From Acidobacteriota bacterium (GTDB lineage: Bacteria; Acidobacteriota; Vicinamibacteria; Vicinamibacterales; 2-12-FULL-66-21), in contig JACPDI010000023.1 of the NCBI GenBank assembly GCA_016184105.1, positions 1 through 64,000 on the forward strand: a stretch of DNA of 64,000 nt, in the 5' to 3' direction. Made by a program: the position numbers and the translations under genes. This document shows positions 1-64,000 of the stretch, piece by piece; the first letter of the stretch is position 1; each line of letters starts with the position of its first letter. Below the pieces are notes generated by a model. The model made no database searches, was not told the origin of the DNA, and was given only the letters and a program-made list of their open reading frames with translations.

Positions 1-496
1 GCACCAAGTCAGCGAGATGGCTGGCTCGTTCCACACGTTTCAGCATCGGATGCAGAGAGGCGAGCTGCCCGTGTGTCTCCGCCATGGTGTTCAACAGCAC
101 GTCCATCTCGTCAACGTCCGGCCGGAACGCACGAAAAAGTTCTTCCGACGCGATGGTGCTGGCCTCCGCCCCAGGAGTCGTCGCCGGCGTTAACGTGGCG
201 ACACGCGCACCGATGTCATCGAGCAGCTTCAGCAGGAGATCAATCTGACGACGAGCAACCGCTTCGTCAGATTCACGAAGCGCCGCCAACGCGTCCTCCA
301 ACGCATGTGCCTGATCGGCAATCTCCTGTCGCTTGACGACCCTGGCTGCACCTTTCAGGGTGTGCGCCAGTCGGAGCAAACGCGCCACGAGATCGGGACC
401 CGGACTACCTTTCTCCAGGTCGAGCACACCCTGCCCGAGTTGCTCTAACAGCTCTCGCGCTTCGATGCGAAAGTATCGGAATTGGTCCCGAGCCAT
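1..496 (-). CDS. cheA: CheA-type histidine kinase, N-terminal HPt domain (partial)
   Basis: Only the first 165 codons are in the window; the gene runs off the left edge. The start is an ATG at 494-496, three bases after the mcp stop codon. The N-terminus is a helical histidine phosphotransfer domain with the phosphoacceptor motif HTLKGAAR (His45), as in CheA, where the kinase phosphorylates this histidine using ATP and passes the phosphate to a response regulator. The catalytic and CheW-binding domains are outside the window. It is the last visible gene of a minus-strand chemosensory operon (cheW-cheR-cheW-mcp-cheA). Fusion to a receiver domain, as in WspE or FrzE, cannot be judged here. Confidence 0.85.
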   Translation of the reverse strand, partial: MARDQFRYFRIEARELLEQLGQGVLDLEKGSPGPDLVARLLRLAHTLKGAARVVKRQEIADQAHALEDALAALRESDEAVARRQIDLLLKLLDDIGARVATLTPATTPGAEASTIASEELFRAFRPDVDEMDVLLNTMAETHGQLASLHPMLKRVERASHLADLV

Positions 497-499
497 GTG

Positions 500-1922
500 C
501 TACGCAGCGGCCTGAGACTGGACCAGTCGCAGCAGGTCCTTTGACAGACCCGCAAGCTGTGAGGCGGTCTGGAGCGTCTGGCTGGAGCTGGCCTCCGTCT
601 CTTTGGACGCTTGGGCGATGTTGGCAATGGCCACGTTCACCTGCTCAACGGCCGTCATTTGCTGCTTTGTGGACAACTCGATCTCCCGTGCGGCTTCGGT
701 GGTAGTCGCGACCAGACCCGCAATCTGCTTGAACGACGCGGCAACCTGATCAAACTGCTTGGTGCCTGCGTCCACGGTCTTCGACCCCGTCTCCGTCGCC
801 ATGACCGTCGTATTGACTGCGCTCCGGACGTCCTCAATGAGACCGCGAATCTCCTTGGTGGAGCCCGCGACGCGATCGGCCAGCTTGCGAATCTCGTCCG
901 CGACGATCGCGAAGCGGCGTCCCGCCTCTCCCGCCCCGGCGGCTTCTATCGTGGCGTTGATGGCGAGGATGTTCGTCTGCTCGGCCAATTCCGACACAAT
1001 GTCAAGCACGGCGCCGATGTGCTGCGACTTCTTGCCGGGGTCGAGCATGTGATTCACGATGAGATCCACCTGTCGCCGAATCCCGGAAATGGATTCGTGA
1101 GTCTTTTCGACCGTGTCTTCACCACCGCGCGCTGATCGCGCCGTGTCCGCGGCGATCTGGGCCACGCGCTGGGCGCTTTCCGTAATCTGGCGCGACGTGG
1201 CCAGGAGTTCGCTAATGGTGGTGCTGATTTCGTTCATCGCCGTCGCCTGCTCCTTCGCACCGGTCGCCTGCTGATTCGCCGCTGCCTGCAGCTCCGAGGA
1301 CGAACTCTGCACCTGTCCCACAGCCGTGCCGATTTGCCGGCCAAGCAGTCGGGTCAGGACAAATGCGGTGATGATGGCGCCGACCACGAGAACGACCGTA
1401 ATCACGGTGACCGCAGTTGTCGCGGACGACGCAGTGTTCGTCGAGGCCTCTTCGGCCTCCCGAAGAAGTTGTTGTTCCCTCGACACAAAGGATTGGATGG
1501 CATTGTCTAGTTGCTCGCGCGGCGGGCCTACGTGCGTGTCGAACGCACGACTGACCGCATCGATCGACGCGTCGGTGCGACGGAGCGCGATGACCTGCTC
1601 GACGGCGCGCTGATGCTCCTCCTCAGCGCGCACGATCGTTTCGAGTTGGCGCCTGCCCTCTTCGGTGGGAACGTCTTGCCGGAGCCGCTCCATGGCTTGC
1701 GCGCATCGTGCCCGCGCGTCCCGCACACCGGCGGCAACTCGCTCGTCGCGAGTCAGCAAGAACGCGCGCGCCTCGCTCGCTTTCGACATCGATCACACGA
1801 TCCTTGCTGGCCACGACGGTTCGCAGGGCATAAACGGCGATACCACCGATCGCGACGGCCAGCACAACTGTCACGGCGAATCCCGCGCCGATCCGTTGTC
1901 CAAAAGTCCAGTGTCGAGTCAT
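500..1922 (-). pseudogene. Methyl-accepting chemotaxis protein with an N-terminal frameshift
   Basis: Transmembrane chemoreceptor. The first frame (ATG at 1922) gives a cytoplasmic start and first membrane helix (residues about 11-33), then reads ASKDRVIDV. The homologous continuation ([16 protein letters not shown]) is in another frame from about 1789 and stays open to 500. That frame carries the second membrane helix and a long coiled-coil signalling domain with the hairpin tip [16 protein letters not shown] and [15 protein letters not shown]. The loss of frame falls near 1780-1800, where family members usually have extra residues, so a small deletion is likely. A 429-codon ORF (500-1789) could be translated from an internal ATG but would lack the first membrane helix. 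Real decay and sequence error cannot be separated here. Confidence 0.75.
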
Positions 1923-1928
1923 CAGTCG

Positions 1929-2444
1929 TTACTCCTTCGGCCGTGCGGCGTGATGTGCCATCACGGCGATCGCTTCAAGCACAGACGGTAAATGAATGAT
2001 AGGTCTGACGAGACCGTCGGTGTGCGCGACCTCGCGAACAGGTTGCGGTCGACCTGTGGCGCTTCCCGTGCCCGTCTCGGCGATGGCTGAACGCGGCACC
2101 CGAAGATGATTGTCGAATTGCTCGAACCCGAGGGCGACCTGGCCATCCGCCATCACCGCCAACCAGCGACGAGTGGCGGCCTTCGGATACCCGAGCAACG
2201 TGCGAAGATCGTACACAGGCAGGAGGGCGCCTCGCAGGCCGACCAAGCCAAGCAGCGCGGGCACCGATCCTGGAAGCCACGTGATTCTCCTGTCGGGATA
2301 CAGACCTGCGACCTCGGAGAGTCGCATCGCGTAGGGATCGCCTCCGATGGTGATGGCGAGGAGATCCTCCTGTGGGGTCGCATCGGCACGGGGAGCTTCA
2401 GCAAAGGTTCTGTCGAACGTCTGTTGAAGCTCGCCGGCACTCAT
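1929..2444 (-). CDS. cheW: CheW-like coupling protein
   Basis: Cytoplasmic adaptor that links chemoreceptors to CheA. The CheW fold is seen from LLAITIGGDPYAMRLSEVAG onward, with the typical GLVGLRGALLPVYDL strand-turn-strand region. The ATG at 2444 was chosen because GGAG lies six bases upstream. Longer in-frame starts exist: GTG at 2471, which overlaps the cheR stop as GTGA, and GTG at 2507. Whichever is used, the gene follows cheR by at most 23 bases and is probably translationally coupled to it. This is the second of two CheW genes flanking cheR, an arrangement also found in Wsp-type clusters (WspB and WspD). Confidence 0.85.
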   Translation of the reverse strand: MSAGELQQTFDRTFAEAPRADATPQEDLLAITIGGDPYAMRLSEVAGLYPDRRITWLPGSVPALLGLVGLRGALLPVYDLRTLLGYPKAATRRWLAVMADGQVALGFEQFDNHLRVPRSAIAETGTGSATGRPQPVREVAHTDGLVRPIIHLPSVLEAIAVMAHHAARPKE

Positions 2445-2467
2445 GACCGGCTCCGATCCGTCGGCAC

Positions 2468-4009
2468 TCACGGGCGCCCCCCACAGCGAAGCAGTTCTCC
2501 TCGACACAGTCCGATGAGCGCATCTCGGGTGAACCCTCCGCCAAACAGCAAGAGCCGCGAGGCGTCTTCTCGCTCGAGCAACGCGATGGCCTGTTCGAGC
2601 TCGCGGCGCGCCGTTGCGAGATCCTGGGCTCGGCGCGCAATCAAACCAAGGTGCAAGTGCCCCATTGCAAAGCTGGGATCCAAATAGACCGCCACTTGAT
2701 CGTGATAGAGCGACCCGGCCCGATCACCAACCCCTTCGCGGCACAGGGCGAGCAGATAGTGTGCCTCCGCGCTGAGCTCATTGATCTCGAGTAGTCGTTC
2801 GCACGCGCGTTCCGCCACAGCGAGTTGACCACCGTGTGTCAGGAGAACCGCCCGCAGCAAAAGAACCTCGGTGTCCCGTTCGGATTCGGGAGGAAGTGCC
2901 TTCACCGCCTCCAGCGCTTCCGCGAATCGTTCCTCCCTGAGAAGTTCCAGCACGAGCCCGATCTCCCGCGCTGGCTTCGCTCGACGAGACCCCGAGGCGC
3001 CAGGTGCAGACCCTGCGTGCGACGGCGACTCCACGAGCGACCGGATGCGCTCGGAGGCCCGCTGAATCGTGTCGATCCACGTGTTCGCGCCTTCCACCCA
3101 GTCCGCGAGCGGCGTCGGCTCGCCAGCCGACATGGCTCGGGGGGCCACGACTGCGGGGAGGGCCGAACCGAGCTCCGCGCGGTCCTTCCTCTGGTAGTAA
3201 AAGGTCCCGTGCGTGTGTCGCAGGTGGAAGTCATTGGAGAGACCACGCAGTGTTTCTGCGTGTCCGAGGAACAAGTACCCTCCTGGCCGAAGCGAGAGCG
3301 CGATACGGCTGACCAAGGCTTGTGCACTGGCCGGCGCGAAGTACATGAGGACGTTCCGACAGAACACGATGTCGTGGGAGTGAGGTCGCCACAACTCCGA
3401 CGTATCGTCGGCCAGGTTGCAGACCTCAAAGCGTACGGAACTTCGCACGGTGTGGTCGAGAACGAATTCTCGGCCTTGGGCTCGAAACCACCGGCGCTGG
3501 ACGTCCGGCGGCGTATCCCTCAAGACCCACGATGAGAAGCGTCCGTGCGTCGCTTTTTCAACGAGGGCGGGATTGATATCGACTCCAAGAATCGACACGG
3601 CGTCTACACGGTCGGGGATGGTGTCTCTAACCGTGATCGCCAGCGAGTAAGGTTCTTCTCCCGACGCACAGCCGGTCGACACGACGCTCAGGCGACCTCC
3701 TGCAGCCTGGGCGTAGCGCAAGCGATCTGGCAGAGCAACCTCCGCGAACGCTCGGTACTGTTCGACGTGGCGGAAGAAGTACGTTTCCGCCACGGTCAAC
3801 TCCTGGGCGAGCATGACGACTTCATGCGGCACGGCCTTCGCGTCCAACCGCGCCAGGTACAGGTCCGGTTCTTCTTTTGTCGCGTCGAGCCGTCGGCGAA
3901 GAACATCGGCAAGGAAGCCCAGCTTGGCATCCTCAAACTGGAGACCAAGACAGCGCACGATCAACGCGCGGAACCGCTCGAGGTCAGGCGTGGCAAACGT
4001 CGCGATCAT
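2468..4009 (-). CDS. cheR: CheR-type chemoreceptor methyltransferase with C-terminal TPR region
   Basis: SAM-dependent glutamate methyltransferase acting on chemoreceptors. Residues about 10-70 form the all-helical CheR N-domain. The catalytic domain follows with motif STGCASGEEPYSLAI (SAM binding), GVDINPALV and the conserved DIVFCRNVLMYF. The C-terminal part (about residue 340 to 513) is helical and repeats a tetratricopeptide pattern (AEALEAVKALPPES, SAEAHYLLALCREG, AMGHLHLGLIARRA). A CheR-TPR fusion is the hallmark of WspC-like proteins. The start ATG overlaps the upstream cheW stop as ATGA. The length of 513 aa exceeds the roughly 280 aa of plain CheR because of the TPR part. Confidence 0.93.
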   Translation of the reverse strand: MIATFATPDLERFRALIVRCLGLQFEDAKLGFLADVLRRRLDATKEEPDLYLARLDAKAVPHEVVMLAQELTVAETYFFRHVEQYRAFAEVALPDRLRYAQAAGGRLSVVSTGCASGEEPYSLAITVRDTIPDRVDAVSILGVDINPALVEKATHGRFSSWVLRDTPPDVQRRWFRAQGREFVLDHTVRSSVRFEVCNLADDTSELWRPHSHDIVFCRNVLMYFAPASAQALVSRIALSLRPGGYLFLGHAETLRGLSNDFHLRHTHGTFYYQRKDRAELGSALPAVVAPRAMSAGEPTPLADWVEGANTWIDTIQRASERIRSLVESPSHAGSAPGASGSRRAKPAREIGLVLELLREERFAEALEAVKALPPESERDTEVLLLRAVLLTHGGQLAVAERACERLLEINELSAEAHYLLALCREGVGDRAGSLYHDQVAVYLDPSFAMGHLHLGLIARRAQDLATARRELEQAIALLEREDASRLLLFGGGFTRDALIGLCRGELLRCGGRP

Positions 4010-4575
4010 GTTGAGGCCCCGCCGGCCGCGAGGGCGCTCCAGACGGGTTCTGGAATAAGTCGAGCACTACGGAGGACCACGAGCAGTTGGGCGTCCAGCG
4101 TTCCAATGGCGGAGACCACGTCGGTGTTGGCATCCCTGAGCAGCGGTGGAAGCTCATCGAACGCTTCGCTGCGAATGCGTCGTACGCCGATCACCGTGTC
4201 AACGGCGAGCGCCACGCGACGGTCGCCGGTGTTGACCGTGACGAACCGAGTCGCGTGGGATTCCTTACCGGCAAGAACCCACGCAACATCGACAACAGGC
4301 ACCGGGGCCCCTCGGATGATCGAGACGCCACGAACCGCGGGCGGAACTCCCGCGACCCGTTCGACAGGAAGGGGGCGCATCGTCTCCGACACGTGCCCGA
4401 GCGGTAATGCACAGAGTCGCGTCAGTACTCGACACACGAGACAGAGATCGGCGTTTGGCACAGCGTCCCTCAAACTCTGCCGCAAATACTCATCGCATTG
4501 TTCGACCGACGCCTCGACAGCTCGGTGGGCCTTCGGCACAAGAAGACGACGGTCCGCCAAACGACGAACGGGCAA
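4006..4575 (-). CDS. CheW-domain protein, first gene of the chemosensory operon
   Basis: A second CheW-fold protein. The core runs from NADLCLVCRVLTRLCALPL through GVSIIRGAPVPVVDVAWVL to LLVVLRSARLIP, matching the two beta-barrel subdomains of CheW. About 35 residues precede the fold. The longest frame begins with TTG at 4575 and no good ribosome site is visible, so the true start may be internal. Its stop overlaps the cheR ATG (ATGA). By position it corresponds to WspD, or to a CheW partner of the CheR-TPR protein. No promoter was identified with confidence in the repeat-rich region upstream. Confidence 0.8.
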   Translation of the reverse strand: MPVRRLADRRLLVPKAHRAVEASVEQCDEYLRQSLRDAVPNADLCLVCRVLTRLCALPLGHVSETMRPLPVERVAGVPPAVRGVSIIRGAPVPVVDVAWVLAGKESHATRFVTVNTGDRRVALAVDTVIGVRRIRSEAFDELPPLLRDANTDVVSAIGTLDAQLLVVLRSARLIPEPVWSALAAGGAST

Positions 4576-4706
4576 CAGGCTCGCACGCGAAAGCCGCGCT
4601 CAGGGTAATTGAAGCCCTTCCACAACGCAAAGCTGGACTGTCCTACAGGAGCCTGAACAAAGAGCTTATCGGCTCACGGAGGGCCTGCCTTGATACCGCA
4701 CCTGGA

Positions 4707-5072
4707 GCCGCCCCGCGAGGAGAAGATCAATCGCCGCAAAGCGTTGGGGAAAGCGGAGTCGCTTAGCGAATCACCCGGCGCGTCGCAATAGGCCGCCCCG
4801 CGAGGAGAAGATCAATCGCCGCAAGCGTAGGGGAATGCGGAGTCGCTTAGCGAATCACCCGGCGCGTCGCAATAGGCCGCCCCGCGAGGAGAAGAGAAGA
4901 AGAGCGCCGCAAAGGCTGGAGCGTAAGGGGAGCCGTCTAGCGAATCACCCGAGGCGCCGCGAGCAGGCCGCCCCGCGAGGAGAAGATCAATCACCGCAAA
5001 GTGTTGGGGAATGCGGAGTCGCTTAGCGAATCACCCGACGCGCCGCGAGCAGGCCGCCCCGCGAGGAGAAGG
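4707..5072. repeat. Tandem repeat array of 84-91 bp units beside tRNA-Phe
   Basis: Four near-identical units plus a partial fifth. The shared phrase GCCGCCCCGCGAGGAGAAG begins at 4707, 4792, 4876, 4967 and 5053, so spacing is 85, 84, 91 and 86 bases. Each unit carries a near-perfect dyad, GAGTCGCTTAGCGAATC, at 4756, 4840 and 5016, with a decayed copy at 4930. The last partial unit ends one base before the 3' CCA end of the tRNA gene. No credible gene was found on either strand; the short open frames here are repeats of each other. The stretch 4576-4706 between cheW and the array holds nothing recognised. Confidence 0.9.
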
Positions 5073-5073
5073 T

Positions 5074-5149
5074 TGGTGCCGAGGGGCAGAATCGAACTGC
5101 CGACACCGTGATTTTCAGTCACGTGCTCTACCAACTGAGCTACCTCGGC
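5074..5149 (-). tRNA. tRNA-Phe (anticodon GAA)
   Basis: The minus strand folds as a complete tRNA: acceptor GCCGAGG/CCTCGGC, D-arm GCTC...GAGC, anticodon stem CGTGA/TCACG with loop CTGAAAA (anticodon GAA), T-arm GGCAG/CTGCC with loop TTCGATT, discriminator A and an encoded CCA. The 3' end abuts the tandem repeat array. Confidence 0.97.
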
Positions 5150-5278
5150 ACGGGGCTCAGAATCGCATGGCTGGCAGAATTTCGATCATAGCATAAGCAT
5201 CCCCGCGGCCCGCGATTCCCCGACTGCCAATTACCCGATGCCCTTCTTTCGGTTTTTGCTCTTGTACTTTTCCCGGAA

Positions 5279-5641
5279 ATGGTTTACTCTCATCGCACGA
5301 TGGTGGATCGCAACGCGGAAGCCGGCGGACCCGCGCTGCCGCCGATCCCGCGCCGGGGGGAGCGGCGGCGCCGGCGCCTCGACCTGGCGCTGTCCTTCGT
5401 CGCCCTCATCCTCCTCGTCAACGCCGTTGTCGGCGACCGCGGGCTGCTCGAGACGTGGCGTGCCCGCCGGCAGTATTCAAGGCTCGTGGCCGGCATCTCC
5501 ACCCTGCGCGACGAGAACCATCAGCTTCGCGATCTGGCCCGCCGGCTTCGCGAGGATCCCATCAGCATCGAATCGATCGCCCGACAGGACCTCGGCCTTA
5601 TCCGGCGGGGTGAAATCCTCGTCTTCGTTCGCGCCCGCTAA
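5279..5641 (+). CDS. FtsB/DivIC-family septum formation protein
   Basis: Small bitopic division protein: a charged cytoplasmic N-terminus, one membrane helix (LDLALSFVALILLVNAVVG, about residues 34-52), then a periplasmic coiled coil (RQYSRLVAGISTLRDENHQLRDLARRLRED) and a short C-terminal tail. The size and layout match FtsB/DivIC, which bridges FtsL and FtsQ in the divisome. Two ATGs compete. The one at 5279 gives 120 aa; the one at 5300 gives 113 aa and lies just after a possible -10 (TTTACT), which would suit a leaderless message. No strong ribosome site precedes either. Confidence 0.8.
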   Translation: MVYSHRTMVDRNAEAGGPALPPIPRRGERRRRRLDLALSFVALILLVNAVVGDRGLLETWRARRQYSRLVAGISTLRDENHQLRDLARRLREDPISIESIARQDLGLIRRGEILVFVRAR

Positions 5642-5685
5642 CGCGGCTGTAAAGCTGGCACAGATCTTTGCTTGACCGCTCTTCA

Positions 5686-6426
5686 ATGGCTGAGGACGTG
5701 TCGACACGTGCAGGCGAAAATCGCATCCTTGCGGCGGTCCCCCCGGACGAACTCGGGCGCCTGCTTGCGCGGGCGACACTCGTCAAGCTCGATTTCCGCA
5801 GCATCCTCGTCAAACGCGGCGGGACCATCCGCCATGTGTTTTTTCCCGTTAGTGGACTGTATTCGCTGCTGGCGCCGGCGGCCAATACCGACACCGTCGA
5901 GGTGGGAACGGTCGGCCGCGAGGGCATCATCGGCATCTCGGTCCACCTTGGCGTGGACACGGCCTACACGACGGCGATTGCCCAGGTGCCGGGCGAAGCC
6001 ATCCGGATCGACGCCGACGCGTTCCGGTCGGAGGTCACGCGCTGCCAGGCGGTGACGGCCCTGGTGGGGCGCTACATCCACGCGCTTTACGTGCAGACCG
6101 TGCAGTGGGTGGCCTGCAACCGGCTGCACTCGCTCGAAGAGCGGTTCGCCCGCTGGCTGCTCGCGTCTGCCGACACGCTGGGCAGCGAGTCGCTGCCGCT
6201 CACGCACGATTTCCTGGCGAAGATGCTGGGGGTCCGGCGCCCCAGCGTGACGCTCGCGGCTGGCGCGCTCCAGCGCGCCGGCCTGATCGAGTCGTCACGG
6301 GGCATGTTGCGGATCGTGAACCGCGAGGGCCTCGAGGGGATCAGCTGCGACTGCTACCGGCTCGTGCGGGGGCACTACGACGATCTGCTGGGCGCCTCGC
6401 AGAACCACAGCCTCACCAACCAGTAG
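5686..6426 (+). CDS. Crp/Fnr-family transcriptional regulator
   Basis: Cytoplasmic DNA-binding regulator of 246 aa from the ATG at 5686; an in-frame TTG lies six codons earlier. Residues about 15-115 form the cyclic-nucleotide-binding-type beta-roll (VFFPVSGLYSLLAP, GREGIIGISVHLG). A dimerisation helix follows, and then a winged helix (about 172-205) with the recognition motif FLAKMLGVRRPSVTLAAGAL. The beta-roll lacks an obvious complete cAMP phosphate-binding RxS motif, and no Fnr-type cysteine cluster is visible, so the effector is unknown. It sits alone between the ftsB-like gene and the convergent recA. Confidence 0.85.
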   Translation: MAEDVSTRAGENRILAAVPPDELGRLLARATLVKLDFRSILVKRGGTIRHVFFPVSGLYSLLAPAANTDTVEVGTVGREGIIGISVHLGVDTAYTTAIAQVPGEAIRIDADAFRSEVTRCQAVTALVGRYIHALYVQTVQWVACNRLHSLEERFARWLLASADTLGSESLPLTHDFLAKMLGVRRPSVTLAAGALQRAGLIESSRGMLRIVNREGLEGISCDCYRLVRGHYDDLLGASQNHSLTNQ

Positions 6427-6436
6427 GGCGGCCTGG

Positions 6437-7404
6437 TCACACCGCCGCCACTTCCTCGGGAACGAGCCCGAGCTCTTTCCGCACGCGCTCTTCGATCGCG
6501 CGGAAGGTGTCCGGGTTGTCCTTGAGGAACTGCTTCGCGTTCTCCCGTCCCTGGCCCAGCCGCTCGCCGCCGTAGGCGAACCAGGTGCCGCTCTTCTCGA
6601 TGATTTTCTTCTCGACGCCCAGATCCAGCAGGTCTCCTTCGCGCGAGATCCCCTGGCCGTACATCACGTCGAACTCCGCCTCGCGGAAGGGAGGCGCGAC
6701 CTTGTTCTTGACGATCTTGACGCGCGTGCGGCCTCCCACCACCTGATCGCCATCCTTGATCGCGCCGATGCGGCGGATGTCCACCCGCACCGACGCGTAG
6801 AACTTGAGCGCGCGTCCGCCGGTCGTCGTCTCGGGATTACCGAACATCACGCCGATCTTCTCGCGCAGCTGGTTGATGAAGATCAGGCACGTCTTCGACT
6901 TCGATGCAGGCCCATCTGCGCGTCGCCCATCTCGCCGTCGATCTCCGCGCGGGGCACGAGCGCGGCGACCGAGTCCACGACCACCACGTCCACGCCGCCT
7001 GATCGCACCAGCACCTCGACGATCTCGAGCGCCTGCTCGCCGTTGTCGGGCTGCGAGACCAGCAGGTTCTCGAGGTCGACGCCGAGATTCTTCGCGTACT
7101 GGGCGTCGAGCGCGTGCTCGGCGTCCACGAAGGCCGCCATGCCGCCGCGCGCCTGCGCCTGCGCGATCACCTGCAGCGCGAGCGTGGTCTTGCCGGAGGA
7201 TTCCGGGCCGAACACTTCGACGACGCGGCCGCGCGGCATGCCGCCGATCCCGAGCGCATAGTCGATGCTGATCGCGCCGGTGGGGATCGACGCCACGGGC
7301 AGGATGGCGTCCTTCTGGCCGAGGCGCATGATGGAACCCTTGCCGAACTGCTTTTCAATCTGGCCGACGGCCAGTTCCACGGCCTTGAGTCGTTCCCTGT
7401 CCAT
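6437..7404 (-). pseudogene. recA: RecA recombinase, interrupted by a small internal deletion
   Basis: Homologous recombination ATPase and LexA coprotease. The N-terminal part (ATG at 7404, ribosome site GGGAGG four bases upstream) is canonical, with Walker [10 protein letters not shown] and [19 protein letters not shown]. At 6905 the frame is lost after QMGL. The next conserved residues, [18 protein letters not shown], resume in another frame at 6904 and continue normally through the L2 region ([18 protein letters not shown]) to the end. Comparison with the family shows that about 15-16 residues (the MSQALRKLT helix) are missing, so about 46 bases were lost. A translated product would stop shortly after residue 166. 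Since recA is rarely lost, an assembly error is possible. Confidence 0.85.
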
Positions 7405-7424
7405 TGATCCTCCCGATTTCTGTG

Positions 7425-7447
7425 GCGCGGGCCTTTCAGGCCCGCGC
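7425..7447. repeat. Hairpin with GGCCT...AGGCC core in the recA leader
   Basis: Perfect 10-bp stem, GCGCGGGCCT and AGGCCCGCGC, with a 3-base loop. It lies between the recA promoter and the recA ribosome site. It shares its GGCCT/AGGCC core with hairpins at 10616-10639 and 12834-12856. It has no T tract on the recA strand, so it is listed as a repeat, not as a terminator. Confidence 0.7.
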
Positions 7448-7505
7448 GGCGGAGCTGAAAGGTCCGCCCCACTCCTGCGCGATGTCGCCATAGGAAAACT
7501 CGTGC

Positions 7506-7535
7506 ATTCTAGATGCGTGCCGGCGAAAGTGTCAA
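7506..7535 (-). promoter_or_regulatory. Sigma-70 type promoter of recA
   Basis: On the minus strand, TTGACA (7530-7535) and TAGAAT (7506-7511) are separated by 18 bases, close to consensus. Transcription would start near 7499 and give a leader of about 95 bases before the recA ATG. No LexA site could be assigned, because the operator used by this lineage is not known to me. Confidence 0.8.
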
Positions 7536-7663
7536 GTGCAAAACACCCACAGATAGGCACTACATTGTTAGATTGCAATAACTTAGCGACAGGCAGCGAC
7601 TTTCGCCTCCTGTTCGGGGATCGCAGCTTTTTCAGCGCTTTTCATGTGACATGATGGCGGGAT

Positions 7664-8179
7664 ATGCCTAGCCCGGTCGGGCACGCCATCGGGGGTCTGG
7701 TCGCGGGATGGGGGGCCGCCGGGCACGCGCCATACCCCGCGTGGATCCGCCAGGCGCTCGTGCTGGTGGTCGTCGGCATGCTGCCCGACATCGATCTTCT
7801 GTTCGGCTGGCACAGCGGCCCGACCCACAGCGTCGGGGCCGCGCTCCTCGCCGGCGCGATTGCCTGGGGAGCGCGGCGCGCCGCCCCCCGGTCCGCGTAC
7901 GCTGTGACGCCGCTCGCTGTGACATGCGCCTATGCGTCGCATATCCTTCTGGATTGGCTGGGGGCGGATACGTCAGCTCCCTTTGGGGTGATGGCGCTCT
8001 GGCCTCTCACCGATGGGTACTTCATGTCGCCGATCGCCGTGATGCCGTCCATCACGCGCCGGTACTGGCTGACTGGCTTCTGGGAGCATAACCTGCGTGC
8101 GCTGATGTTTGAGCTCGTGCTGCTGGTTCCGCTCCTGCTGATTGTGTGGTGGACGCGTGCTGTGCGGAGCGCTCGATGA
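7664..8179 (+). CDS. YdjM-family inner-membrane metal-dependent hydrolase
   Basis: A 171-aa multi-pass membrane protein with the conserved metal-ligand pattern of the YdjM family: His7 in GHAIGG, PDID (41-44), His50, His55 in THSVG, and His93/Asp97 in SHILLD. In E. coli the family member ydjM is a LexA-controlled SOS gene, but its substrate is not established. Here the gene is divergent from recA and shares its upstream region, which fits damage-responsive control; that link is inference. The start is an ATG at 7664 without a clear ribosome site. Confidence 0.8.
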   Translation: MPSPVGHAIGGLVAGWGAAGHAPYPAWIRQALVLVVVGMLPDIDLLFGWHSGPTHSVGAALLAGAIAWGARRAAPRSAYAVTPLAVTCAYASHILLDWLGADTSAPFGVMALWPLTDGYFMSPIAVMPSITRRYWLTGFWEHNLRALMFELVLLVPLLLIVWWTRAVRSAR

Positions 8180-8219
8180 ACATTTCGGATCGGTCGCGGA
8201 TCAGTCCCGTGCGTGAGGC

Positions 8220-10616
8220 GTGCGCTTCTGGGCGCGCACACGCACCCGCGCGCCTGACCGCCTGCGTTTCCTGCCAAAACGCGCCGCGCGCGACGGCAGC
8301 CGGCTTGCTCCGGTGACCCTGGTGTTTCGCGACCTGCTCGACCACGCACACGATGTCATTTTCCGCTACCGCGTCCATCCGGCGGCTGGGTTCGAATACA
8401 TCAACCCCGCGGCGGCGCGCATCCTTGGCTACACGCCCGAAGAGCACTACGCCGATCCGCGGCTCGTCCGGAAGATCGTGCATCCCGACGACCGCGCGCG
8501 CCTTGATGACGCGCTCGCGCGTCTCGCCGCGGGCCGGAATCTCGACGGCGCGATGGAGATGCGTTACGTCCACCGGAATGGGTCAATCGTCTGGATGGAA
8601 ACGCGCGTCTTCGCCGAACGCGACGAGCCTGGAACGCTGGTGGCCATTGAGGGGGTCGCCAGGGATATCACCGGCCGCCTCGGCGTCGAGTGGAAGCGCG
8701 CGGAGGACGCGTCGCGCGAAAGCGCGCGGCATTTCCGCAGCCTGATCGAAAACGCCACGGACGTGGTCGCCACGGTCGACGTGAAGGGGGTCATCACCTA
8801 CCAGTCGCCCGCGACGCCGCGAATCATGGGCTACGCACCGGAGGAGATCGTCGGCCGCGACGCCTTCGAGCTGCTTCACCCGGACGACCGGGATCGCGTT
8901 CGCGCCGCCTTCGCGCGCGGCGTGTCCCTTTGCGAGCCGCAGAGGATCGAGTACCGGTACCTGCACAAGGACGGCGGCTATCGGTGGCTGGAATCGTACG
9001 GCCGCCCCATGTTCGACGAGACCGGAAGCGTCATCGGCGCGATCATCAACTCGCGCGACGTGACCGAGCGCCGCGAGGCCATGAACGCCATCGAACAGGC
9101 GAATGCGTACCGCAAGGCGGTCGAGGATGGCGTCCGCGTCGGACTGGTGATCACCGACTCAGAAGGGCGCCTGGCATACGCCAACCGTGCCCTCTACCAG
9201 ATGACCGGCTACGACGAACGCGAGCTGGTGGGGCTGACGGCCCCGTTCCCGTATTGGTGCCCGGAGGACCGGGACGCGCGGCTGGCGTGGTTCACGCGGC
9301 TGCTGCGCGGCGAGGTGGAGCCGCAGGGCTACGAGACGCAGGTGCTGCGGCGCAGCGGCGATCGCTTCGATGCCTTCGTGCAGCCATCTCCCGTGCAGCT
9401 GCCCGACGGCACGCAGGGATGGCTGGCCTCCTTCGAAGACATCACGCACCGCAAGCGCCTGGAGGCCGAGTTCCGGCAGGCGCAGAAGATGGAGGCGATC
9501 GGGCGGCTCGCCGGAGGGGTCGCACACGACTTCAACAACCTCCTCACCGCGATCGTCGGGTACACGGAACTGGCGCTCGAGGGCATTGGCGACGGCGATC
9601 CGCTGCGTGACGACCTCTCCGAGATCAGGAAGGCGGGGGAGAGCGCGGCCTCGCTGACGCGCCAGCTGCTGGCGTTCAGCCGGCACCAGGTGCTGCAGCC
9701 CGTGGTCCTCAGCCTCAACACCGTCGTGAGCGAGATGACCAAGATGCTCGCGCGCGTCATCGGCGAGGACGTGGTCCTGGTCACGGCGCTGGATCCGGGC
9801 CTCAAGCCGACGCGCGCCGACCGCGGGCAGATCGAGCAGGTCATCATGAACCTCGCGGTGAACGCGCGCGACGCCATGCCCTCGGGCGGCCGCCTCGTCA
9901 TTCAGACGGCCAACCGCACGCTGCACGATCCGGGTGGAGCCGGGCTGCCCGAGTTGACTCCGGGCGAATACGTCGCCCTGGCGGTGAGCGATACCGGCCA
10001 GGGCATGGATGCCCAGGTACGCAGCCACCTGTTCGAGCCGTTCTTCACGACGAAGGAGCGCGGGCGTGGCACGGGGCTGGGGCTGGCTACGATCTACGGC
10101 ATCATCAAGCAGAGCGCCGGCCACATTGTCGTGGACACGCGGGCGGGGCGAGGAAGCTCATTCGTGGTGTTCCTGCCGGTCAGCGCCGCGACCGACGAGG
10201 CGCAGTCCGCACCCGCGGGTGCCGCGGGCGCCGCGCACGCGCACGGGGAGCGGATCCTGGTTGTCGAGGACAACGACGCGATCCGTGCGCTCGCGCAGCA
10301 GGTCCTCGAGCAGGCGGGTTATACGGTGCGCGCGGCGCGCACGGCGGAAGAAGCGATCGGGATGCTGGAGATGGGCGCCTTCGCGATCGACCTGCTGGTC
10401 ACCGACGTCGTGATGCCGGGGCTGAGCGGGCCGGCGCTGGCCGCGCACCTGCGCGAGCGGATGCCGACACTGCGCTGCATTTTCATGTCGGGTTACGCCG
10501 AGGATGCGCTGAAGCAACACGGGGCAGAGGGGCACGAGCCGTCCTTCCTGCCCAAGCCGTTCCGGCCCTCGGTCCTCCTCCAGAAGGTGCGGGAGCAACT
10601 CGATCAGTACGTGTAG
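8220..10616 (+). CDS. Hybrid sensor histidine kinase with three PAS domains and a C-terminal receiver
   Basis: A 798-aa soluble signalling protein with no membrane helix visible. Order: PAS 1 (about 37-150), PAS 2 (about 165-285, with IMGYAPEEIVGRD), PAS 3 (about 300-415), then a histidine kinase core with H-box GGVAHDFNNLLTA (His436), N-box NLAVNARDAMPSGG, DTGQGM and GRGTGLGL. The C-terminal receiver domain is ERILVVEDND...LLVTDVVMPG (phosphoacceptor Asp729). The H-box is of the AHDFNN type common in PAS-rich orphan hybrids. The long frame starts with GTG at 8220; an internal GTG at 8313 (VTLVFRDLL) fits the first PAS domain as well. No cognate response regulator gene lies beside it. Confidence 0.88.
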   Translation: MRFWARTRTRAPDRLRFLPKRAARDGSRLAPVTLVFRDLLDHAHDVIFRYRVHPAAGFEYINPAAARILGYTPEEHYADPRLVRKIVHPDDRARLDDALARLAAGRNLDGAMEMRYVHRNGSIVWMETRVFAERDEPGTLVAIEGVARDITGRLGVEWKRAEDASRESARHFRSLIENATDVVATVDVKGVITYQSPATPRIMGYAPEEIVGRDAFELLHPDDRDRVRAAFARGVSLCEPQRIEYRYLHKDGGYRWLESYGRPMFDETGSVIGAIINSRDVTERREAMNAIEQANAYRKAVEDGVRVGLVITDSEGRLAYANRALYQMTGYDERELVGLTAPFPYWCPEDRDARLAWFTRLLRGEVEPQGYETQVLRRSGDRFDAFVQPSPVQLPDGTQGWLASFEDITHRKRLEAEFRQAQKMEAIGRLAGGVAHDFNNLLTAIVGYTELALEGIGDGDPLRDDLSEIRKAGESAASLTRQLLAFSRHQVLQPVVLSLNTVVSEMTKMLARVIGEDVVLVTALDPGLKPTRADRGQIEQVIMNLAVNARDAMPSGGRLVIQTANRTLHDPGGAGLPELTPGEYVALAVSDTGQGMDAQVRSHLFEPFFTTKERGRGTGLGLATIYGIIKQSAGHIVVDTRAGRGSSFVVFLPVSAATDEAQSAPAGAAGAAHAHGERILVVEDNDAIRALAQQVLEQAGYTVRAARTAEEAIGMLEMGAFAIDLLVTDVVMPGLSGPALAAHLRERMPTLRCIFMSGYAEDALKQHGAEGHEPSFLPKPFRPSVLLQKVREQLDQYV

Positions 10617-10639
10617 GCGCCGGCCTTTAGGCCGGCGCC
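10616..10639. terminator. Bidirectional hairpin between convergent genes
   Basis: Near-perfect palindrome with core GGCCTTTAGGCC and arms of about 11 bp (GGCGCCGGCCT / AGGCCGGCGCC). It overlaps the stop codons of the hybrid kinase (+) and the hydroxyacyl-CoA dehydrogenase (-). It probably ends transcription from both sides, though it lacks a T tract. Confidence 0.55.
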
Positions 10640-11490
10640 GGCGCGTACTGGTAGAACCCTCTGCCGCTCTTCCTTCCCAGGTGTCCGGCCGCCACCATGC
10701 GCCGCAGCAGCGGGCACGCGCGGTACTTCGGATCCCCCAGGCCGCCGTGCAACACCTCCATGATGGCCAGGCACACGTCCAGCCCGATGAAGTCGGCGAG
10801 CGTCAGCGGGCCCATGGGATGGTTCATCCCGAGCTTCATGACCGTGTCGATCGCCTCGGGCGTGCCGACCCCCTCCATGACGGCGTAGATGGCCTCATTG
10901 ATCATCGGCATCAGGATGCGATTGGAGATGAAGCCGGGGTAGTCGGCCGCCTCGACGGCGGTCTTGCCCAGGCGCCGGCAGAGCGCGGTGGCGACGGCCA
11001 TCGATTCGGCGGACGTCGCCTGGCCGCGAATCAGCTCCACGAGCGTCATGATCGGCACGGGGTTCATGAAGTGCATGCCGAGCACGCGATCCGGACGTTT
11101 CGTCGCGGCGCCCAGCAGCGTGATCGAGATCGAGGAGGTGTTGGAGGTGAGGATCACGCCGGGCCGCGCCAGCGAGTCGAGCCGCGCGAACAGCTCGCGC
11201 TTCGCGTCGGCGTGTTCCGCGATCGCTTCGACGAGGTAGTCGGCCTCGGCGAGCGGGTCGAGCGTCGCCGCGGCGTGCAGCCGTCCGAGCGCGGCGTCGC
11301 GGTCTGCCGCGGCCATCTTGCCCTTGTCCACGAACTTTCCAAGGCTGCGCTCGATGGTCTTGCGCGCGCGATCGAGCGCGCCGGGAAAGCTGTCGTGCAG
11401 GAGGACTTCAAAACCGTTGGCGGCAAACACCTGGGCGATCCCGTTGCCCATCGTGCCCGCGCCGATGACGCCGATGCGTTGAATGGTCAT
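10627..11490 (-). CDS. 3-hydroxybutyryl-CoA dehydrogenase
   Basis: NAD(P)-dependent oxidation of 3-hydroxyacyl-CoA to 3-ketoacyl-CoA, or the reverse, in short-chain fatty acid or butyrate metabolism. The 287-aa length is normal for the monofunctional Hbd/PaaH/FadB2 family. The N-terminal Rossmann motif is GVIGAGTMGNGIAQ (Gly10, Gly12, Gly15). Other family motifs are SNTSSISIT, the catalytic-histidine region GMHFMNPVP, and the C-terminal substrate region NRILMPMINEAIYAVMEGV with GRKSGRGFYQY. It follows the thiolase gene on the same strand after a 117-bp gap, so the two may act in sequence. Confidence 0.93.
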   Translation of the reverse strand: MTIQRIGVIGAGTMGNGIAQVFAANGFEVLLHDSFPGALDRARKTIERSLGKFVDKGKMAAADRDAALGRLHAAATLDPLAEADYLVEAIAEHADAKRELFARLDSLARPGVILTSNTSSISITLLGAATKRPDRVLGMHFMNPVPIMTLVELIRGQATSAESMAVATALCRRLGKTAVEAADYPGFISNRILMPMINEAIYAVMEGVGTPEAIDTVMKLGMNHPMGPLTLADFIGLDVCLAIMEVLHGGLGDPKYRACPLLRRMVAAGHLGRKSGRGFYQYAPAPA

Positions 11491-11515
11491 GAGGAATTCG
11501 CCCGGACTGTCACCA

Positions 11516-11603
11516 CAACGACCACCAAGGTCACGAAGCAGGGCACCGGAAATCGCCGTTCCCTTGTGCCCAGCGTTTGTGATCTTGGCGGTCTTCGTGG
11601 TTG
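11516..11603. repeat. Imperfect long inverted repeat between thiolase and hbd
   Basis: The left arm (CAACGACCACCAAGGTCACG, 11516-11535) is matched by an imperfect reverse complement ending in TTCGTGGTTG near 11603, with further pairing inside (CAGGGCAC against GTGCCC). The layout resembles bacterial interspersed mosaic (REP-type) elements. It fills most of the gap between the two fatty-acid genes and could also terminate or attenuate between them. Confidence 0.5.
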
Positions 11604-11607
11604 ACGT

Positions 11608-12789
11608 TCATTCTCGTTCCACCGCGAGCGCGACGCCGTTCCCGCCGCCGAGGCAGAGCGCCGCGATGCCGCGTTTGGCGTGGCGCCGCTGCATCGCGTA
11701 GAGCAGTGTGGTCAGCACGCGCGCGCCGCTCGAGCCGATCGCGTGGCCGAGCGCGACGGCGCCGCCGTGCACGTTGACGCGCTCGAGGTCGATTCCCAGC
11801 TCGCGCGTGACCGCAACCCCCTGCACGGCGAAGGCCTCGTTGATCTCGAACAGGTCCACGTCCTTCAAATTCCAGCCCGTCTTCGCCGCCAGTCGCTTCA
11901 CGGCGTCGACGGGCGTCATCATCACGTATTTCGGCGCAAGCCCGCTCGTGGCCTGGCCGGCGATGCGGGCGAGCGGAGTCCGGCCGAGCGCGCGGGCGCG
12001 TTCCTCGCTCGCGACCACGACCGCCGCCGCGCCATCGTTGACCCCCGGCGCGTTGCCGGCCGTGACGGTTCCATCCTTCTTGAACGCCGGCTTGAGCGCG
12101 CCGAGCGACGCGGCGGTGGTGTCCTCGCGGATCGGCTCGTCGCGATCCACGCGAATCGGCGCCCCCTTCTTCTGCGGGATCTCGATCGGCACGATCTCGT
12201 CCTTGAACCATCCCTCGCGCGTGGCGTGCGCCGCGCGGCGATGGCTCTCGGCGGCGTACGCGTCCTGCTCGGCACGGGAGACGTGGTACTCCTCGGCCAC
12301 CACCTCGCCGGAGATCCCCATGTGACAGCCCTCGAACGAGCACCACAGGCCGTCGCCGATCATCGAGTCCACGATTTCGGCGTGCCCCATGCGGAGCCCC
12401 TCGCGGACGCGCGGGAGCAGGTACGGCGCGTGGCTCATCGCCTCCATGCCGCCGGCCACCGCGACCTCGATGTCGCCGGCGGCGACTCCCTGCGCCGCGA
12501 GCATCACGGCCCGCAGGCCCGAGCCGCACACCATGTTGATCGTCATCGCCGCGACCGTGTCGGGCAGGCCGCCGCGCAACGCCGCCTGGCGCGCCGGCGC
12601 CTGTCCCTGTCCGGCGGAGATGACGTTGCCCATGATGCACTCGGTCACGGCATCGGGAGGGATCCGGGCTCGCGCGACCGCCTCGCGTACGACAATGGCG
12701 CCCAGCTCATGCGCCTCGAAATCTTTCAGCACGCCCATGAACTTACCGGTCGGGGTGCGGACTGCCGAGAGGATGACGGGGGTGGGCAT
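11608..12789 (-). CDS. Acetyl-CoA C-acetyltransferase (thiolase)
   Basis: Condenses or cleaves acyl-CoA and acetyl-CoA. The protein is 393 aa from the ATG at 12789 ([10 protein letters not shown]); an in-frame TTG four codons earlier is unlikely. It has the nucleophilic cysteine in [10 protein letters not shown] (Cys88), the conserved [10 protein letters not shown], the catalytic histidine region [19 protein letters not shown] and the second cysteine in [12 protein letters not shown], all typical of thiolase II (AtoB/PhaA). Paired with the downstream hydroxyacyl-CoA dehydrogenase it could serve acetoacetyl-CoA formation or short-chain beta-oxidation. The start codon is directly preceded by a CCTGAAC-type repeat. 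Confidence 0.93.
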
Positions 12790-12791
12790 AT

Positions 12792-12823
12792 CAGGGTTCA
12801 AGGTTCAGGTTCAGGGTTCAGGA
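12792..12823. repeat. Short CCTGAAC repeat upstream of the thiolase start
   Basis: On the minus strand the 30 bases before the thiolase ATG are about four copies of CCTGAAC or CCTTGAAC. The same core occurs in the larger 14-bp array at 53433-53558. Confidence 0.7.
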
Positions 12824-12833
12824 GCACGTGTAG

Positions 12834-12856
12834 ACGCCGGCCTCCTAGGCCGGCGT
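12834..12856. terminator. Hairpin at the end of the DUF721 gene
   Basis: A 10-bp stem (ACGCCGGCCT / AGGCCGGCGT) with a 3-base loop, overlapping the stop codon of the DciA-like gene. It shares the GGCCT/AGGCC core with the hairpins at 7425 and 10616 and probably ends transcription of the DciA-like gene before the thiolase. Confidence 0.5.
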
Positions 12857-13141
12857 GATCTCCAAACACAGTCCCGGGACGCCAAGCAGTGCGTTCAGCC
12901 GGTCGGTGAGCACCGGGAGGCTGCGTTCAATCTCGGCGGCCCACCGTACGTCTTTAGGACGCACGCGGATGGTGCAGGGCGCCTCGAAAGCCGCGTCGGC
13001 CGCGCGCGCGAGCTGCGGCCCCGCCGCCATCTGCCAGGCGAGGCTGACCTTGCCGGGCGAGAGTGGTTGGCGGCGGATGACCTCCGACAGTACGGACGCA
13101 GCGAACTGGGGCACCGGCGTCAACTTTCTGCTGCGACGCAT
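12845..13141 (-). CDS. DUF721/DciA-like protein
   Basis: A 98-aa basic protein (MRRSRKLTPVPQF...) with the DUF721 pattern: an N-terminal helix (AASVLSEVIRR), the LSPGKVSLAWQMAAGPQLA region and a beta-hairpin (CTIRVRPKDVRWAAEIERS) followed by a final helix. DciA, the best-studied member, loads the replicative helicase DnaB in bacteria without DnaC. Assignment to helicase loading is by family only. The gene is divergent from maf, with a 22-bp gap between the two start codons. Confidence 0.75.
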   Translation of the reverse strand: MRRSRKLTPVPQFAASVLSEVIRRQPLSPGKVSLAWQMAAGPQLARAADAAFEAPCTIRVRPKDVRWAAEIERSLPVLTDRLNALLGVPGLCLEITPA

Positions 13142-13163
13142 CCATTCAGTCTACACTCGCGTG

Positions 13164-13721
13164 ATGCTCGTGCTCGCTTCGGCCTCCCCCAGGCGCGCGG
13201 ATTTGCTGCGCGCCGCCGGCATCCCGTTCACGGTCGAGACCCCCGACATCGACGAATGGCCGCTGGCGAACGAACCGCCCGAGTCCTACGTCCTCCGGGT
13301 CGCCCGCGATAAGGCCCTGGCGGTGGCCCGCCGGAAATCCGGCAGTCCCGTGCTCGGGGCGGACACCACGGTGGTCGTGGACGGCGGGATCCTTGGGAAA
13401 CCTTCGGACGACGCGGAGGCCCGAACCATGCTGCAACGCCTGTCAGGACGCGTCCACGACGTGCTGACGGGGGTGGCGCTCGAGGTTGGGGGCGGCGAGT
13501 GGACGGCGCTCGAAATCACCAGGGTACGCTTCTTGCCCCTGAGCGCAGGCGAAATCGACTGGTACATTGCATCCGGTGAGCCACGCGGGAAAGCCGGTGC
13601 CTACGCCATTCAGGGCCTGGCGTCGCGCTTCGTGGACAGGGTCGAAGGATCGTACACGAATGTGGTCGGGCTGCCTGTGCCGGCCGTGTGCGGGCTCCTG
13701 CGGCAGGCCCGGGTGCTGTAA
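13164..13721 (+). CDS. maf: Maf-family nucleotide pyrophosphatase
   Basis: House-cleaning dTTP/UTP or modified-nucleotide pyrophosphatase. The 185-aa protein starts MLVLASASPRRADLL, with the phosphate-binding SASPRR motif at residues 6-11. It continues with ADTTVVVDGGILGKP, GRVHDVLTGVAL and the family C-terminus KAGAYAIQGLASRFVDRVEGSYTNVVGLP. The ATG at 13164 follows a -10-like TACACT by only a few bases, so the message may be leaderless. Confidence 0.93.
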   Translation: MLVLASASPRRADLLRAAGIPFTVETPDIDEWPLANEPPESYVLRVARDKALAVARRKSGSPVLGADTTVVVDGGILGKPSDDAEARTMLQRLSGRVHDVLTGVALEVGGGEWTALEITRVRFLPLSAGEIDWYIASGEPRGKAGAYAIQGLASRFVDRVEGSYTNVVGLPVPAVCGLLRQARVL

Positions 13722-13754
13722 AATGGCCGGATACGCCGGCAGCGACAAGTCCTT

Positions 13755-14150
13755 ATGAAGCAAAGAGCTATCAAGATCGCTCTGACCACCCTCGTCCTCG
13801 TGGGCGCCTTCAGTGGCCTGCTGTACTCCACGCTCCGGGACGGCACCGAATACTACAAGCACGTCGAGGAGGTGTCGGGCGAGCCTTCCCGTTGGTACGG
13901 GAAGAAGCTGCAGCTGCACGGCTTCGTCGTGGACAAGTCGATCCTGCGCAGGCGGGACTCGCTCGACTACCGCTTCAAGATTCAGAGCAACGGCTCGGTG
14001 ATCGATGCGCGGTACACCGGCGTCGTGCCCGACACGTTCAAGGACGGCTCGGAGGTCGTGCTCAAGGGCACGCTCGGGCCCGACGGCTTCGACGTGGCGC
14101 CGAACGGCGTGATGGCGAAGTGCCCGTCGAAGTATGAGCCTGGAAAATAG
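13755..14150 (+). CDS. ccmE: Cytochrome c maturation heme chaperone CcmE (CXXXY variant)
   Basis: Periplasmic heme chaperone of System I: an N-terminal membrane anchor (about residues 6-26), then an OB-fold (LQLHGFVVDKSIL, DYRFKIQSNG, VVPDTFKDGSEVVLKGTL). The classical heme-binding HXXXY near the C-terminus reads CPSKY here, that is CXXXY, the variant described from Desulfovibrio and archaea in which cysteine replaces the heme-binding histidine. It heads a nine-gene ccm operon and is followed by ccmF after three bases. Confidence 0.93.
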   Translation: MKQRAIKIALTTLVLVGAFSGLLYSTLRDGTEYYKHVEEVSGEPSRWYGKKLQLHGFVVDKSILRRRDSLDYRFKIQSNGSVIDARYTGVVPDTFKDGSEVVLKGTLGPDGFDVAPNGVMAKCPSKYEPGK

Positions 14151-14153
14151 CTG

Positions 14154-16649
14154 ATGCCATCCCTCGGCACCTTCGTCCTGCTCGCCGCGTTCGTCATGGG
14201 TGCGTATGCCGCGGCCGCATCGGTCGTGGGGGCGCGCCGCCGCTCGCGCCGGTTGATTGAAAGCGGCCTCGGCGCGTTCTACTTGGTGACTGCGCTGATG
14301 GTGCTGGCCTCCGGCATCATCGTGCATGCGTTTGTGACGAACAACTACGCGATCAAGTACGTGCAGCGCTACTCGGACATGGCGCAGCCGCTGGCGTACA
14401 AGCTCGCATCGTACTGGGGAGGGCTCGACGGATCGATTCTGTTCTGGGTCTTTCTGCTGTCGGTGTTCGGCGCGATCGCGGTCCACTCGAACCGCGAGCG
14501 CCAGCGGGAGCTGATCCCGTACGTCGTGGCCACGATCGCCATCGTGGAGATGTTCTTCCTCTTCCTGATGGTGATCCACAACAACCCGTTCGAGACGTAC
14601 TTGACCGAGACGCACGCCGACGGCGCCGGGCTGAACCCGCTGCTGCAGAACTTCTACGTGGCGTTCCACCCGCCGGCGCTGTACATCGGGTTTGTCGGCA
14701 TGACGATCCCGTTCGCGTTCGGGATGGCGGCTCTGATCACCGGCTACCTGGATGACTCCTGGCTGCGGGCCGTCCGCCGCTGGACGATGATCAGCTGGTT
14801 CGCGCTGTCGTTCGGCCTGGTGCTCGGGATGCTGTGGGCCTACGAGGAGCTGGGCTGGGGCGGGTACTGGGGCTGGGATCCGGTCGAGAACGCCGGGCTG
14901 CTGCCCTGGTTCACCGCGACGGCGTTCCTGCACTCGGTGATGGTGCAGGAGCGGCGCGGCATGTTGCGGGTGTGGAACGTCTCGCTCGTGATCGTGACCT
15001 TCTTCCTCACGATCTTCGGCACGTTCATGACGCGTTCCGGCGTCGTGCAGTCGGTGCACGCCTTCGGCGAGGACCGCGAGCTGGCGCTGATGTTCACGGT
15101 CTTCATGGTGCTGATGCTCGGGGTGAGCTTCGGCTACGTGATTCATCGTCTCCCGCTGCTCAAGTCGCGCCACGAGCTGGACTCGTGGGTGTCGAAGGAA
15201 GCGGCGTTCCTCGCCAACAACTGGGTCCTGCTCTTCTCCGCGTTCTTCGTCCTGTTCGCGACGATGTTCCCCACGATCAGCGAGGCGCTGATGAACCAGC
15301 GTCTCACCGTGGGGCCGCCGTTCTTCAACAAGTGGATGGCGCCGATCGGCCTGATCCTCCTGATCCTCACCGGCGTGGGCCCGCTCCTCGCGTGGCGCAA
15401 GTCGACGGTGCGCAACCTGCGCGAGCAGTTCCTGTGGCCCGTCGTCTCGGCGATCGTCGTTGGCGGGGCGGTCGTGGCGCTCGGCGTGCGGGTCTGGAGC
15501 TCGGGGCTCTGCTTCGCGCTGAGCGCGTTCGTCTTCGGCACGATCGCGCAGGAGTTCTGGCGCGGCGCGCGGGTGCGCCAGGGAGGAACGGGCACCGACG
15601 TCCTCACCGCGCTCGTCGGACTGGTCGCCCGCTCGCGCCGGCGCTACGGCGGCTACGTCATTCATCTCGGCATCGTGCTGATGTTCCTCGGCTTTGCCGG
15701 CGAAGGCTTCAAGACCGAGGAACAGGTGCTGATGAAGCCGGGCCAGCAGACGACCCTGCGCGGCTACACCGTTCGCTACGACGGCATCCGCATCACCGAC
15801 GACGGGCAGAAGCAGATGGTGACGGGGCACGTCACGCTGTTTCGCGATGGGAAACAGGTCGGCGCGATGGAGCCCGGACGGCACTTCTTCCGCAAGCGCG
15901 AAGAGGAGCCGACCACGGAAGTGGCGATACGTCGCGGCGTCGCCGAGGACGTGTACGTCGTCCTCGCGGGGTACGACATGCAGACGCAGTCGGCGACGCT
16001 GATGCTCGTCGTGAACCCGCTGGTGAACTGGATCTGGTTCGGCTTCGCCGTCATGGCGATGGGCACCGGCATCGCGCTCCTGCCGGAGAGCACGTTCGCG
16101 TTCGCCGCCGCGCGCGCGCCGGCCGGCACCGTCACCGCCACGCTGCTGCTGCTCTCGCTGCTGCTCTGGCCGGCGGCGCTCGCCGCCGCCGAGCCGCAGC
16201 ACGTGGAGACGCCGCAGTCCGCCGCGGTCGAAGTGGCGCGCACGCCGGTCGAGAAGGAGCTGTGGCGCGAGCTGGTGTGCATGTGCGGCACGTGCGGCCG
16301 CAAGAAGATTGGCGACTTCTGCTGCGGCTACGCCGCCCAGATGCGTGCCGAGGTGAGGACGCTGCTCGACCAGGGAAGGACGAAAGATCAGATCTTTGCT
16401 TACTACATCGAGAAGTACGGCAGCCAGGAGCCGCTCGCGGCGCCGATCGACGAGGGCTTCAACCGGCTCGCCTGGCTCCTGCCGTACGTGTTTGGCGCGG
16501 CAGGGCTGGGCCTCATCGTGACCATGGCCATGCGCTGGTCGCGGAAGCCCGCGAGCGCGGCCGCAGACGACGGGGCGACCGAGGCGCGCGTCGAGGCCGA
16601 CCAATCCCTGAGCACAAGGCTGGACGATGAACTCCGAGATCTCGACTAG
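14154..16649 (+). CDS. ccmF: CcmF-CcmH fusion, heme lyase of cytochrome c maturation
   Basis: An 831-aa polytopic membrane protein. Residues 1 to about 660 are CcmF, the heme lyase, with the WWD signature WGGYWGWDPVENAGLLPW (about 233-250) and many membrane helices. After a further helix (about 665-680), the C-terminal 140 residues are a CcmH domain with the redox motif CMCGTC (Cys709, 711, 714), a following DFCCGY, the helical bundle, and a last membrane helix. CcmF and CcmH form one complex in the usual System I, so the fusion is functionally sensible. The classical CcmH motif is LRCxxC; the extra cysteines here are unusual. The start is an ATG at 14154. Confidence 0.93.
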   Translation: MPSLGTFVLLAAFVMGAYAAAASVVGARRRSRRLIESGLGAFYLVTALMVLASGIIVHAFVTNNYAIKYVQRYSDMAQPLAYKLASYWGGLDGSILFWVFLLSVFGAIAVHSNRERQRELIPYVVATIAIVEMFFLFLMVIHNNPFETYLTETHADGAGLNPLLQNFYVAFHPPALYIGFVGMTIPFAFGMAALITGYLDDSWLRAVRRWTMISWFALSFGLVLGMLWAYEELGWGGYWGWDPVENAGLLPWFTATAFLHSVMVQERRGMLRVWNVSLVIVTFFLTIFGTFMTRSGVVQSVHAFGEDRELALMFTVFMVLMLGVSFGYVIHRLPLLKSRHELDSWVSKEAAFLANNWVLLFSAFFVLFATMFPTISEALMNQRLTVGPPFFNKWMAPIGLILLILTGVGPLLAWRKSTVRNLREQFLWPVVSAIVVGGAVVALGVRVWSSGLCFALSAFVFGTIAQEFWRGARVRQGGTGTDVLTALVGLVARSRRRYGGYVIHLGIVLMFLGFAGEGFKTEEQVLMKPGQQTTLRGYTVRYDGIRITDDGQKQMVTGHVTLFRDGKQVGAMEPGRHFFRKREEEPTTEVAIRRGVAEDVYVVLAGYDMQTQSATLMLVVNPLVNWIWFGFAVMAMGTGIALLPESTFAFAAARAPAGTVTATLLLLSLLLWPAALAAAEPQHVETPQSAAVEVARTPVEKELWRELVCMCGTCGRKKIGDFCCGYAAQMRAEVRTLLDQGRTKDQIFAYYIEKYGSQEPLAAPIDEGFNRLAWLLPYVFGAAGLGLIVTMAMRWSRKPASAAADDGATEARVEADQSLSTRLDDELRDLD

Positions 16650-17250
16650 GCCCCCCCTGGCGCACAACGCGGATCCCGCAGATGCCGGCGCGGGGTTCCG
16701 CCCCTGGCATTTCTTCGTGCTCGCGTCGCTGATGGCCGCGACCGTGGCCGTCCTGATGGCGCCCTCGCCGACGCCCGAGCACCTGATCCTGATCAGCGTC
16801 ACGCTTGCCGCCGCCGGCCTGGTGGGTGCGGCGTTCCATCGGACGCTGCTGCCGCTGGTCAGCTCGAACGCGGAGCTCACGAGCGAGCCGCTCGGCCGGC
16901 GCTCGCGCGCGGCGCTCGAGCGCGAGAAGACGCTCGTGCTGCGATCGATCAAGGAGCTCGAGTTCGACCGCGCCATGGGCAAGGTTGCCGACGAGGATTT
17001 CAACGACATGGTGACGCGCCTGCGCGCGCGCGCCATCGCGATCATGAAGCTGCTCGACCAGGGCACGTCGTACCGGGAGATGATCGAGAAGGACCTTGAA
17101 AGGCTGAAGAAGAGGTCGGGAGCCTCTTTCGAGCCGCCGGCGGGCGCGACAAAGGCTCCCGACCCCTTTTTCTGCGCGTGCGGTGCCACCAACGACCCGG
17201 ACGCCCGCTTCTGCAAGAAGTGCGGCGTCAGGCTGGCGGGTGTCGCGTGA
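16627..17250 (+). CDS. CcmI-like membrane protein with a C-terminal zinc ribbon
   Basis: A 207-aa protein overlapping the ccmF end by 23 bases. Two membrane helices (about 30-45 and 53-70) are followed by a cytoplasmic coiled coil (ALEREKTLVLRSIKELEFDR) of the CcmI/SHOCT type. A linker leads to a zinc ribbon with CxC and CxxC pairs (CACGATNDPDARFCKKCG). The linker (about residues 162-178) is encoded by a palindromic REP-like sequence at 17114-17171. Position in the ccm operon suggests a CcmI role in presenting apocytochrome, but the zinc ribbon is not part of known CcmI. Confidence 0.75.
   Translation: MNSEISTRPPLAHNADPADAGAGFRPWHFFVLASLMAATVAVLMAPSPTPEHLILISVTLAAAGLVGAAFHRTLLPLVSSNAELTSEPLGRRSRAALEREKTLVLRSIKELEFDRAMGKVADEDFNDMVTRLRARAIAIMKLLDQGTSYREMIEKDLERLKKRSGASFEPPAGATKAPDPFFCACGATNDPDARFCKKCGVRLAGVA
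17114..17171. repeat. REP-like palindrome inside the CcmI-like coding sequence
   Basis: Perfect 12-bp arms GGTCGGGAGCCT (17114-17125) and AGGCTCCCGACC (17153-17164) around a 27-base loop. The right end, TCCCGACCCCTTTTT, is the exact reverse complement of 15 bases at 24850-24864 beside another palindromic element. The element keeps the reading frame open. Confidence 0.8.
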
Positions 17251-18440
17251 GGGCGCTTCTTGCGGCCGTCGCGCTCGTGTTCGCCCTTGCACCCGCCTCA
17301 GCGCAGCCGCAGATGCCCGACGCCCGGCAGATGTCCGGCACGCCACTGCCGATGGCCGAGATGACGCCCGGCACCGTCTCGGTCCGCGTCGTGCGTGGCG
17401 ACATGTCGAACGCCGTCACGAAGCAGGTTGTGGAGCTGACGATTGATGGCGAGAAGAAGACGGCGACCACCGACGAGGCGGGACGGGCGACGTTCGAAGG
17501 CCTGAAGACCGGGGGGACGGTCACGGTCCGCGCGGTGGTGGGCGACGAGACCGTGGATTCGAGGCCGTTCCGCGTACCGCCCCAGGGGGGCATGCGCCTG
17601 ATGCTCGTGGCGACCGATCCGGGCGCCGCGAAGGAGGCCGCCCGGCAGGCGCAGTTGCCGGCGCAACCCGGGACCGTCACGCTCGGCTCCCAGACGCGCA
17701 TTCACGTCGAGCCCGGCGAAGAAGGGGCCGACGTCTACTACCTGCTGGAAATCCTCAACGGTGCGAAGACACCGGTGCAGCCCGCGACGCCATTCGTGAT
17801 CGAGCTGCCCGAGGGGACGTCCGGCAGCACGATTCTCGAGGGGTCGCATCCGTCGGCGACCGCTGCCGGCCGCACGGTCCGCGTGCAGGGGCCGTTCGCG
17901 CCTGGCGCAACGATGGTCCAGGCGGCGTTCCGCCTGCCGTATTCGAGCGGCCGCGTGAGATTCACGCAGGCGTTCCCCGCGCGCATCGAGCAGCCCGTCG
18001 TGTCCATCGCGAAAAAGGCGCCGGGCATCGCGCTGCAGTCAGCGGTCTTTCACGAGACGCGCGAGATGGCCAACGAAGGGCAGGTGCTGCTCGTCGCGCA
18101 CGCGAAGGCGGTCCCTGCGGGCACACCGCTCGACGTGACGGTGAACGGCGTGCCGAGCCATCCTCGGTGGCCGCGATTCCTGGCGCTGACGCTGGCGGCG
18201 GCGATCCTGGGCGGCGGAGCGTGGCTGAGTGCGACGGCGAGCCGGCGCGCCGCCCAGAAAGTCGGGCTCGTGAAGCAGCTGCAGGCGCGCCGTGAAAAGC
18301 TCCTGGGCGAGCTGGCCTCCCTCGAACAGCGTCACCGCGCAGGATCGATCTCCGACGGGCAGTACGCGCGGCGGCGCCACCAGATCGTGGAAGACCTCGA
18401 GCGGGTGTACAGCGATCTCGACGAAGGCGCGGCCGCCTGA
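17247..18440 (+). CDS. Secreted, membrane-anchored protein of the ccm operon, unknown function
   Basis: A 397-aa protein starting at GTG 17247, which overlaps the previous stop (GTGA). Signal peptide (LLAAVALVFALAPASA), then a carboxypeptidase-regulatory/CnaB-like beta-sandwich (KTATTDEAGRATFEGLKTGG) and a second beta-rich domain to about residue 290. One membrane helix follows (FLALTLAAAILGGGAWLSA) and then a cytoplasmic coiled coil (GELASLEQRHRAGSISDGQY) resembling that of the CcmI-like neighbour. It may scaffold the maturation machinery; no known Ccm protein has this layout. CcmG (thioredoxin) is not seen in the operon. Confidence 0.7.
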   Translation: MRALLAAVALVFALAPASAQPQMPDARQMSGTPLPMAEMTPGTVSVRVVRGDMSNAVTKQVVELTIDGEKKTATTDEAGRATFEGLKTGGTVTVRAVVGDETVDSRPFRVPPQGGMRLMLVATDPGAAKEAARQAQLPAQPGTVTLGSQTRIHVEPGEEGADVYYLLEILNGAKTPVQPATPFVIELPEGTSGSTILEGSHPSATAAGRTVRVQGPFAPGATMVQAAFRLPYSSGRVRFTQAFPARIEQPVVSIAKKAPGIALQSAVFHETREMANEGQVLLVAHAKAVPAGTPLDVTVNGVPSHPRWPRFLALTLAAAILGGGAWLSATASRRAAQKVGLVKQLQARREKLLGELASLEQRHRAGSISDGQYARRRHQIVEDLERVYSDLDEGAAA

Positions 18441-18442
18441 CC

Positions 18443-19141
18443 GTGGATTTCGACCGCGTCACCTTTCACGAAGTCTCCAAGAGTTTTGGCCGCCGGCGGG
18501 CGCTCGCCAAAGTGTCGCTCGAGTGCCGCGCCGGGGAAGTGGTCGGGCTGCTCGGCCCCAACGGGGCGGGGAAGTCGACCCTGCTGGCGCTCGCCTCGAC
18601 GCTGATGTCGCCGAGCACCGGCGAGGTGCGCTACGGCGAGACGCCGGCGCGGCAGGGGGGCGCGGCGCTGCGCGCGCGGATCGGCGTGCTCGCCCACGAC
18701 CTGCACCTCTATCCCGAACTCACGGCGCGTGAGAACCTGGAGTTTTTCGCCCGGTTGTACCGGCTGGACGGCGTGGCTGCGCGCGTCGACGCCGCGCTGG
18801 CGCGCGCCGGGCTCGCCGACCGCGCCGACGACGCCGTGTCCGGGTTCTCGCGCGGCATGCGACAGAGGCTTGCCGTGGAGCGCGCGCTGCTGCACGGGCC
18901 GCGGCTCGTCCTCTTCGACGAGCCCTTCACCGGCCTGGACGAGGACGCGCGGGAGGCGATGCTGAAGCGGTTGCGCGCGCTGCGGGACGGCGGGGCGATC
19001 GTGCTCGTCGCGACCCACGATTTCGGCACCGTGGACGCGGCGCTCGACCGCGCCGTGCTGCTCCGCGGGGGCAGGCTGGTGGCGACGGCCGACGGGGGAG
19101 GGAGCCTGTCGGAGATCTATCGGCAATCGGTCTCCCGATAG
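18443..19141 (+). CDS. ccmA: Heme exporter ATP-binding protein CcmA
   Basis: A 232-aa ABC ATPase. Walker A is GPNGAGKST (residues 38-46), the signature is SGFSRGMRQR, Walker B is LVLFDEPFTGLD, and the switch histidine is in ATHDF. Together with CcmB and CcmC it releases heme-loaded CcmE in an ATP-dependent step. The start is a GTG at 18443, two bases after the upstream stop; context with ccmB/ccmC separates it from other small ABC ATPases. Confidence 0.92.
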   Translation: MDFDRVTFHEVSKSFGRRRALAKVSLECRAGEVVGLLGPNGAGKSTLLALASTLMSPSTGEVRYGETPARQGGAALRARIGVLAHDLHLYPELTARENLEFFARLYRLDGVAARVDAALARAGLADRADDAVSGFSRGMRQRLAVERALLHGPRLVLFDEPFTGLDEDAREAMLKRLRALRDGGAIVLVATHDFGTVDAALDRAVLLRGGRLVATADGGGSLSEIYRQSVSR

Positions 19142-19150
19142 ACAGAGATC

Positions 19151-19837
19151 ATGATCGCAGCGTTCACCCGTACCGTCGCCCTCGTGTTGTGGAAAGATCT
19201 CACGGTCGAGTTCCGGAGCCGCGAGATTCTGTACACGACGCTGTTTTTCGCGGCGTCGTGCGTGCTCGTCTTCGCGTTCAGCTTCGTGAAGGACGGGCGC
19301 GCGCTCGAGGACGCGGCGGCGGGGATCCTGTGGATCGCGATTGCCTTTGCGGGCACGCTCGCGCTCGGGCGGACGTTTGAGCGCGAGCGGCAGAGCGAAA
19401 CGCTGCGCGCGCTGATGCTCGCGCCGGCCGATCGTCCGGCGATCTACGCCGGAAAGCTCGCCGGCATGCTCGTGATCATGGTCGCGGTGGAACTCGTGCT
19501 GGTCCCGATCGTCGGGCTGCTGTTCCAGGCCCCGGTGGTCCGGCACGCGCTGCCGCTCGCCGTCCTGGTCGTCGTGGGCACGGTGGGCTATGCGGCAGTC
19601 GGGACGCTGTTCGCCGCCATGCTGGTCCGGGCGCGCAGCCGCGACGTGCTGCTGCCGGTGCTCTTGTATCCGGTGACGGTCCCGGTCATTATCGGCGGCG
19701 TGCGGGGCACGGCAGCGCTCCTCCAGCCGTCGGCAGACCTGCCGACCGCCTGGATGTGGATTGGGCTGCTCGGCGCGTTCGACGCCGTGTTCTTGACGCT
19801 GGCGTTCTGGGTGTTCGAGCCGGTGATGACGGACTGA
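19151..19837 (+). CDS. ccmB: Heme exporter permease CcmB
   Basis: A 228-aa polytopic membrane protein. Family features include the N-terminal LVLWKDLTVEFRSREILYTTLFFAA and the internal FERERQSETLRALMLAPADR loop, followed by four to five further helices. It partners CcmA in the CcmABCD complex. Confidence 0.92.
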   Translation: MIAAFTRTVALVLWKDLTVEFRSREILYTTLFFAASCVLVFAFSFVKDGRALEDAAAGILWIAIAFAGTLALGRTFERERQSETLRALMLAPADRPAIYAGKLAGMLVIMVAVELVLVPIVGLLFQAPVVRHALPLAVLVVVGTVGYAAVGTLFAAMLVRARSRDVLLPVLLYPVTVPVIIGGVRGTAALLQPSADLPTAWMWIGLLGAFDAVFLTLAFWVFEPVMTD

Positions 19838-19875
19838 TACTGTCAGGGGTCAGGGGCCAGGGCTGAAAGAGCATC

Positions 19876-20532
19876 ATGAAGAAGCTGTATCTACCTCTTG
19901 TCGTGGTCGCGGCGGCGATGTTCGCCTATTCCCCCATCATCATCGCGAACGCGCCGTACGAAGCCACGATGGGGCTCGTCCAGAAGATCTTCTACTACCA
20001 CGTCCCATCGTGGATGGTGATGTTCACTGGCGTGTTCGTCTGCGGGCTCGCGAGCGCCGTGTATTTGTACAAACACACGCCGTTGGCCGATCGGCTCGCG
20101 TTGAGCGCGGCAGAACTGACGGTGGTGTTCGGCCTCATCGGTCTCATCACCGGCCCGCTGTGGGGTCGAAAGGCGTGGGGTGTCTGGTGGCAGTGGGACG
20201 CACGCCTGACCATGTCGCTGCTGCTGTGGCTGATTTTCGTCGCCTACCTGCTCGTGCGCCGCTACGGTGGGCCGGGCGCCGACAAACTCTCGGCCGCGCT
20301 CGCCGTGTTCGGCATGGCCAACGTGCCGTTCGTGTACGTGTCGGTCAACATCTGGCGCACGATCCACCCGACCACGTCGGTGGTGACCACGCTCGGGCCG
20401 GGCATGCGCGGCGCGTTCTGGTGGTGCGCCGCCTCCTTCCTGGTGCTGATGGCGCTCACGCTGGCCGCGCGCGTGCGCCTCGAACGGGAGCGCGCGGCGC
20501 TCGACGAACTGTACCTTTCGCTCGAAGACTGA
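19876..20532 (+). CDS. ccmC: Heme-handling protein CcmC
   Basis: A 218-aa protein with six membrane helices and the tryptophan-rich WWD loop (WGRKAWGVWWQWDARL). Conserved histidines flank it in the FYYHVPSW and RTIHPT segments. CcmC loads heme onto CcmE. A 38-bp gap from ccmB holds nothing recognised. A related WWD protein is CcmF, but the short size and position identify this as CcmC. Confidence 0.93.
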   Translation: MKKLYLPLVVVAAAMFAYSPIIIANAPYEATMGLVQKIFYYHVPSWMVMFTGVFVCGLASAVYLYKHTPLADRLALSAAELTVVFGLIGLITGPLWGRKAWGVWWQWDARLTMSLLLWLIFVAYLLVRRYGGPGADKLSAALAVFGMANVPFVYVSVNIWRTIHPTTSVVTTLGPGMRGAFWWCAASFLVLMALTLAARVRLERERAALDELYLSLED

Positions 20533-20543
20533 GGCTTCATAGC

Positions 20544-20843
20544 ATGTTGACCACGCTCACTCGCGTTCTTTGCGCCGCGCTGTTGATCGCGTCGCTCGTG
20601 CCCGCGCGCGCGGCCGCCCACGCGCAACAGCCTCGACCACCCGCCCAGCAGAGCGAGTTCGTTCCGGTCGACGAACTCCCGCAGGCCGACCAGATCCCGG
20701 CCGCTCCGCTCGTCATCGCCGCCTACGCCGTGGCGTGGCTGGCCATCTTCTTCTATCTCTTTTCGATCTGGCGGCGTCTGCAGAAGGTCGAGAAGGAACT
20801 GGGAGAGGTCGCGCGCCGCGTCGGGGAGCGCAGCCGGACATGA
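20544..20843 (+). CDS. ccmD: CcmD-like small membrane protein
   Basis: A 99-aa protein with a cleavable-looking hydrophobic N-terminus (LTRVLCAALLIASLVPARAAA), a proline/glutamine-rich spacer, one membrane helix (LVIAAYAVAWLAIFFYLFSI) and a basic coiled C-terminal tail (RRLQKVEKELGEVARR). The helix and tail match CcmD, which supports release of CcmE from CcmABC. The N-terminal extension with its own hydrophobic segment is unusual, since CcmD is normally about 50-70 aa. Confidence 0.75.
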   Translation: MLTTLTRVLCAALLIASLVPARAAAHAQQPRPPAQQSEFVPVDELPQADQIPAAPLVIAAYAVAWLAIFFYLFSIWRRLQKVEKELGEVARRVGERSRT

Positions 20844-21004
20844 ACCTTTCGGAGATGTCGGCGGCGCACCTCATCTTCATCCCCGCGGTCCTGCTGGTCG
20901 GGATCGTGATCGGATGGGTGCTGGGGTCCCGCGCCGCCGCCGACGCCTACGCGTCCGAACAGCGAAAGGACGCCGCGCGCAGGGCGAGGCAGAAGGAAGA
21001 GTGA
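20840..21004 (+). CDS. Small single-pass membrane protein, end of ccm operon
   Basis: A 54-aa protein with an ATG overlapping the ccmD stop (ATGA). One helix (LIFIPAVLLVGIVIGWVLGS) and a short charged tail (RKDAARRARQKEE). Function is not recognised. The overlap with ccmD argues that it is translated. Confidence 0.6.
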   Translation: MNLSEMSAAHLIFIPAVLLVGIVIGWVLGSRAAADAYASEQRKDAARRARQKEE

Positions 21005-21024
21005 AGGTGTAGTGGGCAGTGGCC

Positions 21025-21762
21025 TCAACGTCCCACGGACAGCCGGTTCGCCAGAGCGCGCGGCAGGCCCGCCGCGATGATTTTCTCCTGCGCCTGGGCG
21101 ATCGGATAGTCGACCCGGCGCAGCACCACGACTCCCGTCTGATCATCGTAGATGGCGAAGGCCGCGCGCGCGTCCCCGTCGCGCGGCTGGCCGACCGAAC
21201 CAGGATTGACCAGCAGCCGCCGGCCGTTTCGCGCCTGTACGGTCGTCTCCCCGTTCTCCGGCACGATGGCCTCGAAGGCCTGCCCGCTGCGAAGAAACGC
21301 CACGGCAATGTGCGTGTGGCCGAAGAAGCAGAGGCCGGCTCTGGTAAGCTCGAGGGCGCGCCAGGCGTCCGCCGCGTCGAAGATGTAGGCGTCTTCGTCA
21401 AACGGCGCGCCGTGGCAGATCTCGATGTCCCTGTCGACCAGCACGGGGCCGGCAGCCAGGTCCCGCAGAAACTCGCGATTGTCGGCCGTCAGCGTCTCGT
21501 ACGTCCATTCGGCGGCCCGGCGCGCCACCGGATTGAACGACAACGCGTCGTCGATCCCGCAGGCCGCCTTGTCGTGGTTGCCGCGGATGATGAACGCGGG
21601 GGAGAGCGCGCGGATCCGCTCGACGACGCGGTTGGGCTCGGCACCGTAGCCGACCAGGTCCCCAAGCACCAGCACGCGATCGTGCCCACCGGCGGCGGCG
21701 GCGAGCGCCGCCTCGAGCGCTTCGAGGTTCGCGTGAATGTCAGAGAGGACGAGATAACGCAT
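21025..21762 (-). CDS. Calcineurin-like metallophosphoesterase
   Basis: A 245-aa cytoplasmic enzyme with the full dimetal motif set: LSDIHANLEA (Asp8, His10), VLGDLVGYG, IIRGNHDKA, a later conserved His in EICHGAPF, and FGHTH. The layout matches the YfcE/ApaH-like family of predicted phosphodiesterases acting on small substrates; the substrate cannot be read from sequence. Its start overlaps the end of aroK by 23 bases, so it is the third gene of the aroA-aroK run. Confidence 0.85.
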   Translation of the reverse strand: MRYLVLSDIHANLEALEAALAAAAGGHDRVLVLGDLVGYGAEPNRVVERIRALSPAFIIRGNHDKAACGIDDALSFNPVARRAAEWTYETLTADNREFLRDLAAGPVLVDRDIEICHGAPFDEDAYIFDAADAWRALELTRAGLCFFGHTHIAVAFLRSGQAFEAIVPENGETTVQARNGRRLLVNPGSVGQPRDGDARAAFAIYDDQTGVVVLRRVDYPIAQAQEKIIAAGLPRALANRLSVGR

Positions 21763-22255
21763 CGACGATCTGCTCGACGACCTCGGTCACGCGAGCACCC
21801 GAGGCATCGACGCGGACGTGAGCCTGCTGGTACGCGGGACGCCGCACATGATACAGCCGTTCGAGCTGCGCCAGGTCGCCGGAGAGCGGGCGCCGGCCGT
21901 CGGGCGGCAATCGCGCCACGATCTCGGCGAAGGGTACATCGATCCACACCGAGAGCCCGTCCAGCATGATGGCCGCGCGGTTGTCCTGGTCGGCGAACGT
22001 TCCCCCGCCGGTGGCCACGACGGTATTGCGCAGCGGCAGGACGATCCGCAGCATCTCGCGCTCGGCGGTCCGGAAATACGGCTCCCCGAAGCGGGAGAAG
22101 ATGTCGGTGACCGTCATCCGCTCGCGCGCCTCGATCAGCTCATCGATGTCCTCGGCGCGCCAGTGCAGGTGGTCGGCCAGCAGCCGGGCCACGCTGGTCT
22201 TCCCGGCGGCCATGAAGCCCACCAGATAGATCTTGTCGCGGTGGATCGAGGCCAT
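21740..22255 (-). CDS. aroK: Shikimate kinase
   Basis: Phosphorylates shikimate with ATP in the chorismate pathway. The 171-aa protein has P-loop GFMAAGKTS (13-21), the shikimate-binding DIDELIE, the FSRFGEPYFRTAE motif, GGGTF, and the lid region LPPDGRRPL. The ATG at 22255 shares its A with the aroA stop (TGATG), so the two genes are coupled. Confidence 0.93.
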   Translation of the reverse strand: MASIHRDKIYLVGFMAAGKTSVARLLADHLHWRAEDIDELIEARERMTVTDIFSRFGEPYFRTAEREMLRIVLPLRNTVVATGGGTFADQDNRAAIMLDGLSVWIDVPFAEIVARLPPDGRRPLSGDLAQLERLYHVRRPAYQQAHVRVDASGARVTEVVEQIVDALSRPL

Positions 22256-23550
22256 CAGGTGCGCAGCCTCTCGAGATCCGCGAAAAATCCCGGGTACGAC
22301 ACCGCCACGGCATCCGCGCCGGTGATCGTGCAGGCGTGCCGCGCGCCGAGCGCGGCGATCGCGAATGCCATCGCGAGGCGGTGATCCCCGGCCGCATCGG
22401 CAATACCTCCGGCGAGCGCGTGGGCGCCCCGGACGACGAAGCCATCGGGCAGTTCCTCGGCCTCGGCGCCGAGCGCGCGCAGGCCGCTCACGACCGACGT
22501 GATGCGGTCGCTCTCCTTCGCCCGCAGCTCTCCCGCGCCGGTGACGCGGATCTCGCCTGCGTGCGTGGCCAGCGCCGCCAGCGCCGGCAGCTCGTCGATC
22601 ACCGCCGGCACTTCGGCCGCGCCGATTTCGAGCGGTGAAAGCGAGCCGTGCCTGACGCGAATCGTGCCCAGCGGCTCGCCACCCTCTTCGGCATCGACGT
22701 CCACCTCGACGCGCGCGCCGGCGCGCCGAAGCACGTCCACCCACGCCACGCGCGACGGGTTGAGGCCCACGCGCGCGATCCGCACGTCCGACCCCGGGAT
22801 CGCCGCGGCGGCGATGCCGAAAAACGCGGCAGAGGAGGCGTCGCCGGGCACGTGAAGCACGGCGCCCGTGAGACCGCGCCCTCCGTCAACCGCGATCGCG
22901 TCCCCGCTGACACGCGGCGGGGCGCCGAACGCGCGGAGCGCCCGTTCCGTATGATCTCGCGTGGCCACCGCCTCGCGCACGACGGTGGTGCCGCGCGCGT
23001 GGAGGCCCGCCAGCAGCACGGCGCTCTTCACCTGCGCGCTGGCGATGGGCATCACGTATTCGATGCCGTGGAGGTCGGTGCCATGAATCCGCAGGGGCGG
23101 CCGGCCGCCGGCGTCAGAGTCGAGCCGGGCGCCCATGCGCGAGAGCGGCTCCATGACACGCCGCATCGGCCGCCGGCTGAGCGACGCGTCGCCGACAATC
23201 GTCGTGTCGAACGGGTGTGCGGCCAGGACACCGGCCAGCAGCCGCATGGTCGTGCCGGAGTTGCGGGCGTCGAGCGGCTCACCCGGCGACGAGAGGCCGC
23301 GAAGACCACGGCCCGCGATCTCGACCTGGCCGCCGGCCGTACGGCCCACATCGACGCCCAGGGCGGAGAGACACGCGAGCGTGGCGGCGCAGTCAGCGCC
23401 GGGCGCGTAGCCGGAAATCCGCGAACGACCGGCGGCGATCGCGGCCAGCAGCGCGTAGCGGTGCGAAATGGACTTGTCTCCCGGCACCTCCAGCGTCCCG
23501 CGGAGGCGGGCGGCAGGAAGGACGGTGATGGCATGGTGCGCGAGGGTCAT
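22255..23550 (-). CDS. aroA: 3-phosphoshikimate 1-carboxyvinyltransferase (EPSP synthase)
   Basis: Joins phosphoenolpyruvate to shikimate-3-phosphate. The 431-aa protein has the motifs PGDKSISHRYALL near the N-terminus, DARNSGTTMRLLAGVLA, SLSRRPMRRVMEPL, SAQVKSAVLLAGLHA, VPGDASSAAFF and the C-terminal RAKESDRI and DHRLAMAFAI. All conserved active-site segments are present. It is transcribed with aroK and the phosphoesterase. Confidence 0.95.
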   Translation of the reverse strand: MTLAHHAITVLPAARLRGTLEVPGDKSISHRYALLAAIAAGRSRISGYAPGADCAATLACLSALGVDVGRTAGGQVEIAGRGLRGLSSPGEPLDARNSGTTMRLLAGVLAAHPFDTTIVGDASLSRRPMRRVMEPLSRMGARLDSDAGGRPPLRIHGTDLHGIEYVMPIASAQVKSAVLLAGLHARGTTVVREAVATRDHTERALRAFGAPPRVSGDAIAVDGGRGLTGAVLHVPGDASSAAFFGIAAAAIPGSDVRIARVGLNPSRVAWVDVLRRAGARVEVDVDAEEGGEPLGTIRVRHGSLSPLEIGAAEVPAVIDELPALAALATHAGEIRVTGAGELRAKESDRITSVVSGLRALGAEAEELPDGFVVRGAHALAGGIADAAGDHRLAMAFAIAALGARHACTITGADAVAVSYPGFFADLERLRT

Positions 23551-23597
23551 GGCGGTGGCCTGCGGCGTTCTTGTTGTATCTTATCCTTTCAGCCTGC

Positions 23598-24044
23598 ATG
23601 ACCAGCGACCGCCAGCGCGTCGTCCGCCTGCAGATCCACAGCACGTTCGAAATGCTCGACTTCGTCCAGGTCGTGAGCGACGAACTGGGGCGCATGTACG
23701 GGCTGGACGAGGACGCCGTTCACTGGGTCGGCGTCGCCGTGCGCGAGTCGGTCATCAACGCGATCAAGCACGGGAACCGCGAGGACCGATCGAAGATCGT
23801 CACCATCGAGTTCGCGCTGGACGCGCCGGACTCGCCGACCGAGCTCGTCGTGCGGATCGTGGATCAGGGCGGGGGCTTCGAAGTGGAGGACGTCGGGAAT
23901 CCCCTCGCGCCCGAGAACGTGCTCAAGTCGAGCGGGCGCGGAATCTTTTTCATGCGCAGCTTCATGGACGACGTGCAGGTGCGCCGCGTCCCGGAAGGCG
24001 GGATGGAGGTGAGGATGGTGAAGAAGCTCGGTCATGCCTCTTGA
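23598..24044 (+). CDS. RsbW-type serine kinase / anti-sigma ATPase
   Basis: A 148-aa GHKL ATPase from the ATG at 23598. N-box VRESVINAIKHGN, G1 box RIVDQGGGFE and G2 box SGRGIFFM are all present, as in RsbW/SpoIIAB proteins that bind a sigma factor or phosphorylate an anti-sigma antagonist. No sigma factor or STAS antagonist lies next to it, so its partner is unknown. It overlaps suhB by 11 bases and is divergent from aroA. Confidence 0.85.
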   Translation: MTSDRQRVVRLQIHSTFEMLDFVQVVSDELGRMYGLDEDAVHWVGVAVRESVINAIKHGNREDRSKIVTIEFALDAPDSPTELVVRIVDQGGGFEVEDVGNPLAPENVLKSSGRGIFFMRSFMDDVQVRRVPEGGMEVRMVKKLGHAS

Positions 24045-24846
24045 TCCGATCTATCTTGCGACCGCCATCGAGGTGGTCACCCGCGCCGGCGCGATCCAGG
24101 CCGCCCATTTCGGCAAGCTCCAGCACATCGAGAAGAAGGGAGACATCGACCTCGTCACGGAGGTGGATCTCGAGATCGAGCGCATGTTCCGCGCGCTCGT
24201 GGCCGAGCGGTTCCCCAGCCATCGCATCCTCGCCGAGGAGTTCGGCGCGGGCACGGAGGGGGAGGCGGGCTCGCGTTACTGCTGGCTGTTCGACCCGGTC
24301 GATGGGACGACGAATTACGCCCACGGCATGCCCATTTTCTGCTCGTCGCTCGCTCTTGAAATCGATGGGCGGGTTGAGGTGGCCGCCGTGTTCGATCCGA
24401 GCCGCCAGGAGCTGTTTACCGCCGAGCGCGGCGGTGGTGCGCGGCTGAACGGGGTGCCGCTGCGAGTCTCGGCGTCCGAACAGCTCATCGACTCGATGCT
24501 GTGCACCGGGTTCCCGTACAACGTGCACGCCATCGTGGAAGAGATCGTCGGGCTGTTCGCGGAGTTCGTGGGAAGGGCGCGCGCCGTGCGCCGCCTGGGA
24601 TCGGCGGCCATCGATCTGTGCTACGTCGGCGCGGGACGCCTCGACGGGTTCTGGGAGCGGCTGTTGAGTCCGTGGGACATCGCCGCGGGCGCGCTGATCG
24701 TCGAGGAGGCCGGCGGCAAAGTGACGGGCTTCGACGGCGGCCTGTTCACACCTCGATCCGGCGAGATCGTCGCATCAAACGGCCGGATTCACGACGCCAT
24801 GCTCGACACCATCGCCAAGTACCGTTCACGAAAGCGGACGGAATGA
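24034..24846 (+). CDS. suhB: Inositol monophosphatase family protein
   Basis: Mg-dependent phosphatase of 270 aa. Metal-binding motifs are all present: DIDLVTEVDLEIE, the acidic LAEEFGAG, DPVDGTTNYAHG and, near the C-terminus, WDIAAGALIVEEAGG. Such enzymes dephosphorylate inositol-1-phosphate or related sugar phosphates, and SuhB also has a ribosome-related role in E. coli. Which applies here cannot be told. Confidence 0.9.
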   Translation: MPLDPIYLATAIEVVTRAGAIQAAHFGKLQHIEKKGDIDLVTEVDLEIERMFRALVAERFPSHRILAEEFGAGTEGEAGSRYCWLFDPVDGTTNYAHGMPIFCSSLALEIDGRVEVAAVFDPSRQELFTAERGGGARLNGVPLRVSASEQLIDSMLCTGFPYNVHAIVEEIVGLFAEFVGRARAVRRLGSAAIDLCYVGAGRLDGFWERLLSPWDIAAGALIVEEAGGKVTGFDGGLFTPRSGEIVASNGRIHDAMLDTIAKYRSRKRTE

Positions 24847-24849
24847 CCG

Positions 24850-24940
24850 AAAAAGGGGTCGGGACAAGGCGCAGCGGGATAAGGGGGACAGTCACACTTT
24901 TCCGGCGTTTTCCCGAGGGAAAAGTGTGACTGTCCCCCTT
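24850..24940. repeat. REP/BIME-type palindromic element downstream of suhB
   Basis: A perfect 23-bp inverted repeat: arms at 24881-24903 and 24918-24940 containing GGGGGACAGTCACACTTTTC, with a 14-base loop. Just left of it, AAAAAGGGGTCGGGA (24850-24864) is an exact copy, inverted, of 15 bases in the element at 17157-17171. GGGACAGTCAC-type palindromes are, to my knowledge, a class of REP elements moved by REP-associated tyrosine transposases; no such transposase gene is in the window. It may also terminate suhB transcription. Confidence 0.8.
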
Positions 24941-25008
24941 ACCCGGCTCTGGCACATGCCATGCTCAGCCGGTCAGTGGGCATGTTGCCCGAGTCGGAGG
25001 TCAGAACC

Positions 25009-25734
25009 ATGCTGCGCTCGAAGATGGGGCGGATGATCCTTGGCGCCCTCGCCATTGCCTTTCTACTCGCACCCGCCGCGGCGATGGCCCAGTCCCAGTC
25101 GATCACGTTGACGGCCGGCTTTTTCGCTCCCAAAGGTCAGGACGGCCGCGTGGACGACGACGTGCTGCTCGCCGAGTTGAGCAGCGGCGACCCGCTGCTG
25201 TTCGAGATTGGCGACTTCGCGGGCGGGAACATCGGCGCCGAATGGCTGATTGGCCTCGGCGACTACCTGGAGGCGGGCGTGGGCGCGTCGTACTATCGCC
25301 GGACCGTGCCGAGCATCTACGAGCTTTCGGTGCGGCCGAACGGATCGGAGATCGAGCAGGACCTGCGGCTCCGCATCGCGCCCGTGACAGCGACACTGCG
25401 CGTCTTTCCGATGGGAAAATACAAGGGATTCCAGCCGTATCTCGGTGCGGGCGTGTCGCGGCTGAACTATCGGTTCAGCGAGGCGGGGGACTTCATCGAT
25501 CCCTCGGACAACGCCATCTTTCCGGCGCGGTACGTCGGGAAAGGTTCGACGGTCGCTCCGGTGTTCCTTGGCGGGCTCCGGTACCCGGTTGGCGATCGCC
25601 TGCTCGTGGGCGGCGAGCTGCGCTACCAGAGCGGCGAGGGGGACCTGCCCACGGGTGGCGAAGACGGGTTCATCGCGAGCAAGATCGATCTGGGGGGCTG
25701 GAACGGGAACTTCACGCTGGGCTTCCGGTTCTGA
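25009..25734 (+). CDS. Outer-membrane beta-barrel protein
   Basis: A 241-aa protein from the ATG at 25009, chosen because GGAGG lies eight bases upstream and a signal peptide follows directly (MILGALAIAFLLAPAAAMAQS). The mature part alternates amphipathic strands (ADYLEAGVGASYYRR-type, FQPYLGAGVSRLNYRF, LLVGGELRYQSG) and ends in NGNFTLGFRF, a terminal aromatic residue as expected for BamA-dependent barrels. About eight strands, OmpA/OmpW-like in size. No ligand can be inferred. Confidence 0.75.
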   Translation: MLRSKMGRMILGALAIAFLLAPAAAMAQSQSITLTAGFFAPKGQDGRVDDDVLLAELSSGDPLLFEIGDFAGGNIGAEWLIGLGDYLEAGVGASYYRRTVPSIYELSVRPNGSEIEQDLRLRIAPVTATLRVFPMGKYKGFQPYLGAGVSRLNYRFSEAGDFIDPSDNAIFPARYVGKGSTVAPVFLGGLRYPVGDRLLVGGELRYQSGEGDLPTGGEDGFIASKIDLGGWNGNFTLGFRF

Positions 25735-25747
25735 ACTCCGGATTTGA

Positions 25748-25773
25748 ACCACAGGGGACGCGTCCCCTGTGGT
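25748..25773. terminator. Perfect 26-bp palindrome between convergent genes
   Basis: Arms ACCACAGGGGACG / CGTCCCCTGTGGT meet without a loop at the centre. It sits between the barrel gene (+) and a GT-C gene (-), so it probably ends transcription in both directions, though there is no T tract. It may also be a REP-type element. Confidence 0.55.
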
Positions 25774-27284
25774 CAGCTCTGCCTGCGGTACAGGGCCACG
25801 CCGCCACCCGCGGCGACGCGTGAGAATCCCCTGAGGAAGGCGGGATCCGTGCGGGCGCGCGCCGCCAGCATGTCTCCGCCTTCAGCCTTCTCCTCGATCA
25901 GCATCCACCGCACGTGCGCCGCCGGCCGCGGCAGCGCCGCTTTCCAGAGATCGCCGTTTCCCTCGTGCAGGAAGTCGCCGATGCGGATGTCCGCGTGCGA
26001 CAGCTCCTGCATGTAATGCCCCAGGGATCCCATGCTCGCCATGATCGGCTCGTGGTCCCAGTGCTCGCGCAGGTAAGCGGTCACCGCGCGTCTCGCAGCG
26101 GCGTTCGGCCTGTCCCACTGCGCCTCGCGGACCATCGCGGCGGTGGGATCGAGCGGCGGGCGCACGGCCACGGTACCGAGGACCAGGATAGCGGCGGAGG
26201 CCGCAGCCAGCCGCAGACGCAGCAGACCGATCGCGGCGCCGGACACGAGCGCCATCGACGCGACGTGCACAACCATGTACCGCACGCGATAGGGATGTCC
26301 CTGCAGAAATGCGTACCAGGGAAGCGCGGCCGCGGCGACAGGCGCCAGGAGCAACAGCATCGACGCGCGCGCAGGTCTCGCGATGGCGAGGATGGCGATC
26401 GCCACGGCGGATGCGAGACCGGCGGCCACGAGCGGCGCACCGGCGATGGTGATTGCCCCGCCCAGTACTTGGCCGGCGGCCACCAGGGGGTGTCCGAGCG
26501 CCGGGTTTTCAGGCACGAAGAACCCGCTGCTCACGAACCATTCACCGACCGTCATCCGGCTGATGATGACGAAGAGCGCCGCGGCGGCCGCAGGGTACGC
26601 TGCCAGGCGTGCGACGTCGATCGCTGCACGCGCCGCGTGCTCACCCCGCCGTAGACGCGCGGCGAGAGCGAGGCCGAGCAGCGCGCCGGTGACCGGCCAG
26701 GCCTCGTATCGCGTCCAGCACGCGAGAAAGAGCGAGACCCCCGCATGGCGCCGGGCGCCTGCGGAGTCCCGCGGGCCGTCGAGCCACCGCGTGACGGCGA
26801 GCACAGACCACAGCAGGAGCGCGACGAGCAGCGGCTCTGTCATCGGCGTGCTCTGGAGATAGAGCGTGTTGGGGTTCAGCGCGAGGAGTGTGACGGCTGC
26901 AATCGCGCCGCTCTTCGGCGCGGTGTGGCGCTGAATCGCCGCCGCGAGGGAGTACGCGGCAAGCGCGCCACTCGCAATTGAAATCGCCACACCGGACGCG
27001 CCGGTTCGATAGAGGGCGTCCACCTGGACGGGGAGCAGGTTCAGCAGGTGGGGAAGCGGCAGCCAAACCGCCCCGATCTGTTGCCAGCCCGGTGTGAGGC
27101 TGTCGATCACCCGGCGCGCCACGACGAGGTGCCCTTTCGCGTCGTAGTGGCTGAGCGTCAGGTCGAGCCGTGCGTAATACAACGCGGCCGCCAGGCCGGC
27201 GAGCGCCACGGCGATCGCGCTGCCGATCGCGAGCCGGTTCGCGCTGCGCACGTGCCCCACGCCAGTGCGGTCTGTTATGATCAC
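25773..27284 (-). CDS. GT-C type membrane glycosyltransferase (ArnT/PMT-like)
   Basis: A 503-aa polytopic membrane protein. The first periplasmic loop carries an acidic pair in LTLSHYDAKGHLVVARRVID, as in GT-C enzymes that use polyprenyl-phosphate sugars. PNTLYLQSTPMTEPLLVALLL is typical of the ArnT/GT39 group. About ten membrane helices precede a soluble C-terminal domain (from about residue 390). Acceptor and sugar are unknown. It opens the glycan-assembly region and is divergent from the DedA gene. Confidence 0.7.
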   Translation of the reverse strand: MIITDRTGVGHVRSANRLAIGSAIAVALAGLAAALYYARLDLTLSHYDAKGHLVVARRVIDSLTPGWQQIGAVWLPLPHLLNLLPVQVDALYRTGASGVAISIASGALAAYSLAAAIQRHTAPKSGAIAAVTLLALNPNTLYLQSTPMTEPLLVALLLWSVLAVTRWLDGPRDSAGARRHAGVSLFLACWTRYEAWPVTGALLGLALAARLRRGEHAARAAIDVARLAAYPAAAAALFVIISRMTVGEWFVSSGFFVPENPALGHPLVAAGQVLGGAITIAGAPLVAAGLASAVAIAILAIARPARASMLLLLAPVAAAALPWYAFLQGHPYRVRYMVVHVASMALVSGAAIGLLRLRLAAASAAILVLGTVAVRPPLDPTAAMVREAQWDRPNAAARRAVTAYLREHWDHEPIMASMGSLGHYMQELSHADIRIGDFLHEGNGDLWKAALPRPAAHVRWMLIEEKAEGGDMLAARARTDPAFLRGFSRVAAGGGVALYRRQS

Positions 27285-27313
27285 AAGCTCCGCAGTTTAT
27301 CTCATGCAACGGA

Positions 27314-27943
27314 GTGTTGTTTGACCCGCAGGGGCCTGTCTTGATCCGCAGGTTGGCAGCCTGGTTCCAGGGCTTCGCGATGGCCCTCGGAGCGCCGGGC
27401 GTCTTCCTGATTTCCTTTCTCGACTCGTCGTTTCTCTCCTTGCCGGAAGTGACCGACGTACTGCTCGTGTGGATGACCACGCAGCACCCGGGGCGCACGC
27501 TGCTCTACGCGACGATGGCCACCGCGGGGTCGGTTGCAGGCTGTTACGCGATCTTCTTCCTGGCTCGAAAGGGAGGAGAGGCGTGGGTTCGCAAGCGTTT
27601 CCACCGGCGGCACGTCGATCGCGGCCTCGATTTGTTCCAGCGTTACGGCATCTGGGTGCTCATCGTCCCGGCGATCCTGCCGCCGCCCGCCCCTTTCAAG
27701 ATCTTCGTCCTGATGGCGGGGGTTGCGGGGATGTCATCGGCGCGGTTCATCACCGCGGTGGCGATCGGCCGCGGCGCCCGCTACTTCGGCGAAGCGCTGC
27801 TGGCGTTGTGGTACGGCAAAGCCGCCATCGCGTTCCTGAACGACAACCTGAAGCCCGCCGCCTGGTTCACCATCGGACTGATGGCGCTCGGCGTGCTTTG
27901 CTGGCTGTGGCGGATCCGGCGTCGAAAGACAGTGAAACAGTAA
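27314..27943 (+). CDS. DedA/VTT-family membrane protein
   Basis: A 209-aa protein with the DedA (SNARE-associated/VTT) pattern: FLISFLDSSFLSLPEVTDVLLV, the amphipathic re-entrant segment GSVAGCYAIFFLARKGGE, then IVPAILPPPAPFKIFVLMAGVAGMS and a C-terminal helix. Several DedA proteins flip or recycle lipids such as undecaprenyl phosphate, which would fit the adjacent glycan genes. Start is GTG at 27314 or the TTG after it. Confidence 0.85.
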   Translation: MLFDPQGPVLIRRLAAWFQGFAMALGAPGVFLISFLDSSFLSLPEVTDVLLVWMTTQHPGRTLLYATMATAGSVAGCYAIFFLARKGGEAWVRKRFHRRHVDRGLDLFQRYGIWVLIVPAILPPPAPFKIFVLMAGVAGMSSARFITAVAIGRGARYFGEALLALWYGKAAIAFLNDNLKPAAWFTIGLMALGVLCWLWRIRRRKTVKQ

Positions 27944-27962
27944 TATAATCAAGAACTTCCAG

Positions 27963-28964
27963 ATGCAGCCGGACCTGTCTGTGGTCGTCCCCGTACGCAA
28001 CGAGGCGGAGAACGTCCGCGAGCTCTGCCGTGAGCTGGTGGCCGAGCTGTCGCGCTGGGGGCGCCCCTTTGAAATCCTCGTCATCGACGATGGCAGCACG
28101 GATGACACGTTCCGGCTGCTTCGCGAGATCCAGGCGGGCGAGCCGCGGTTGCGGGTCATCCGCTTCCGCCGCAACTTCGGCCAGACCGCCGGGTTCGCGG
28201 CCGGCTTCGCCCACGCGCGCGGCCGCTACATCGTCACGATGGATGGCGACCTCCAGAACGATCCGCGCGACATCCCCGCGCTCGTCGAGATGATCGAAGA
28301 TGGCGACGATATCGCGTGCGGCTGGCGGAAGGACCGCAAAGATCCGTTCCTGAACCGGCGGCTGCCGTCGATGATCGCGAACCGGGTGATCTCGTGGGCG
28401 ACGGGCGTGCGGCTGAACGACTACGGCTGCTCGCTGAAGGTGTTTCGCGCCGAAGTGGTGAAACCCCTGCGGCTGTACGGCGAGATGCACCGCTTCCTGC
28501 CGGCGATTGCCAGCGAGCAGGGAGTCCGGATCTCGCAGCGCCCGGTGAACCACCGCGCGCGGGTGCATGGGCGGTCCAACTACGGCATTTCGCGCACGCT
28601 CCGCGTGATCCTCGACCTGCTCACGGTCAAGTTCCTTCTCAGCTACTCGACGCGGCCGCTCCAGATGTTCGGCGTGCTCGGCATCGTCATGGCGACCCTG
28701 GGCGCGGTGATCAACGCGTATCTCGCGTATCTCCGGCTGTTCGGCAACCAGTCGATTGCAGACCGTCCGCTGCTGCTCCTGGGCATTCTGCTCATCTTCA
28801 GCGGCTTCCAGTTAATCACGCTCGGCCTGCTTGCGGAGCTGCAGATCCGCACGTACCACGAGTCCCAGGACAAGCCCACCTACGTCATTCGCGAAGTGCT
28901 CGAAGCATCGCCGCGGACTGACGAAGCGGGCGAGCCCGCCGCCCTTGGGCGGCGCTATCCCTGA
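27963..28964 (+). CDS. GT2 polyprenyl-phosphate glycosyltransferase (ArnC/GtrB-like)
   Basis: A 333-aa enzyme making lipid-linked sugar donors. The GT-A domain has VVVPVRNEAENV, LVIDDGSTDD (42-48) and the metal-binding DGD (94-96) in TMDGDLQNDP, followed by NYGISRTLRVILDLLTVKF. Two C-terminal membrane helices (about 232-255 and 268-290) match the ArnC/GtrB/DPM group. A -10 box TATAAT (27944-27949) lies 13 bases before the ATG, suggesting an own promoter and a very short leader. Confidence 0.9.
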   Translation: MQPDLSVVVPVRNEAENVRELCRELVAELSRWGRPFEILVIDDGSTDDTFRLLREIQAGEPRLRVIRFRRNFGQTAGFAAGFAHARGRYIVTMDGDLQNDPRDIPALVEMIEDGDDIACGWRKDRKDPFLNRRLPSMIANRVISWATGVRLNDYGCSLKVFRAEVVKPLRLYGEMHRFLPAIASEQGVRISQRPVNHRARVHGRSNYGISRTLRVILDLLTVKFLLSYSTRPLQMFGVLGIVMATLGAVINAYLAYLRLFGNQSIADRPLLLLGILLIFSGFQLITLGLLAELQIRTYHESQDKPTYVIREVLEASPRTDEAGEPAALGRRYP

Positions 28965-28975
28965 TCTCCTCGTCG

Positions 28976-29992
28976 GTGGTGACCAGTCCTTCTCCTCGCG
29001 CCGGATGGCTGTGCCGCGTGTCGGCTGCCGTGATCCTGTCCATGGCGGCCGCGCACTGCGGCGGCAAAGGGCCCACGGCGCCGCCTGCGGGCCCGTTCAC
29101 GCAGTGCCCGGCGGACATCCAGCTCGATTCTCCGGATGGCGGGCCGGTTGCCGTGACCTATTCGGCGCCGGGCGCGAGCGGGGGCACGCCTCCGTACGAG
29201 GTGACGTGCACGCCGCCCAGCGGTACGGCGGTCGGCCTCGGCACGAGCACCGTCACCTGTAGCGTCGTCGACAGCACGGGCCGCGGCACGATCTGCAGCT
29301 TCAACGTGACGGTGGTACGCCCGCCGCGGCTGGCGCTCTCGCGGTTCCTGGCGTTCGGCGACAGCTTGACCGAGGGCGTCACCAACGAAATGCCCACGTT
29401 TCGGATCGTCGACTACCCGAACTCCTACCCGCAACAGCTGGACGCGCTGCTCCGCGCGCACTTCCGCGGGCAGTCGCTGGCGGTGATTCCGGACGGCGTA
29501 GGGGGGGAGTTGATCTCGGGCGCCTCGCAGCACAGCCCCGGCGCCCAGAAACGGCTGCCGGTGGACCTCGATGCGGCGCGGCCGGAAGTCGTGCTGCTCA
29601 TGGAGGGCACCAACGATCTGACCGCGGACCCCGCGAGCCCGGATGACCTGCTTGCGCGTGCCGTGGACGGCATGCGCAAGATGATCGACCAGGCACAGAG
29701 CCGGGGCGTCCGCGTGTTTCTCGCGACGATCCCTCCGATCAATCCTGCCGGCACGAAGGGGATCTCTCCTGAGGCTGCCGCGGAGGTTCCGGTCTTCAAC
29801 GATCGCCTCCGGGCGCTCGCGCAGGCGGAGGGTGTCGTGCTCGTGGACGTCCATGCCGCCATCAGCGCGCGTCCTGACCTCATGAGCAGCGACGGGCTGC
29901 ACCTGAACACGCTCGGGTATGGGGCCGTGGCCCAGCTGTTTTTCGACGCCATCAAGCGGGAGCTCGAGATTCGCGATTCGCTGACCCCATGA
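28976..29992 (+). CDS. SGNH/GDSL hydrolase lipoprotein with an N-terminal HYR-like domain
   Basis: A 338-aa protein. Lipoprotein signal with lipid cysteine Cys28 (SMAAAHCGG), then an immunoglobulin-like HYR domain (about 40-115: PVAVTYSAPGASGGTPPYEV). A C-terminal SGNH hydrolase domain follows: block I FGDSLTEG, block II Gly in GGELISGA, block III EGTNDLTAD and block V DGLHLN. It may remove acyl or acetyl groups from a surface glycan; substrate is inferred only from context. Starts with GTG at 28976, 11 bases after the GT2 gene, and overlaps the next gene (ATGA). Confidence 0.85.
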   Translation: MVTSPSPRAGWLCRVSAAVILSMAAAHCGGKGPTAPPAGPFTQCPADIQLDSPDGGPVAVTYSAPGASGGTPPYEVTCTPPSGTAVGLGTSTVTCSVVDSTGRGTICSFNVTVVRPPRLALSRFLAFGDSLTEGVTNEMPTFRIVDYPNSYPQQLDALLRAHFRGQSLAVIPDGVGGELISGASQHSPGAQKRLPVDLDAARPEVVLLMEGTNDLTADPASPDDLLARAVDGMRKMIDQAQSRGVRVFLATIPPINPAGTKGISPEAAAEVPVFNDRLRALAQAEGVVLVDVHAAISARPDLMSSDGLHLNTLGYGAVAQLFFDAIKRELEIRDSLTP

Positions 29993-31599
29993 ACGCCCGG
30001 CGCGCCATCGGCCTGCTCGCGCTGTTCTCTGTGTTGGCTGTGGTCCACACGTGGCCGCTCGCGTCCGCGCCCGGCACGCTCTCGCGGAACGACAACGCCG
30101 ATACCGTCCTCAACGAGTGGGCCATCGCGTGGGTGGCGCACCAGCTTCCCCGCGATCCCGTCCGGCTGTTCGACGCCAACATCTTCTACCCGGAGCAGAG
30201 GACGCTGGCCTTCTCCGAGCACATGATCGTGCAGGGGCTGATGGGCGTGCCGCTGTTCGCCGCCGGCGCGTCTCCCGTCCTCGCGTACAACCTCCTCGTG
30301 CTGGCCGGATTCGCGCTCACCGGCTGGGGGATGTGCCTTGTCGTCCACCGCTGGACGGGAGACACCGTCGCCGCGGTCGCCGCCGGCTCGCTCGCGGCGT
30401 TCAACGCGCACAGCTTCACGCGCATTCCTCATCTGCAGGCCCTGCACGTGGAGTTTCTCCCGCTTGCGATCTACTGTCTGGACCGGCTGCTGGCGTCCCC
30501 GCGCGTCCTGACCGGGCTTGCGCTCGGGTCGTTTTTCGCGCTGCAGGGTCTCACGTCCTACTACTGGTTCGTGTTCGCCGCCTTCGCGCTTGTGGCTGCC
30601 GCGCTGGCGCGACCGATGGACTGGTGGGGGGAGCGGGCGCGGCCGCTGGTTGTTCCGGCCGGTGCGGCCCTGGGTATCGCTATGTTGATCGTCGTTCCGT
30701 TCCTGTGGCCGTATTACGACGTCAGTCGCTCGCTTGGCATCGTGCGGAGCCTCGACGACGTGGCCCTGTATTCCGGATCCTGGCGTGACTACCTGAGCAC
30801 GCCCGGCCGGCTGCACTTCGCGGCGTGGAGCCACGTGGTCTGGGGTACGGGGGGCAAGACGCCGCTGTTTCCCGGGGTTCTGGCGCTCGGCCTAGGCGCC
30901 ATCGCCGTGGCGGCACGCTGGCGCGACACGCGAGTCCGCATGTGGCTGGCGATCGTCGTCGTGGGAATTCTCCTGTCGTTCGGCACCAATCTTCCGGGCT
31001 ACGGTTGGTTGTATCAAGCGGTTCCGATGTTGAAGGGCATCCGCGCACCCGTCCGCGCGGGGCACCTGGCGCTGATCGCCCTCGCGGCGCTCGCCGGTTT
31101 CGGGCTGGCTCACCTCCGGCACCGCATACGACGCCCGGGCGTCGCGGGCGTTCTGGCAGTGACGGCGATTGTCATCGCGACAGCGGAAAGCTGGGTGGCG
31201 CCTATCGGCTACTATCCCGCGAGGGAGCCGGCAGCGGTCGCAGGCCTGCTCTCAGGCGAGCCGCGGGCGGTCGTCGTCGTCTTTCCGATGGCCTCCCCGT
31301 CCGTGCCGTTCGGCAACGTGCAGTACATGCTCGACTCCACGCTTCACTGGAAGCCGATGCTGAATGGATACTCCGGTTTCGTGCCTTCGAGCTACGTGCA
31401 TCACTGGACCGAGTTGCAGACGTTTCCCGACGAACGCGCGCTTGCGTATCTCGAGCGCGTCGGTGTCACCCACGTCGTCGTCTACCACGGCGACGGAGAA
31501 GCGCCGGAGCATCGTGGGCTGCAGCACGTGGCCGGTTCTGACGGAGTGACGGTGTTCCGCCTGCGGTGGGAGCGGATCGAAGATCCGATGCGCAGATGA
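29989..31599 (+). CDS. Polytopic membrane protein, probable GT-C glycosyltransferase
   Basis: A 536-aa protein with about twelve membrane helices and a C-terminal soluble domain (from about 400). The first external loop contains NDNADTVLNEWAIAWVAHQL, an acidic segment in the place of the GT-C catalytic loop; FNAHSFTRIPHLQALHVEF follows. No characterised family was recognised with certainty. Its start overlaps the SGNH gene stop (ATGA) and its end overlaps the next start (ATGA), so it belongs to one translational unit. Confidence 0.65.
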   Translation: MNARRAIGLLALFSVLAVVHTWPLASAPGTLSRNDNADTVLNEWAIAWVAHQLPRDPVRLFDANIFYPEQRTLAFSEHMIVQGLMGVPLFAAGASPVLAYNLLVLAGFALTGWGMCLVVHRWTGDTVAAVAAGSLAAFNAHSFTRIPHLQALHVEFLPLAIYCLDRLLASPRVLTGLALGSFFALQGLTSYYWFVFAAFALVAAALARPMDWWGERARPLVVPAGAALGIAMLIVVPFLWPYYDVSRSLGIVRSLDDVALYSGSWRDYLSTPGRLHFAAWSHVVWGTGGKTPLFPGVLALGLGAIAVAARWRDTRVRMWLAIVVVGILLSFGTNLPGYGWLYQAVPMLKGIRAPVRAGHLALIALAALAGFGLAHLRHRIRRPGVAGVLAVTAIVIATAESWVAPIGYYPAREPAAVAGLLSGEPRAVVVVFPMASPSVPFGNVQYMLDSTLHWKPMLNGYSGFVPSSYVHHWTELQTFPDERALAYLERVGVTHVVVYHGDGEAPEHRGLQHVAGSDGVTVFRLRWERIEDPMRR

Positions 31600-33218
31600 A
31601 CGCGCACCACCTGCTGCTCGCGGCAATCGTGGCGCTGGGCTTTGCGTTGCGCGTGTGGGGTATTGGCTTCGGGCTGCCGGACATCCCGGCGCGCCCCGAC
31701 GAGAGCGCGCTCGCCGGCGTCGCGATGGAGTTCCTCCAGGGCCGCTTCTGGCCGCTGTTTTTCGATTATCCGCGGCTCATGCCGTACTTGCTTGCGGTCG
31801 CCTACGCGGTGTACGGCGCCATCGCCGTGACGGCGGGCTGGTTCGATACCTTCGCGCAGTTCCTGCGCACCTGGACGCAGTACTGGCCGCCACTGTTCCT
31901 CCTCGGCCGATGGATCAGCGCCGTGCTGGGCGTGCTGACGCTGATCGTGATCCACCGTCTCGCAACTCGTACGAGCGGGCGCCAGGCGGGGCTGATCGCG
32001 GCGTTGTTTCTGAGCGTCGCCTTCCTCCACGTTCGGGATTCGCACTACGCAACGGCCGACGTGCCGATGACGTTCCTGTGCTGGGTCGCGCTCGCCGCGC
32101 TCGTGCGGGCCGCCGAGGCGCACGACACGCGCGCGCTGCTCGCCGGCACCTGCACGGCGTCCCTGGCATTGTCCACCAAGTACTCCGCCGTGCCGGCGGC
32201 GCTCTCCGTCGCGGCGGTGTTGCTGGTCTGGCGGACGAAGGGCTGGATCGACACCCGCGGGCTCATCATGAGCAGCCTGAAACACGCGGCCCTCGGCGCC
32301 GCGGTATTCCTGGTCCTCAACCCGTACGTCGTGTTTGACTTCGAACGATTTCGCCTGGGCATGGCGCTGCTGTCCGAGTCGTATTCGATGGGCATGAAGA
32401 CGCAGCATCATCTCGGCAGCGGCTGGGCCTACCATCTCGTCGTGACACTCCGGTACGGCGTCGGCTGGCCGATGCTGGCAGCGGCCGCGGCGGGAGCGAT
32501 TGTGATCCTCCGCCGTCGGCCCGCAGAGGCGGCAGTGCTGGGCGCCTTCGTCCTGCCGTATTACGCGCTCGCGGGAGAATCGCGGCTGTTGTTCGTGCGC
32601 TACGCCGTGCCGCTGGTGCCGTTTGTCAGCTACGCCGCGGCGGTCGCAGTCGACGCCCTGTTCACGCGACTCGGTCGCGCGTGCCCGAAGATGCTGGTCC
32701 TCGCGGGGGCTGCTGCCCTGATCTCCATCATTGCGGTCCCGACGCTCGCAAGTTCGGTCGACTTCGATCGCCTTCTCAGCCGGCGCGACACGCGCGTGGT
32801 TGCCGCGGAATGGGCGCGTGCACACATCCCGCGGGGTGCGACCATCGCGCAATCCGGCTCCGAGTACGGTCGAGTAGGGTTCGGTTTCGACGCGCCCTAT
32901 CGCAACTGGGAGTACTGGGAAGCGTGGGGTACTTACGTCGATCTCCACCGGCGCCGCGCGTCCCCCCGCGCGGGGCTGCCCCAGTACATCGTGGTCCACG
33001 AGTCACCGCTGCCGTACAGCTACGTCGCGCCGCGCATGCAGCAGGACATCAAGGCGGGCTACGAGCTGGTCCGGGTCATTCGTGGATTGCCCGCATCCGA
33101 GCGACGGAATGTCTACGATTACCAGGACGCGTTCTTCATGCCGTACGCAGGGTTCTACGGGGTGTCACGACCGGGTCCCACGATCTACATCTGGAAGCGG
33201 CGCGCGGATGTCCAGTGA
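31596..33218 (+). CDS. GT39/PMT-like membrane glycosyltransferase
   Basis: A 540-aa protein from the ATG at 31596. The first loop has the acidic motif LPDIPARPDESALAG, and the second HVRDSHYATADVPMTFLCWVALA resembles the DxxH...ADVP signature of GT39-type enzymes. About ten to eleven helices and a C-terminal periplasmic domain. Probably moves a sugar from a polyprenyl-phosphate donor such as the product of the nearby GT2 enzymes; that partnership is inference. Confidence 0.75.
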   Translation: MNAHHLLLAAIVALGFALRVWGIGFGLPDIPARPDESALAGVAMEFLQGRFWPLFFDYPRLMPYLLAVAYAVYGAIAVTAGWFDTFAQFLRTWTQYWPPLFLLGRWISAVLGVLTLIVIHRLATRTSGRQAGLIAALFLSVAFLHVRDSHYATADVPMTFLCWVALAALVRAAEAHDTRALLAGTCTASLALSTKYSAVPAALSVAAVLLVWRTKGWIDTRGLIMSSLKHAALGAAVFLVLNPYVVFDFERFRLGMALLSESYSMGMKTQHHLGSGWAYHLVVTLRYGVGWPMLAAAAAGAIVILRRRPAEAAVLGAFVLPYYALAGESRLLFVRYAVPLVPFVSYAAAVAVDALFTRLGRACPKMLVLAGAAALISIIAVPTLASSVDFDRLLSRRDTRVVAAEWARAHIPRGATIAQSGSEYGRVGFGFDAPYRNWEYWEAWGTYVDLHRRRASPRAGLPQYIVVHESPLPYSYVAPRMQQDIKAGYELVRVIRGLPASERRNVYDYQDAFFMPYAGFYGVSRPGPTIYIWKRRADVQ

Positions 33219-33259
33219 GCGCCTGCGAGTCATCGTGTGTGCCGGAGGGCGCGAGAGGC

Positions 33260-34021
33260 ATGCCTGAGCGGATGCTCGTGGTTCCCGCCGCCGGCCGCGG
33301 CACGCGCCTGAACTCGGCCCTGCCGAAGGCGCTGGTACCGGTGGCGGGCCGTCCCATGCTCGATCACCTCTTTGCGCTGTACCGGCCCTACGTTGGGCGC
33401 TTCGTTATCGTCGTGAACCCCGAATCCGAGCAGGCGGTTCGCGAGCACTGCGCGCGTGTCCAGCCTGGCGCCGTCGACTTCGCGGTCCAGGCCGTCCCCA
33501 CGGGCATGCTGGATGCGATCCTGCTCGCATCGGGTGCCGTGCGCGCGGCGAACGCGGAGACGATCTGGATCACGTGGGCGGATCAGGTGGCGGTGCGCGA
33601 CGAGACGGTGGCGGCGCTCGCGCGGACGTCGGACCGGCCGGGCGTGGCCCTTGCTCTGCCGACCTTGCATCGCGCGCATCCCTACACGCTGCTCGAGCGC
33701 GACGAGACCGGCAGGATCGTTCGCGTGCGGTACAGGCGGGAACACGACCCGATGCCGGCGGCGGGGGAGAGCGAGATGGGGGTGTTCAGCCTGTCCCGCG
33801 ACGCCTATCTGGAGGACCTGCCGCGGTTCGCGGCGGAACGCGCCGTCGAGGCGGGCGCTGCGACGGGCGAGCGGAATTTCCTGCCGTTCATTCCCTGGCT
33901 GGCCGCGCGGCGTGCGATCGTGACGTTTCCCGCCACCGAAGATATCGAGGCCGTCGGCGTCAACACGCCCGACGAGCTTGCGATGATTGAAGAGGCCCTG
34001 CGCCGGCGGCCGCCGGCCTGA
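33260..34021 (+). CDS. Sugar-phosphate nucleotidyltransferase-like protein
   Basis: A 253-aa GT-A fold protein with the nucleotide-binding signature PAAGRGTRLNSALPKALVPV (G-x-G-T-R...PK) and the metal-binding ITWADQVAVRD. Similar to glucose-1-phosphate uridylyl/thymidylyl and MobA-like transferases. It would activate a sugar phosphate for the cluster. ATG at 33260 is preceded by GAGAGG; an upstream GTG at 33215 overlaps the previous stop (GTGA) and could add 15 residues. Confidence 0.8.
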   Translation: MPERMLVVPAAGRGTRLNSALPKALVPVAGRPMLDHLFALYRPYVGRFVIVVNPESEQAVREHCARVQPGAVDFAVQAVPTGMLDAILLASGAVRAANAETIWITWADQVAVRDETVAALARTSDRPGVALALPTLHRAHPYTLLERDETGRIVRVRYRREHDPMPAAGESEMGVFSLSRDAYLEDLPRFAAERAVEAGAATGERNFLPFIPWLAARRAIVTFPATEDIEAVGVNTPDELAMIEEALRRRPPA

Positions 34022-34022
34022 T

Positions 34023-35963
34023 TCAGTGAACGGCGAAGACGCGCACTTCGAGATTGCTGAACACCGGCGTGAAGAACTCGGGATGCAGCTCGAACTTCTC
34101 GATCCCTGAGGGATAGAGCGCCCGCTCCACGCGATCGGCGTAGATGTATTCGATGCCCAGCCGCGCCGCAATCCGGCGCGCCTCTCCGGCATCGGCGGTC
34201 TCGTACATCTCCTGCACCTCGCGGGAGCGCTCGTTGTAGGCGGGCACCTTCAGGAGGGAGATCGGCAGGCCCGCGGCCATCCGGCGCTCGGCAAAGCTGG
34301 GTATCAGGCTCCACGTCTCGCGTCCCCGGCTGATGGGCTCCATCTGGACGATGGCTCCAGCGGGCGTCGCGCGCTTGAGCCACCGGAACGCCTCCTGCTC
34401 GTCAGGGGTCAGGTCGATCGTCCAGCGAAATCCGCCGATGCTGCGCTCGTAGTTGGCCGTGTCGCGCGCGTTGTACCAGTCGATCGCCGTTGTGGGAAGG
34501 CCCGCAATCGCCGCGGCCGCGATCACCGCCGCCGTGACGCCCGCGACACGTCCGCGGTCGAACAGCCCCATCGCCGCGCGCGCCATCAGCATGGCCGCCA
34601 CGCAGATCAGGATGTGTCCCGCACGGAAGCCGATGTAGGCCGTGTCCACGTCGAGGCTCACGAAGTGCATCAGCGCGAGCGAGAGCGGGATCATCACAAG
34701 GGCAGGTGTCGCGGCGGCAAGCGGCGCCTGCCCTCGCGGACCGATGAGGCCGGCGAGGGCGACCGCCAGGACGGGCCCAAGCGACACGGCAAGGCTCGCA
34801 ATCGGCGCGTTCGCCGCAAGTCCGTGGAGCCCGAACGTCAGCGCGTGGGAGGCGCCTTCCAGCATGTGGTTGCCCGCGCACCACGCGATGGCGGCCAGCA
34901 CGGGCAGCGCCGCGAACGCGTGGAGTGGGACGCGCCGGACCGTGCCAGTCCTGACGGCATCCACGATCACCGTGCCGGCGTAGCCCAGGGAAAACATCCC
35001 ACCGGCGAGAGGGTTGCAGAGGACCGACGCGCCCAGCGCAACGCCGCCGGCGAGAATCGCGGATATCGGCGCCACCGCTCCGCCGGCCGCGCCGATGACG
35101 AGCGCGAGAACGCCCGCGGCGTACGCCATCGTGTGCTGCGGGACGTACCACAGCGCCCGCTGCAGACCGTCGATGCGCAGCCCCTGGAACCGCCAGTTCG
35201 CGATCGCGTCGATGTTGGTGTGCCGCAGGTACCACAGCGGGACATCGCGGCGCCAGAGCCGCCACATCTCGTACAGGCCCTCGGCACTGCTCGCCACGAT
35301 CGCCAGCGCAACGGCGATCCCCGCGGCGGCGGGGCGCGCCGCCGCGACGCGCGCCAGCAAGTACAGGACGGCGCAGAACAGCAGGCCGGTGGCGATCGCG
35401 TTGCCTTTCAGAGATGCTTCGATCGATCGCAGCGGCGCCGGGCCGCGCCCGGCGACCGCCGCAGGGACGATGAAATAGCCCCAGTAGTAATGAATGGGCT
35501 CCCGCGCGAGATATGGATTGCGCAGCGGCATCTGGAACTTGCCGACCTCCGCGGTGAGCGCCATGTGCCACACGAAGTCGGCGGTGAAATAGGCGCGATA
35601 CAGGCGCGCGCCGTTCGGCTGCTGCTGGCCGACGCGCGCGAAGGGGGGTACGGCCACGGCCAGCGTCAGCGCGCACACGAGGGTGAGCGCGATCGTGTCG
35701 CCCCGCGTCCACGCGAAGATCGGCAGCGGCCGGACCACACGTGCGGCGATCCAGCCCGCCGCCAGCGTGACGGCCCATGCGGCCAGAAACCCCGGCCTGG
35801 ATGCCGCGCCCACGGCGATCGTCGCCCAGAGACCTATCGTGCTGAAGGCATAGCCCAGGATGGCCCCGCCCACGTACGCGGCCGGATGACGCGGGCCGAA
35901 GAGCGCTCGGCCAAGGGGGATTCCCGGCAAGGCGGCAGCGGCGAAGGGAAGCGCGTACAGCAC
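34023..35963 (-). CDS. Large polytopic membrane protein, GT-C-like (paralogue A)
   Basis: A 646-aa protein with about fourteen helices. It has an external loop YRAYFTADFVWHMALTAEVG and the motif HYYWGYFIVPAAV. A soluble C-terminal tail (about 530-646) is rich in conserved residues (AIVQMEPISRGRETWSLIPS). It is clearly paralogous to the protein at 41725-43767, sharing YRAYFTADFVWH, NYYW/HYYW and the whole tail. Start GTG at 35963. Sugar and acceptor are unknown. The convergent nucleotidyltransferase ends one base away. Confidence 0.7.
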   Translation of the reverse strand: MLYALPFAAAALPGIPLGRALFGPRHPAAYVGGAILGYAFSTIGLWATIAVGAASRPGFLAAWAVTLAAGWIAARVVRPLPIFAWTRGDTIALTLVCALTLAVAVPPFARVGQQQPNGARLYRAYFTADFVWHMALTAEVGKFQMPLRNPYLAREPIHYYWGYFIVPAAVAGRGPAPLRSIEASLKGNAIATGLLFCAVLYLLARVAAARPAAAGIAVALAIVASSAEGLYEMWRLWRRDVPLWYLRHTNIDAIANWRFQGLRIDGLQRALWYVPQHTMAYAAGVLALVIGAAGGAVAPISAILAGGVALGASVLCNPLAGGMFSLGYAGTVIVDAVRTGTVRRVPLHAFAALPVLAAIAWCAGNHMLEGASHALTFGLHGLAANAPIASLAVSLGPVLAVALAGLIGPRGQAPLAAATPALVMIPLSLALMHFVSLDVDTAYIGFRAGHILICVAAMLMARAAMGLFDRGRVAGVTAAVIAAAAIAGLPTTAIDWYNARDTANYERSIGGFRWTIDLTPDEQEAFRWLKRATPAGAIVQMEPISRGRETWSLIPSFAERRMAAGLPISLLKVPAYNERSREVQEMYETADAGEARRIAARLGIEYIYADRVERALYPSGIEKFELHPEFFTPVFSNLEVRVFAVH

Positions 35964-35972
35964 GGCGAGGAT

Positions 35973-36929
35973 CTATTTCGGCCGGCCGGGCGAGGCGGCG
36001 CCCGCGCTGGTGGCGTAAAGTAACCCGCCGGGCAGGTTCCCGACAACACCCAATGCGACGAAGAGCACGGACAGCGCGAAGGCAGCCGGCTGGGGAACGC
36101 CGGCCTGACCGAAGAACCAGACGAACGCGAGCTGGCTCGTGCCGAGGCCGTTGATTGTAATCGGCAGCAGCATGATCAGCAGAATCAGCGGCACGAACGC
36201 GGCATAGACAGAGAAGGGTGCCGCGATGTCGAGCGCGCGGCCGAGGCAATAGGCCTGGACGATCCGAAGCAGTTGCACCCCCGCGGACCCGGCCAGCACG
36301 TTGGCGAGACCGCCGCGATGGCGCGCGTAGCGGCGGGTGGCATCCACCAGGGATTCAGCGGCATGCCGGACGCGCGCGCCGGGCAGCCGGCGCGCGGCGT
36401 GCCGCGCGAGGCCGGCCGCCCGCTCGCTGAAGACGACCAGCGCGCCCGCCGCGCACACGGCGAGCGAGACCGCCAGCGTGGCGGCCACGCCCCGGTCGGC
36501 GAAACGGGCCCCGGCAAGCGCAAGGCCCGCCACACCTACGATCGCGATCGAGGCGACCCCGAGCACCCGATCGATCGCGACCGATGCCGCCGACTGTGCG
36601 GCGTCCACGCCGTAGCACGAGAGGCTGTACGCGCGCACCACGTCGCCGCCGACGCTGGGGAGGAACGTGCCGACGAAGGTGCTCACGAAGAACACGCGCA
36701 GCACGGCGGCGAGCGGCGGCCGCTGCCGCGGCTCGACAGCGCGCAACAGCACCAGCCAGCGATACGCCATCAGGGCGCGATCGAACAGGACGAGACCGGC
36801 CGCCGCGGCGATCCAGGCCAGGTTGGCGCCGCGCGCCGCGGCGAGCACCGCAGCGGGGTTCGCGCGCCAGAGGAGGAAGAGAAACAGGCCGGCCGCGACG
36901 AGAATCCGCGCGAGCCGGCCTGCAGTCAA
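35973..36929 (-). CDS. AglD/LPG-synthase-type transmembrane protein (flippase-like) A
   Basis: About 318 aa with eight membrane helices and the family motifs FVGTFLPSVGGDVVRAY and ITINGLGTSQLAFVWF. This domain (lysylphosphatidylglycerol synthase TM/AglD-like) is found in lipid flippases and in proteins handling polyprenyl-linked sugars. The start is taken as TTG at 36929, six bases after the previous stop. A paralogue lies at 48532-49509. Confidence 0.8.
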   Translation of the reverse strand: MTAGRLARILVAAGLFLFLLWRANPAAVLAAARGANLAWIAAAAGLVLFDRALMAYRWLVLLRAVEPRQRPPLAAVLRVFFVSTFVGTFLPSVGGDVVRAYSLSCYGVDAAQSAASVAIDRVLGVASIAIVGVAGLALAGARFADRGVAATLAVSLAVCAAGALVVFSERAAGLARHAARRLPGARVRHAAESLVDATRRYARHRGGLANVLAGSAGVQLLRIVQAYCLGRALDIAAPFSVYAAFVPLILLIMLLPITINGLGTSQLAFVWFFGQAGVPQPAAFALSVLFVALGVVGNLPGGLLYATSAGAASPGRPK

Positions 36930-36934
36930 AGCGG

Positions 36935-37959
36935 CTACTGGGCGTTGAGCGCGCTGCCGAGCGAGATCGGCCGCGGGTTTGGACCGATGTACACGCGGCT
37001 GACGCGCATGTCGCGCATGGTGTCGTTGTACAGCGACCCGATGACGATGGTCTGGCTGGCCGGGTTGTAGCTCCCCGGGTAGGTCGTGCTCAGATCGACC
37101 TTCGTGGCCCCGGCTTCCGACGTGCCCTCGAAGATCCGCAGGCGGGCGTTCCCGCCGCGCCACTCCAGTCGAACCGCACCGCGCCGCTGTCCCAGAAGCG
37201 GTCGACGAGGACGCGATGCTGGTTGCCGGCGAGATTGCTCGATCCCGTGCCGTCCTGCATCAGCAGGATCTTCGACTGCCCCGCGAAGCTCGAGTCGCCG
37301 GTGGGCTTGATCCGAATCGCGACGAAGGACACCTCGCCTTCCGGCAGCGCGGAGATCCGATACCCGAGATAGCTGTCCGAGTCGTCCAGTTTCAACCCGG
37401 GGCTCTGGTCGTCGAGGACAAAGAACACCTTGCTCTGCATGTCGGCGACCGTTCGGCCGTTCGTGAGGATATCGAACACCTGGTTGCCGCTCTTGAAGCT
37501 GTCGATCTTCGTCTTGAAGCGCGACGCGGCGGACCAGGCACCCACGCTCGCGCCCTGGATGGCGCGCGCGCGCCAATAGTACCGGGTGGACGGCTGCAGG
37601 TCGGTCGGCACGCTCACCGAGGTCTGGCCGCTGGATCCTTCGGGCACGCCGGACTGCGTGAACGCGACGGCAAAGCTCGCCAGCCGGCCGGGTATCAGCG
37701 CGAAGCCGGAATTGTCGGCCACCTGGAACTCGTAGGTGCGCGACCCCGCGCCCGACGACACGTTGTTGACGGTGAGGGTCGGCCGCAGCGTATCGAGCTG
37801 CGCGTCGTCCGACGGTGAGACGAGGGTCGGCGCGGGGAGCGCGGTGCCATCGGGCGCCGTCGGGCTGACCGGCACTTCGCGGGAGCCCCCGGACCCGGAG
37901 CAGGCGGCGGCGATCGCGCACGCGCCGATGAAGGGAATCAGGACAGAGTGCTTAACCAC
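36935..37959 (-). pseudogene. FN3-type lipoprotein with lectin-like C-terminus, one-base frameshift
   Basis: N-terminal lipoprotein signal with lipid Cys20 (IGACAIAAAC) and the motif PVSPT ten residues later. A fibronectin-III-like domain (about 42-150, YYWRARAIQG) is followed by a domain starting NQVFDILTNGRTVADMQ. The first frame leaves homology near 37165 after AVRFDW. The other frame resumes with RGGNARLRIFEGTSEAGATK and runs to the stop at 36935. Adding one G to the GG run at 37165-37166 restores a single frame (DWEWRGGN). The closest relative is the intact gene at 45023-46138, which ends in the same manner (RVYIGPNPRP against NVWISSRPRP). Confidence 0.7.
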
Positions 37960-38942
37960 GATGCCTCCGCGACCGGGATCAGAGAGAAATCAGAGAGTAG
38001 CACAGGGACGAGCAGCTTCACCGCACGTCCGATCGCCAACGTCTGGCCCAGCCAGTAGGGGACATGCAGCCGGCTGGCGCCGAGCCAGGACACGAGCCGC
38101 CGCGCCGCCGACGAGAGACGAGGAGCGAGGCTGGCGCCTCGCTGGAGCACGTAGTCGAGTTCGAGGCGCTGCCAGTGTGGTCGCATGAGGACGACGTCGA
38201 AGCCGTGTTCGCCGAGCAACCGCGACATGGTCCGCCGGTCAAAATAGAAAAGGTGGACCGAAATGAGGAACAGCCACTTGCGTCTCAGCGCGCGCGCGAT
38301 CCAGCTCCCGACGTCCGGATAGTTGATGACGAGCAGGCCCCCCGGCTTGAGCAGGGTGCGGCAGTGTTCCACGACCGCGACGGGGTCCGGCGTGTGCTCG
38401 ATCACGTCCCAGAGCGTCACCACGTCGAAGCTGCCGGGCTCGTAATCGTGGTCGAAGACGCTGCCCTGGCGGATATGGATGCCGTAGTGCCGCGAGCCGA
38501 ACTCCGCGAGCCACTTGTTCGGCTCGCACCCCGTGGCGTCCCAGCCGGCTTTGCGCGCCGCGGCGACAAACGCCCCGGCGGCCGTCCCGATGTCGAGCAA
38601 CCGTCCCTTTCCGCCGAGTGCGCGCTCGATGGCGCCGAGCGAGCCGGCAAAGGTGCGTTCGCGCGCGTCGAGCTGCGACACGTACGTGGGATCCTCCCCG
38701 TCGGTATAGCCGGAGACAATGAGGTCGCCGCGGAGACGGGGGTTGATGTACTGGAGGGAGCAGGACCGGCAGCGCACGACCTGATCGATGAGCAGCTCGT
38801 CGCCGGAGGCGCGGAACTTCTCGACCAGGTCCGCGTCGGTTTCGAGATGGTACTGAGCCTCATACACGAGGTCGGCGTCGTCCGATCCGCAGAGAACGCA
38901 TCTGACGTGCTCGAGCACGTCGGCCCGGGTCGGTTCATGCAT
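37938..38942 (-). CDS. SAM-dependent methyltransferase with N-terminal zinc-binding region
   Basis: A 334-aa protein. Residues about 14-60 hold two CxxC pairs (CVLCG and CRSC), suggesting a zinc site as in C-methyltransferases of deoxysugars. A class I methyltransferase follows with GRLLDIGTAAGAFVAAARKAG, GSFDVVTLWDVIEHTPDP and LLKPGGLLVINYPD. The ATG at 38942 is preceded by a strong promoter. The gene end overlaps the FN3 lipoprotein start by 22 bases. The target is probably a sugar or lipid of the cluster. Confidence 0.85.
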   Translation of the reverse strand: MHEPTRADVLEHVRCVLCGSDDADLVYEAQYHLETDADLVEKFRASGDELLIDQVVRCRSCSLQYINPRLRGDLIVSGYTDGEDPTYVSQLDARERTFAGSLGAIERALGGKGRLLDIGTAAGAFVAAARKAGWDATGCEPNKWLAEFGSRHYGIHIRQGSVFDHDYEPGSFDVVTLWDVIEHTPDPVAVVEHCRTLLKPGGLLVINYPDVGSWIARALRRKWLFLISVHLFYFDRRTMSRLLGEHGFDVVLMRPHWQRLELDYVLQRGASLAPRLSSAARRLVSWLGASRLHVPYWLGQTLAIGRAVKLLVPVLLSDFSLIPVAEASWLSTLS

Positions 38943-38955
38943 GATGAATGGATTA

Positions 38956-38983
38956 ATTATACGGGAGCGGCACCCATGATCAA
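38956..38983 (-). promoter_or_regulatory. Promoter of the 38942 methyltransferase operon
   Basis: TTGATC (38978-38983) and consensus TATAAT (38956-38961) with a 16-base spacer on the minus strand. The -10 box ends 13 bases before the ATG, so the leader would be only a few bases long. Confidence 0.65.
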
Positions 38984-39003
38984 CTCGAGACCCGCATGCC
39001 ATA

Positions 39004-41019
39004 ATGGTCGCGGTGTCTCCCGCACAACCCCAGCGCTCGCACCTGCGCGTCGTGCTGTTCTCAGGCGGCCGCGGGTCGGGCGCGCTGACCGAGCAGCTTG
39101 TCACCAACCCCCGCATCGCGTTGACCGTTGCCATCAACGGGTACGATGACGGGGCATCGACAGGCGAGGTGCGCCGCTTCCTCGGAGACGCGCTGGGGCC
39201 GTCCGATTTCCGCAAGAACGCGGCTCATCTCACGCGGCTGCTCGGCACCCGGCCCGTGGAACTCGTCCAACTGCTGGATCTGCGCGTCGACATGGACGGC
39301 GACGTCCGCACGGCGGGGGAGCGCCTGATCGCGGCGATCGACGGTCAGGCCGCGCCTGCCGACGGCCCGCTGGCATCTGCGGCACGGCTCGCCGGCGCGC
39401 TGCCGGTGTCGCTTCGCGGTGCCGTCCTCGAGCGGCTGCGGCCGTTCAGCCGCGAGCTGCAGGCCGGCCGCCCGTTTCGCTTCTGCGATTGCGCGCTCGG
39501 CAACGTCGTGTTCGCAGGTTCGTTCCTCCTCTGCGCGCGTGACTTCAACAGGGCGGTCGACGACTACTGCTGCGGGCTGATGGCGCTTCCCGGCGGCCTG
39601 ATCGAGAACGTCACCGACGGCAGGAACGCCTTCCTGGTCGGAGTAGACTCCGACGGACGGCTGCTGCGCAGCGAGGAGGAGATTGTCGACGCCAAGCGCC
39701 GCAACCGGGTCGAGGACATCCACCTCCTCGACGTCGCGGTCAGCGAAGAGATGCGCGCCCGGCTTGCGGCCGACGGCCGGCCGGCGCAGGACCGCTTTCT
39801 CCGGGAGCACTCCGCGGACCGGTCCGTGCGGTTGAACCCGCGCCTCGAACCGGCCTTGGCCGACGCCGATCTGATCGTGTACGCGCCCGGCACGCAGCAC
39901 TCGAGCCTGTTTCCGTCCTACCTGACTCCGGGGTTGAGCGGCGCGATCGCGCGAAACCTGCCGGCGATCAAGCTGCTGGTGACCAACATCGAGACCGACG
40001 CGGAGATCACGGGCCAGAGCGCCGTCGACATCATCGACCGCGCGGTGTTCTATTTGAAGGAAAAAGGGCGGCTGACGATCCCGACGCCATGCCTGATCAC
40101 GCACTACCTGGTCAACGATCCCCGCGGCGGCGGCCCTGAGCGGCCGTACGTTCCGCTGGGCCGCCTCGAGTCGCTCGAGGACCCGCGCCTGGTGCGCGTC
40201 GGCAATTATGAAGAAGGGATCACCGGCAGGCATGACGCCGCCAAGATCCTCGGGCCGTTCGTGGAGGCGTTTCTGGCCCGCTGGAACGACACGCAGAAGG
40301 TTGCGGTGCTCTTTTACGAGGCCCGGACCGCGAACAAGCTTGTGCAGAGCCTCCTCGAGATGATCCGCGCCGGCGTGCGCGACCTTCCCTTGGCACTGAC
40401 CGTCTTTCACGACGCGCCGGAACCGCTCGACGAGCCATTCGCGCAGTCGCTCGGGTTCGCCGTACGGCGTCTCGAGGGGGATGAATCGCAGCGCGACCGG
40501 GCCTTCCGCAAGGCGCTCGCCGACGAGCATTTCGATTACGTCATCCTGTTCGAATCCTCGGGCATGTACAACGGCGAGGATGTCAGGACGCTGGCGTCCT
40601 ATCTGAGCATGGGACGCCTTGACTCGGTGTGGGGCAGCCGCCGCCTGTCAGTGCGCGACATCGAAGAATCCTACCGCCTGAAATACCGGCGCCGCGCCGT
40701 GGCCGGCGCGGTGTCGTACCTCGGCAGCCACGCGCTGAGCCTGATGTATCTGGGCTTGTACGGTCGCTACGTGTCGGACACGCTCTCGGCGGCGCGCGCG
40801 GTGCGCGCCTCAGACGCGCTCGCCGTGCCGGTGCCGCTCACCCACAAACAGGCGAACCAGCACCTGCTGCCGATCCTGCTCGGGCGGAAGGCCGAGATGT
40901 TCGAGGTGCCCGTGCAGTTTTTCTCGATCTCTCCCGACCAGGTCCGGCGGACGACGGCCGTCGACGGCCTCCGCGCCGTCGGCACCGTCGTGCGCGCGCG
41001 TTTTCGCGGCCGGGCATGA
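39004..41019 (+). CDS. CofD/YvcK-family domain fused to a degenerate GT2-like domain
   Basis: A 671-aa protein. Residues about 14-420 are a CofD/YvcK Rossmann-type domain with [12 protein letters not shown] (19-30), [61 protein letters not shown] and [17 protein letters not shown]. YvcK binds UDP-GlcNAc and CofD makes the F420 precursor; no other F420 gene is seen. Residues about 430-671 align with the GT2 enzyme encoded just downstream ([34 protein letters not shown]), but the metal motif DAD is ILFESSG here, so catalysis is unlikely. The gene overlaps the GT2 gene (ATGA), suggesting a regulator or partner of that enzyme. Confidence 0.85.
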
Positions 41020-41714
41020 CACGCCGCACGCTCTCCATCGTCATTCCCGCGTATAACGAGGAGCGCTTCATCGGGACGCTCCTGGACCGGATCCGTGCGG
41101 TGGATCTCGAGCCGCTCGGCGTCGGCAGGGAAATCATCGTCATTGACGATCACTCGAGCGATCGGACGCCGGAGATCGTCGCGGCGGTGCCGGGCGTGAC
41201 GTTGAAGCGGCTGGAGCGGAACGTCGGGAAGGGACGCGCCGTCCGGGAAGGGATCGCGATCGCGAGCGGCGACCTGCTCATCATTCAGGATGCCGACCTC
41301 GAATACGACCCGCGGGATTACGTCCCCATGCTCCGCGCGCTGCTGGAGCGGCGTGGCGACATCGTGTACGGCAGCCGCTATCTCGCCGGCGGCCGGCATG
41401 CCGGCCAGTCGCTCGCCGCCTACCTCGGCGGCCGCAGCCTGAGCCTCGTCGCCCGGCTCTTCACCGGGACCTACCTGTCGGACACGGTGACCGCGCTGAA
41501 GCTGTTTCCGCGCCAGGAACTGGCGTCACTTACGCTGACGACCAGCGGGTTCGAGCTGGATCACGAGATCACGGCGAAGATGCTGGCGCGGGGGCTGAAG
41601 ATCGTGGAAGTTCCCATTTCGTATTTTCCGCGTTCGCGGGCGGAGGGGAAGAAGATCGGCGTGCGCGACTGGTTCACCGGCGCCCGAACGTTCTTCCGGT
41701 TCAGGAACGGCTGA
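41016..41714 (+). CDS. GT2 dolichyl-phosphate-mannose-synthase-like glycosyltransferase
   Basis: A 232-aa soluble GT-A enzyme with [24 protein letters not shown] and the intact DxD motif QDADLEYDP (DAD 92-94), then YGSRYLAGG and a C-terminal [20 protein letters not shown] typical of DPM1-like enzymes without membrane helices. Makes a polyprenyl-phosphate sugar. Its start overlaps the CofD-GT fusion gene, whose C-terminal half is its degenerate paralogue. Confidence 0.9.
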
Positions 41715-41724
41715 TCGCCGGGAG

Positions 41725-43767
41725 TCAGCGAACCCGGTAGATCCGCACTTCGGCGTTCGAGAAGACGCGATCGAAGTAGCGGCGCTCCTCGAACTTGGGC
41801 ATCCCGGCCGGGTACGCCGCCATCTCCGCGGAATCCACATACACGTAATCGATGCCGAATCGCTTGGCGATCGTCCACGCGGCCCGCGGCTCCGCGGTGA
41901 TGTACATCTGCTGCACGATCCCGGACCGCTCGGTGTATTGCGGCTGGGGCAGCAGCGAGATCGGCAGGCCCGCCGCCATCCGCCGGCCGGCAAACGACGG
42001 AATGAGCGTCCAGTGCTCCCGCCCGCGCACGATCGGCTCCATCTGCACGATGGCGTCCGGCGCCGTGTGCGCGCGAATCCACGCGAACGCCTCCTGTTGC
42101 GCGGCGGTCGTCCAGAGCGTCCAGCGGAACCCGGGGCCCGGCCGGCGATTGTGAATGTCCTGCGCGTTGTACGTGTCGATGAGTGTCGTGGGCAGACCGG
42201 CAACCAGAATAATGGCGACGAGGGCGTTGCACGCCAGCACGGGAACGCGATCGAGCACGCGCGCCAGCAGGATCGGGATCGAGACGAGCAGGATCTGCCC
42301 GGCGCGGAAGCCGACCCACGACGCTTCGGAGATCGTGACGAAGTAGAGAAGACCCAGACCGACCGCCAGGCCGGCAGCCGCCGCGGCGACCGGCCGCCAC
42401 GGCCAGCCGCGACCGGGCCAGAGGCCTCCCAGCGCGGGGAGGAGGATCGGGCCAAGGGAGACAAGCAGCGTTTGTACCGGTCGCTGACGCGCGTAGCCGG
42501 AGAACCCGATCGTGACCGCCGCCGCCGCACCATCCGTCATCCTGGACAGCATGCCCCAGGCCACTGCGGCGGCCACGGGAGCAGCGGCCAGCACGTGCCG
42601 GATCAGCGGCCGCGCGCCGGTTCGGGAGGCGACGGTATCGACGGCGATGACGACGCCGTAGATCGCCGAGAACGCCGCGCCGAGAAACGGGTTCATCGCG
42701 GTCGCCAGCCCGAGCGCGCAACCGGCGCCCAGAGCGCCGCGCGGGCTGAGGGCTGACCCTTGCGCGATCGCGGGCAGCAGACCCAGGAGCCCGAGGCCGA
42801 CCGCCGTGGTGTGCTGGGGCGTGTACCACATCGACCGCGGCATGTTGTCGATGCGCAACCCGCTCCATTGCCACGCCGTCACGGCGTCGATGTTCATCTC
42901 CCGCAGCAGGTCGAATGGCAGACCGCGGCGGTAGAAATCGATGAGCGTGTGCGTGCCTTCGTAACTCGCAGCGACCGCCGCAAGCAGGACGGCAAGTGCG
43001 GCCGCGCCGGCGCGCCGCGTCGCAGTGCGGACCACGACGAACAGCGCCGCGAGCATCGCGGCGGCGTGAAGGATGGCATTCGTCTTGAGGCACACTTCGA
43101 CGTCACCGAGCGGCGCCGGCGCGGTTTCGGCCACCGTCGCCGGCAGCAGGAAGTACGTCCAGTAGTAGTTCATGGTCCGCGGCGCCATGTATGGATTGCG
43201 CGGCGGCAGCGTGAACCTGCCCAGCTCGTAGGCGAGCGCAGAGTGCCAGACGAAGTCGGCGGTGAAGTACGCGCGATAGTAGCGATTGCCTTCCGCGTCG
43301 GCGCGGCCCAGGTTCCGGTAGGGGGGTGCCATCAGCGCCGGAACGATCAGAAGCACGAGAAACAGCGCGCGCGTGTCCGGACGTGTCCAGGACGGGAGCG
43401 TGACGGCGGGCGCATTCCGGCGTCGCCGATGCAGTCGCCAGCTGAGACAGGCGAGTAACGCCCAGGCGAGCACGAACATCGGCCCGCTGGCCACGCGTGC
43501 GGCGATGGCTGCCCACAGCGCGAGCTGCAGCACGCCGTAGCCGAAAAGCATCCCGGCTATCCAACCGGCGGCGTGGCGTCGCCCGAACAGCGCGAACCCA
43601 GCCGGGAGGCCCGGCGCGACCGCGAGCGCGTACACGCCTGCGTACAGCACGCCGCCGATGCCGGCAGCCCACCACACCGCCAGCAGCAGCGAAAGACCGA
43701 AAAGAAACGCGGAGAGAATTGCCGATCCGGCGCCGGGGGGCCTGGGGCTGCGGCCGTCGGAACTCAC
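41725..43767 (-). CDS. Large polytopic membrane protein, GT-C-like (paralogue B)
   Basis: A 680-aa protein starting at GTG 43767, which overlaps the radical SAM gene stop (GTGA). About fourteen helices, the loop YYRAYFTADFVWHSALAYEL, MNYYWTYFLLPATVAE, and a soluble C-terminal tail (AIVQMEPIVRGREHWTLIPS...DRVFSNAEVRIYRVR). Paralogue of the protein at 34023-35963. Likely a membrane glycosyltransferase; no biochemical assignment is possible. Confidence 0.72.
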   Translation of the reverse strand: MSSDGRSPRPPGAGSAILSAFLFGLSLLLAVWWAAGIGGVLYAGVYALAVAPGLPAGFALFGRRHAAGWIAGMLFGYGVLQLALWAAIAARVASGPMFVLAWALLACLSWRLHRRRRNAPAVTLPSWTRPDTRALFLVLLIVPALMAPPYRNLGRADAEGNRYYRAYFTADFVWHSALAYELGRFTLPPRNPYMAPRTMNYYWTYFLLPATVAETAPAPLGDVEVCLKTNAILHAAAMLAALFVVVRTATRRAGAAALAVLLAAVAASYEGTHTLIDFYRRGLPFDLLREMNIDAVTAWQWSGLRIDNMPRSMWYTPQHTTAVGLGLLGLLPAIAQGSALSPRGALGAGCALGLATAMNPFLGAAFSAIYGVVIAVDTVASRTGARPLIRHVLAAAPVAAAVAWGMLSRMTDGAAAAVTIGFSGYARQRPVQTLLVSLGPILLPALGGLWPGRGWPWRPVAAAAAGLAVGLGLLYFVTISEASWVGFRAGQILLVSIPILLARVLDRVPVLACNALVAIILVAGLPTTLIDTYNAQDIHNRRPGPGFRWTLWTTAAQQEAFAWIRAHTAPDAIVQMEPIVRGREHWTLIPSFAGRRMAAGLPISLLPQPQYTERSGIVQQMYITAEPRAAWTIAKRFGIDYVYVDSAEMAAYPAGMPKFEERRYFDRVFSNAEVRIYRVR

Positions 43768-44927
43768 GCGGTCGGGGCGGGCAGGGTCGACGCGTGCTTG
43801 TCCGGTGCGCGCTTGACCTGGTACGCGCGCTTCAGGAACTTCGCATACGGGATGAACTGCTTCATCGCGCCGACGTTGACCTGGCACGGGCTCAGGCACG
43901 TGCCGCACACCTTCGCCTTCAGCTCCTCGCGCCCGGCGAGGTGCGCGCTGTCGAAGTACAGCGTCTCGGCGGGCGTGTCGAGGACGTTCCCGAGCCTCGC
44001 GGAATTCTCGCAGTAGAACAGATCGCCGTTGGGATTGAGCAGCAGCCCCTGGCGCTGGAACGGACACGGCATCGTGCGCTTGTAGCCGTTGGCGATCATG
44101 TCCGCGTAGTGCATGTACATGAACGTCTGTCCGGAGAGGACCGACTCCTCCTGGACGCGATCCAGGAAGAACTTCCGCATGTACTCCTCTTCGCGCGTGC
44201 GGAAGCCGATCTTTTCCTCCAGCTCCTTGTTGTGGAGCATCGCGTCGGTGAACCGCAGCATGTTGAACACGATGTCCAGCTTGCGGGAGCGGGCCCATGC
44301 GAGGATGTTTTCGGCGTCCTCCAGGTTGGTCGCGAAAATCGTGGACGCGATGCCGAACTGGAAGTTGTCGTGCCGTTCCGCGAGCGCCTGCATCGCGTCG
44401 ATCGTCTGCGAGGCCTTGTCGAAACCGCGCTTCACGTTGCGAACCTGGTTGTGCAGGTCCCCCACGCCGTCGATCGAGACCCGGATGCTGATCGGGAGCC
44501 CCTTGTCCGCGCAGAACTCGACGATGCGCGTGAGCATCGGGATCGCGCGGGACGGCGTCAGTCCGGTCGTGTTGATGCCGACCTTGCGCATCCGCGGCAG
44601 CCGGCGGTGGAACATTTCCACCATCTCCGGCAGATCGTTCCGCGTGGTCGGTTCTCCGCCGGAAATGTTCAGGTTCTCGACCGCGCCCCAGAACGGGTGC
44701 TCGAAGACGGGCCCGAGCTGGGGGAGCGTCATGTCGCTCTTGCGGTCGCCGAACTTCCAGTTGCTGCACATCTCGCAGCGCGCATCGCAAACCCAGGTGC
44801 AGTTGTAGATGAGCACCGTCGGGCGGATGGCTTTCAGGCTGGTCGCGATGAAGGTATTGACCAGGTCGCGCGGGACGCCCGCGGCCGTCTTGGCGAGGTA
44901 CTGCAGCCGGAACGTGTTGGTGGCCAT
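43764..44927 (-). CDS. Radical SAM/SPASM enzyme
   Basis: A 387-aa protein with a radical SAM cluster motif CDARCEMC (Cys47, 51, 54; CxxxCxxC), the glycine-rich NISGGEPTTRNDL and SIRVSIDG. C-terminal SPASM/twitch cysteines are in CPFQRQ, YCENS and CGTCLSPCQ, which would bind further iron-sulfur clusters. Such proteins modify peptides or small molecules. Here the enzyme is coupled to a GT-C gene, so a lipid, sugar or lipoprotein target is possible. Start ATG at 44927; an in-frame GTG nine bases earlier is an alternative. Confidence 0.88.
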   Translation of the reverse strand: MATNTFRLQYLAKTAAGVPRDLVNTFIATSLKAIRPTVLIYNCTWVCDARCEMCSNWKFGDRKSDMTLPQLGPVFEHPFWGAVENLNISGGEPTTRNDLPEMVEMFHRRLPRMRKVGINTTGLTPSRAIPMLTRIVEFCADKGLPISIRVSIDGVGDLHNQVRNVKRGFDKASQTIDAMQALAERHDNFQFGIASTIFATNLEDAENILAWARSRKLDIVFNMLRFTDAMLHNKELEEKIGFRTREEEYMRKFFLDRVQEESVLSGQTFMYMHYADMIANGYKRTMPCPFQRQGLLLNPNGDLFYCENSARLGNVLDTPAETLYFDSAHLAGREELKAKVCGTCLSPCQVNVGAMKQFIPYAKFLKRAYQVKRAPDKHASTLPAPTA

Positions 44928-44967
44928 GCGAGTGACGCCTATCGTAACACGCTGAGCCTGAAACAGA

Positions 44968-44996
44968 ACGGGGCGCCGGCGAGACCGGCGCCCCGT
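44968..44996 (-). terminator. Strong hairpin after the FN3/lectin lipoprotein gene
   Basis: A perfect 12-bp stem (ACGGGGCGCCGG / CCGGCGCCCCGT) with a 5-base loop, followed on the minus strand by a T-rich stretch (TTCTGTTTC). It separates the lipoprotein gene from the radical SAM gene. Confidence 0.7.
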
Positions 44997-45022
44997 GGGA
45001 GTTGAGCCTCGTGCGGCCGGCG

Positions 45023-46138
45023 CTAGAACCGGGGCCGCGGTCGCGAGGAGATCCAGACGTTGCGCACCGTCATCTGCGGATGCGACGCGTTCAGCTCGCC
45101 GGCCCGCGTCAGGGGCGCTCCGATATGCGCGACGTGCGGATTCGAGCCGTCGGCGCCCGGCCTGTACGGGCGGCTGCCCGTCGAGATCGACCCTTCGTCG
45201 TGCAGGGGGCCATCCGGACCGTCCAGCCGGATTTCGTATCCGGCAGATCCCAGCCGCCACCACATCCGGAAGAAGTACGTCTGCTGCCGCGACCAGGTTT
45301 TCACGCGGCGCGGCACGTCGAAGATGCGCCCTTCATCGTTTGCGTCGCCCGTGATGATGCGGTAGGACACGGTACCCGGCGTGCCGCCGTAGTCGCGCCC
45401 GCGGACTTCGAGCGTCTGCCGGTAATCGTTGTTGGTGACGTCGCCGTAGCCCTCGGCCATGGACATCACCTTGGACTTGTCGCCCTGGTTTCCTTCGTCG
45501 ACCCCCTGCGCCACGAACGAGTACTCGCCTTCCTGCAGCGTCGCGCCGAGCGTATAGGTAATGCGGCTCATGTTGGTTTCGATGAACGCGCCCTGGCCCG
45601 GAACGAACGTGACGCCGACGGCATCGCCGACGGTCTTTCCGTTGGTCAGCGGATCCATCACCTCGCTGCCGCGGATGTAGCCCCCTTCCGGCGTCTTGAA
45701 CGACGCGGTCGCGGACCACGGGCCGGCCGCGCCGAGGTACTCCGCCCGGGCACGCCACGTGTGCACCTTGTTGAACTCGAGCGCGCCGCCGACCGCGTGC
45801 TGCGTCCGGCCGCTGCCCGCGGGCACGAGCGGGGAGGTGTAGACCTTGGCGTTCTGGTCGTTGAAGACTTCGAAGCGATACGACAGCGGAACCGAGGCGA
45901 ACTTCGCTTCGGCGTTCCCGACCGTCAGGACGACGTCGCCCTCCACCTGCGTTCCGCCAGTCGGGGATTGGATCGAGGGAGCGGTCGCTTTCAGCGTGGA
46001 GCCGTCGGCGTTCGCGGAGTTGTCCACGACATCAGCCGTCGTGGTGGGGGAAACAGGCGTCGGTGCCTCCTTCCCGCAGCCGACTGCTACGGAAAGGACG
46101 CAGGCCAGACCGGAGGCAAGCAGATACTTTCGGGACAT
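45023..46138 (-). CDS. FN3-type lipoprotein with lectin-like C-terminal domain
   Basis: A 371-aa predicted lipoprotein: signal with lipid Cys21 (LSVAVGC), PVSPT at residues 28-32, a fibronectin-III-like domain (about 50-150, VHTWRARAEYLG) and a C-terminal beta-rich domain (SEVMDPLTNGKTVGDA ... QQTYFFRMWWRLG ... TVRNVWISSRPRPRF) suggesting a concanavalin/laminin-G fold. It is the intact relative of the frameshifted gene at 36935-37959. ATG at 46138 with GGAG 11 bases upstream. A glycan-binding role at the cell surface is inference. Confidence 0.72.
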   Translation of the reverse strand: MSRKYLLASGLACVLSVAVGCGKEAPTPVSPTTTADVVDNSANADGSTLKATAPSIQSPTGGTQVEGDVVLTVGNAEAKFASVPLSYRFEVFNDQNAKVYTSPLVPAGSGRTQHAVGGALEFNKVHTWRARAEYLGAAGPWSATASFKTPEGGYIRGSEVMDPLTNGKTVGDAVGVTFVPGQGAFIETNMSRITYTLGATLQEGEYSFVAQGVDEGNQGDKSKVMSMAEGYGDVTNNDYRQTLEVRGRDYGGTPGTVSYRIITGDANDEGRIFDVPRRVKTWSRQQTYFFRMWWRLGSAGYEIRLDGPDGPLHDEGSISTGSRPYRPGADGSNPHVAHIGAPLTRAGELNASHPQMTVRNVWISSRPRPRF

Positions 46139-46303
46139 GCTCAGTTGTTCTCCACCTGAGGAAAAGCGGTTCGTTCTCGATCGACCAACTGGGGGTTCCA
46201 CGTATGATACCTGAACTTTCGCCGCGCCGAACCGCGAAATCACGGGAATGCGTGATAACATGGCGCGTTCTTTCCCTGACACACATCGATCACGAGGAGA
46301 TAG

Positions 46304-47146
46304 ATGCGGATCACGAGCCCAATCGCACTGGCCGTCGGCCTGACCATGTTTATCGGCATCTCCGCTTCCGGGCAGACGCCCCCGTCCACCGAGCCGCCGC
46401 CGCCGTCCCCCACGCCGCAAATCGAACTGGCACCGCCGGCCACGACACGGCCTCGGCAGCCGGCGCCGGACACACCGCCCGCCAAGCCGCGGTTCTTCGT
46501 CAGCGTCAACGGCGGCTACCAGATCATCAACCAGGACATCGCGACCGAAACGACGTTCGAGGCGTTCGAGGAAACGGCGACGCTCAGCTCAGCCGGTGAA
46601 CTCAAGAGCAAACCCGTCTTTGACGCCAGCCTCGCGTATCAGTTCAGCAATCGCTACGGCGTCGGCGCGGCCTTCTCGTTCTACACGACCGAGGATAACG
46701 TCGCGGTGCTCGCGCGCGTGCCGCATCCGGTCTTCTTCGACCAGGTCCGCGTCGCGAGCTTCGAGGCGTCCGGCGTGAAGCACACCTCGGGAGCGCTTCA
46801 CCTCAACGGCATCTGGTTCGTGCCGTTCACCAGAAAAATCGACTTCCAGGTGTTCGCCGGGCCGTCGATCGTCTTCGTGAAGCAGGACGTGGTGACCGGG
46901 GCCAACCTGCTGTCCGAGAACCCTCCGTTCACCGAGCCGCGAATCGACAAGATCACGGTCACCGAGCAGAGGAAGACGACGGTCGGTTTCAACGCCGGCG
47001 TTGACGCCGCTTACGCCATCACGCCGCGCATCGGCGTCGGTGCCACCGCCAGGTACCTGTTTGCCTCTGCCGACGTGGACGGATTGGTGGATTCGGTGAA
47101 CGTGGGCGGCCTGCAGGTCCTCGGCGGAGTGCGATTCCGCTTCTGA
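46304..47146 (+). CDS. Outer-membrane beta-barrel protein with proline-rich N-terminus
   Basis: A 280-aa protein. Signal peptide (to about residue 23), a proline-rich spacer (about 25-62) that could cross the periplasm, then alternating strands (FFVSVNGGYQIIN, KPVFDASLAYQFSNRYGVG, GALHLNGIWFVPF, RIGVGATARYLFASADVDG) ending in LQVLGGVRFRF with a terminal Phe. ATG at 46304 has GAGGAG six bases upstream. It is divergent from the FN3/lectin lipoprotein gene; the 165-bp gap between them probably holds both promoters, but none was clear. Confidence 0.75.
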   Translation: MRITSPIALAVGLTMFIGISASGQTPPSTEPPPPSPTPQIELAPPATTRPRQPAPDTPPAKPRFFVSVNGGYQIINQDIATETTFEAFEETATLSSAGELKSKPVFDASLAYQFSNRYGVGAAFSFYTTEDNVAVLARVPHPVFFDQVRVASFEASGVKHTSGALHLNGIWFVPFTRKIDFQVFAGPSIVFVKQDVVTGANLLSENPPFTEPRIDKITVTEQRKTTVGFNAGVDAAYAITPRIGVGATARYLFASADVDGLVDSVNVGGLQVLGGVRFRF

Positions 47147-47172
47147 GGCGTTCCGTCCATTCACAGAAACAG

Positions 47173-47197
47173 AGGGCCAGCCGAAAAGGCTGGCCCT
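47173..47197. terminator. Bidirectional terminator between convergent genes
   Basis: A 10-bp stem (AGGGCCAGCC / GGCTGGCCCT) with a GAAAA loop between the barrel gene (+) and the FN3 lipoprotein gene (-). It is flanked by TTGCTGTTTC on the right and by GAAACAG on the left. Confidence 0.7.
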
Positions 47198-47219
47198 TGC
47201 TGTTTCCGAGCTTTCCGCA

Positions 47220-48368
47220 TTACTGGATCTCGCACGTATCGACGCGGATGTCCGGCAAGACCTTCGGACCGATCCACGCCGGCGTCTGCGCACCGTCCGC
47301 GTCGCCGAGCACGTCCCACTGCTTCTGTGAGCTGCCCGAGCCGGCGCAGAGGATGTCGCAGGAGTACCCGCCGCAGTTGGTGCCGCTGGTCTTGCGCAGG
47401 ATTCCAAACGGGCCGCCCGAGAGTCCCCCTGCGTTCAGGTCGCGCGCCGACGCCCGCAGGAACGTCACGAGCTGGGCGGACGACATGTGCGAGCCGAACT
47501 TGCTCCGCTGGCATTCGATGATGCCCAGGTGCGTGGTCGGATAGGGCGGGCCGCACGGCGTTGTGGAACCGCCTTCGCCGCTTGGCGCTTCCGCAGGCGT
47601 GATGAACGACCAGACGGACGACCAGCCGCTCCGGGCCTCGCCATCGGTCGCGTAGGCTCGCCAGTAGTACGTCACGCTGTTCGCAAGTCCTGTGGGCGCC
47701 CACACTGTCTGCCCGGCCGAGACCGCTTCGGGCTGACCGCCGGTCGCCGACACGACCTGCGTGAACGCCTGGTCCCTGGCGACTTGGTACGCGTAGCTGA
47801 CGTTGCCCGCCGGCCCGCTGCGCGCCGAGTTGGCCACCCGCAGTTCAACGAAGAGAGAGCCGGTCGTGCTCCCGCTGCCTGGCGAGACCAGTTGCGGCGG
47901 GTTGATCACCACGGGCGGATACACCTCGAAGCTCACGGTCGAGGGATACGCCCCTGTATTCGCGCCGTCGTACGCCCACGCCCGCCAGTAATAGGTCCGC
48001 CCCAGTTGCAGGTTGTCCTGCAGCCTGTGGGCCGTCCGGCCGTTGTCGCCCTGCGCCACGTCGCGCCGCGAGTACGCGATGTTCTTGAAGCCGGCGTCCA
48101 CGGCCACCTCGAACGCATACACGAGCGGCCGCACACCGTTGGTGGAGGCGTTCTCGACGAGCAGCGTGATCGGCTGCTGCTTGTCCCTGAACTTCCAGCC
48201 CTGGCCCGGCTCGAGCAGCACGGGCTGCGTAATCTCGACGCCGGGCAGCGGGCCCGCGATCGTCGGGCTGAGCGGATTCGAGCTCTTGGAGTGCTCGCAG
48301 GCGCCGAGCACCAGGAGCGCGGAAATGGCGACCAGCGAGCGGGTGGAACGTCGGGCTAATCCTGCCAT
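47220..48368 (-). CDS. FN3-repeat lipoprotein with cysteine-rich C-terminal domain
   Basis: A 382-aa predicted lipoprotein: lipid Cys24 (LLVLGACEHSK), PLSPT at 32-36, two fibronectin-III-like domains (about 45-165 and 170-275, each with YYWRAWAYDG or YYWRAYATDG) and a C-terminal domain of about 95 residues with many cysteines (TNCGGYSCDILCAG, DTCEIQ). That last domain is not recognised; paired cysteines suggest disulfides outside the cytoplasm. It is the third FN3 lipoprotein in this region, transcribed after the flippase-like gene. Confidence 0.72.
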   Translation of the reverse strand: MAGLARRSTRSLVAISALLVLGACEHSKSSNPLSPTIAGPLPGVEITQPVLLEPGQGWKFRDKQQPITLLVENASTNGVRPLVYAFEVAVDAGFKNIAYSRRDVAQGDNGRTAHRLQDNLQLGRTYYWRAWAYDGANTGAYPSTVSFEVYPPVVINPPQLVSPGSGSTTGSLFVELRVANSARSGPAGNVSYAYQVARDQAFTQVVSATGGQPEAVSAGQTVWAPTGLANSVTYYWRAYATDGEARSGWSSVWSFITPAEAPSGEGGSTTPCGPPYPTTHLGIIECQRSKFGSHMSSAQLVTFLRASARDLNAGGLSGGPFGILRKTSGTNCGGYSCDILCAGSGSSQKQWDVLGDADGAQTPAWIGPKVLPDIRVDTCEIQ

Positions 48369-48531
48369 GGCAGTTCTCTCACACGAAACAGACCGGCGGC
48401 CGCGCACGGACGTAAAGAACCGCGCAGATCCGCTATCGGCCGGACCTGTAACCAGCTATAGACTGAGTTGCTTGTTGGGGGAGCGCCCGTTCGTGGGCCA
48501 GCTCAAAGAGTAAGCCGGTAACTGCTTGCCG

Positions 48532-49509
48532 TCAAGGGCGTTCGATGCGCTGCCTGCGCCGCAGACGGGCGATGTACGCTCCCGCACCCGCGACCGAGAC
48601 GGCCATGATCGCCGCCGCGCCGCCCAGCGAGAGCAGCAGGGCGGAATGGAGGGGCAGTCCGAGCTGGCGGAAGTACAAACCGAACGTCGCTTCCCGCACA
48701 CCCAAGCCGTTGATCGAGATCGGCGCCATCTGCACCAAAAAGCTGACGGGCACCAGCAGCGACAACTGCGCGAACCCGATGGGAATCCCCAGGCTTCGCG
48801 CGAGCGCGTAGTAGAACGCCACCAGGATGAGCTGCACCACGACAGCGCCGCCAAAGCAGGCGGCCATCGCGGCGGGCGATTGCCGGAACCGGACGAGCGC
48901 GCCGGTCAGCCGGTCCAGTCGCTCGTCGATCCACTCCGGGTGCAGCCGCCGGATGGGGCCCGCGAGCACGTGCAGCGTCCTGGGCGCGAGAAACACCGGC
49001 AGCGACACCACGGTGCCGGCCACCAGCCCGGCCCAAAGCGTCGTGGCGCCAACGGGACCCGCCTCCCTCGCCGACCATCGCGCGATTGTGGCGCCGACCG
49101 CCGCGACGAGCACGAGGCCGAGCAGGCCCACCCCCCGGTCGAGGAGCACAACCGTCGTCGCCAGCGTTTTTGAGCCGGCGGGACGCGCCGTGTCCGCGAT
49201 GCGGACGACGTCGCCCCCCACGTTGCTTGGCAGGAAGTTGTTGAAGAAGGTGGCGACCAGGAACGACTCGAAAAGCCGCCCGATGGGAAGATCCACGCCC
49301 TGCGCGAACAGGAGTTGCTGCCACCGCCAGGCGCTGACCGCCAGCATCAGGAAATACAGGCCCAGCGCAGTGGCAATCCAGCTCCATTCAGCCTGGCGCA
49401 GGCCGGCGGCAATTCCACCGAGATCGGCCCGGCGCAGCAGCACGCTGAGCAGGCTGACGCTGACCGCAAGTTTGAGCGCAACCAGCAGCGCATGACGCCC
49501 GACTCTCAT
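48532..49509 (-). CDS. AglD/LPG-synthase-type transmembrane protein (flippase-like) B
   Basis: A 325-aa protein with eight membrane helices and family motifs FFNNFLPSNVGGDVVRIAD and APISINGLGVREATFGLYF. Paralogue of the protein at 35973-36929 and, like it, next to an FN3 lipoprotein. Probably moves or anchors polyprenyl-linked intermediates. ATG at 49509. The 163 bases between it and the lipoprotein gene (48369-48531) hold nothing recognised. Confidence 0.82.
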   Translation of the reverse strand: MRVGRHALLVALKLAVSVSLLSVLLRRADLGGIAAGLRQAEWSWIATALGLYFLMLAVSAWRWQQLLFAQGVDLPIGRLFESFLVATFFNNFLPSNVGGDVVRIADTARPAGSKTLATTVVLLDRGVGLLGLVLVAAVGATIARWSAREAGPVGATTLWAGLVAGTVVSLPVFLAPRTLHVLAGPIRRLHPEWIDERLDRLTGALVRFRQSPAAMAACFGGAVVVQLILVAFYYALARSLGIPIGFAQLSLLVPVSFLVQMAPISINGLGVREATFGLYFRQLGLPLHSALLLSLGGAAAIMAVSVAGAGAYIARLRRRQRIERP

Positions 49510-49541
49510 CTCAGGAAACGAGCCAGTCTACCATGCGCGTC

Positions 49542-49550
49542 TGCTACAAT
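49542..49550 (+). promoter_or_regulatory. Extended -10 promoter of the GT4 operon
   Basis: TGCTACAAT (TGn plus TACAAT) ends 12 bases before the ATG of the first GT4 gene. There is no good -35, as is usual for extended -10 promoters. The transcript would start only a few bases before the ATG. Confidence 0.5.
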
Positions 49551-49561
49551 TCGTTGATTCC

Positions 49562-50776
49562 ATGCGGATTTTGATGATCGCACCGGAGCCGTTCTTCGAG
49601 CCCCGGGGCACTCCGTTCAGCGAGTATCACCGCATCCGTGCGTTGCTCGAGCTCGGCCATACGGTGGATCTCGTCACGTATCCGTTCGGTCGCGACGTCG
49701 AGATGCCCGGCCTGCGGATTTTCCGCTCGCTCCGCCCCCCGTTTCTGAAGCACGTGCGGATCGGGCCGTCGCTCGCGAAGATTCCGCTGGATCTGCTGTT
49801 GGCCCTCACGTGCGTCCGGCGTGTGTTGTCCGAGCGCTACGACGCGGTGCACTCGCACGAGGAGGGGGCCGCGATTGGGATCGTGCTGGCGGGGCTGCTC
49901 GGCATTCCGCACCTCTACGACATGCACTCGAGCCTGCCGCAGCAGCTCACGAATTTTGATTTCAGCCGCTCGCGCCTGGTGCGCCGCGCCTTCGAGTGGA
50001 TGGAGCGGCTCGTCATCCGCCGCTCGAAGGTCGTCATCGTCATTTGCCAGAACCTGGTCGAGACCGTGCGCGCGGTCAGCGCCGGCGTTCCTGTCGTGTT
50101 GATTGAAAACGCGCCGGGTTCGGGGGACGTCGCCGAGTCGGGCGCGGGCGCGAGCGTGCGGGCGGCGCTCGCGCCGCGTGGTGTCGGCGCGTCGACGCCG
50201 GTCGTGCTGTATACGGGAACGTTCGAGGCTTACCAGGGGCTGGACCTGCTCTTCAACTCGTTCGCGCGCGTGCACCGCGCGCGGCCGGACGCGCGACTCC
50301 TGATGGTGGGGGGGAGCCCGGCGCAAGTCGCCGCGGCAATCGCGCAGACAGAGGCTGCGGGAATCCGGAGCGCGACGATCTTTGCCGGGCAGCGGCCCGC
50401 CGAAGAAGTGCCCGCGTATCTGGACGCCGCCAGCGTGCTGGTATCGCCGCGCAGCTCCGGCACCAACACGCCGCTGAAGATCTATCAGTACCTGCGTTCC
50501 GGCCGGCCCATCGTCGCCACGCGGCTTCTGACGCACACGCAGGTCCTCGACGATGACGTGGCGGTCCTGACCGAGCCGACGCCGGACGGTTTCGCAGCGG
50601 GGATTCTCGAGCTGATCGCCGACCCCGGGCGGGCCGCGGCGGTCGCTGCGCGGGCCCGGGCGCTCGCAGAGACGAAGTACAGCTACGAGGCGTATCTCCG
50701 GCGCACGCGCCAGGCCTGCGACTGGCTCGCGGGTCCCCCGGCGGCGCCGCAGGTCGCGGCCGGAGGCGTTGCGTGA
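49562..50776 (+). CDS. GT4-family glycosyltransferase
   Basis: A 404-aa GT-B enzyme. The N-domain has APEPFFEPRGTPFSEYHRIRAL and a HSHEEGAAIG donor-side loop. The C-domain has VLYTGTFEAYQGLDLLFNSF and LVSPRSSGTNTPLKIYQYLRSGRPIVATRL, in which the usual E-x7-E pair is replaced by T and K/Y residues, as in some WbuB/WcaI-like enzymes. It starts a forward operon of about nine genes and its stop overlaps the next GTG. Confidence 0.87.
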   Translation: MRILMIAPEPFFEPRGTPFSEYHRIRALLELGHTVDLVTYPFGRDVEMPGLRIFRSLRPPFLKHVRIGPSLAKIPLDLLLALTCVRRVLSERYDAVHSHEEGAAIGIVLAGLLGIPHLYDMHSSLPQQLTNFDFSRSRLVRRAFEWMERLVIRRSKVVIVICQNLVETVRAVSAGVPVVLIENAPGSGDVAESGAGASVRAALAPRGVGASTPVVLYTGTFEAYQGLDLLFNSFARVHRARPDARLLMVGGSPAQVAAAIAQTEAAGIRSATIFAGQRPAEEVPAYLDAASVLVSPRSSGTNTPLKIYQYLRSGRPIVATRLLTHTQVLDDDVAVLTEPTPDGFAAGILELIADPGRAAAVAARARALAETKYSYEAYLRRTRQACDWLAGPPAAPQVAAGGVA

Positions 50777-51642
50777 GCGGCGCACGTGTCGGGCATCGCG
50801 ACGAGAGCCACTACAGCTACACGGTCTACGCGGATCGCGGGATGGCCGAGCGGTTCGACCGGGCGCGGTTCAGCGGCCCGATTGGGACCCTGATCGCCGA
50901 GGCGCAGGAACGCGTGCTCTTCGAGTTTCTTGGCGATGTCCGCGGCCAGGCGATCGTGGACGTCGGCACGGGCACCGGGCGCGCCGCGCTGGCGATGGCT
51001 GCGCGCGGGGCCACCGTGCGTGGGATCGACGCCTCGGCCGAGATGCTGGCGGTGGCGCGCCGGCGCGCGGACCAGGCGGGGCTCGACATCGAGTTCACGA
51101 CGGGGGACGCGCACGCGCTGGCGCTGCCGGATGGCTCGGTGGACGCGGCGGTATCGCTGCGCGTGTTGATGCACACGCCCGGATGGGACCAGTGCCTCGC
51201 GGAGTTGTGCCGCGTGTCGCGCCACCGCGTCATCGTGGATTACCCGGCGGCGCGCAGCCTCGCGCTCCTGCAATCGCTCGCGCGGAGGGCCGGGCTGGCG
51301 CGCGACCGTGAAGCGTACCGCGTGTTCTCGGGCCGGACCATCCGTCGCGCGTTTGCGGAGCGCGGCTTCCGCGTGACGCGAGTCCACCGGCAGTTCGTGC
51401 TGCCGATCGCCGTGCACAAGGCGATCGGATCCCGCGCGTTCACGCGCGCGTCGGAAGGCCTGCTGCGCGGCGTCGGGCTGCTGCGGCTGTTCGGCTCGCC
51501 CGTCACGGTGCTGGCCGAGCGCACGCCGCACGTGACGCACGTGGCACGTGGCACGTCGCACGTGGCACCTCGCACGTCGCACGTGGCACCTCGCACGTCG
51601 CACGTGGCACCTCGCACGTCGCACGTGGCACCTCGCACGTGA
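50773..51642 (+). CDS. SAM-dependent methyltransferase with a repeat-encoded C-terminal tail
   Basis: A 289-aa class I methyltransferase (GQAIVDVGTGTGRAALAMAARG, GIDASAEMLAVAR, AVSLRVLMHTPGWDQ). The catalytic part ends near residue 250. The last 30 or so residues are four copies of TSHVAPR, translated from a 21-bp tandem repeat that ends exactly at the start codon of the next gene. GTG start overlaps the previous stop (GTGA). Target unknown; a sugar or lipid is likely from context. Confidence 0.82.
   Translation: MSGARVGHRDESHYSYTVYADRGMAERFDRARFSGPIGTLIAEAQERVLFEFLGDVRGQAIVDVGTGTGRAALAMAARGATVRGIDASAEMLAVARRRADQAGLDIEFTTGDAHALALPDGSVDAAVSLRVLMHTPGWDQCLAELCRVSRHRVIVDYPAARSLALLQSLARRAGLARDREAYRVFSGRTIRRAFAERGFRVTRVHRQFVLPIAVHKAIGSRAFTRASEGLLRGVGLLRLFGSPVTVLAERTPHVTHVARGTSHVAPRTSHVAPRTSHVAPRTSHVAPRT
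51535..51640. repeat. 21-bp in-frame tandem repeat at the end of the methyltransferase gene
   Basis: Four exact copies of a 21-bp unit (TCGCACGTGGCACCTCGCAC plus one base) begin at 51556, 51577, 51598 and 51619, preceded by decayed copies from 51535. The unit contains the palindrome CACGTG. Since 21 is divisible by three, copy number can change without shifting the frame. The GTG start of the SDR gene (51639) lies at the end of the last copy. Confidence 0.92.
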
Positions 51643-52622
51643 CTAGTACACTCGTCACCGGCGCGACGGGCTTCACGGGCGGTCATTTGGCGCGCCGGCT
51701 TGCGGCGCGAGGGAATCGCGTGCGCGCGCTCGTCAGGGCCCCTGCGCGTGCGGCGGACCTCGCCGGCGCGGGCGTCGAGCTGGTGACCGGCGACCTGCGC
51801 GACGCGGCATCGCTCGACGCGGCACTGCGCGGCGTCGAGGTGGCCTACAACATCGCGGCGCTCTACCGGCAGGCAGGATTGCCCGCGTCGACCTATCGCA
51901 CGGTCAACGCGGAAGCGGTCGCCCTCCTGGTGCGGCGCGCGGCCGAGGCGGGCGTTCGTCGCGTGGTGCATTGCAGCACCGTGGGCGTGCACGGCGACGT
52001 GGAGCACCCGCCGGCGAGCGAGGACGCGCCACTCCGTCCTGGGGACGTCTACCAGGAAACGAAGGTGGAAGGGGAGCGGCTCGGCCGCGAGGCGGCAGCC
52101 GAGACGGGCGTCGAACTGGTCATCGCGCGGCCGAGCGGCATTTACGGGCCGGGTGACCGCCGGCTGTTGAAGCTGTTTCGCGGTGTGGCGCGGCAGCGGT
52201 TCGTGATTCTGGGCGACGGAAAGATTTTCTACCACCTCACGCATGTCAACGATCTGTGCGAGGGCTTCCGCCTGTGCGGTGAGGTGCCGGTTGCGGCCGG
52301 GCGGACATACATCCTCGCCGGCGGCGAGGTGACGACGTTGAACGAGCTGACGAGGATCATCGCCTCCGAAGCGAACGTACTGCCGCCGCGGCTGCATCTT
52401 CCCGTGTGGCCGTTCTGGATCGCCGGGGCGGTGTGCGAGGCCGTCTGTGCGCCGCTTGGAGTCGAGCCGCCGCTGTACCGCCGGCGCGTGGACTTCTTCA
52501 CCAAGTCGCGGGCGTTCGACATCACGCGCGCCCGCCGGGAGCTGGGGTACGCCCCGAGCGTGACGCTGCGCGAGGGCATCCGCCAGACGCTCGGGTGGTA
52601 TCGGGAGCACGGATGGCTGTAG
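51639..52622 (+). CDS. NAD(P)-dependent epimerase/dehydratase (extended SDR)
   Basis: A 327-aa Rossmann protein. N-terminal TLVTGATGFTGGHLARRLAARG, NAD-binding acidic region, HCSTVGVHG and the catalytic YQETK (YxxxK). It resembles HpnA and dihydroflavonol-4-reductase-like proteins. In this operon it could form a modified sugar or an isoprenoid-linked intermediate. GTG start overlaps the upstream stop (GTGA), with no ribosome site other than the repeat array. Confidence 0.87.
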   Translation: MTSTLVTGATGFTGGHLARRLAARGNRVRALVRAPARAADLAGAGVELVTGDLRDAASLDAALRGVEVAYNIAALYRQAGLPASTYRTVNAEAVALLVRRAAEAGVRRVVHCSTVGVHGDVEHPPASEDAPLRPGDVYQETKVEGERLGREAAAETGVELVIARPSGIYGPGDRRLLKLFRGVARQRFVILGDGKIFYHLTHVNDLCEGFRLCGEVPVAAGRTYILAGGEVTTLNELTRIIASEANVLPPRLHLPVWPFWIAGAVCEAVCAPLGVEPPLYRRRVDFFTKSRAFDITRARRELGYAPSVTLREGIRQTLGWYREHGWL

Positions 52623-53365
52623 AACGGACCCGCATTCCTCGCGCGCAGGACGAGATCTTCGACGCCCGGCGGTCGGCGCGTGAGAAGTACTCTGCGCTGG
52701 TGGTGGGACGGCCGGGGTGGGGCGCGCTGCTCAAACACGAGATCGTGACGCTCGTGGCGCAATCCGTCCCCGGTGCGCTCGGGTTTGCGCTGCGGAAGGC
52801 GCTCTACCCGGCCTTGCTCGGCCGATGCGGCCGCGGGGTGATCTTCGGCCAGAACGTCGTGCTGCGGCATCCGCACAAGATCGAAATCGGCGATCACGTG
52901 GTGATCGACGACCATTGCCTGCTGGACGCCAAAGGGGAGAGCAATCGCGGCATCCGGATCGCCAGCGGCGCGTTCGTCGGCCGCAACACGATTCTGTCGT
53001 GCAAGAACGGGGACATCGAGCTGCACGCCGGCGCGAACATCGGCTTCAACTGCGAGTTGTTCTCGGCCAGCCGCGTCGTCGTCGGGGAGGGCACGCTGGT
53101 GGCGGCGTACTGTTATTTGATCGGCGGCGATCATGATGCCGCGGACGCGTCGAAGGCGGTGCTCGAGCAGGGCCGGGTGTCGCGCGGCGTCACCGTGGGG
53201 GCCGGCGCGTGGCTGGGCGCGGGCGTGAAGGTGCTCGACGGCGTGCACATCGGCGACCGCGCGGTGATCGGCGCCGGCGCCGTTGTCCGGAGCGACGTGC
53301 CCGCCGGCGCAACCGCCGTCGGCATTCCCGCACGGATTGTTCATGAAGCGGGTTCTGCACGTTAG
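52613..53365 (+). CDS. Left-handed beta-helix acyltransferase
   Basis: A 250-aa protein overlapping the SDR end by 10 bases. After an N-terminal region of about 80 residues, hexapeptide repeats make a left-handed beta-helix (VVLRHPHKIEIGDHVVID, IRIASGAFVGRNTILS, IELHAGANIGFNCELF, VTVGAGAWLGAGVKVL) with the loop GGDHDA and the end AVVRSDVPAGATAVGIPARIV. Typical of O-acetyl- or acyl-CoA-dependent sugar acyltransferases. Confidence 0.88.
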   Translation: MAVERTRIPRAQDEIFDARRSAREKYSALVVGRPGWGALLKHEIVTLVAQSVPGALGFALRKALYPALLGRCGRGVIFGQNVVLRHPHKIEIGDHVVIDDHCLLDAKGESNRGIRIASGAFVGRNTILSCKNGDIELHAGANIGFNCELFSASRVVVGEGTLVAAYCYLIGGDHDAADASKAVLEQGRVSRGVTVGAGAWLGAGVKVLDGVHIGDRAVIGAGAVVRSDVPAGATAVGIPARIVHEAGSAR

Positions 53366-53558
53366 GTTCAAGGCGTCGGGTTCAAGGCGTCGGGCTCAAG
53401 ACGGACGGCGCGAATGACGCAAGCTGTGTCAACCTCTCGTTTGGAACCTCGCGTTTAGACCCTTGCGTTTTGAACCTCTTGTCTTGAACCTATCGTGTTG
53501 AACCTATCGTCTTGAACCTATCGTCTTGAACCTATCGTGCTGAACCTATCGTGCTGAA
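53364..53558. repeat. 14-bp tandem repeat array with inverted half-array, running into a start codon
   Basis: Nine consecutive 14-bp units with consensus CCTATCGTCTTGAA fill 53433-53558 exactly (126 bases), from decayed copies on the left to near-perfect ones on the right. Before them, 53364-53406 holds about three 14-bp units of TTCAAGGCGTCGGG, the same unit in the opposite orientation. The GTG start of the next GT4 gene (53551) lies inside unit nine. The remaining bases hold no gene. Confidence 0.92.
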
Positions 53559-54741
53559 CATCCTCCAGATCTGCGACCACCTCGGATGGGAAGGCTCCCG
53601 GATGCACGGCGTCAAGCGGCTGTTCGGGTGGATGATCCCGCGCTTCGACGCCACGCGCTTCAACGTGTCGCTCGTCAGCCTGCGCAAGCGCGATCTGTCC
53701 GAGGAGACGCTGGATGCGCTGGGCATCGACATCACGTACCTGCACAAGTCGAAGTTCGATCCGGCGACGCTGCCCGCGCTGCTGAAGGTGATCGACCGCA
53801 GGAAGATCGACATCCTGCACCTGCACGGCTACGGCGCGACGACGTTCGGCCGGCTGGCGGGGGGGATGCGGCACATCCCGACGATCGTGCACGAGCACGC
53901 GAACCTGACGGATACGCCGTGGTTCCAGAAGGTCGCCGATGCCGCGCTCGCGCCGGTGACCGATATCGGCATCGCGGTGTCGGCCAGCACCGCGGAATTC
54001 CTGATTCACGCGCGCAAGGTGCCCGCCGGGCGGGTGAAGGTCGTGTATCTGGGAGTGCCGCTCGAGGAGTTCAGCCGCGCCAGAACCCAGGACGAAGTCG
54101 CCGGCGCGCGGCAGGACCTTGGCGTCGCGCCCGGCGAGTTCGCGATCGGGACGGTGACGCGGCTGCACGACTCGAAGGGCAACTCGTTCCTGGTGGATGC
54201 GGCGCGCCTGGTGCTGAACGATCGGCCGAACGTGCGGTTTTACCTCGTCGGGGAGGGGCCGTTGCGCGCGCCGCTCGAGGCGCAGGCGCACAGCCTCGGG
54301 CTCGGCGACCGCTTCGTGTTCCACGGGTTTGCGCGGGATGTGGCGCGCGTGGTGTCTGCCTTCGACCTGTCCGTGTTTCCCTCGCTGTGGGAGGGGACCC
54401 CTCTGACCGTGTTCGAGGCGCTCGCGATGGGCAAGCCCATCGTCGCCACGGATGCCGACGGATTGCTGGACGTGCTCGCCCACGATCGCGACGCCCGCAT
54501 CGTGCCGAAACGCGATGCGGCGGCGCTCGCGCGCGAGATCGTGTGGATGATGGATCATCCCGACGAGCGGCGGCGGCTCGGCGAGGGTGCGAGGCTCAGC
54601 GGCCGCGCCTACGACATCGGGGCGTTCGTCCGGAAGATGGAACAGCTCTACGTCCTGCTGCACGAGACGTCGCGCGCCACGCGCCGGCGCTCGGTGCTGA
54701 CCCACGACGTGTCTTTCCTGACGGAGCGGGCGACCACGTGA
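53551..54741 (+). CDS. GT4-family glycosyltransferase
   Basis: A 396-aa GT-B enzyme: NILQICDHLGWEGSRMHGVKRL at the N-terminus, HLHGYGATTFGR, IGTVTRLHDSKGNSFLVDAA, and the donor-binding E-x7-E region SLWEGTPLTVFEALAMGKPI. The first three codons (GTG CTG AAC) are part of the last 14-bp repeat, so no separate ribosome site exists. The stop overlaps the next GTG. Sugar specificity unknown. Confidence 0.9.
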   Translation: MLNILQICDHLGWEGSRMHGVKRLFGWMIPRFDATRFNVSLVSLRKRDLSEETLDALGIDITYLHKSKFDPATLPALLKVIDRRKIDILHLHGYGATTFGRLAGGMRHIPTIVHEHANLTDTPWFQKVADAALAPVTDIGIAVSASTAEFLIHARKVPAGRVKVVYLGVPLEEFSRARTQDEVAGARQDLGVAPGEFAIGTVTRLHDSKGNSFLVDAARLVLNDRPNVRFYLVGEGPLRAPLEAQAHSLGLGDRFVFHGFARDVARVVSAFDLSVFPSLWEGTPLTVFEALAMGKPIVATDADGLLDVLAHDRDARIVPKRDAAALAREIVWMMDHPDERRRLGEGARLSGRAYDIGAFVRKMEQLYVLLHETSRATRRRSVLTHDVSFLTERATT

Positions 54742-55781
54742 GCCGCGTCGCCGTCGTGACGTCGAGCCCGCCCTTCGTCGAAGGCGGCCACCTGGTCATC
54801 GCCCGGGCGCTCGTCGGGGCGCTGCGGGAGGCCGGGCACGAGGCGGACCTCGTCATCACTCCCCAGAACCGTTTCGGGCGGCAGGCGGCGGCGTACGCCG
54901 CGAACTGGCTCACCGACGTGGGCGTCGACGGTTTCGGGCGGCGCATCGACCAGGTCATCTCGTTCCGCTTTCCAAGCTACGCGGTCCGGCACGAGCGCCA
55001 CCTGTGCTGGCTGAATCACACCATGCGGGAGTACTACGATTTATGGCCGCGCCTGGTCGCCGGCCTCGGCCGGAAGGGGCGGCTGAAGGAGGGCATTCGC
55101 CGGACGCTCGTCCGCGCCGCGGATCGGTACCTGCTCACGAAGAACGTGACGAAGCTGGTCGCGCAGTCGCGGACGATCCAGCAGCGGCTGAGCGTCCTCA
55201 AGGGGGTGCGCTCGACGGTGGTGTATCCGCCGCCGCCGCCGCGCGCGTATCGCTGCGACGCCTACGACGATTACCTGTTCGCAGCGTCGCGGCTGACGCC
55301 GCTCAAGCGACTGGGCCTGCTCGTCGAGGCGCTCGCACGGCCCGAGGCGGACGGGATCCGGTGCGTGATTGCGGGCGAAGGTGAGGAGGAGCCGCGGCTG
55401 CGGGCGCTCGTGCGCGAGCGCGGGCTCGAAGCCCGCGTGCAGCTGATCGGCCGCGTGGACGGCGCGCAGCTGGTCGATCAGCTCGCACGCTGCCGCGCCG
55501 TCTGCTTTGCGCCGTACGATGAGGACTACGGGTTCGTGACGGTCGAGGCCTTCTCCGCGAGAAAGCCGGTCGTCACGTGCACCGACAGCGGCGGGCCGGT
55601 CGAACTGGTGCGCGACGGCGTGAACGGTTACCTCGCGGCTCCCGACCCGGCGTCGCTCGCGATCGCGCTCGCCCGCGTGATGCGGGACCGCGCCGCGGCC
55701 GAACGCCTCGGGAGCGCGGGCGCGGAACTGGCGGCGAGGCTGACGTGGGAACAGACGGTCCCGAAACTGCTGCTTGTGTGA
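54738..55781 (+). CDS. GT4-family glycosyltransferase
   Basis: A 347-aa GT-B enzyme from the GTG at 54738, which overlaps the upstream stop (GTGA). Features: SSPPFVEGGHLVIARALVGALREAG, the C-domain FAASRLTPLKRLGLLVEAL, AGEGEEEPRL and the donor motif DEDYGFVTVEAFSARKPVVT. Third GT4 of the operon, so the product glycan probably has at least three differently linked sugars. Confidence 0.9.
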   Translation: MSRVAVVTSSPPFVEGGHLVIARALVGALREAGHEADLVITPQNRFGRQAAAYAANWLTDVGVDGFGRRIDQVISFRFPSYAVRHERHLCWLNHTMREYYDLWPRLVAGLGRKGRLKEGIRRTLVRAADRYLLTKNVTKLVAQSRTIQQRLSVLKGVRSTVVYPPPPPRAYRCDAYDDYLFAASRLTPLKRLGLLVEALARPEADGIRCVIAGEGEEEPRLRALVRERGLEARVQLIGRVDGAQLVDQLARCRAVCFAPYDEDYGFVTVEAFSARKPVVTCTDSGGPVELVRDGVNGYLAAPDPASLAIALARVMRDRAAAERLGSAGAELAARLTWEQTVPKLLLV

Positions 55782-55788
55782 GACGCCG

Positions 55789-57735
55789 ATGTCGAATCCC
55801 AACGCCGTAACGGCCCGGGCTCCAGGCGAGGAGCGCCTCGCGCGCGCGCGCGTTCGCGGGGGACACCGCGTCGGCGCGACGCTGGCCCTGACCTTCGGCC
55901 TCGTGCTCCTCGGCATCGCGGTGTCGGTCGATTTCCCGCGTGCGGGGCTCGGCTTCAAGGGAGACGAGGCGACGTATTACCTGCTCGGCCACAGCCTGGC
56001 CCGCGACCGTGACTTCACGTACGAACGCCGGGACCTCGTGCGGGTCTGGGAGGAATACCACGCGCCTGAGGGCGTGTTCCTGAAACGCGGCAAGGACGTC
56101 CGTGTTTCACTCGACGGTGCCTTCCCGTTCGTGCGCTGGGCCAAGGCCGAAGACGCGGATCGCTCGCGGCTGTACTTCGGCAAGGCGTACATCTATCCGC
56201 TCGTGGCGGCGCCGTTCGTGTGGATGTTCGGCACCAGCGGGTTCCTCGTCCTTCACGCGCTGCTCCTCGCGCTCGACTTGTGGCTCGCGTACCTGTGGCT
56301 CGCCGCGCGCGGGTCCGATCCGCGTGGAGCCGCGGTCTTCGCACTGGCCTTCATGCTGGCGTCGGTCACGCCTGTGTACTTCATCTGGCTGACCCCCGAA
56401 GTGTTCAACTTCTCGCTGGTGCTCGCGGCGGTGTTCCTCTGGAGCTACAAGGAGGTGGCCGCCGCCGGAGGGAGGGTTCTTGCCGGACCCGGCGCCGACT
56501 ATGCCGCGGCCGCGCTGGTCGGCGTCCTGACCTTCTCCAAGCCCACGCACGCGCCGCTCATCGCCCCCCTCGTCCTGCTCGCGGCCTCGCGCCGCCAGTG
56601 GCGGCGCGCGCTGCTGGCCGGCGCGATTTTCGCGGCGGCGGCGGGCGCCCTGTACGGCCTGAACGCCGCGATCACCGGCGAGTTCAATTACCAGGGAGGG
56701 TATCGGAAGACGTTCTACAGCTCGATCGGCTTCCCGTTCGCCAACGAGCGCGAGACGTTCGAAAGCATCGGGAATGTCCACGGCCGGAGCGACGTGCTCG
56801 TCGATACGCTTGCGAACCGCGACACGCTGAAGGTGCTCTGGAAGAACGCCGGGTACTTCCTGCTCGGGCGCTACAGCGGCTTCCTGCCATACTTCTTTCC
56901 CGGCGTGCTCGCGCTCGCGCTGTTCCTGGTGCGGCGGCGCGCGCGCTGCTGGTGGCAGTGGCTGCTCGTCGGAGCGGTCGCGGCGGAGGTGTTCGCCCTG
57001 CTGTTCATTACGCCCTACACCTGGGCGGGGGGCGGCGGGCCGATCGGGAATCGCTACTTCCTCAGCTTCTATCCGCTCTTCCTGTTCCTGATGCCGCCGG
57101 TGGCGTCGGTCGCCCCGGCGCTGGCCGCCTTCGCCGTTGGCGCGCTGTTCACCGCCAAGATCGTGTTCAATCCGTTCTGGAGCTCGTTCCATCCCGCCGA
57201 ACATCCGAAGTCCGGTCCGCTGCGCATGCTGCCGATCGAGCTGAGCATGCTGAACGACCTCCCGTTTGCAGCCAGCCCCGATCGGTCCAAGAGGCGCCTC
57301 GCGGCCGGCATGCTCGCGTACTTCCCGGATGACAACGCCTACACGCCCGAAGGAGACAGCTTCTGGCTGCGTGGCGGCCGGCGCTCGGACGTGATCGTCC
57401 GCGCGCCGCTGCGGGACCTCGGCGGCGGGCGCTGGCTGGGCGAGGAGATCGTGCGCCTGCACGCGCGCGTGACCAACGGCATCAAGCCGAACGTCGTGAC
57501 GGTGGCGGCCGCCGGTTCGCGGCACGTGCTGCGGCTGCAGGCGGGCGAGCAGCAAACCGTCACGCTCGAGATGCCGCCGGGCCTGCCGTACCGGCCGTAC
57601 GAAACGCCGACGAGTTACGTGTACGTGCTCACGTTCACCGCCGCCACCGGCTTCGTCCCGTTTCTCGAGACGCCCCCCTCGCGCGACGCCCGCTTCCTCG
57701 GCGCGCAGATCGCGCTCACGCCGGAGTTCCGCTGA
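55789..57735 (+). CDS. Polytopic membrane protein, probable GT-C glycosyltransferase
   Basis: A 648-aa protein with about ten helices. The first external loop is acidic (RAGLGFKGDEATYYLLGHSLARD) as in GT-C active sites. A long periplasmic loop (about 60-125) and a soluble C-terminal domain (about 480-648) flank the helices. The ATG at 55789 is preferred to a TTG five codons upstream. Its TGA shares a base with the ATG of the next gene, which argues for coupling. Confidence 0.72.
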   Translation: MSNPNAVTARAPGEERLARARVRGGHRVGATLALTFGLVLLGIAVSVDFPRAGLGFKGDEATYYLLGHSLARDRDFTYERRDLVRVWEEYHAPEGVFLKRGKDVRVSLDGAFPFVRWAKAEDADRSRLYFGKAYIYPLVAAPFVWMFGTSGFLVLHALLLALDLWLAYLWLAARGSDPRGAAVFALAFMLASVTPVYFIWLTPEVFNFSLVLAAVFLWSYKEVAAAGGRVLAGPGADYAAAALVGVLTFSKPTHAPLIAPLVLLAASRRQWRRALLAGAIFAAAAGALYGLNAAITGEFNYQGGYRKTFYSSIGFPFANERETFESIGNVHGRSDVLVDTLANRDTLKVLWKNAGYFLLGRYSGFLPYFFPGVLALALFLVRRRARCWWQWLLVGAVAAEVFALLFITPYTWAGGGGPIGNRYFLSFYPLFLFLMPPVASVAPALAAFAVGALFTAKIVFNPFWSSFHPAEHPKSGPLRMLPIELSMLNDLPFAASPDRSKRRLAAGMLAYFPDDNAYTPEGDSFWLRGGRRSDVIVRAPLRDLGGGRWLGEEIVRLHARVTNGIKPNVVTVAAAGSRHVLRLQAGEQQTVTLEMPPGLPYRPYETPTSYVYVLTFTAATGFVPFLETPPSRDARFLGAQIALTPEFR

Positions 57736-58892
57736 TGGCGCGCTGGCCGCACCGGGTGCGCCCGATCGATCGGACGGGCGTCATCCGAGGGAAGAAGGGC
57801 GCCGTGCGGTTCGAGTACGACGTCGGTGATCCGCAGGAGTACATCTTCACGGCGGATTTCTACGCCTACCGCGAGCGCACGCACCCGGAGCGGCACCTCG
57901 GGTGGTGGCGCTTTGCGCTGCCGAAAGGGCGCGGCGTCGCCAGGCTGCAGCTTGACTTCGACCCGGTCCGTCGCGAGTCGGTCACGCTGCTGGCCGGCGG
58001 TTCGCCGGCCCCCCTCGTGGACGCGTGGTTCAATCCGGAGTTCGCATTCGATCCCCTTGCGGACATCGAGCTGGTGTTCCGGCGGCCCGACGGCGCGATC
58101 CAGAGCGTTCGGCCGGTGCTGCTGAAGTTCATGGATCGGAACATCCTGCTGGAGTTCTACGCGCGGCAGTACGCGACGCAGGGGTACGGTCCCCCGCTCG
58201 ACGCGCCGTTCCTGCACGAGCTGCACGCGTACAAGCTGCGAGTGCTCCACGCCTTGTTCAGCCGATACATCCCGGCCGGCGGCCGCGTCGCGGACGTGGG
58301 GTGCGGGCGGTCGCTGTTTGCGGACATCGGCGCCGAGTTCCCGTTCACGGTCGTCGCCGGCGACCTCGACTTCGCGTCCGTGCGGGATCGTGCGGGCGAG
58401 GTGCCGCACCAGCGCTGGGGGGTGTTCGATGCCTCGCAGCTGCCGTTCGCCGACGCGTCGTTCGACGCGCTGTTCGCGGGCGAGGTGATCGAGCACGTCC
58501 CGGACGCCCACGCGACGCTGCACGAGTGGTGGCGGGTCCTGAAGCCGGGAGGCATTGCCGTCATTACCACGCCGAACCGCGAGCGGCTCGTGGCCCGCGC
58601 CAACCGGATGGAGCAGCCATACAGCCGCGACCACCTGAGCGAGCTGTCCTATCGGGAGCTGTCCGGCCCGATGCTGCGCGGGTCGGGGTTCGAGTTCGTC
58701 CAGCAGGCGAACATGTACCTTGAACTGTGGCTCCGCCACTGGCGGCTCGGGACCGGTCACATCCAGGACTATCTCCAGCGCGAAGGCAACCAGCGGCGAT
58801 ACGTCCGGCTCATGCGCCGGCTGTTCCCGCTGGGCCGGTGGTTCCCGTCGCTCGCCATGGCCATGATCATCGTCGCCCGCAAGCGGGCATAA
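57735..58892 (+). CDS. Methyltransferase with an N-terminal accessory domain
   Basis: A 385-aa protein. Residues about 1-140 form a beta-rich region not recognised as a known domain (GVIRGKKGAVRFEYDVGD, RESVTLLAGGSPAPLVDAWF). Residues about 165-385 are a class I methyltransferase (GRVADVGCGRSLFADIG, DALFAGEVIEHVPDAHATLH, VLKPGGIAVITTPNRERL). The ATG overlaps the previous stop by one base. It closes the glycan operon that begins at 49562. Confidence 0.85.
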   Translation: MARWPHRVRPIDRTGVIRGKKGAVRFEYDVGDPQEYIFTADFYAYRERTHPERHLGWWRFALPKGRGVARLQLDFDPVRRESVTLLAGGSPAPLVDAWFNPEFAFDPLADIELVFRRPDGAIQSVRPVLLKFMDRNILLEFYARQYATQGYGPPLDAPFLHELHAYKLRVLHALFSRYIPAGGRVADVGCGRSLFADIGAEFPFTVVAGDLDFASVRDRAGEVPHQRWGVFDASQLPFADASFDALFAGEVIEHVPDAHATLHEWWRVLKPGGIAVITTPNRERLVARANRMEQPYSRDHLSELSYRELSGPMLRGSGFEFVQQANMYLELWLRHWRLGTGHIQDYLQREGNQRRYVRLMRRLFPLGRWFPSLAMAMIIVARKRA

Positions 58893-58901
58893 TGTCCGGA
58901 G

Positions 58902-59678
58902 ATGGCCTACGCAACCGACCTCGAGGCGCGCATCGCAAAGAAGGTGACGCGCGCGATTGTGGAGCACCGCCTGATCGAGGACGGGGACCGCGTCATGGTC
59001 GGCCTGTCGGGCGGCAAGGACAGCTGGGCGCTGCTCCAGATCCTCGACGAGCTGCGGCGCCGCGCCCCCATCTCCTTCAGCCTCGTCGCGGTGAACGTGG
59101 ACTCCGGCTACAAGGCGTACAAGCACGATGTCATCGCCGCGACGTGCCGCGAGCGCGGCTGGGAGCTGCGCATCGAGCACACCTCGATCGGCGAGGTGAT
59201 GGACGACATTCTCGAGGACGGCGCGACTCCGTGCTCGCTCTGCGCGAGGCTGCGCCGCGGCGTGCTGTACCGGGTGGCCGATGAGGTCGGCGCCACGAAG
59301 ATCGCGCTCGGCCACCACACGGACGATTTCATCGAGACCCTTCTGCTGAACCTGTTCTTCGCCGGCGCGATGAAGGCGATGCCGGCGCGCCTCGTCTCCG
59401 ACAACGAACGGCACGTCGTCATCAGGCCGCTGGTGTACGTGTCCGAGAGCGAGGCGCGCCAGTACGCGAAAGACCGCGCGCTGCCGATCGTGGGGTGCTG
59501 CTGCCCGGCCTGCGGCGATCTCAGCCTGCAGCGCCAGCGCGTCAAGCGGCTGCTGCACGAGCTCGAGCTCGAACATCCGGAGGTCAAGAACTCGATGCTC
59601 AAGGCCATGGCCAACGTGCACCCGCGGCATCTGCTCGATACGCGCCTGAATCCCGTGGCTGAATTGTGCGGGCGGTAG
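58902..59678 (+). CDS. ttcA: TtcA-type tRNA 2-thiocytidine synthetase
   Basis: A 258-aa PP-loop ATPase with SGGKDS (36-41), the first cysteine pair [10 protein letters not shown] (CxxC) and a C-terminal cysteine group [10 protein letters not shown], matching the iron-sulfur-dependent TtcA family that thiolates C32 of tRNA. ATG at 58902 is preceded by TCCGGAG. It is shorter than E. coli TtcA (311 aa) but keeps all key residues. Its end overlaps dtd by 13 bases. Confidence 0.9.
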
Positions 59679-60115
59679 TCCAGCGCGTGAGCGCCGCACG
59701 CGTCGATGTTGGCGGCGAAACGACCGGCGGCATCGGCCGCGGCCTGCTCGTGCTCGTTGGCATCACGAACGACGACGGGGCGGCTGACGTCCAATACATC
59801 GCGGACAAGGTGCGCGACCTGCGGATCTTCGAGGATGAGGCCGGCAAGATGAACCTGTCGTTGTCCGACGTGGGCGGCGCGGTGCTGGCCGTGTCACAAT
59901 TCACGCTGTACGGCGATTGCCGCAAGGGACGGCGGCCGTCGTGGGATGCCGCCGCGCCCGCGCCGCTCGCGCGCACGCTCTTCGAGGCGACGGTCGCGGC
60001 GATGCGCGCAAACGGGTTGACCGTCGAAACCGGCGTGTTCCAGGCCAGGATGGCCGTGACGCTCGTCAACGACGGTCCGGTTACGCTGCTGCTCGACAGC
60101 CGGCGTCAATTCTGA
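59666..60115 (+). CDS. dtd: D-aminoacyl-tRNA deacylase
   Basis: A 149-aa enzyme that hydrolyses D-aminoacyl-tRNA. It starts with GTG ([18 protein letters not shown]) and has the conserved catalytic [17 protein letters not shown] and the C-terminal [11 protein letters not shown] (family NxGPVT). The start lies within the ttcA coding sequence, so the two tRNA-related genes form a pair. Confidence 0.95.
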
Positions 60116-60122
60116 GGTGTTC

Positions 60123-60980
60123 ATGACTGACAGGTGTCTGCAGCGGATGGTCCTGGGGGCGGCGCTCCTCCTCGTGCTGCCCGCTGCCGCGATCGCGCAG
60201 CAGCGGCCCCTCGTCACCGAAGATCCGGAGACCATCGGCGCCGGCAACGTGCTGATCGAAGGGGGCATCGATGTGTCCCGCGACGTGCTGTTTCCGGCCT
60301 CGGGGCTCCGCGGCAACCTGTTGCGCGCGCCGCTCATCGGCGCCAGCGTCGGCGTCAGCTCGATTGCGGAGATTCAGATCGACGGCGGGTTCTACAACCG
60401 CCTGTCGATTACCGAGCGCACCGACGCGCCGCTCGCCGGCATGGTGACCGCCACCGGCAACAAGACGACGAGCGTGGAGGACATCGTCGTCGCGATGAAG
60501 GTAAGGCTGCTTGCCGAGGGCGCGCAGCGGCCCGCCGTCGGCATTCGCTTCGCGACGAAGCTGCCCAATGCGAGCAACGAGAGCGGCCTGGGGCTCGACA
60601 CGACCGACTTTCACGTCACCGCGCTCGTTGGCAAGACCGTCCAGTCCATCCGCGTTGTCGGCAACGTGGGCCTCGGGATCCTCGGCGACCCGCTGCGCGG
60701 CGACCGGCAGAACGACGTGCTGCTGTACGGGCTTTCGCTGGCGCGCGCGGTCGCAGAGGGGCTGGAGATCGTCGGTGAGTTCAACGGACGCGCGGATACC
60801 CGTGCGGGCGAGCCGCCTCCGGGCACCGAGAGCCGCGCCATCATGCTCGTCGGCGGCCGGTACACCCGGAACGCCGTTCGCGTGGACGCGGGCCTCCTGC
60901 TCGGGATGACCTCGCGCGACCCCAGCGTCGGGATCAAGGCCGGGGTCACGTGGGTGTTCAGGGGCTTTACGGTTCCGTAG
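60123..60980 (+). CDS. Outer-membrane/transporter-like beta-barrel protein
   Basis: A 285-aa protein from the ATG at 60123 (GAGG five bases upstream). Signal peptide VLGAALLLVLPAAAIAQQ, then RPLVTEDPETIGAGNVLIEGGID, a motif common in proteins of the 'transporter/meta-pathway of phenol degradation' barrel type. Repeated strands follow and the chain ends in VTWVFRGFTVP. No substrate can be inferred. Confidence 0.7.
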   Translation: MTDRCLQRMVLGAALLLVLPAAAIAQQRPLVTEDPETIGAGNVLIEGGIDVSRDVLFPASGLRGNLLRAPLIGASVGVSSIAEIQIDGGFYNRLSITERTDAPLAGMVTATGNKTTSVEDIVVAMKVRLLAEGAQRPAVGIRFATKLPNASNESGLGLDTTDFHVTALVGKTVQSIRVVGNVGLGILGDPLRGDRQNDVLLYGLSLARAVAEGLEIVGEFNGRADTRAGEPPPGTESRAIMLVGGRYTRNAVRVDAGLLLGMTSRDPSVGIKAGVTWVFRGFTVP

Positions 60981-61013
60981 GGTTCCGGGTTCAAGGTCTA
61001 GCAACCGGAACCC
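60980..61013. terminator. Hairpin between convergent genes
   Basis: A 9-bp stem GGGTTCCGG (60980-60988) / CCGGAACCC (61005-61013) with a 16-base loop that also contains GGTTCAAGG, the core seen in the CCTTGAAC repeats elsewhere. It separates the barrel gene (+) from the glpD-like gene (-). Confidence 0.5.
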
Positions 61014-62635
61014 GGCACCCTGAACCGTTCCCGCAGCGAGGCAGTTTCCTCCGCGCGCTGCGCGTCGGTCCATCCCAGTTCGCGCGCGGCGATGTCCGCG
61101 GCACGATTGACGACCTCCGCTCCCGGCCAGGCATCGGCGCCGATGGAGCACCGGCGCATCAGGATGTCGTCGAGCCGGCAGGCGGCCTCCCGGCGGATCG
61201 CGTGGACGACCTCTGCGCCGATCGCTGGCGTGTGGCCGCCGAGCGGCGCGAGCAATCCGCGATCGTGGGCGGCAATGTCCAGGACATCGACGCAGCGCGC
61301 GCCATAGAGCCGCGAGAGGTGCGCGCGGGCGGGCTCCGGGAGCGTGAGGTGCAGCCGCTGCGCGGTCTCGGTGGCCAGTGCTTCATGGTCGGCGATCGAC
61401 GCGCCCGGCAGGATGGCGTGCGCCGTCTGACTGCGTAGCGCGGTCCGTATCGCACGATCCACCGCGCGCGCGGCGACGCCGCGGGCGGTCGTGTACTTCA
61501 CGCCGATGACCGTCATCGCGCCGGCCACCCCCTCGCCTCCGTGATCGATCACTTCAGCGTGCCGCTTCAGCATCGGCCGGCCGCGCCGGTCCCGCTCGGC
61601 GGGCACGATGCCGCGATGCACCAGCGTCACCGAGTCCGCCGTCAGCCCCAGGGCGGGAAACGCCTCGTTGGCATCGGCGATGAACGCGGCGACTTCCTCG
61701 TCGCCAGGGATTTCGGCATCCGGCGTGACAAACGTGTCCGACTGGCTCGTGCCGACGAGCGCCCTGCCGCGCCAGGGCGTCAGGGTGAGCATGCGGCCGT
61801 CGCGTGTCGGCGAGGCAAGCGCCAGGTCGCCAGCCGGGCGAGACGTGACGAGGTTCATGGCCTTGACGAGGGGCGCCTCGCGCGGCAGTCCGAACGCGCG
61901 CATGAGGGCGCCGGCCCCGGCGCCGGCGGCGTTGATGGTCAGGCGCGCGCGAACGTCGAACGCCTCGCCGCTCAGCCGATCGCGGACGCGAAGCCCCTCG
62001 ATGCGGCGTGCGCCGCCGAGCGCGGAGACGGCTTCCACATGGTTGGCGAGGATGGCGCCGTGGGACGCGGCCGCGAGCGCAAACCCAATGGTGACCCGAT
62101 CGGTCTCGACGATCTGGTAGTCGTACCACATCGCGCCGCCGGTCAGTCCTTCGCGCCGCACGCCCGGGAACAGCCGCTCGACGGCTCCGCGCGACACCAG
62201 GCGCGGCGCGGGAAGGCGCAACTCGGGCTCGACGCCCTCATTGCGGTCGCGTGCGATGACCCGGTCGATCCGGAACGCGGCCCGGAGCGCCAGCCGGCTC
62301 CGCATGATGGAACGGTAGGTGGCGATCATGAACGGCAGCGGACGCAGCAGCCGGGGCGCGATGCGCGCGAGCGTCCGGCGCTCGAGGACCGATTCGCGCG
62401 CGCGGCGGAGATCGCCCGTCTGCAGCGACCGCAGGCCGCCGTGGGCCGTCTTCTGGTGGTTGAAAGAGGCGGCGCCTCCGAAATCGCCGCGCTCCACCAG
62501 CGCGGTCGCCAGCCCGCGGCCGGCGGCGTCGCAGGCCATCGCCAGCCCGAGGATGCCGCCGCCGGCGACCAGCACGTCGAACTCGCGATCGGCCAGCGCG
62601 CGCAGATCGCGCGCGAGGATGACATGTTCGTTCAT
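60998..62635 (-). CDS. glpD: FAD-dependent glycerol-3-phosphate dehydrogenase
   Basis: A 545-aa flavoprotein oxidising glycerol-3-phosphate to dihydroxyacetone phosphate with transfer of electrons to quinone. Dinucleotide motif DVLVAGGGILGLAMACDAAGRGL, then VERGDFGGAASFNHQKTAHGGLR (GlpD/GlpA family), GAMWYDYQIVETDRV, TPWRGRALVGTSQSD and a C-terminal helical domain (from about 400). It may feed membrane lipid turnover. ATG at 62635, divergent from a methyltransferase gene. Confidence 0.9.
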   Translation of the reverse strand: MNEHVILARDLRALADREFDVLVAGGGILGLAMACDAAGRGLATALVERGDFGGAASFNHQKTAHGGLRSLQTGDLRRARESVLERRTLARIAPRLLRPLPFMIATYRSIMRSRLALRAAFRIDRVIARDRNEGVEPELRLPAPRLVSRGAVERLFPGVRREGLTGGAMWYDYQIVETDRVTIGFALAAASHGAILANHVEAVSALGGARRIEGLRVRDRLSGEAFDVRARLTINAAGAGAGALMRAFGLPREAPLVKAMNLVTSRPAGDLALASPTRDGRMLTLTPWRGRALVGTSQSDTFVTPDAEIPGDEEVAAFIADANEAFPALGLTADSVTLVHRGIVPAERDRRGRPMLKRHAEVIDHGGEGVAGAMTVIGVKYTTARGVAARAVDRAIRTALRSQTAHAILPGASIADHEALATETAQRLHLTLPEPARAHLSRLYGARCVDVLDIAAHDRGLLAPLGGHTPAIGAEVVHAIRREAACRLDDILMRRCSIGADAWPGAEVVNRAADIAARELGWTDAQRAEETASLRERFRVPGSGC

Positions 62636-62646
62636 GGTGTCATGCA

Positions 62647-62670
62647 GCGGCCGGCGGTGAGGCCGGCCGC
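62647..62670. repeat. GC-rich hairpin between divergent genes
   Basis: A 9-bp stem GCGGCCGGC / GCCGGCCGC with a 6-base loop. It lies upstream of both glpD (-) and the methyltransferase (+), so it is more likely a repeat or regulatory structure than a terminator. Confidence 0.5.
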
Positions 62671-62686
62671 GTTATAGTAATGCCGC

Positions 62687-63451
62687 GTGTCCCCATCCTC
62701 CAACGCGGGCGTCCGCGAATATTGGAACGTCCGCATCCACGACCTCGAGATTTCCCGCAACGCGCCCGGCACACGCGAGTTCTTCCGCGACCTCGACGAG
62801 TACCATTTCGAGAAGCTGCACCACCTGCTCCGGCTGGTTGACTTCGCTGGTTTCGCCGGCCGGCGCGTGCTGGACGTCGGGTGCGGCGCGGGCGTCGATC
62901 TCGCCAGGTTCGCGCGCGGGGGCGCCCGCGCCACGGGGATCGACCTCGCGGGGGCGGCGGTCCGGCTCGCGCAGTCGAACGTCGGTCAGCAGCACCTCCG
63001 CGCTGCGTTCGTCGAAGGGGACGGCGAGCAGTTGCCGTTTGCCGGCGCCGTGTTTGACCTGGTCTACGCGCACGGCGTCGTGCAATACACGAGCGACGGC
63101 CGCCGGTTGATCGAAGAATGCCGGCGCGTGCTGGTGCCGGGCGGCACCGCGATCTTCCAGGTCTACAACCGCATCTCCTGGCTGAACGCGCTGTCCAAAT
63201 TGATGAACGTCGGCCTGGAACACGAAGACGCGCCCGCGCTTCGCAAGTACTCGATAGGAGAGTTCCGGGCGATGCTGGCCGGATTCCGCGACGTGCGGAT
63301 CGTCGAGGAGCGCTTTCCGGTCAAATCGCGCCTCCACAAGGGATGGAAGGGCGCGATCTACAATTCGGCATTCGTGGGGACGTTCAACGCGCTGCCGCGC
63401 GCATGGGTGCGGCGGTTTGGCTGGCACCTGCTCGCGTTCTGCACAAAATGA
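62687..63451 (+). CDS. SAM-dependent methyltransferase
   Basis: A 254-aa class I methyltransferase: GRRVLDVGCGAGVDLARFARGG (SAM motif I), GIDLAGAAVRLAQ, FDLVYAHGVVQYTSDGRRLIE and CRRVLVPGGTAIFQVYN. Similar to small-molecule or quinone-type methyltransferases; substrate unknown. Start is GTG at 62687; a -10-like TATAGT (62673-62678) ends eight bases before it. Its stop overlaps dapF (ATGA). Confidence 0.85.
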   Translation: MSPSSNAGVREYWNVRIHDLEISRNAPGTREFFRDLDEYHFEKLHHLLRLVDFAGFAGRRVLDVGCGAGVDLARFARGGARATGIDLAGAAVRLAQSNVGQQHLRAAFVEGDGEQLPFAGAVFDLVYAHGVVQYTSDGRRLIEECRRVLVPGGTAIFQVYNRISWLNALSKLMNVGLEHEDAPALRKYSIGEFRAMLAGFRDVRIVEERFPVKSRLHKGWKGAIYNSAFVGTFNALPRAWVRRFGWHLLAFCTK

Positions 63452-64000
63452 GACTCGTCAAGGCGCACGCGTACGGCAACGACTTCCTCCTCGCCGAAGA
63501 CCCCCCCGTACCGCTCGACGACGCGGCCGCGCTCGCGCGCGCCGTCTGCGGCCGCCACCGCGGAATCGGCGCCGACGGCCTGATCCTGTATCGCGCCGGT
63601 CCGCGCGGCGCCGCCATGCGGCTGCTCAACGCCGACGGCAGCTATTCCGAGGTGTCAGGCAACGGCGTCCGCTGCCTCGCGGCCTTGCTGGCTGCGCGCG
63701 CGCCAGGAGAACGCGGCTTCACCGTGGACACCGACGCGGGCTCGAAACGGCTCGAGCTGCTCCAGCGCGATCCGCGCGGGCGCATGACCTTCCGTGCGGA
63801 GATGGGCGAGCCCGAACGCATCGAGCGGATCATCTTGTCGGGCCGGGAGAGCTGCACCGTGACGACGCTGCGTGTCGGCAACCCGCAGTGCGTGATGCTC
63901 GTGTCCGCGGCGGAACTCACCGAGGCGATGCTTCACAAATTCGGGCCGTTCCTGACGTCCCATCCGCATTTCCCCGCGGGAACCAACGTGGAGCTGGCGC
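63448..64000 (+). CDS. dapF: Diaminopimelate epimerase, partial (catalytic Cys position is Ser)
   Basis: The first 184 residues are visible; the gene continues beyond the window. Interconverts LL- and meso-diaminopimelate for lysine and peptidoglycan synthesis. Family motifs are KAHAYGNDFLLAED, IGADGLILY and NADGSYSEVSGNGVRCLAAL. The last normally reads CGNG with a catalytic cysteine (Cys73 in other bacteria); here Ser70 (codon TCA) takes its place. The second catalytic cysteine is outside the window. ATG overlaps the methyltransferase stop (ATGA). Confidence 0.88.
   Translation, partial: MRLVKAHAYGNDFLLAEDPPVPLDDAAALARAVCGRHRGIGADGLILYRAGPRGAAMRLLNADGSYSEVSGNGVRCLAALLAARAPGERGFTVDTDAGSKRLELLQRDPRGRMTFRAEMGEPERIERIILSGRESCTVTTLRVGNPQCVMLVSAAELTEAMLHKFGPFLTSHPHFPAGTNVELA

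Follow-up and report, generated by a model that had tools for sequence, protein, structure and literature searches.

The gene at 39004-41019 on the forward strand of the window, by which we mean the whole 64,000-nucleotide stretch of Acidobacteriota DNA analysed here, raises the question of what a CofD/YvcK-like protein would do with a glycosyltransferase domain that has lost its metal-binding motif. An earlier note on this DNA had suggested that a nucleotide-sugar-sensing domain was tied here to a dead GT2 domain, as a regulator or scaffold of the active paralogue encoded by the next gene. We tentatively prefer to read the fusion as a functional CofD-type enzyme that carries a non-catalytic GT2 module and acts in a polyprenyl-phosphate-linked sugar pathway; a pure regulator of the paralogue seems less likely than a working enzyme.

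Table 1. Features of the fusion gene and its surroundings in the window
Feature	Coordinates	Strand	Basis or remark
MobA/GlmU-like nucleotidyltransferase (NTP_transf_3)	33260..34021	+	~5 kb upstream of the fusion
GT-C fold membrane glycosyltransferase	34023..35963	-	AF2 pLDDT 82.6; same family fused in locus L049
LPG_synthase_TM membrane protein	35973..37163	-	Near the fusion in relatives too
CofD-like / pseudo-GT2 fusion protein	39004..41019	+	671 aa open reading frame; AF2 model pLDDT 89.6, pTM 0.80
CofD/YvcK-fold domain, residues ~15-428	39046..40287	+	Pfam CofD; YvcK Z 32.6, FbiA Z 20.2
DDG	39145-39153	+	Holds putative metal ligand D48
GPSD	39196-39207	+	Holds putative metal ligand D68
Pseudo-GT2 domain, residues 429-671	40288..41016	+	Alignment with companion GT2; GT-A fold
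ESS in place of DxD	40552-40560	+	Motif comparison
GSR (lipid-phosphate Arg equivalent)	40633-40641	+	Matched to PfDPMS
Active-type GT2 (GT2a), DAD intact	41016..41714	+	ATGA overlap with fusion; best solved relative dolichyl-phosphate mannose synthase (5mlz, E 2e-22)
Second GT-C fold paralogue, start codon uncertain	41725..43650	-	46 % identical to 34023-35963
Radical SAM protein	43764..45005	-	Conserved near the fusion in relatives

The reading frame is uninterrupted across its 671 codons and contains all of the motifs cited earlier. A sequencing or frame artefact can be ruled out, since the fusion recurs in many genomes: relatives 53-62 % identical are found in related genomes, 19 of the 193 genomes of the class carry it, and a scan of named genomes gave 80 loci, or 81 once the window is counted. 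These loci come from Acidobacteriota, Gammaproteobacteria, Myxococcota, Melainabacteria, Verrucomicrobiota, Bacteroidota and Pelagibacteraceae, with others from Bdellovibrionota, Nitrospinota, Actinomycetota and Bacillota. The associated gene set spans about ten bacterial phyla; the proteins closest to the window fusion are those of Acidobacteriota of the Vicinamibacteria type. Only two loci, L059 of genome G006 (1093-3007) and L066 (5169-7057), both from MAGs, have the fusion split into two overlapping frames, by a frameshift or an assembly error. The fusion must be distinguished from the housekeeping YvcK, for which the same genome has a canonical CofD/YvcK gene elsewhere (318.8 bits). On contig C31 (L001), that canonical gene too lies directly after an NTP-transferase-like ORF, one of different sequence, and the two frames overlap (626-1429 and 1210-2538).

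The N-terminal assignment to the CofD/YvcK group is borne out by the motifs, by a Pfam CofD match over residues 16-370 (51.8 bits; gathering cut-off 30) and by an AlphaFold2 (AF2) model built from 57 alignment rows, in which the first domain best matches Bacillus halodurans YvcK (2hzb; Z 32.6 over 298 residues, 2.6 Å), followed by FbiA and CofD with Z about 20. Residues D48, D68, N167, N328 and D332 are invariant in all 57 CofD sequences, stand-alone members included, and D49 is kept in 50, the other seven having Asn. In a profile alignment to solved YvcK proteins (E 2.5e-25), YDDGxSTG lies over DDGGSSG and LGPSDFRKN over PPPGDVR. The catalytic metal of FbiA is held by Asp45 and Asp57 (PMC7253369), which correspond to D48 and D68 by motif order rather than by residue-level structural alignment. 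Listeria GlmR is a uridyltransferase in which a D40A/D41A/N198A mutant is impaired (PMC10128056); D40 and D41 are kept as D48 and D49 of the fusion, N198 appears to be Ser305, and Thr14, which binds UDP-GlcNAc in YvcK/GlmR, is Arg23. The known activity of GlmR is thus not directly transferable to the fusion.

Among the nearest known systems, the fusion shares with YvcK/GlmR (UPF0052; 2hzb, 2o2z) the fold and the motifs DDGxS(T/S)G, P(S/G)DxR and PG(T/S)xxxS, but is only about 18-24 % identical, falls below the cut-off of NCBIfam TIGR01826 (41.5 against 196 bits), and differs in the Arg for T14, the apparent Ser for N198 and the fused pseudo-GT2. With the F420 2-phospho-L-lactate or PEP transferases CofD/FbiA it has in common the fold (Z about 20) and the Pfam CofD domain, its D48 and D68 would match the metal-ligand Asp pair by motif order, and an NTP-transferase gene is usually found near the fusion, much as CofD works with CofC; the identity is, however, 11-14 % and the fusion has an extra C-terminal domain. 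No F420 genes were seen in the window, and the F420 CofD equivalog model TIGR01819 did not match the fusion at E-values up to 1. The CofD-like protein of the GAK system (TIGR04357) is the best or near-best NCBIfam match for several members, although the scores of 51.6-111 bits (51.6 for the window fusion) compare with a cut-off of 340. None of the three curated families (YvcK, F420 CofD and GAK CofD-like) is therefore matched above its cut-off. The earlier note knew of no described system of this design, in agreement with our literature search, which covered few subscription journals and found neither a CofD-like/GAK/glycosyltransferase fusion nor a pseudo-GT2 system.

The last ~244 aa of the fusion have no Pfam match, but as first noticed in the earlier note they align with the GT2 encoded next (242 aa, 24 % identity, E-value 8e-12), and the two genes overlap by the ATGA at 41016-41019. 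In the AF2 model this C-terminal domain adopts the GT-A fold seen in polyprenyl-phosphate glycosyltransferases, matching dolichyl-phosphate mannose synthase PfDPMS (Z 16.7), ArnC (16.5) and GtrB (14.3), rather than some other fold. In the DADLQH motif of PfDPMS, Asp91 and Gln93 bind metal and Asp89 contacts the sugar (PMC5526996); when mapped through the companion GT2, Asp89, Asp91 and Gln93 become Glu517, Ser519 and Met521 in the window fusion, so ESS does replace the metal motif and both metal ligands are gone. The lipid phosphate of PfDPMS is bound by Arg117 together with Ser135 and Arg131 (PMC5526996). Arg117 is matched by Arg546 of the fusion, within the GSR motif, and is kept in 48 of 48 C-terminal domains, as are GSR as a whole, D592 and E634; R131 and S135 have no clear match in the fusion. 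The domain thus shares with the polyprenyl-phosphate GT2 enzymes (DPMS, ArnC, GtrB) the GT-A fold, GSR, D592 and E634, but lacks their DxD and donor motifs, has no predicted transmembrane part and is fused to CofD.

An intact DxD is absent from all 48 C-terminal domains, at a shifted position or otherwise, although the loss of metal ligands is specific to one clade. In the ESS clade (Acidobacteriota, Gammaproteobacteria and Myxococcota) residue 519 is Ser in 30 of 30 domains and residue 521 is Met in 29, whereas the 18 domains outside it all keep D519, the metal-binding third Asp of their PSD or TGD motifs, with Glu or Gln at residue 521 in 16 and with Pro, Thr or Ser for the first Asp. A branch supported at 100/99 sets the ESS group apart in the CofD tree. 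With YvcK as the root, Asp519, which the sister proteins of other phyla have retained, looks ancestral and its loss derived; the YvcK root is a long branch, which leaves the rooting unsure. In the one close pair that could be used, other full-length pairs being saturated, dN/dS is 0.10 in the pseudo-GT2 and 0.15 in the CofD domain, which indicates purifying selection in that pair. A decaying pseudogene domain is unlikely given this ratio and the fixation of the new motif (S519 30/30), and the pseudo-GT2 looks like a domain under constraint in a new, fixed role. It is nevertheless not needed everywhere, because actinobacterial members lack a C-terminal domain; the CofD proteins of clostridia and SAR86 are likewise without a C-terminal GT2 domain.

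The companion GT2a enzymes have DAD, and nearly all members of a second type, GT2b, have DSD or DAD. In a tree of the glycosyltransferase domains the C-terminal ESS, TGD and PSD forms, GT2a and GT2b each form one group, and the ESS and PSD forms pair with GT2a and the TGD forms with GT2b. Directly after the fusion in most relatives, however, is a HAD hydrolase or nucleotidyltransferase gene rather than a GT2. A MobA/GlmU-like nucleotidyltransferase is present within 8 kb of the CofD gene at 74 of the 81 loci, a nearby GT2 match at 71, and a HAD hydrolase within 3 kb at 54, mostly starting no more than 60 bp past the end of the CofD gene. Four of the seven loci that have no nucleotidyltransferase end near a contig edge, and the remaining three are clostridial. 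Clostridial or Lachnospiraceae loci L085, L098 and L112 (around 9947-15443) encode a stand-alone CofD protein and a HAD protein with very long upstream ORFs; in L085 the pair lies within a PKS cluster (KS, KR, HMG-CoA-synthase-like, enoyl-CoA hydratase and an Rgt-like GT1) and has no GT2 neighbour. The HAD protein is closest to families of the beta-phosphoglucomutase type, below their cut-offs. There is no HAD gene beside the fusion in the window, and the best matches to this partner elsewhere in the same genome are only 24-27 % identical, with no clear orthologue. Some of these genes are joined naturally: nucleotidyltransferase-CofD-GT2 fusions occur in Bacteriovorax (L074) and Nitrospina (L096), and a single 1332-aa ORF (L049, 9592-13590) consists of CofD, pseudo-GT2 and a GT-C membrane protein.

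The two GT-C paralogues that flank the fusion and its GT2 in the window match no Pfam family, and the model of the left-hand one (34023-35963) resembles the oligosaccharyltransferase OST (Z 18.1), Pmt4 (16.3) and ArnT (15.8). Lipid-linked sugars are the donors on which GT-C enzymes act. Beyond these genes, the window has the character of a polysaccharide region and encodes GT4s, an epimerase and methyltransferases. We note that the genes at 37090-37959 and 45023-46420, both on the reverse strand, encode related proteins (cluster c15), the former with weak Ig/fn3-like matches, and that relatives too have such proteins encoded close to the fusion. Membership of a defence system was also considered and rejected, there being no PADLOC match.

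The probable product of the gene set is a lipid-linked sugar. At the loci that have one, the HAD protein would prepare a sugar phosphate, which the MobA/GlmU-like enzyme would convert to a nucleotide-diphosphate donor. The CofD domain could then act on this donor through the kind of metal-dependent phosphoryl or nucleotidyl chemistry known from CofD/FbiA and GlmR, while the active GT2 with its DAD motif would make the polyprenyl-phosphate sugar that the GT-C enzymes may use across the membrane. Since the pseudo-GT2 no longer binds donor or metal but retains the Arg that holds the lipid phosphate in PfDPMS, its most likely role is in docking, and we infer that it docks the lipid carrier, the active GT2 or GT-C partner, or both. 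The substrate, the reaction of the CofD domain and the formation of a complex are put forward in the same conditional sense.

As a rival view, the CofD domain would be a nucleotide-sugar sensor, much as Bacillus subtilis YvcK/GlmR binds UDP-GlcNAc, and the pseudo-GT2 would form a heteromer that switches the active GT2a on or off. This would accord with YvcK being the closest fold (Z 32.6) and a binder of UDP-sugars (PMC5482804), with the ATGA overlap of the two genes in the window and with the way that the type of pseudo-GT2 tracks the type of its partner (ESS and PSD with GT2a, TGD with GT2b). We consider it unlikely all the same. An enzyme is tentatively favoured over a pure sensor because the putative catalytic residues of the CofD domain are kept, because the gene is linked more closely to the HAD and nucleotidyltransferase genes than to GT2, and because CofD and HAD occur without a GT2, as in clostridial PKS clusters. 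The scaffold or docking half of the earlier proposal is thus plausible, and the half that made the fusion a sensor or regulator is less well supported. Conservation of D48 (57/57) and D49 (50/57) would also suit an accessory nucleotidyltransferase whose CofD domain, like Listeria GlmR, converts a sugar 1-phosphate and NTP to a nucleotide sugar, and whose pseudo-GT2 serves solely to anchor it to the membrane or to a complex; the clostridial PKS loci, with CofD and HAD beside a GT1 and no nucleotidyltransferase found, would fit this too. Most loci, however, already have a dedicated nucleotidyltransferase, and the apparent Ser in place of GlmR N198 also weighs against this activity, which we think improbable.

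A more speculative possibility, to which we give slightly less credence again, is that the CofD-fold enzyme is a soluble phosphoglycosyl-type transferase in an unrecognised pathway, taking a nucleotide sugar from the adjacent nucleotidyltransferase, moving its sugar phosphate onto polyprenyl phosphate (or a polyprenyl-linked acceptor) and releasing NMP; the acceptor would be held by the pseudo-GT2, a glycosyltransferase domain turned by evolution into a holder of the lipid carrier. The analogy is with FbiA, in which the acceptor hydroxyl attacks the beta-phosphate of the nucleotide donor (PMC7253369), and it is consistent with the putative metal ligands matched by motif order, the retained lipid-phosphate Arg, and the natural chains nucleotidyltransferase-CofD-GT2 and CofD-pseudo-GT2-GT-C. 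Against it, the actinobacterial and clostridial members lack the putative lipid-binding domain. An absence of other initiating transferases, which might have been taken as support, proved to be wrong, as five are present elsewhere in the same genome (four Bac_transf and one Glycos_transf_4) and a new initiator is not demanded. If true, it would add a third structural class to the phosphoglycosyl transferases.

Views on YvcK/GlmR have differed, with arguments for a role in binding UDP-sugars, for one in regulating GlmS and for one as an enzyme. A YvcK relative tied genetically to a nucleotidyltransferase, a HAD hydrolase and a glycosyltransferase, with which it at times shares a polypeptide, links this fold to nucleotide-sugar chemistry and offers testable partners. 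The ESS clade also illustrates clearly how a glycosyltransferase domain can lose metal binding once and then be fixed in a new state, and the gene set probably marks an undescribed glycan or glycolipid pathway, whose spread over many phyla takes in Pelagibacteraceae, Legionellaceae and antibiotic-producing actinomycetes. Among the actinobacteria we note one further feature: at L075 (8410-9222) and 17 other actinobacterial loci, in Streptosporangiaceae, a conserved hydrophobic protein of ~270 aa with no Pfam match is encoded directly upstream of the GT2-CofD-HAD-nucleotidyltransferase set.
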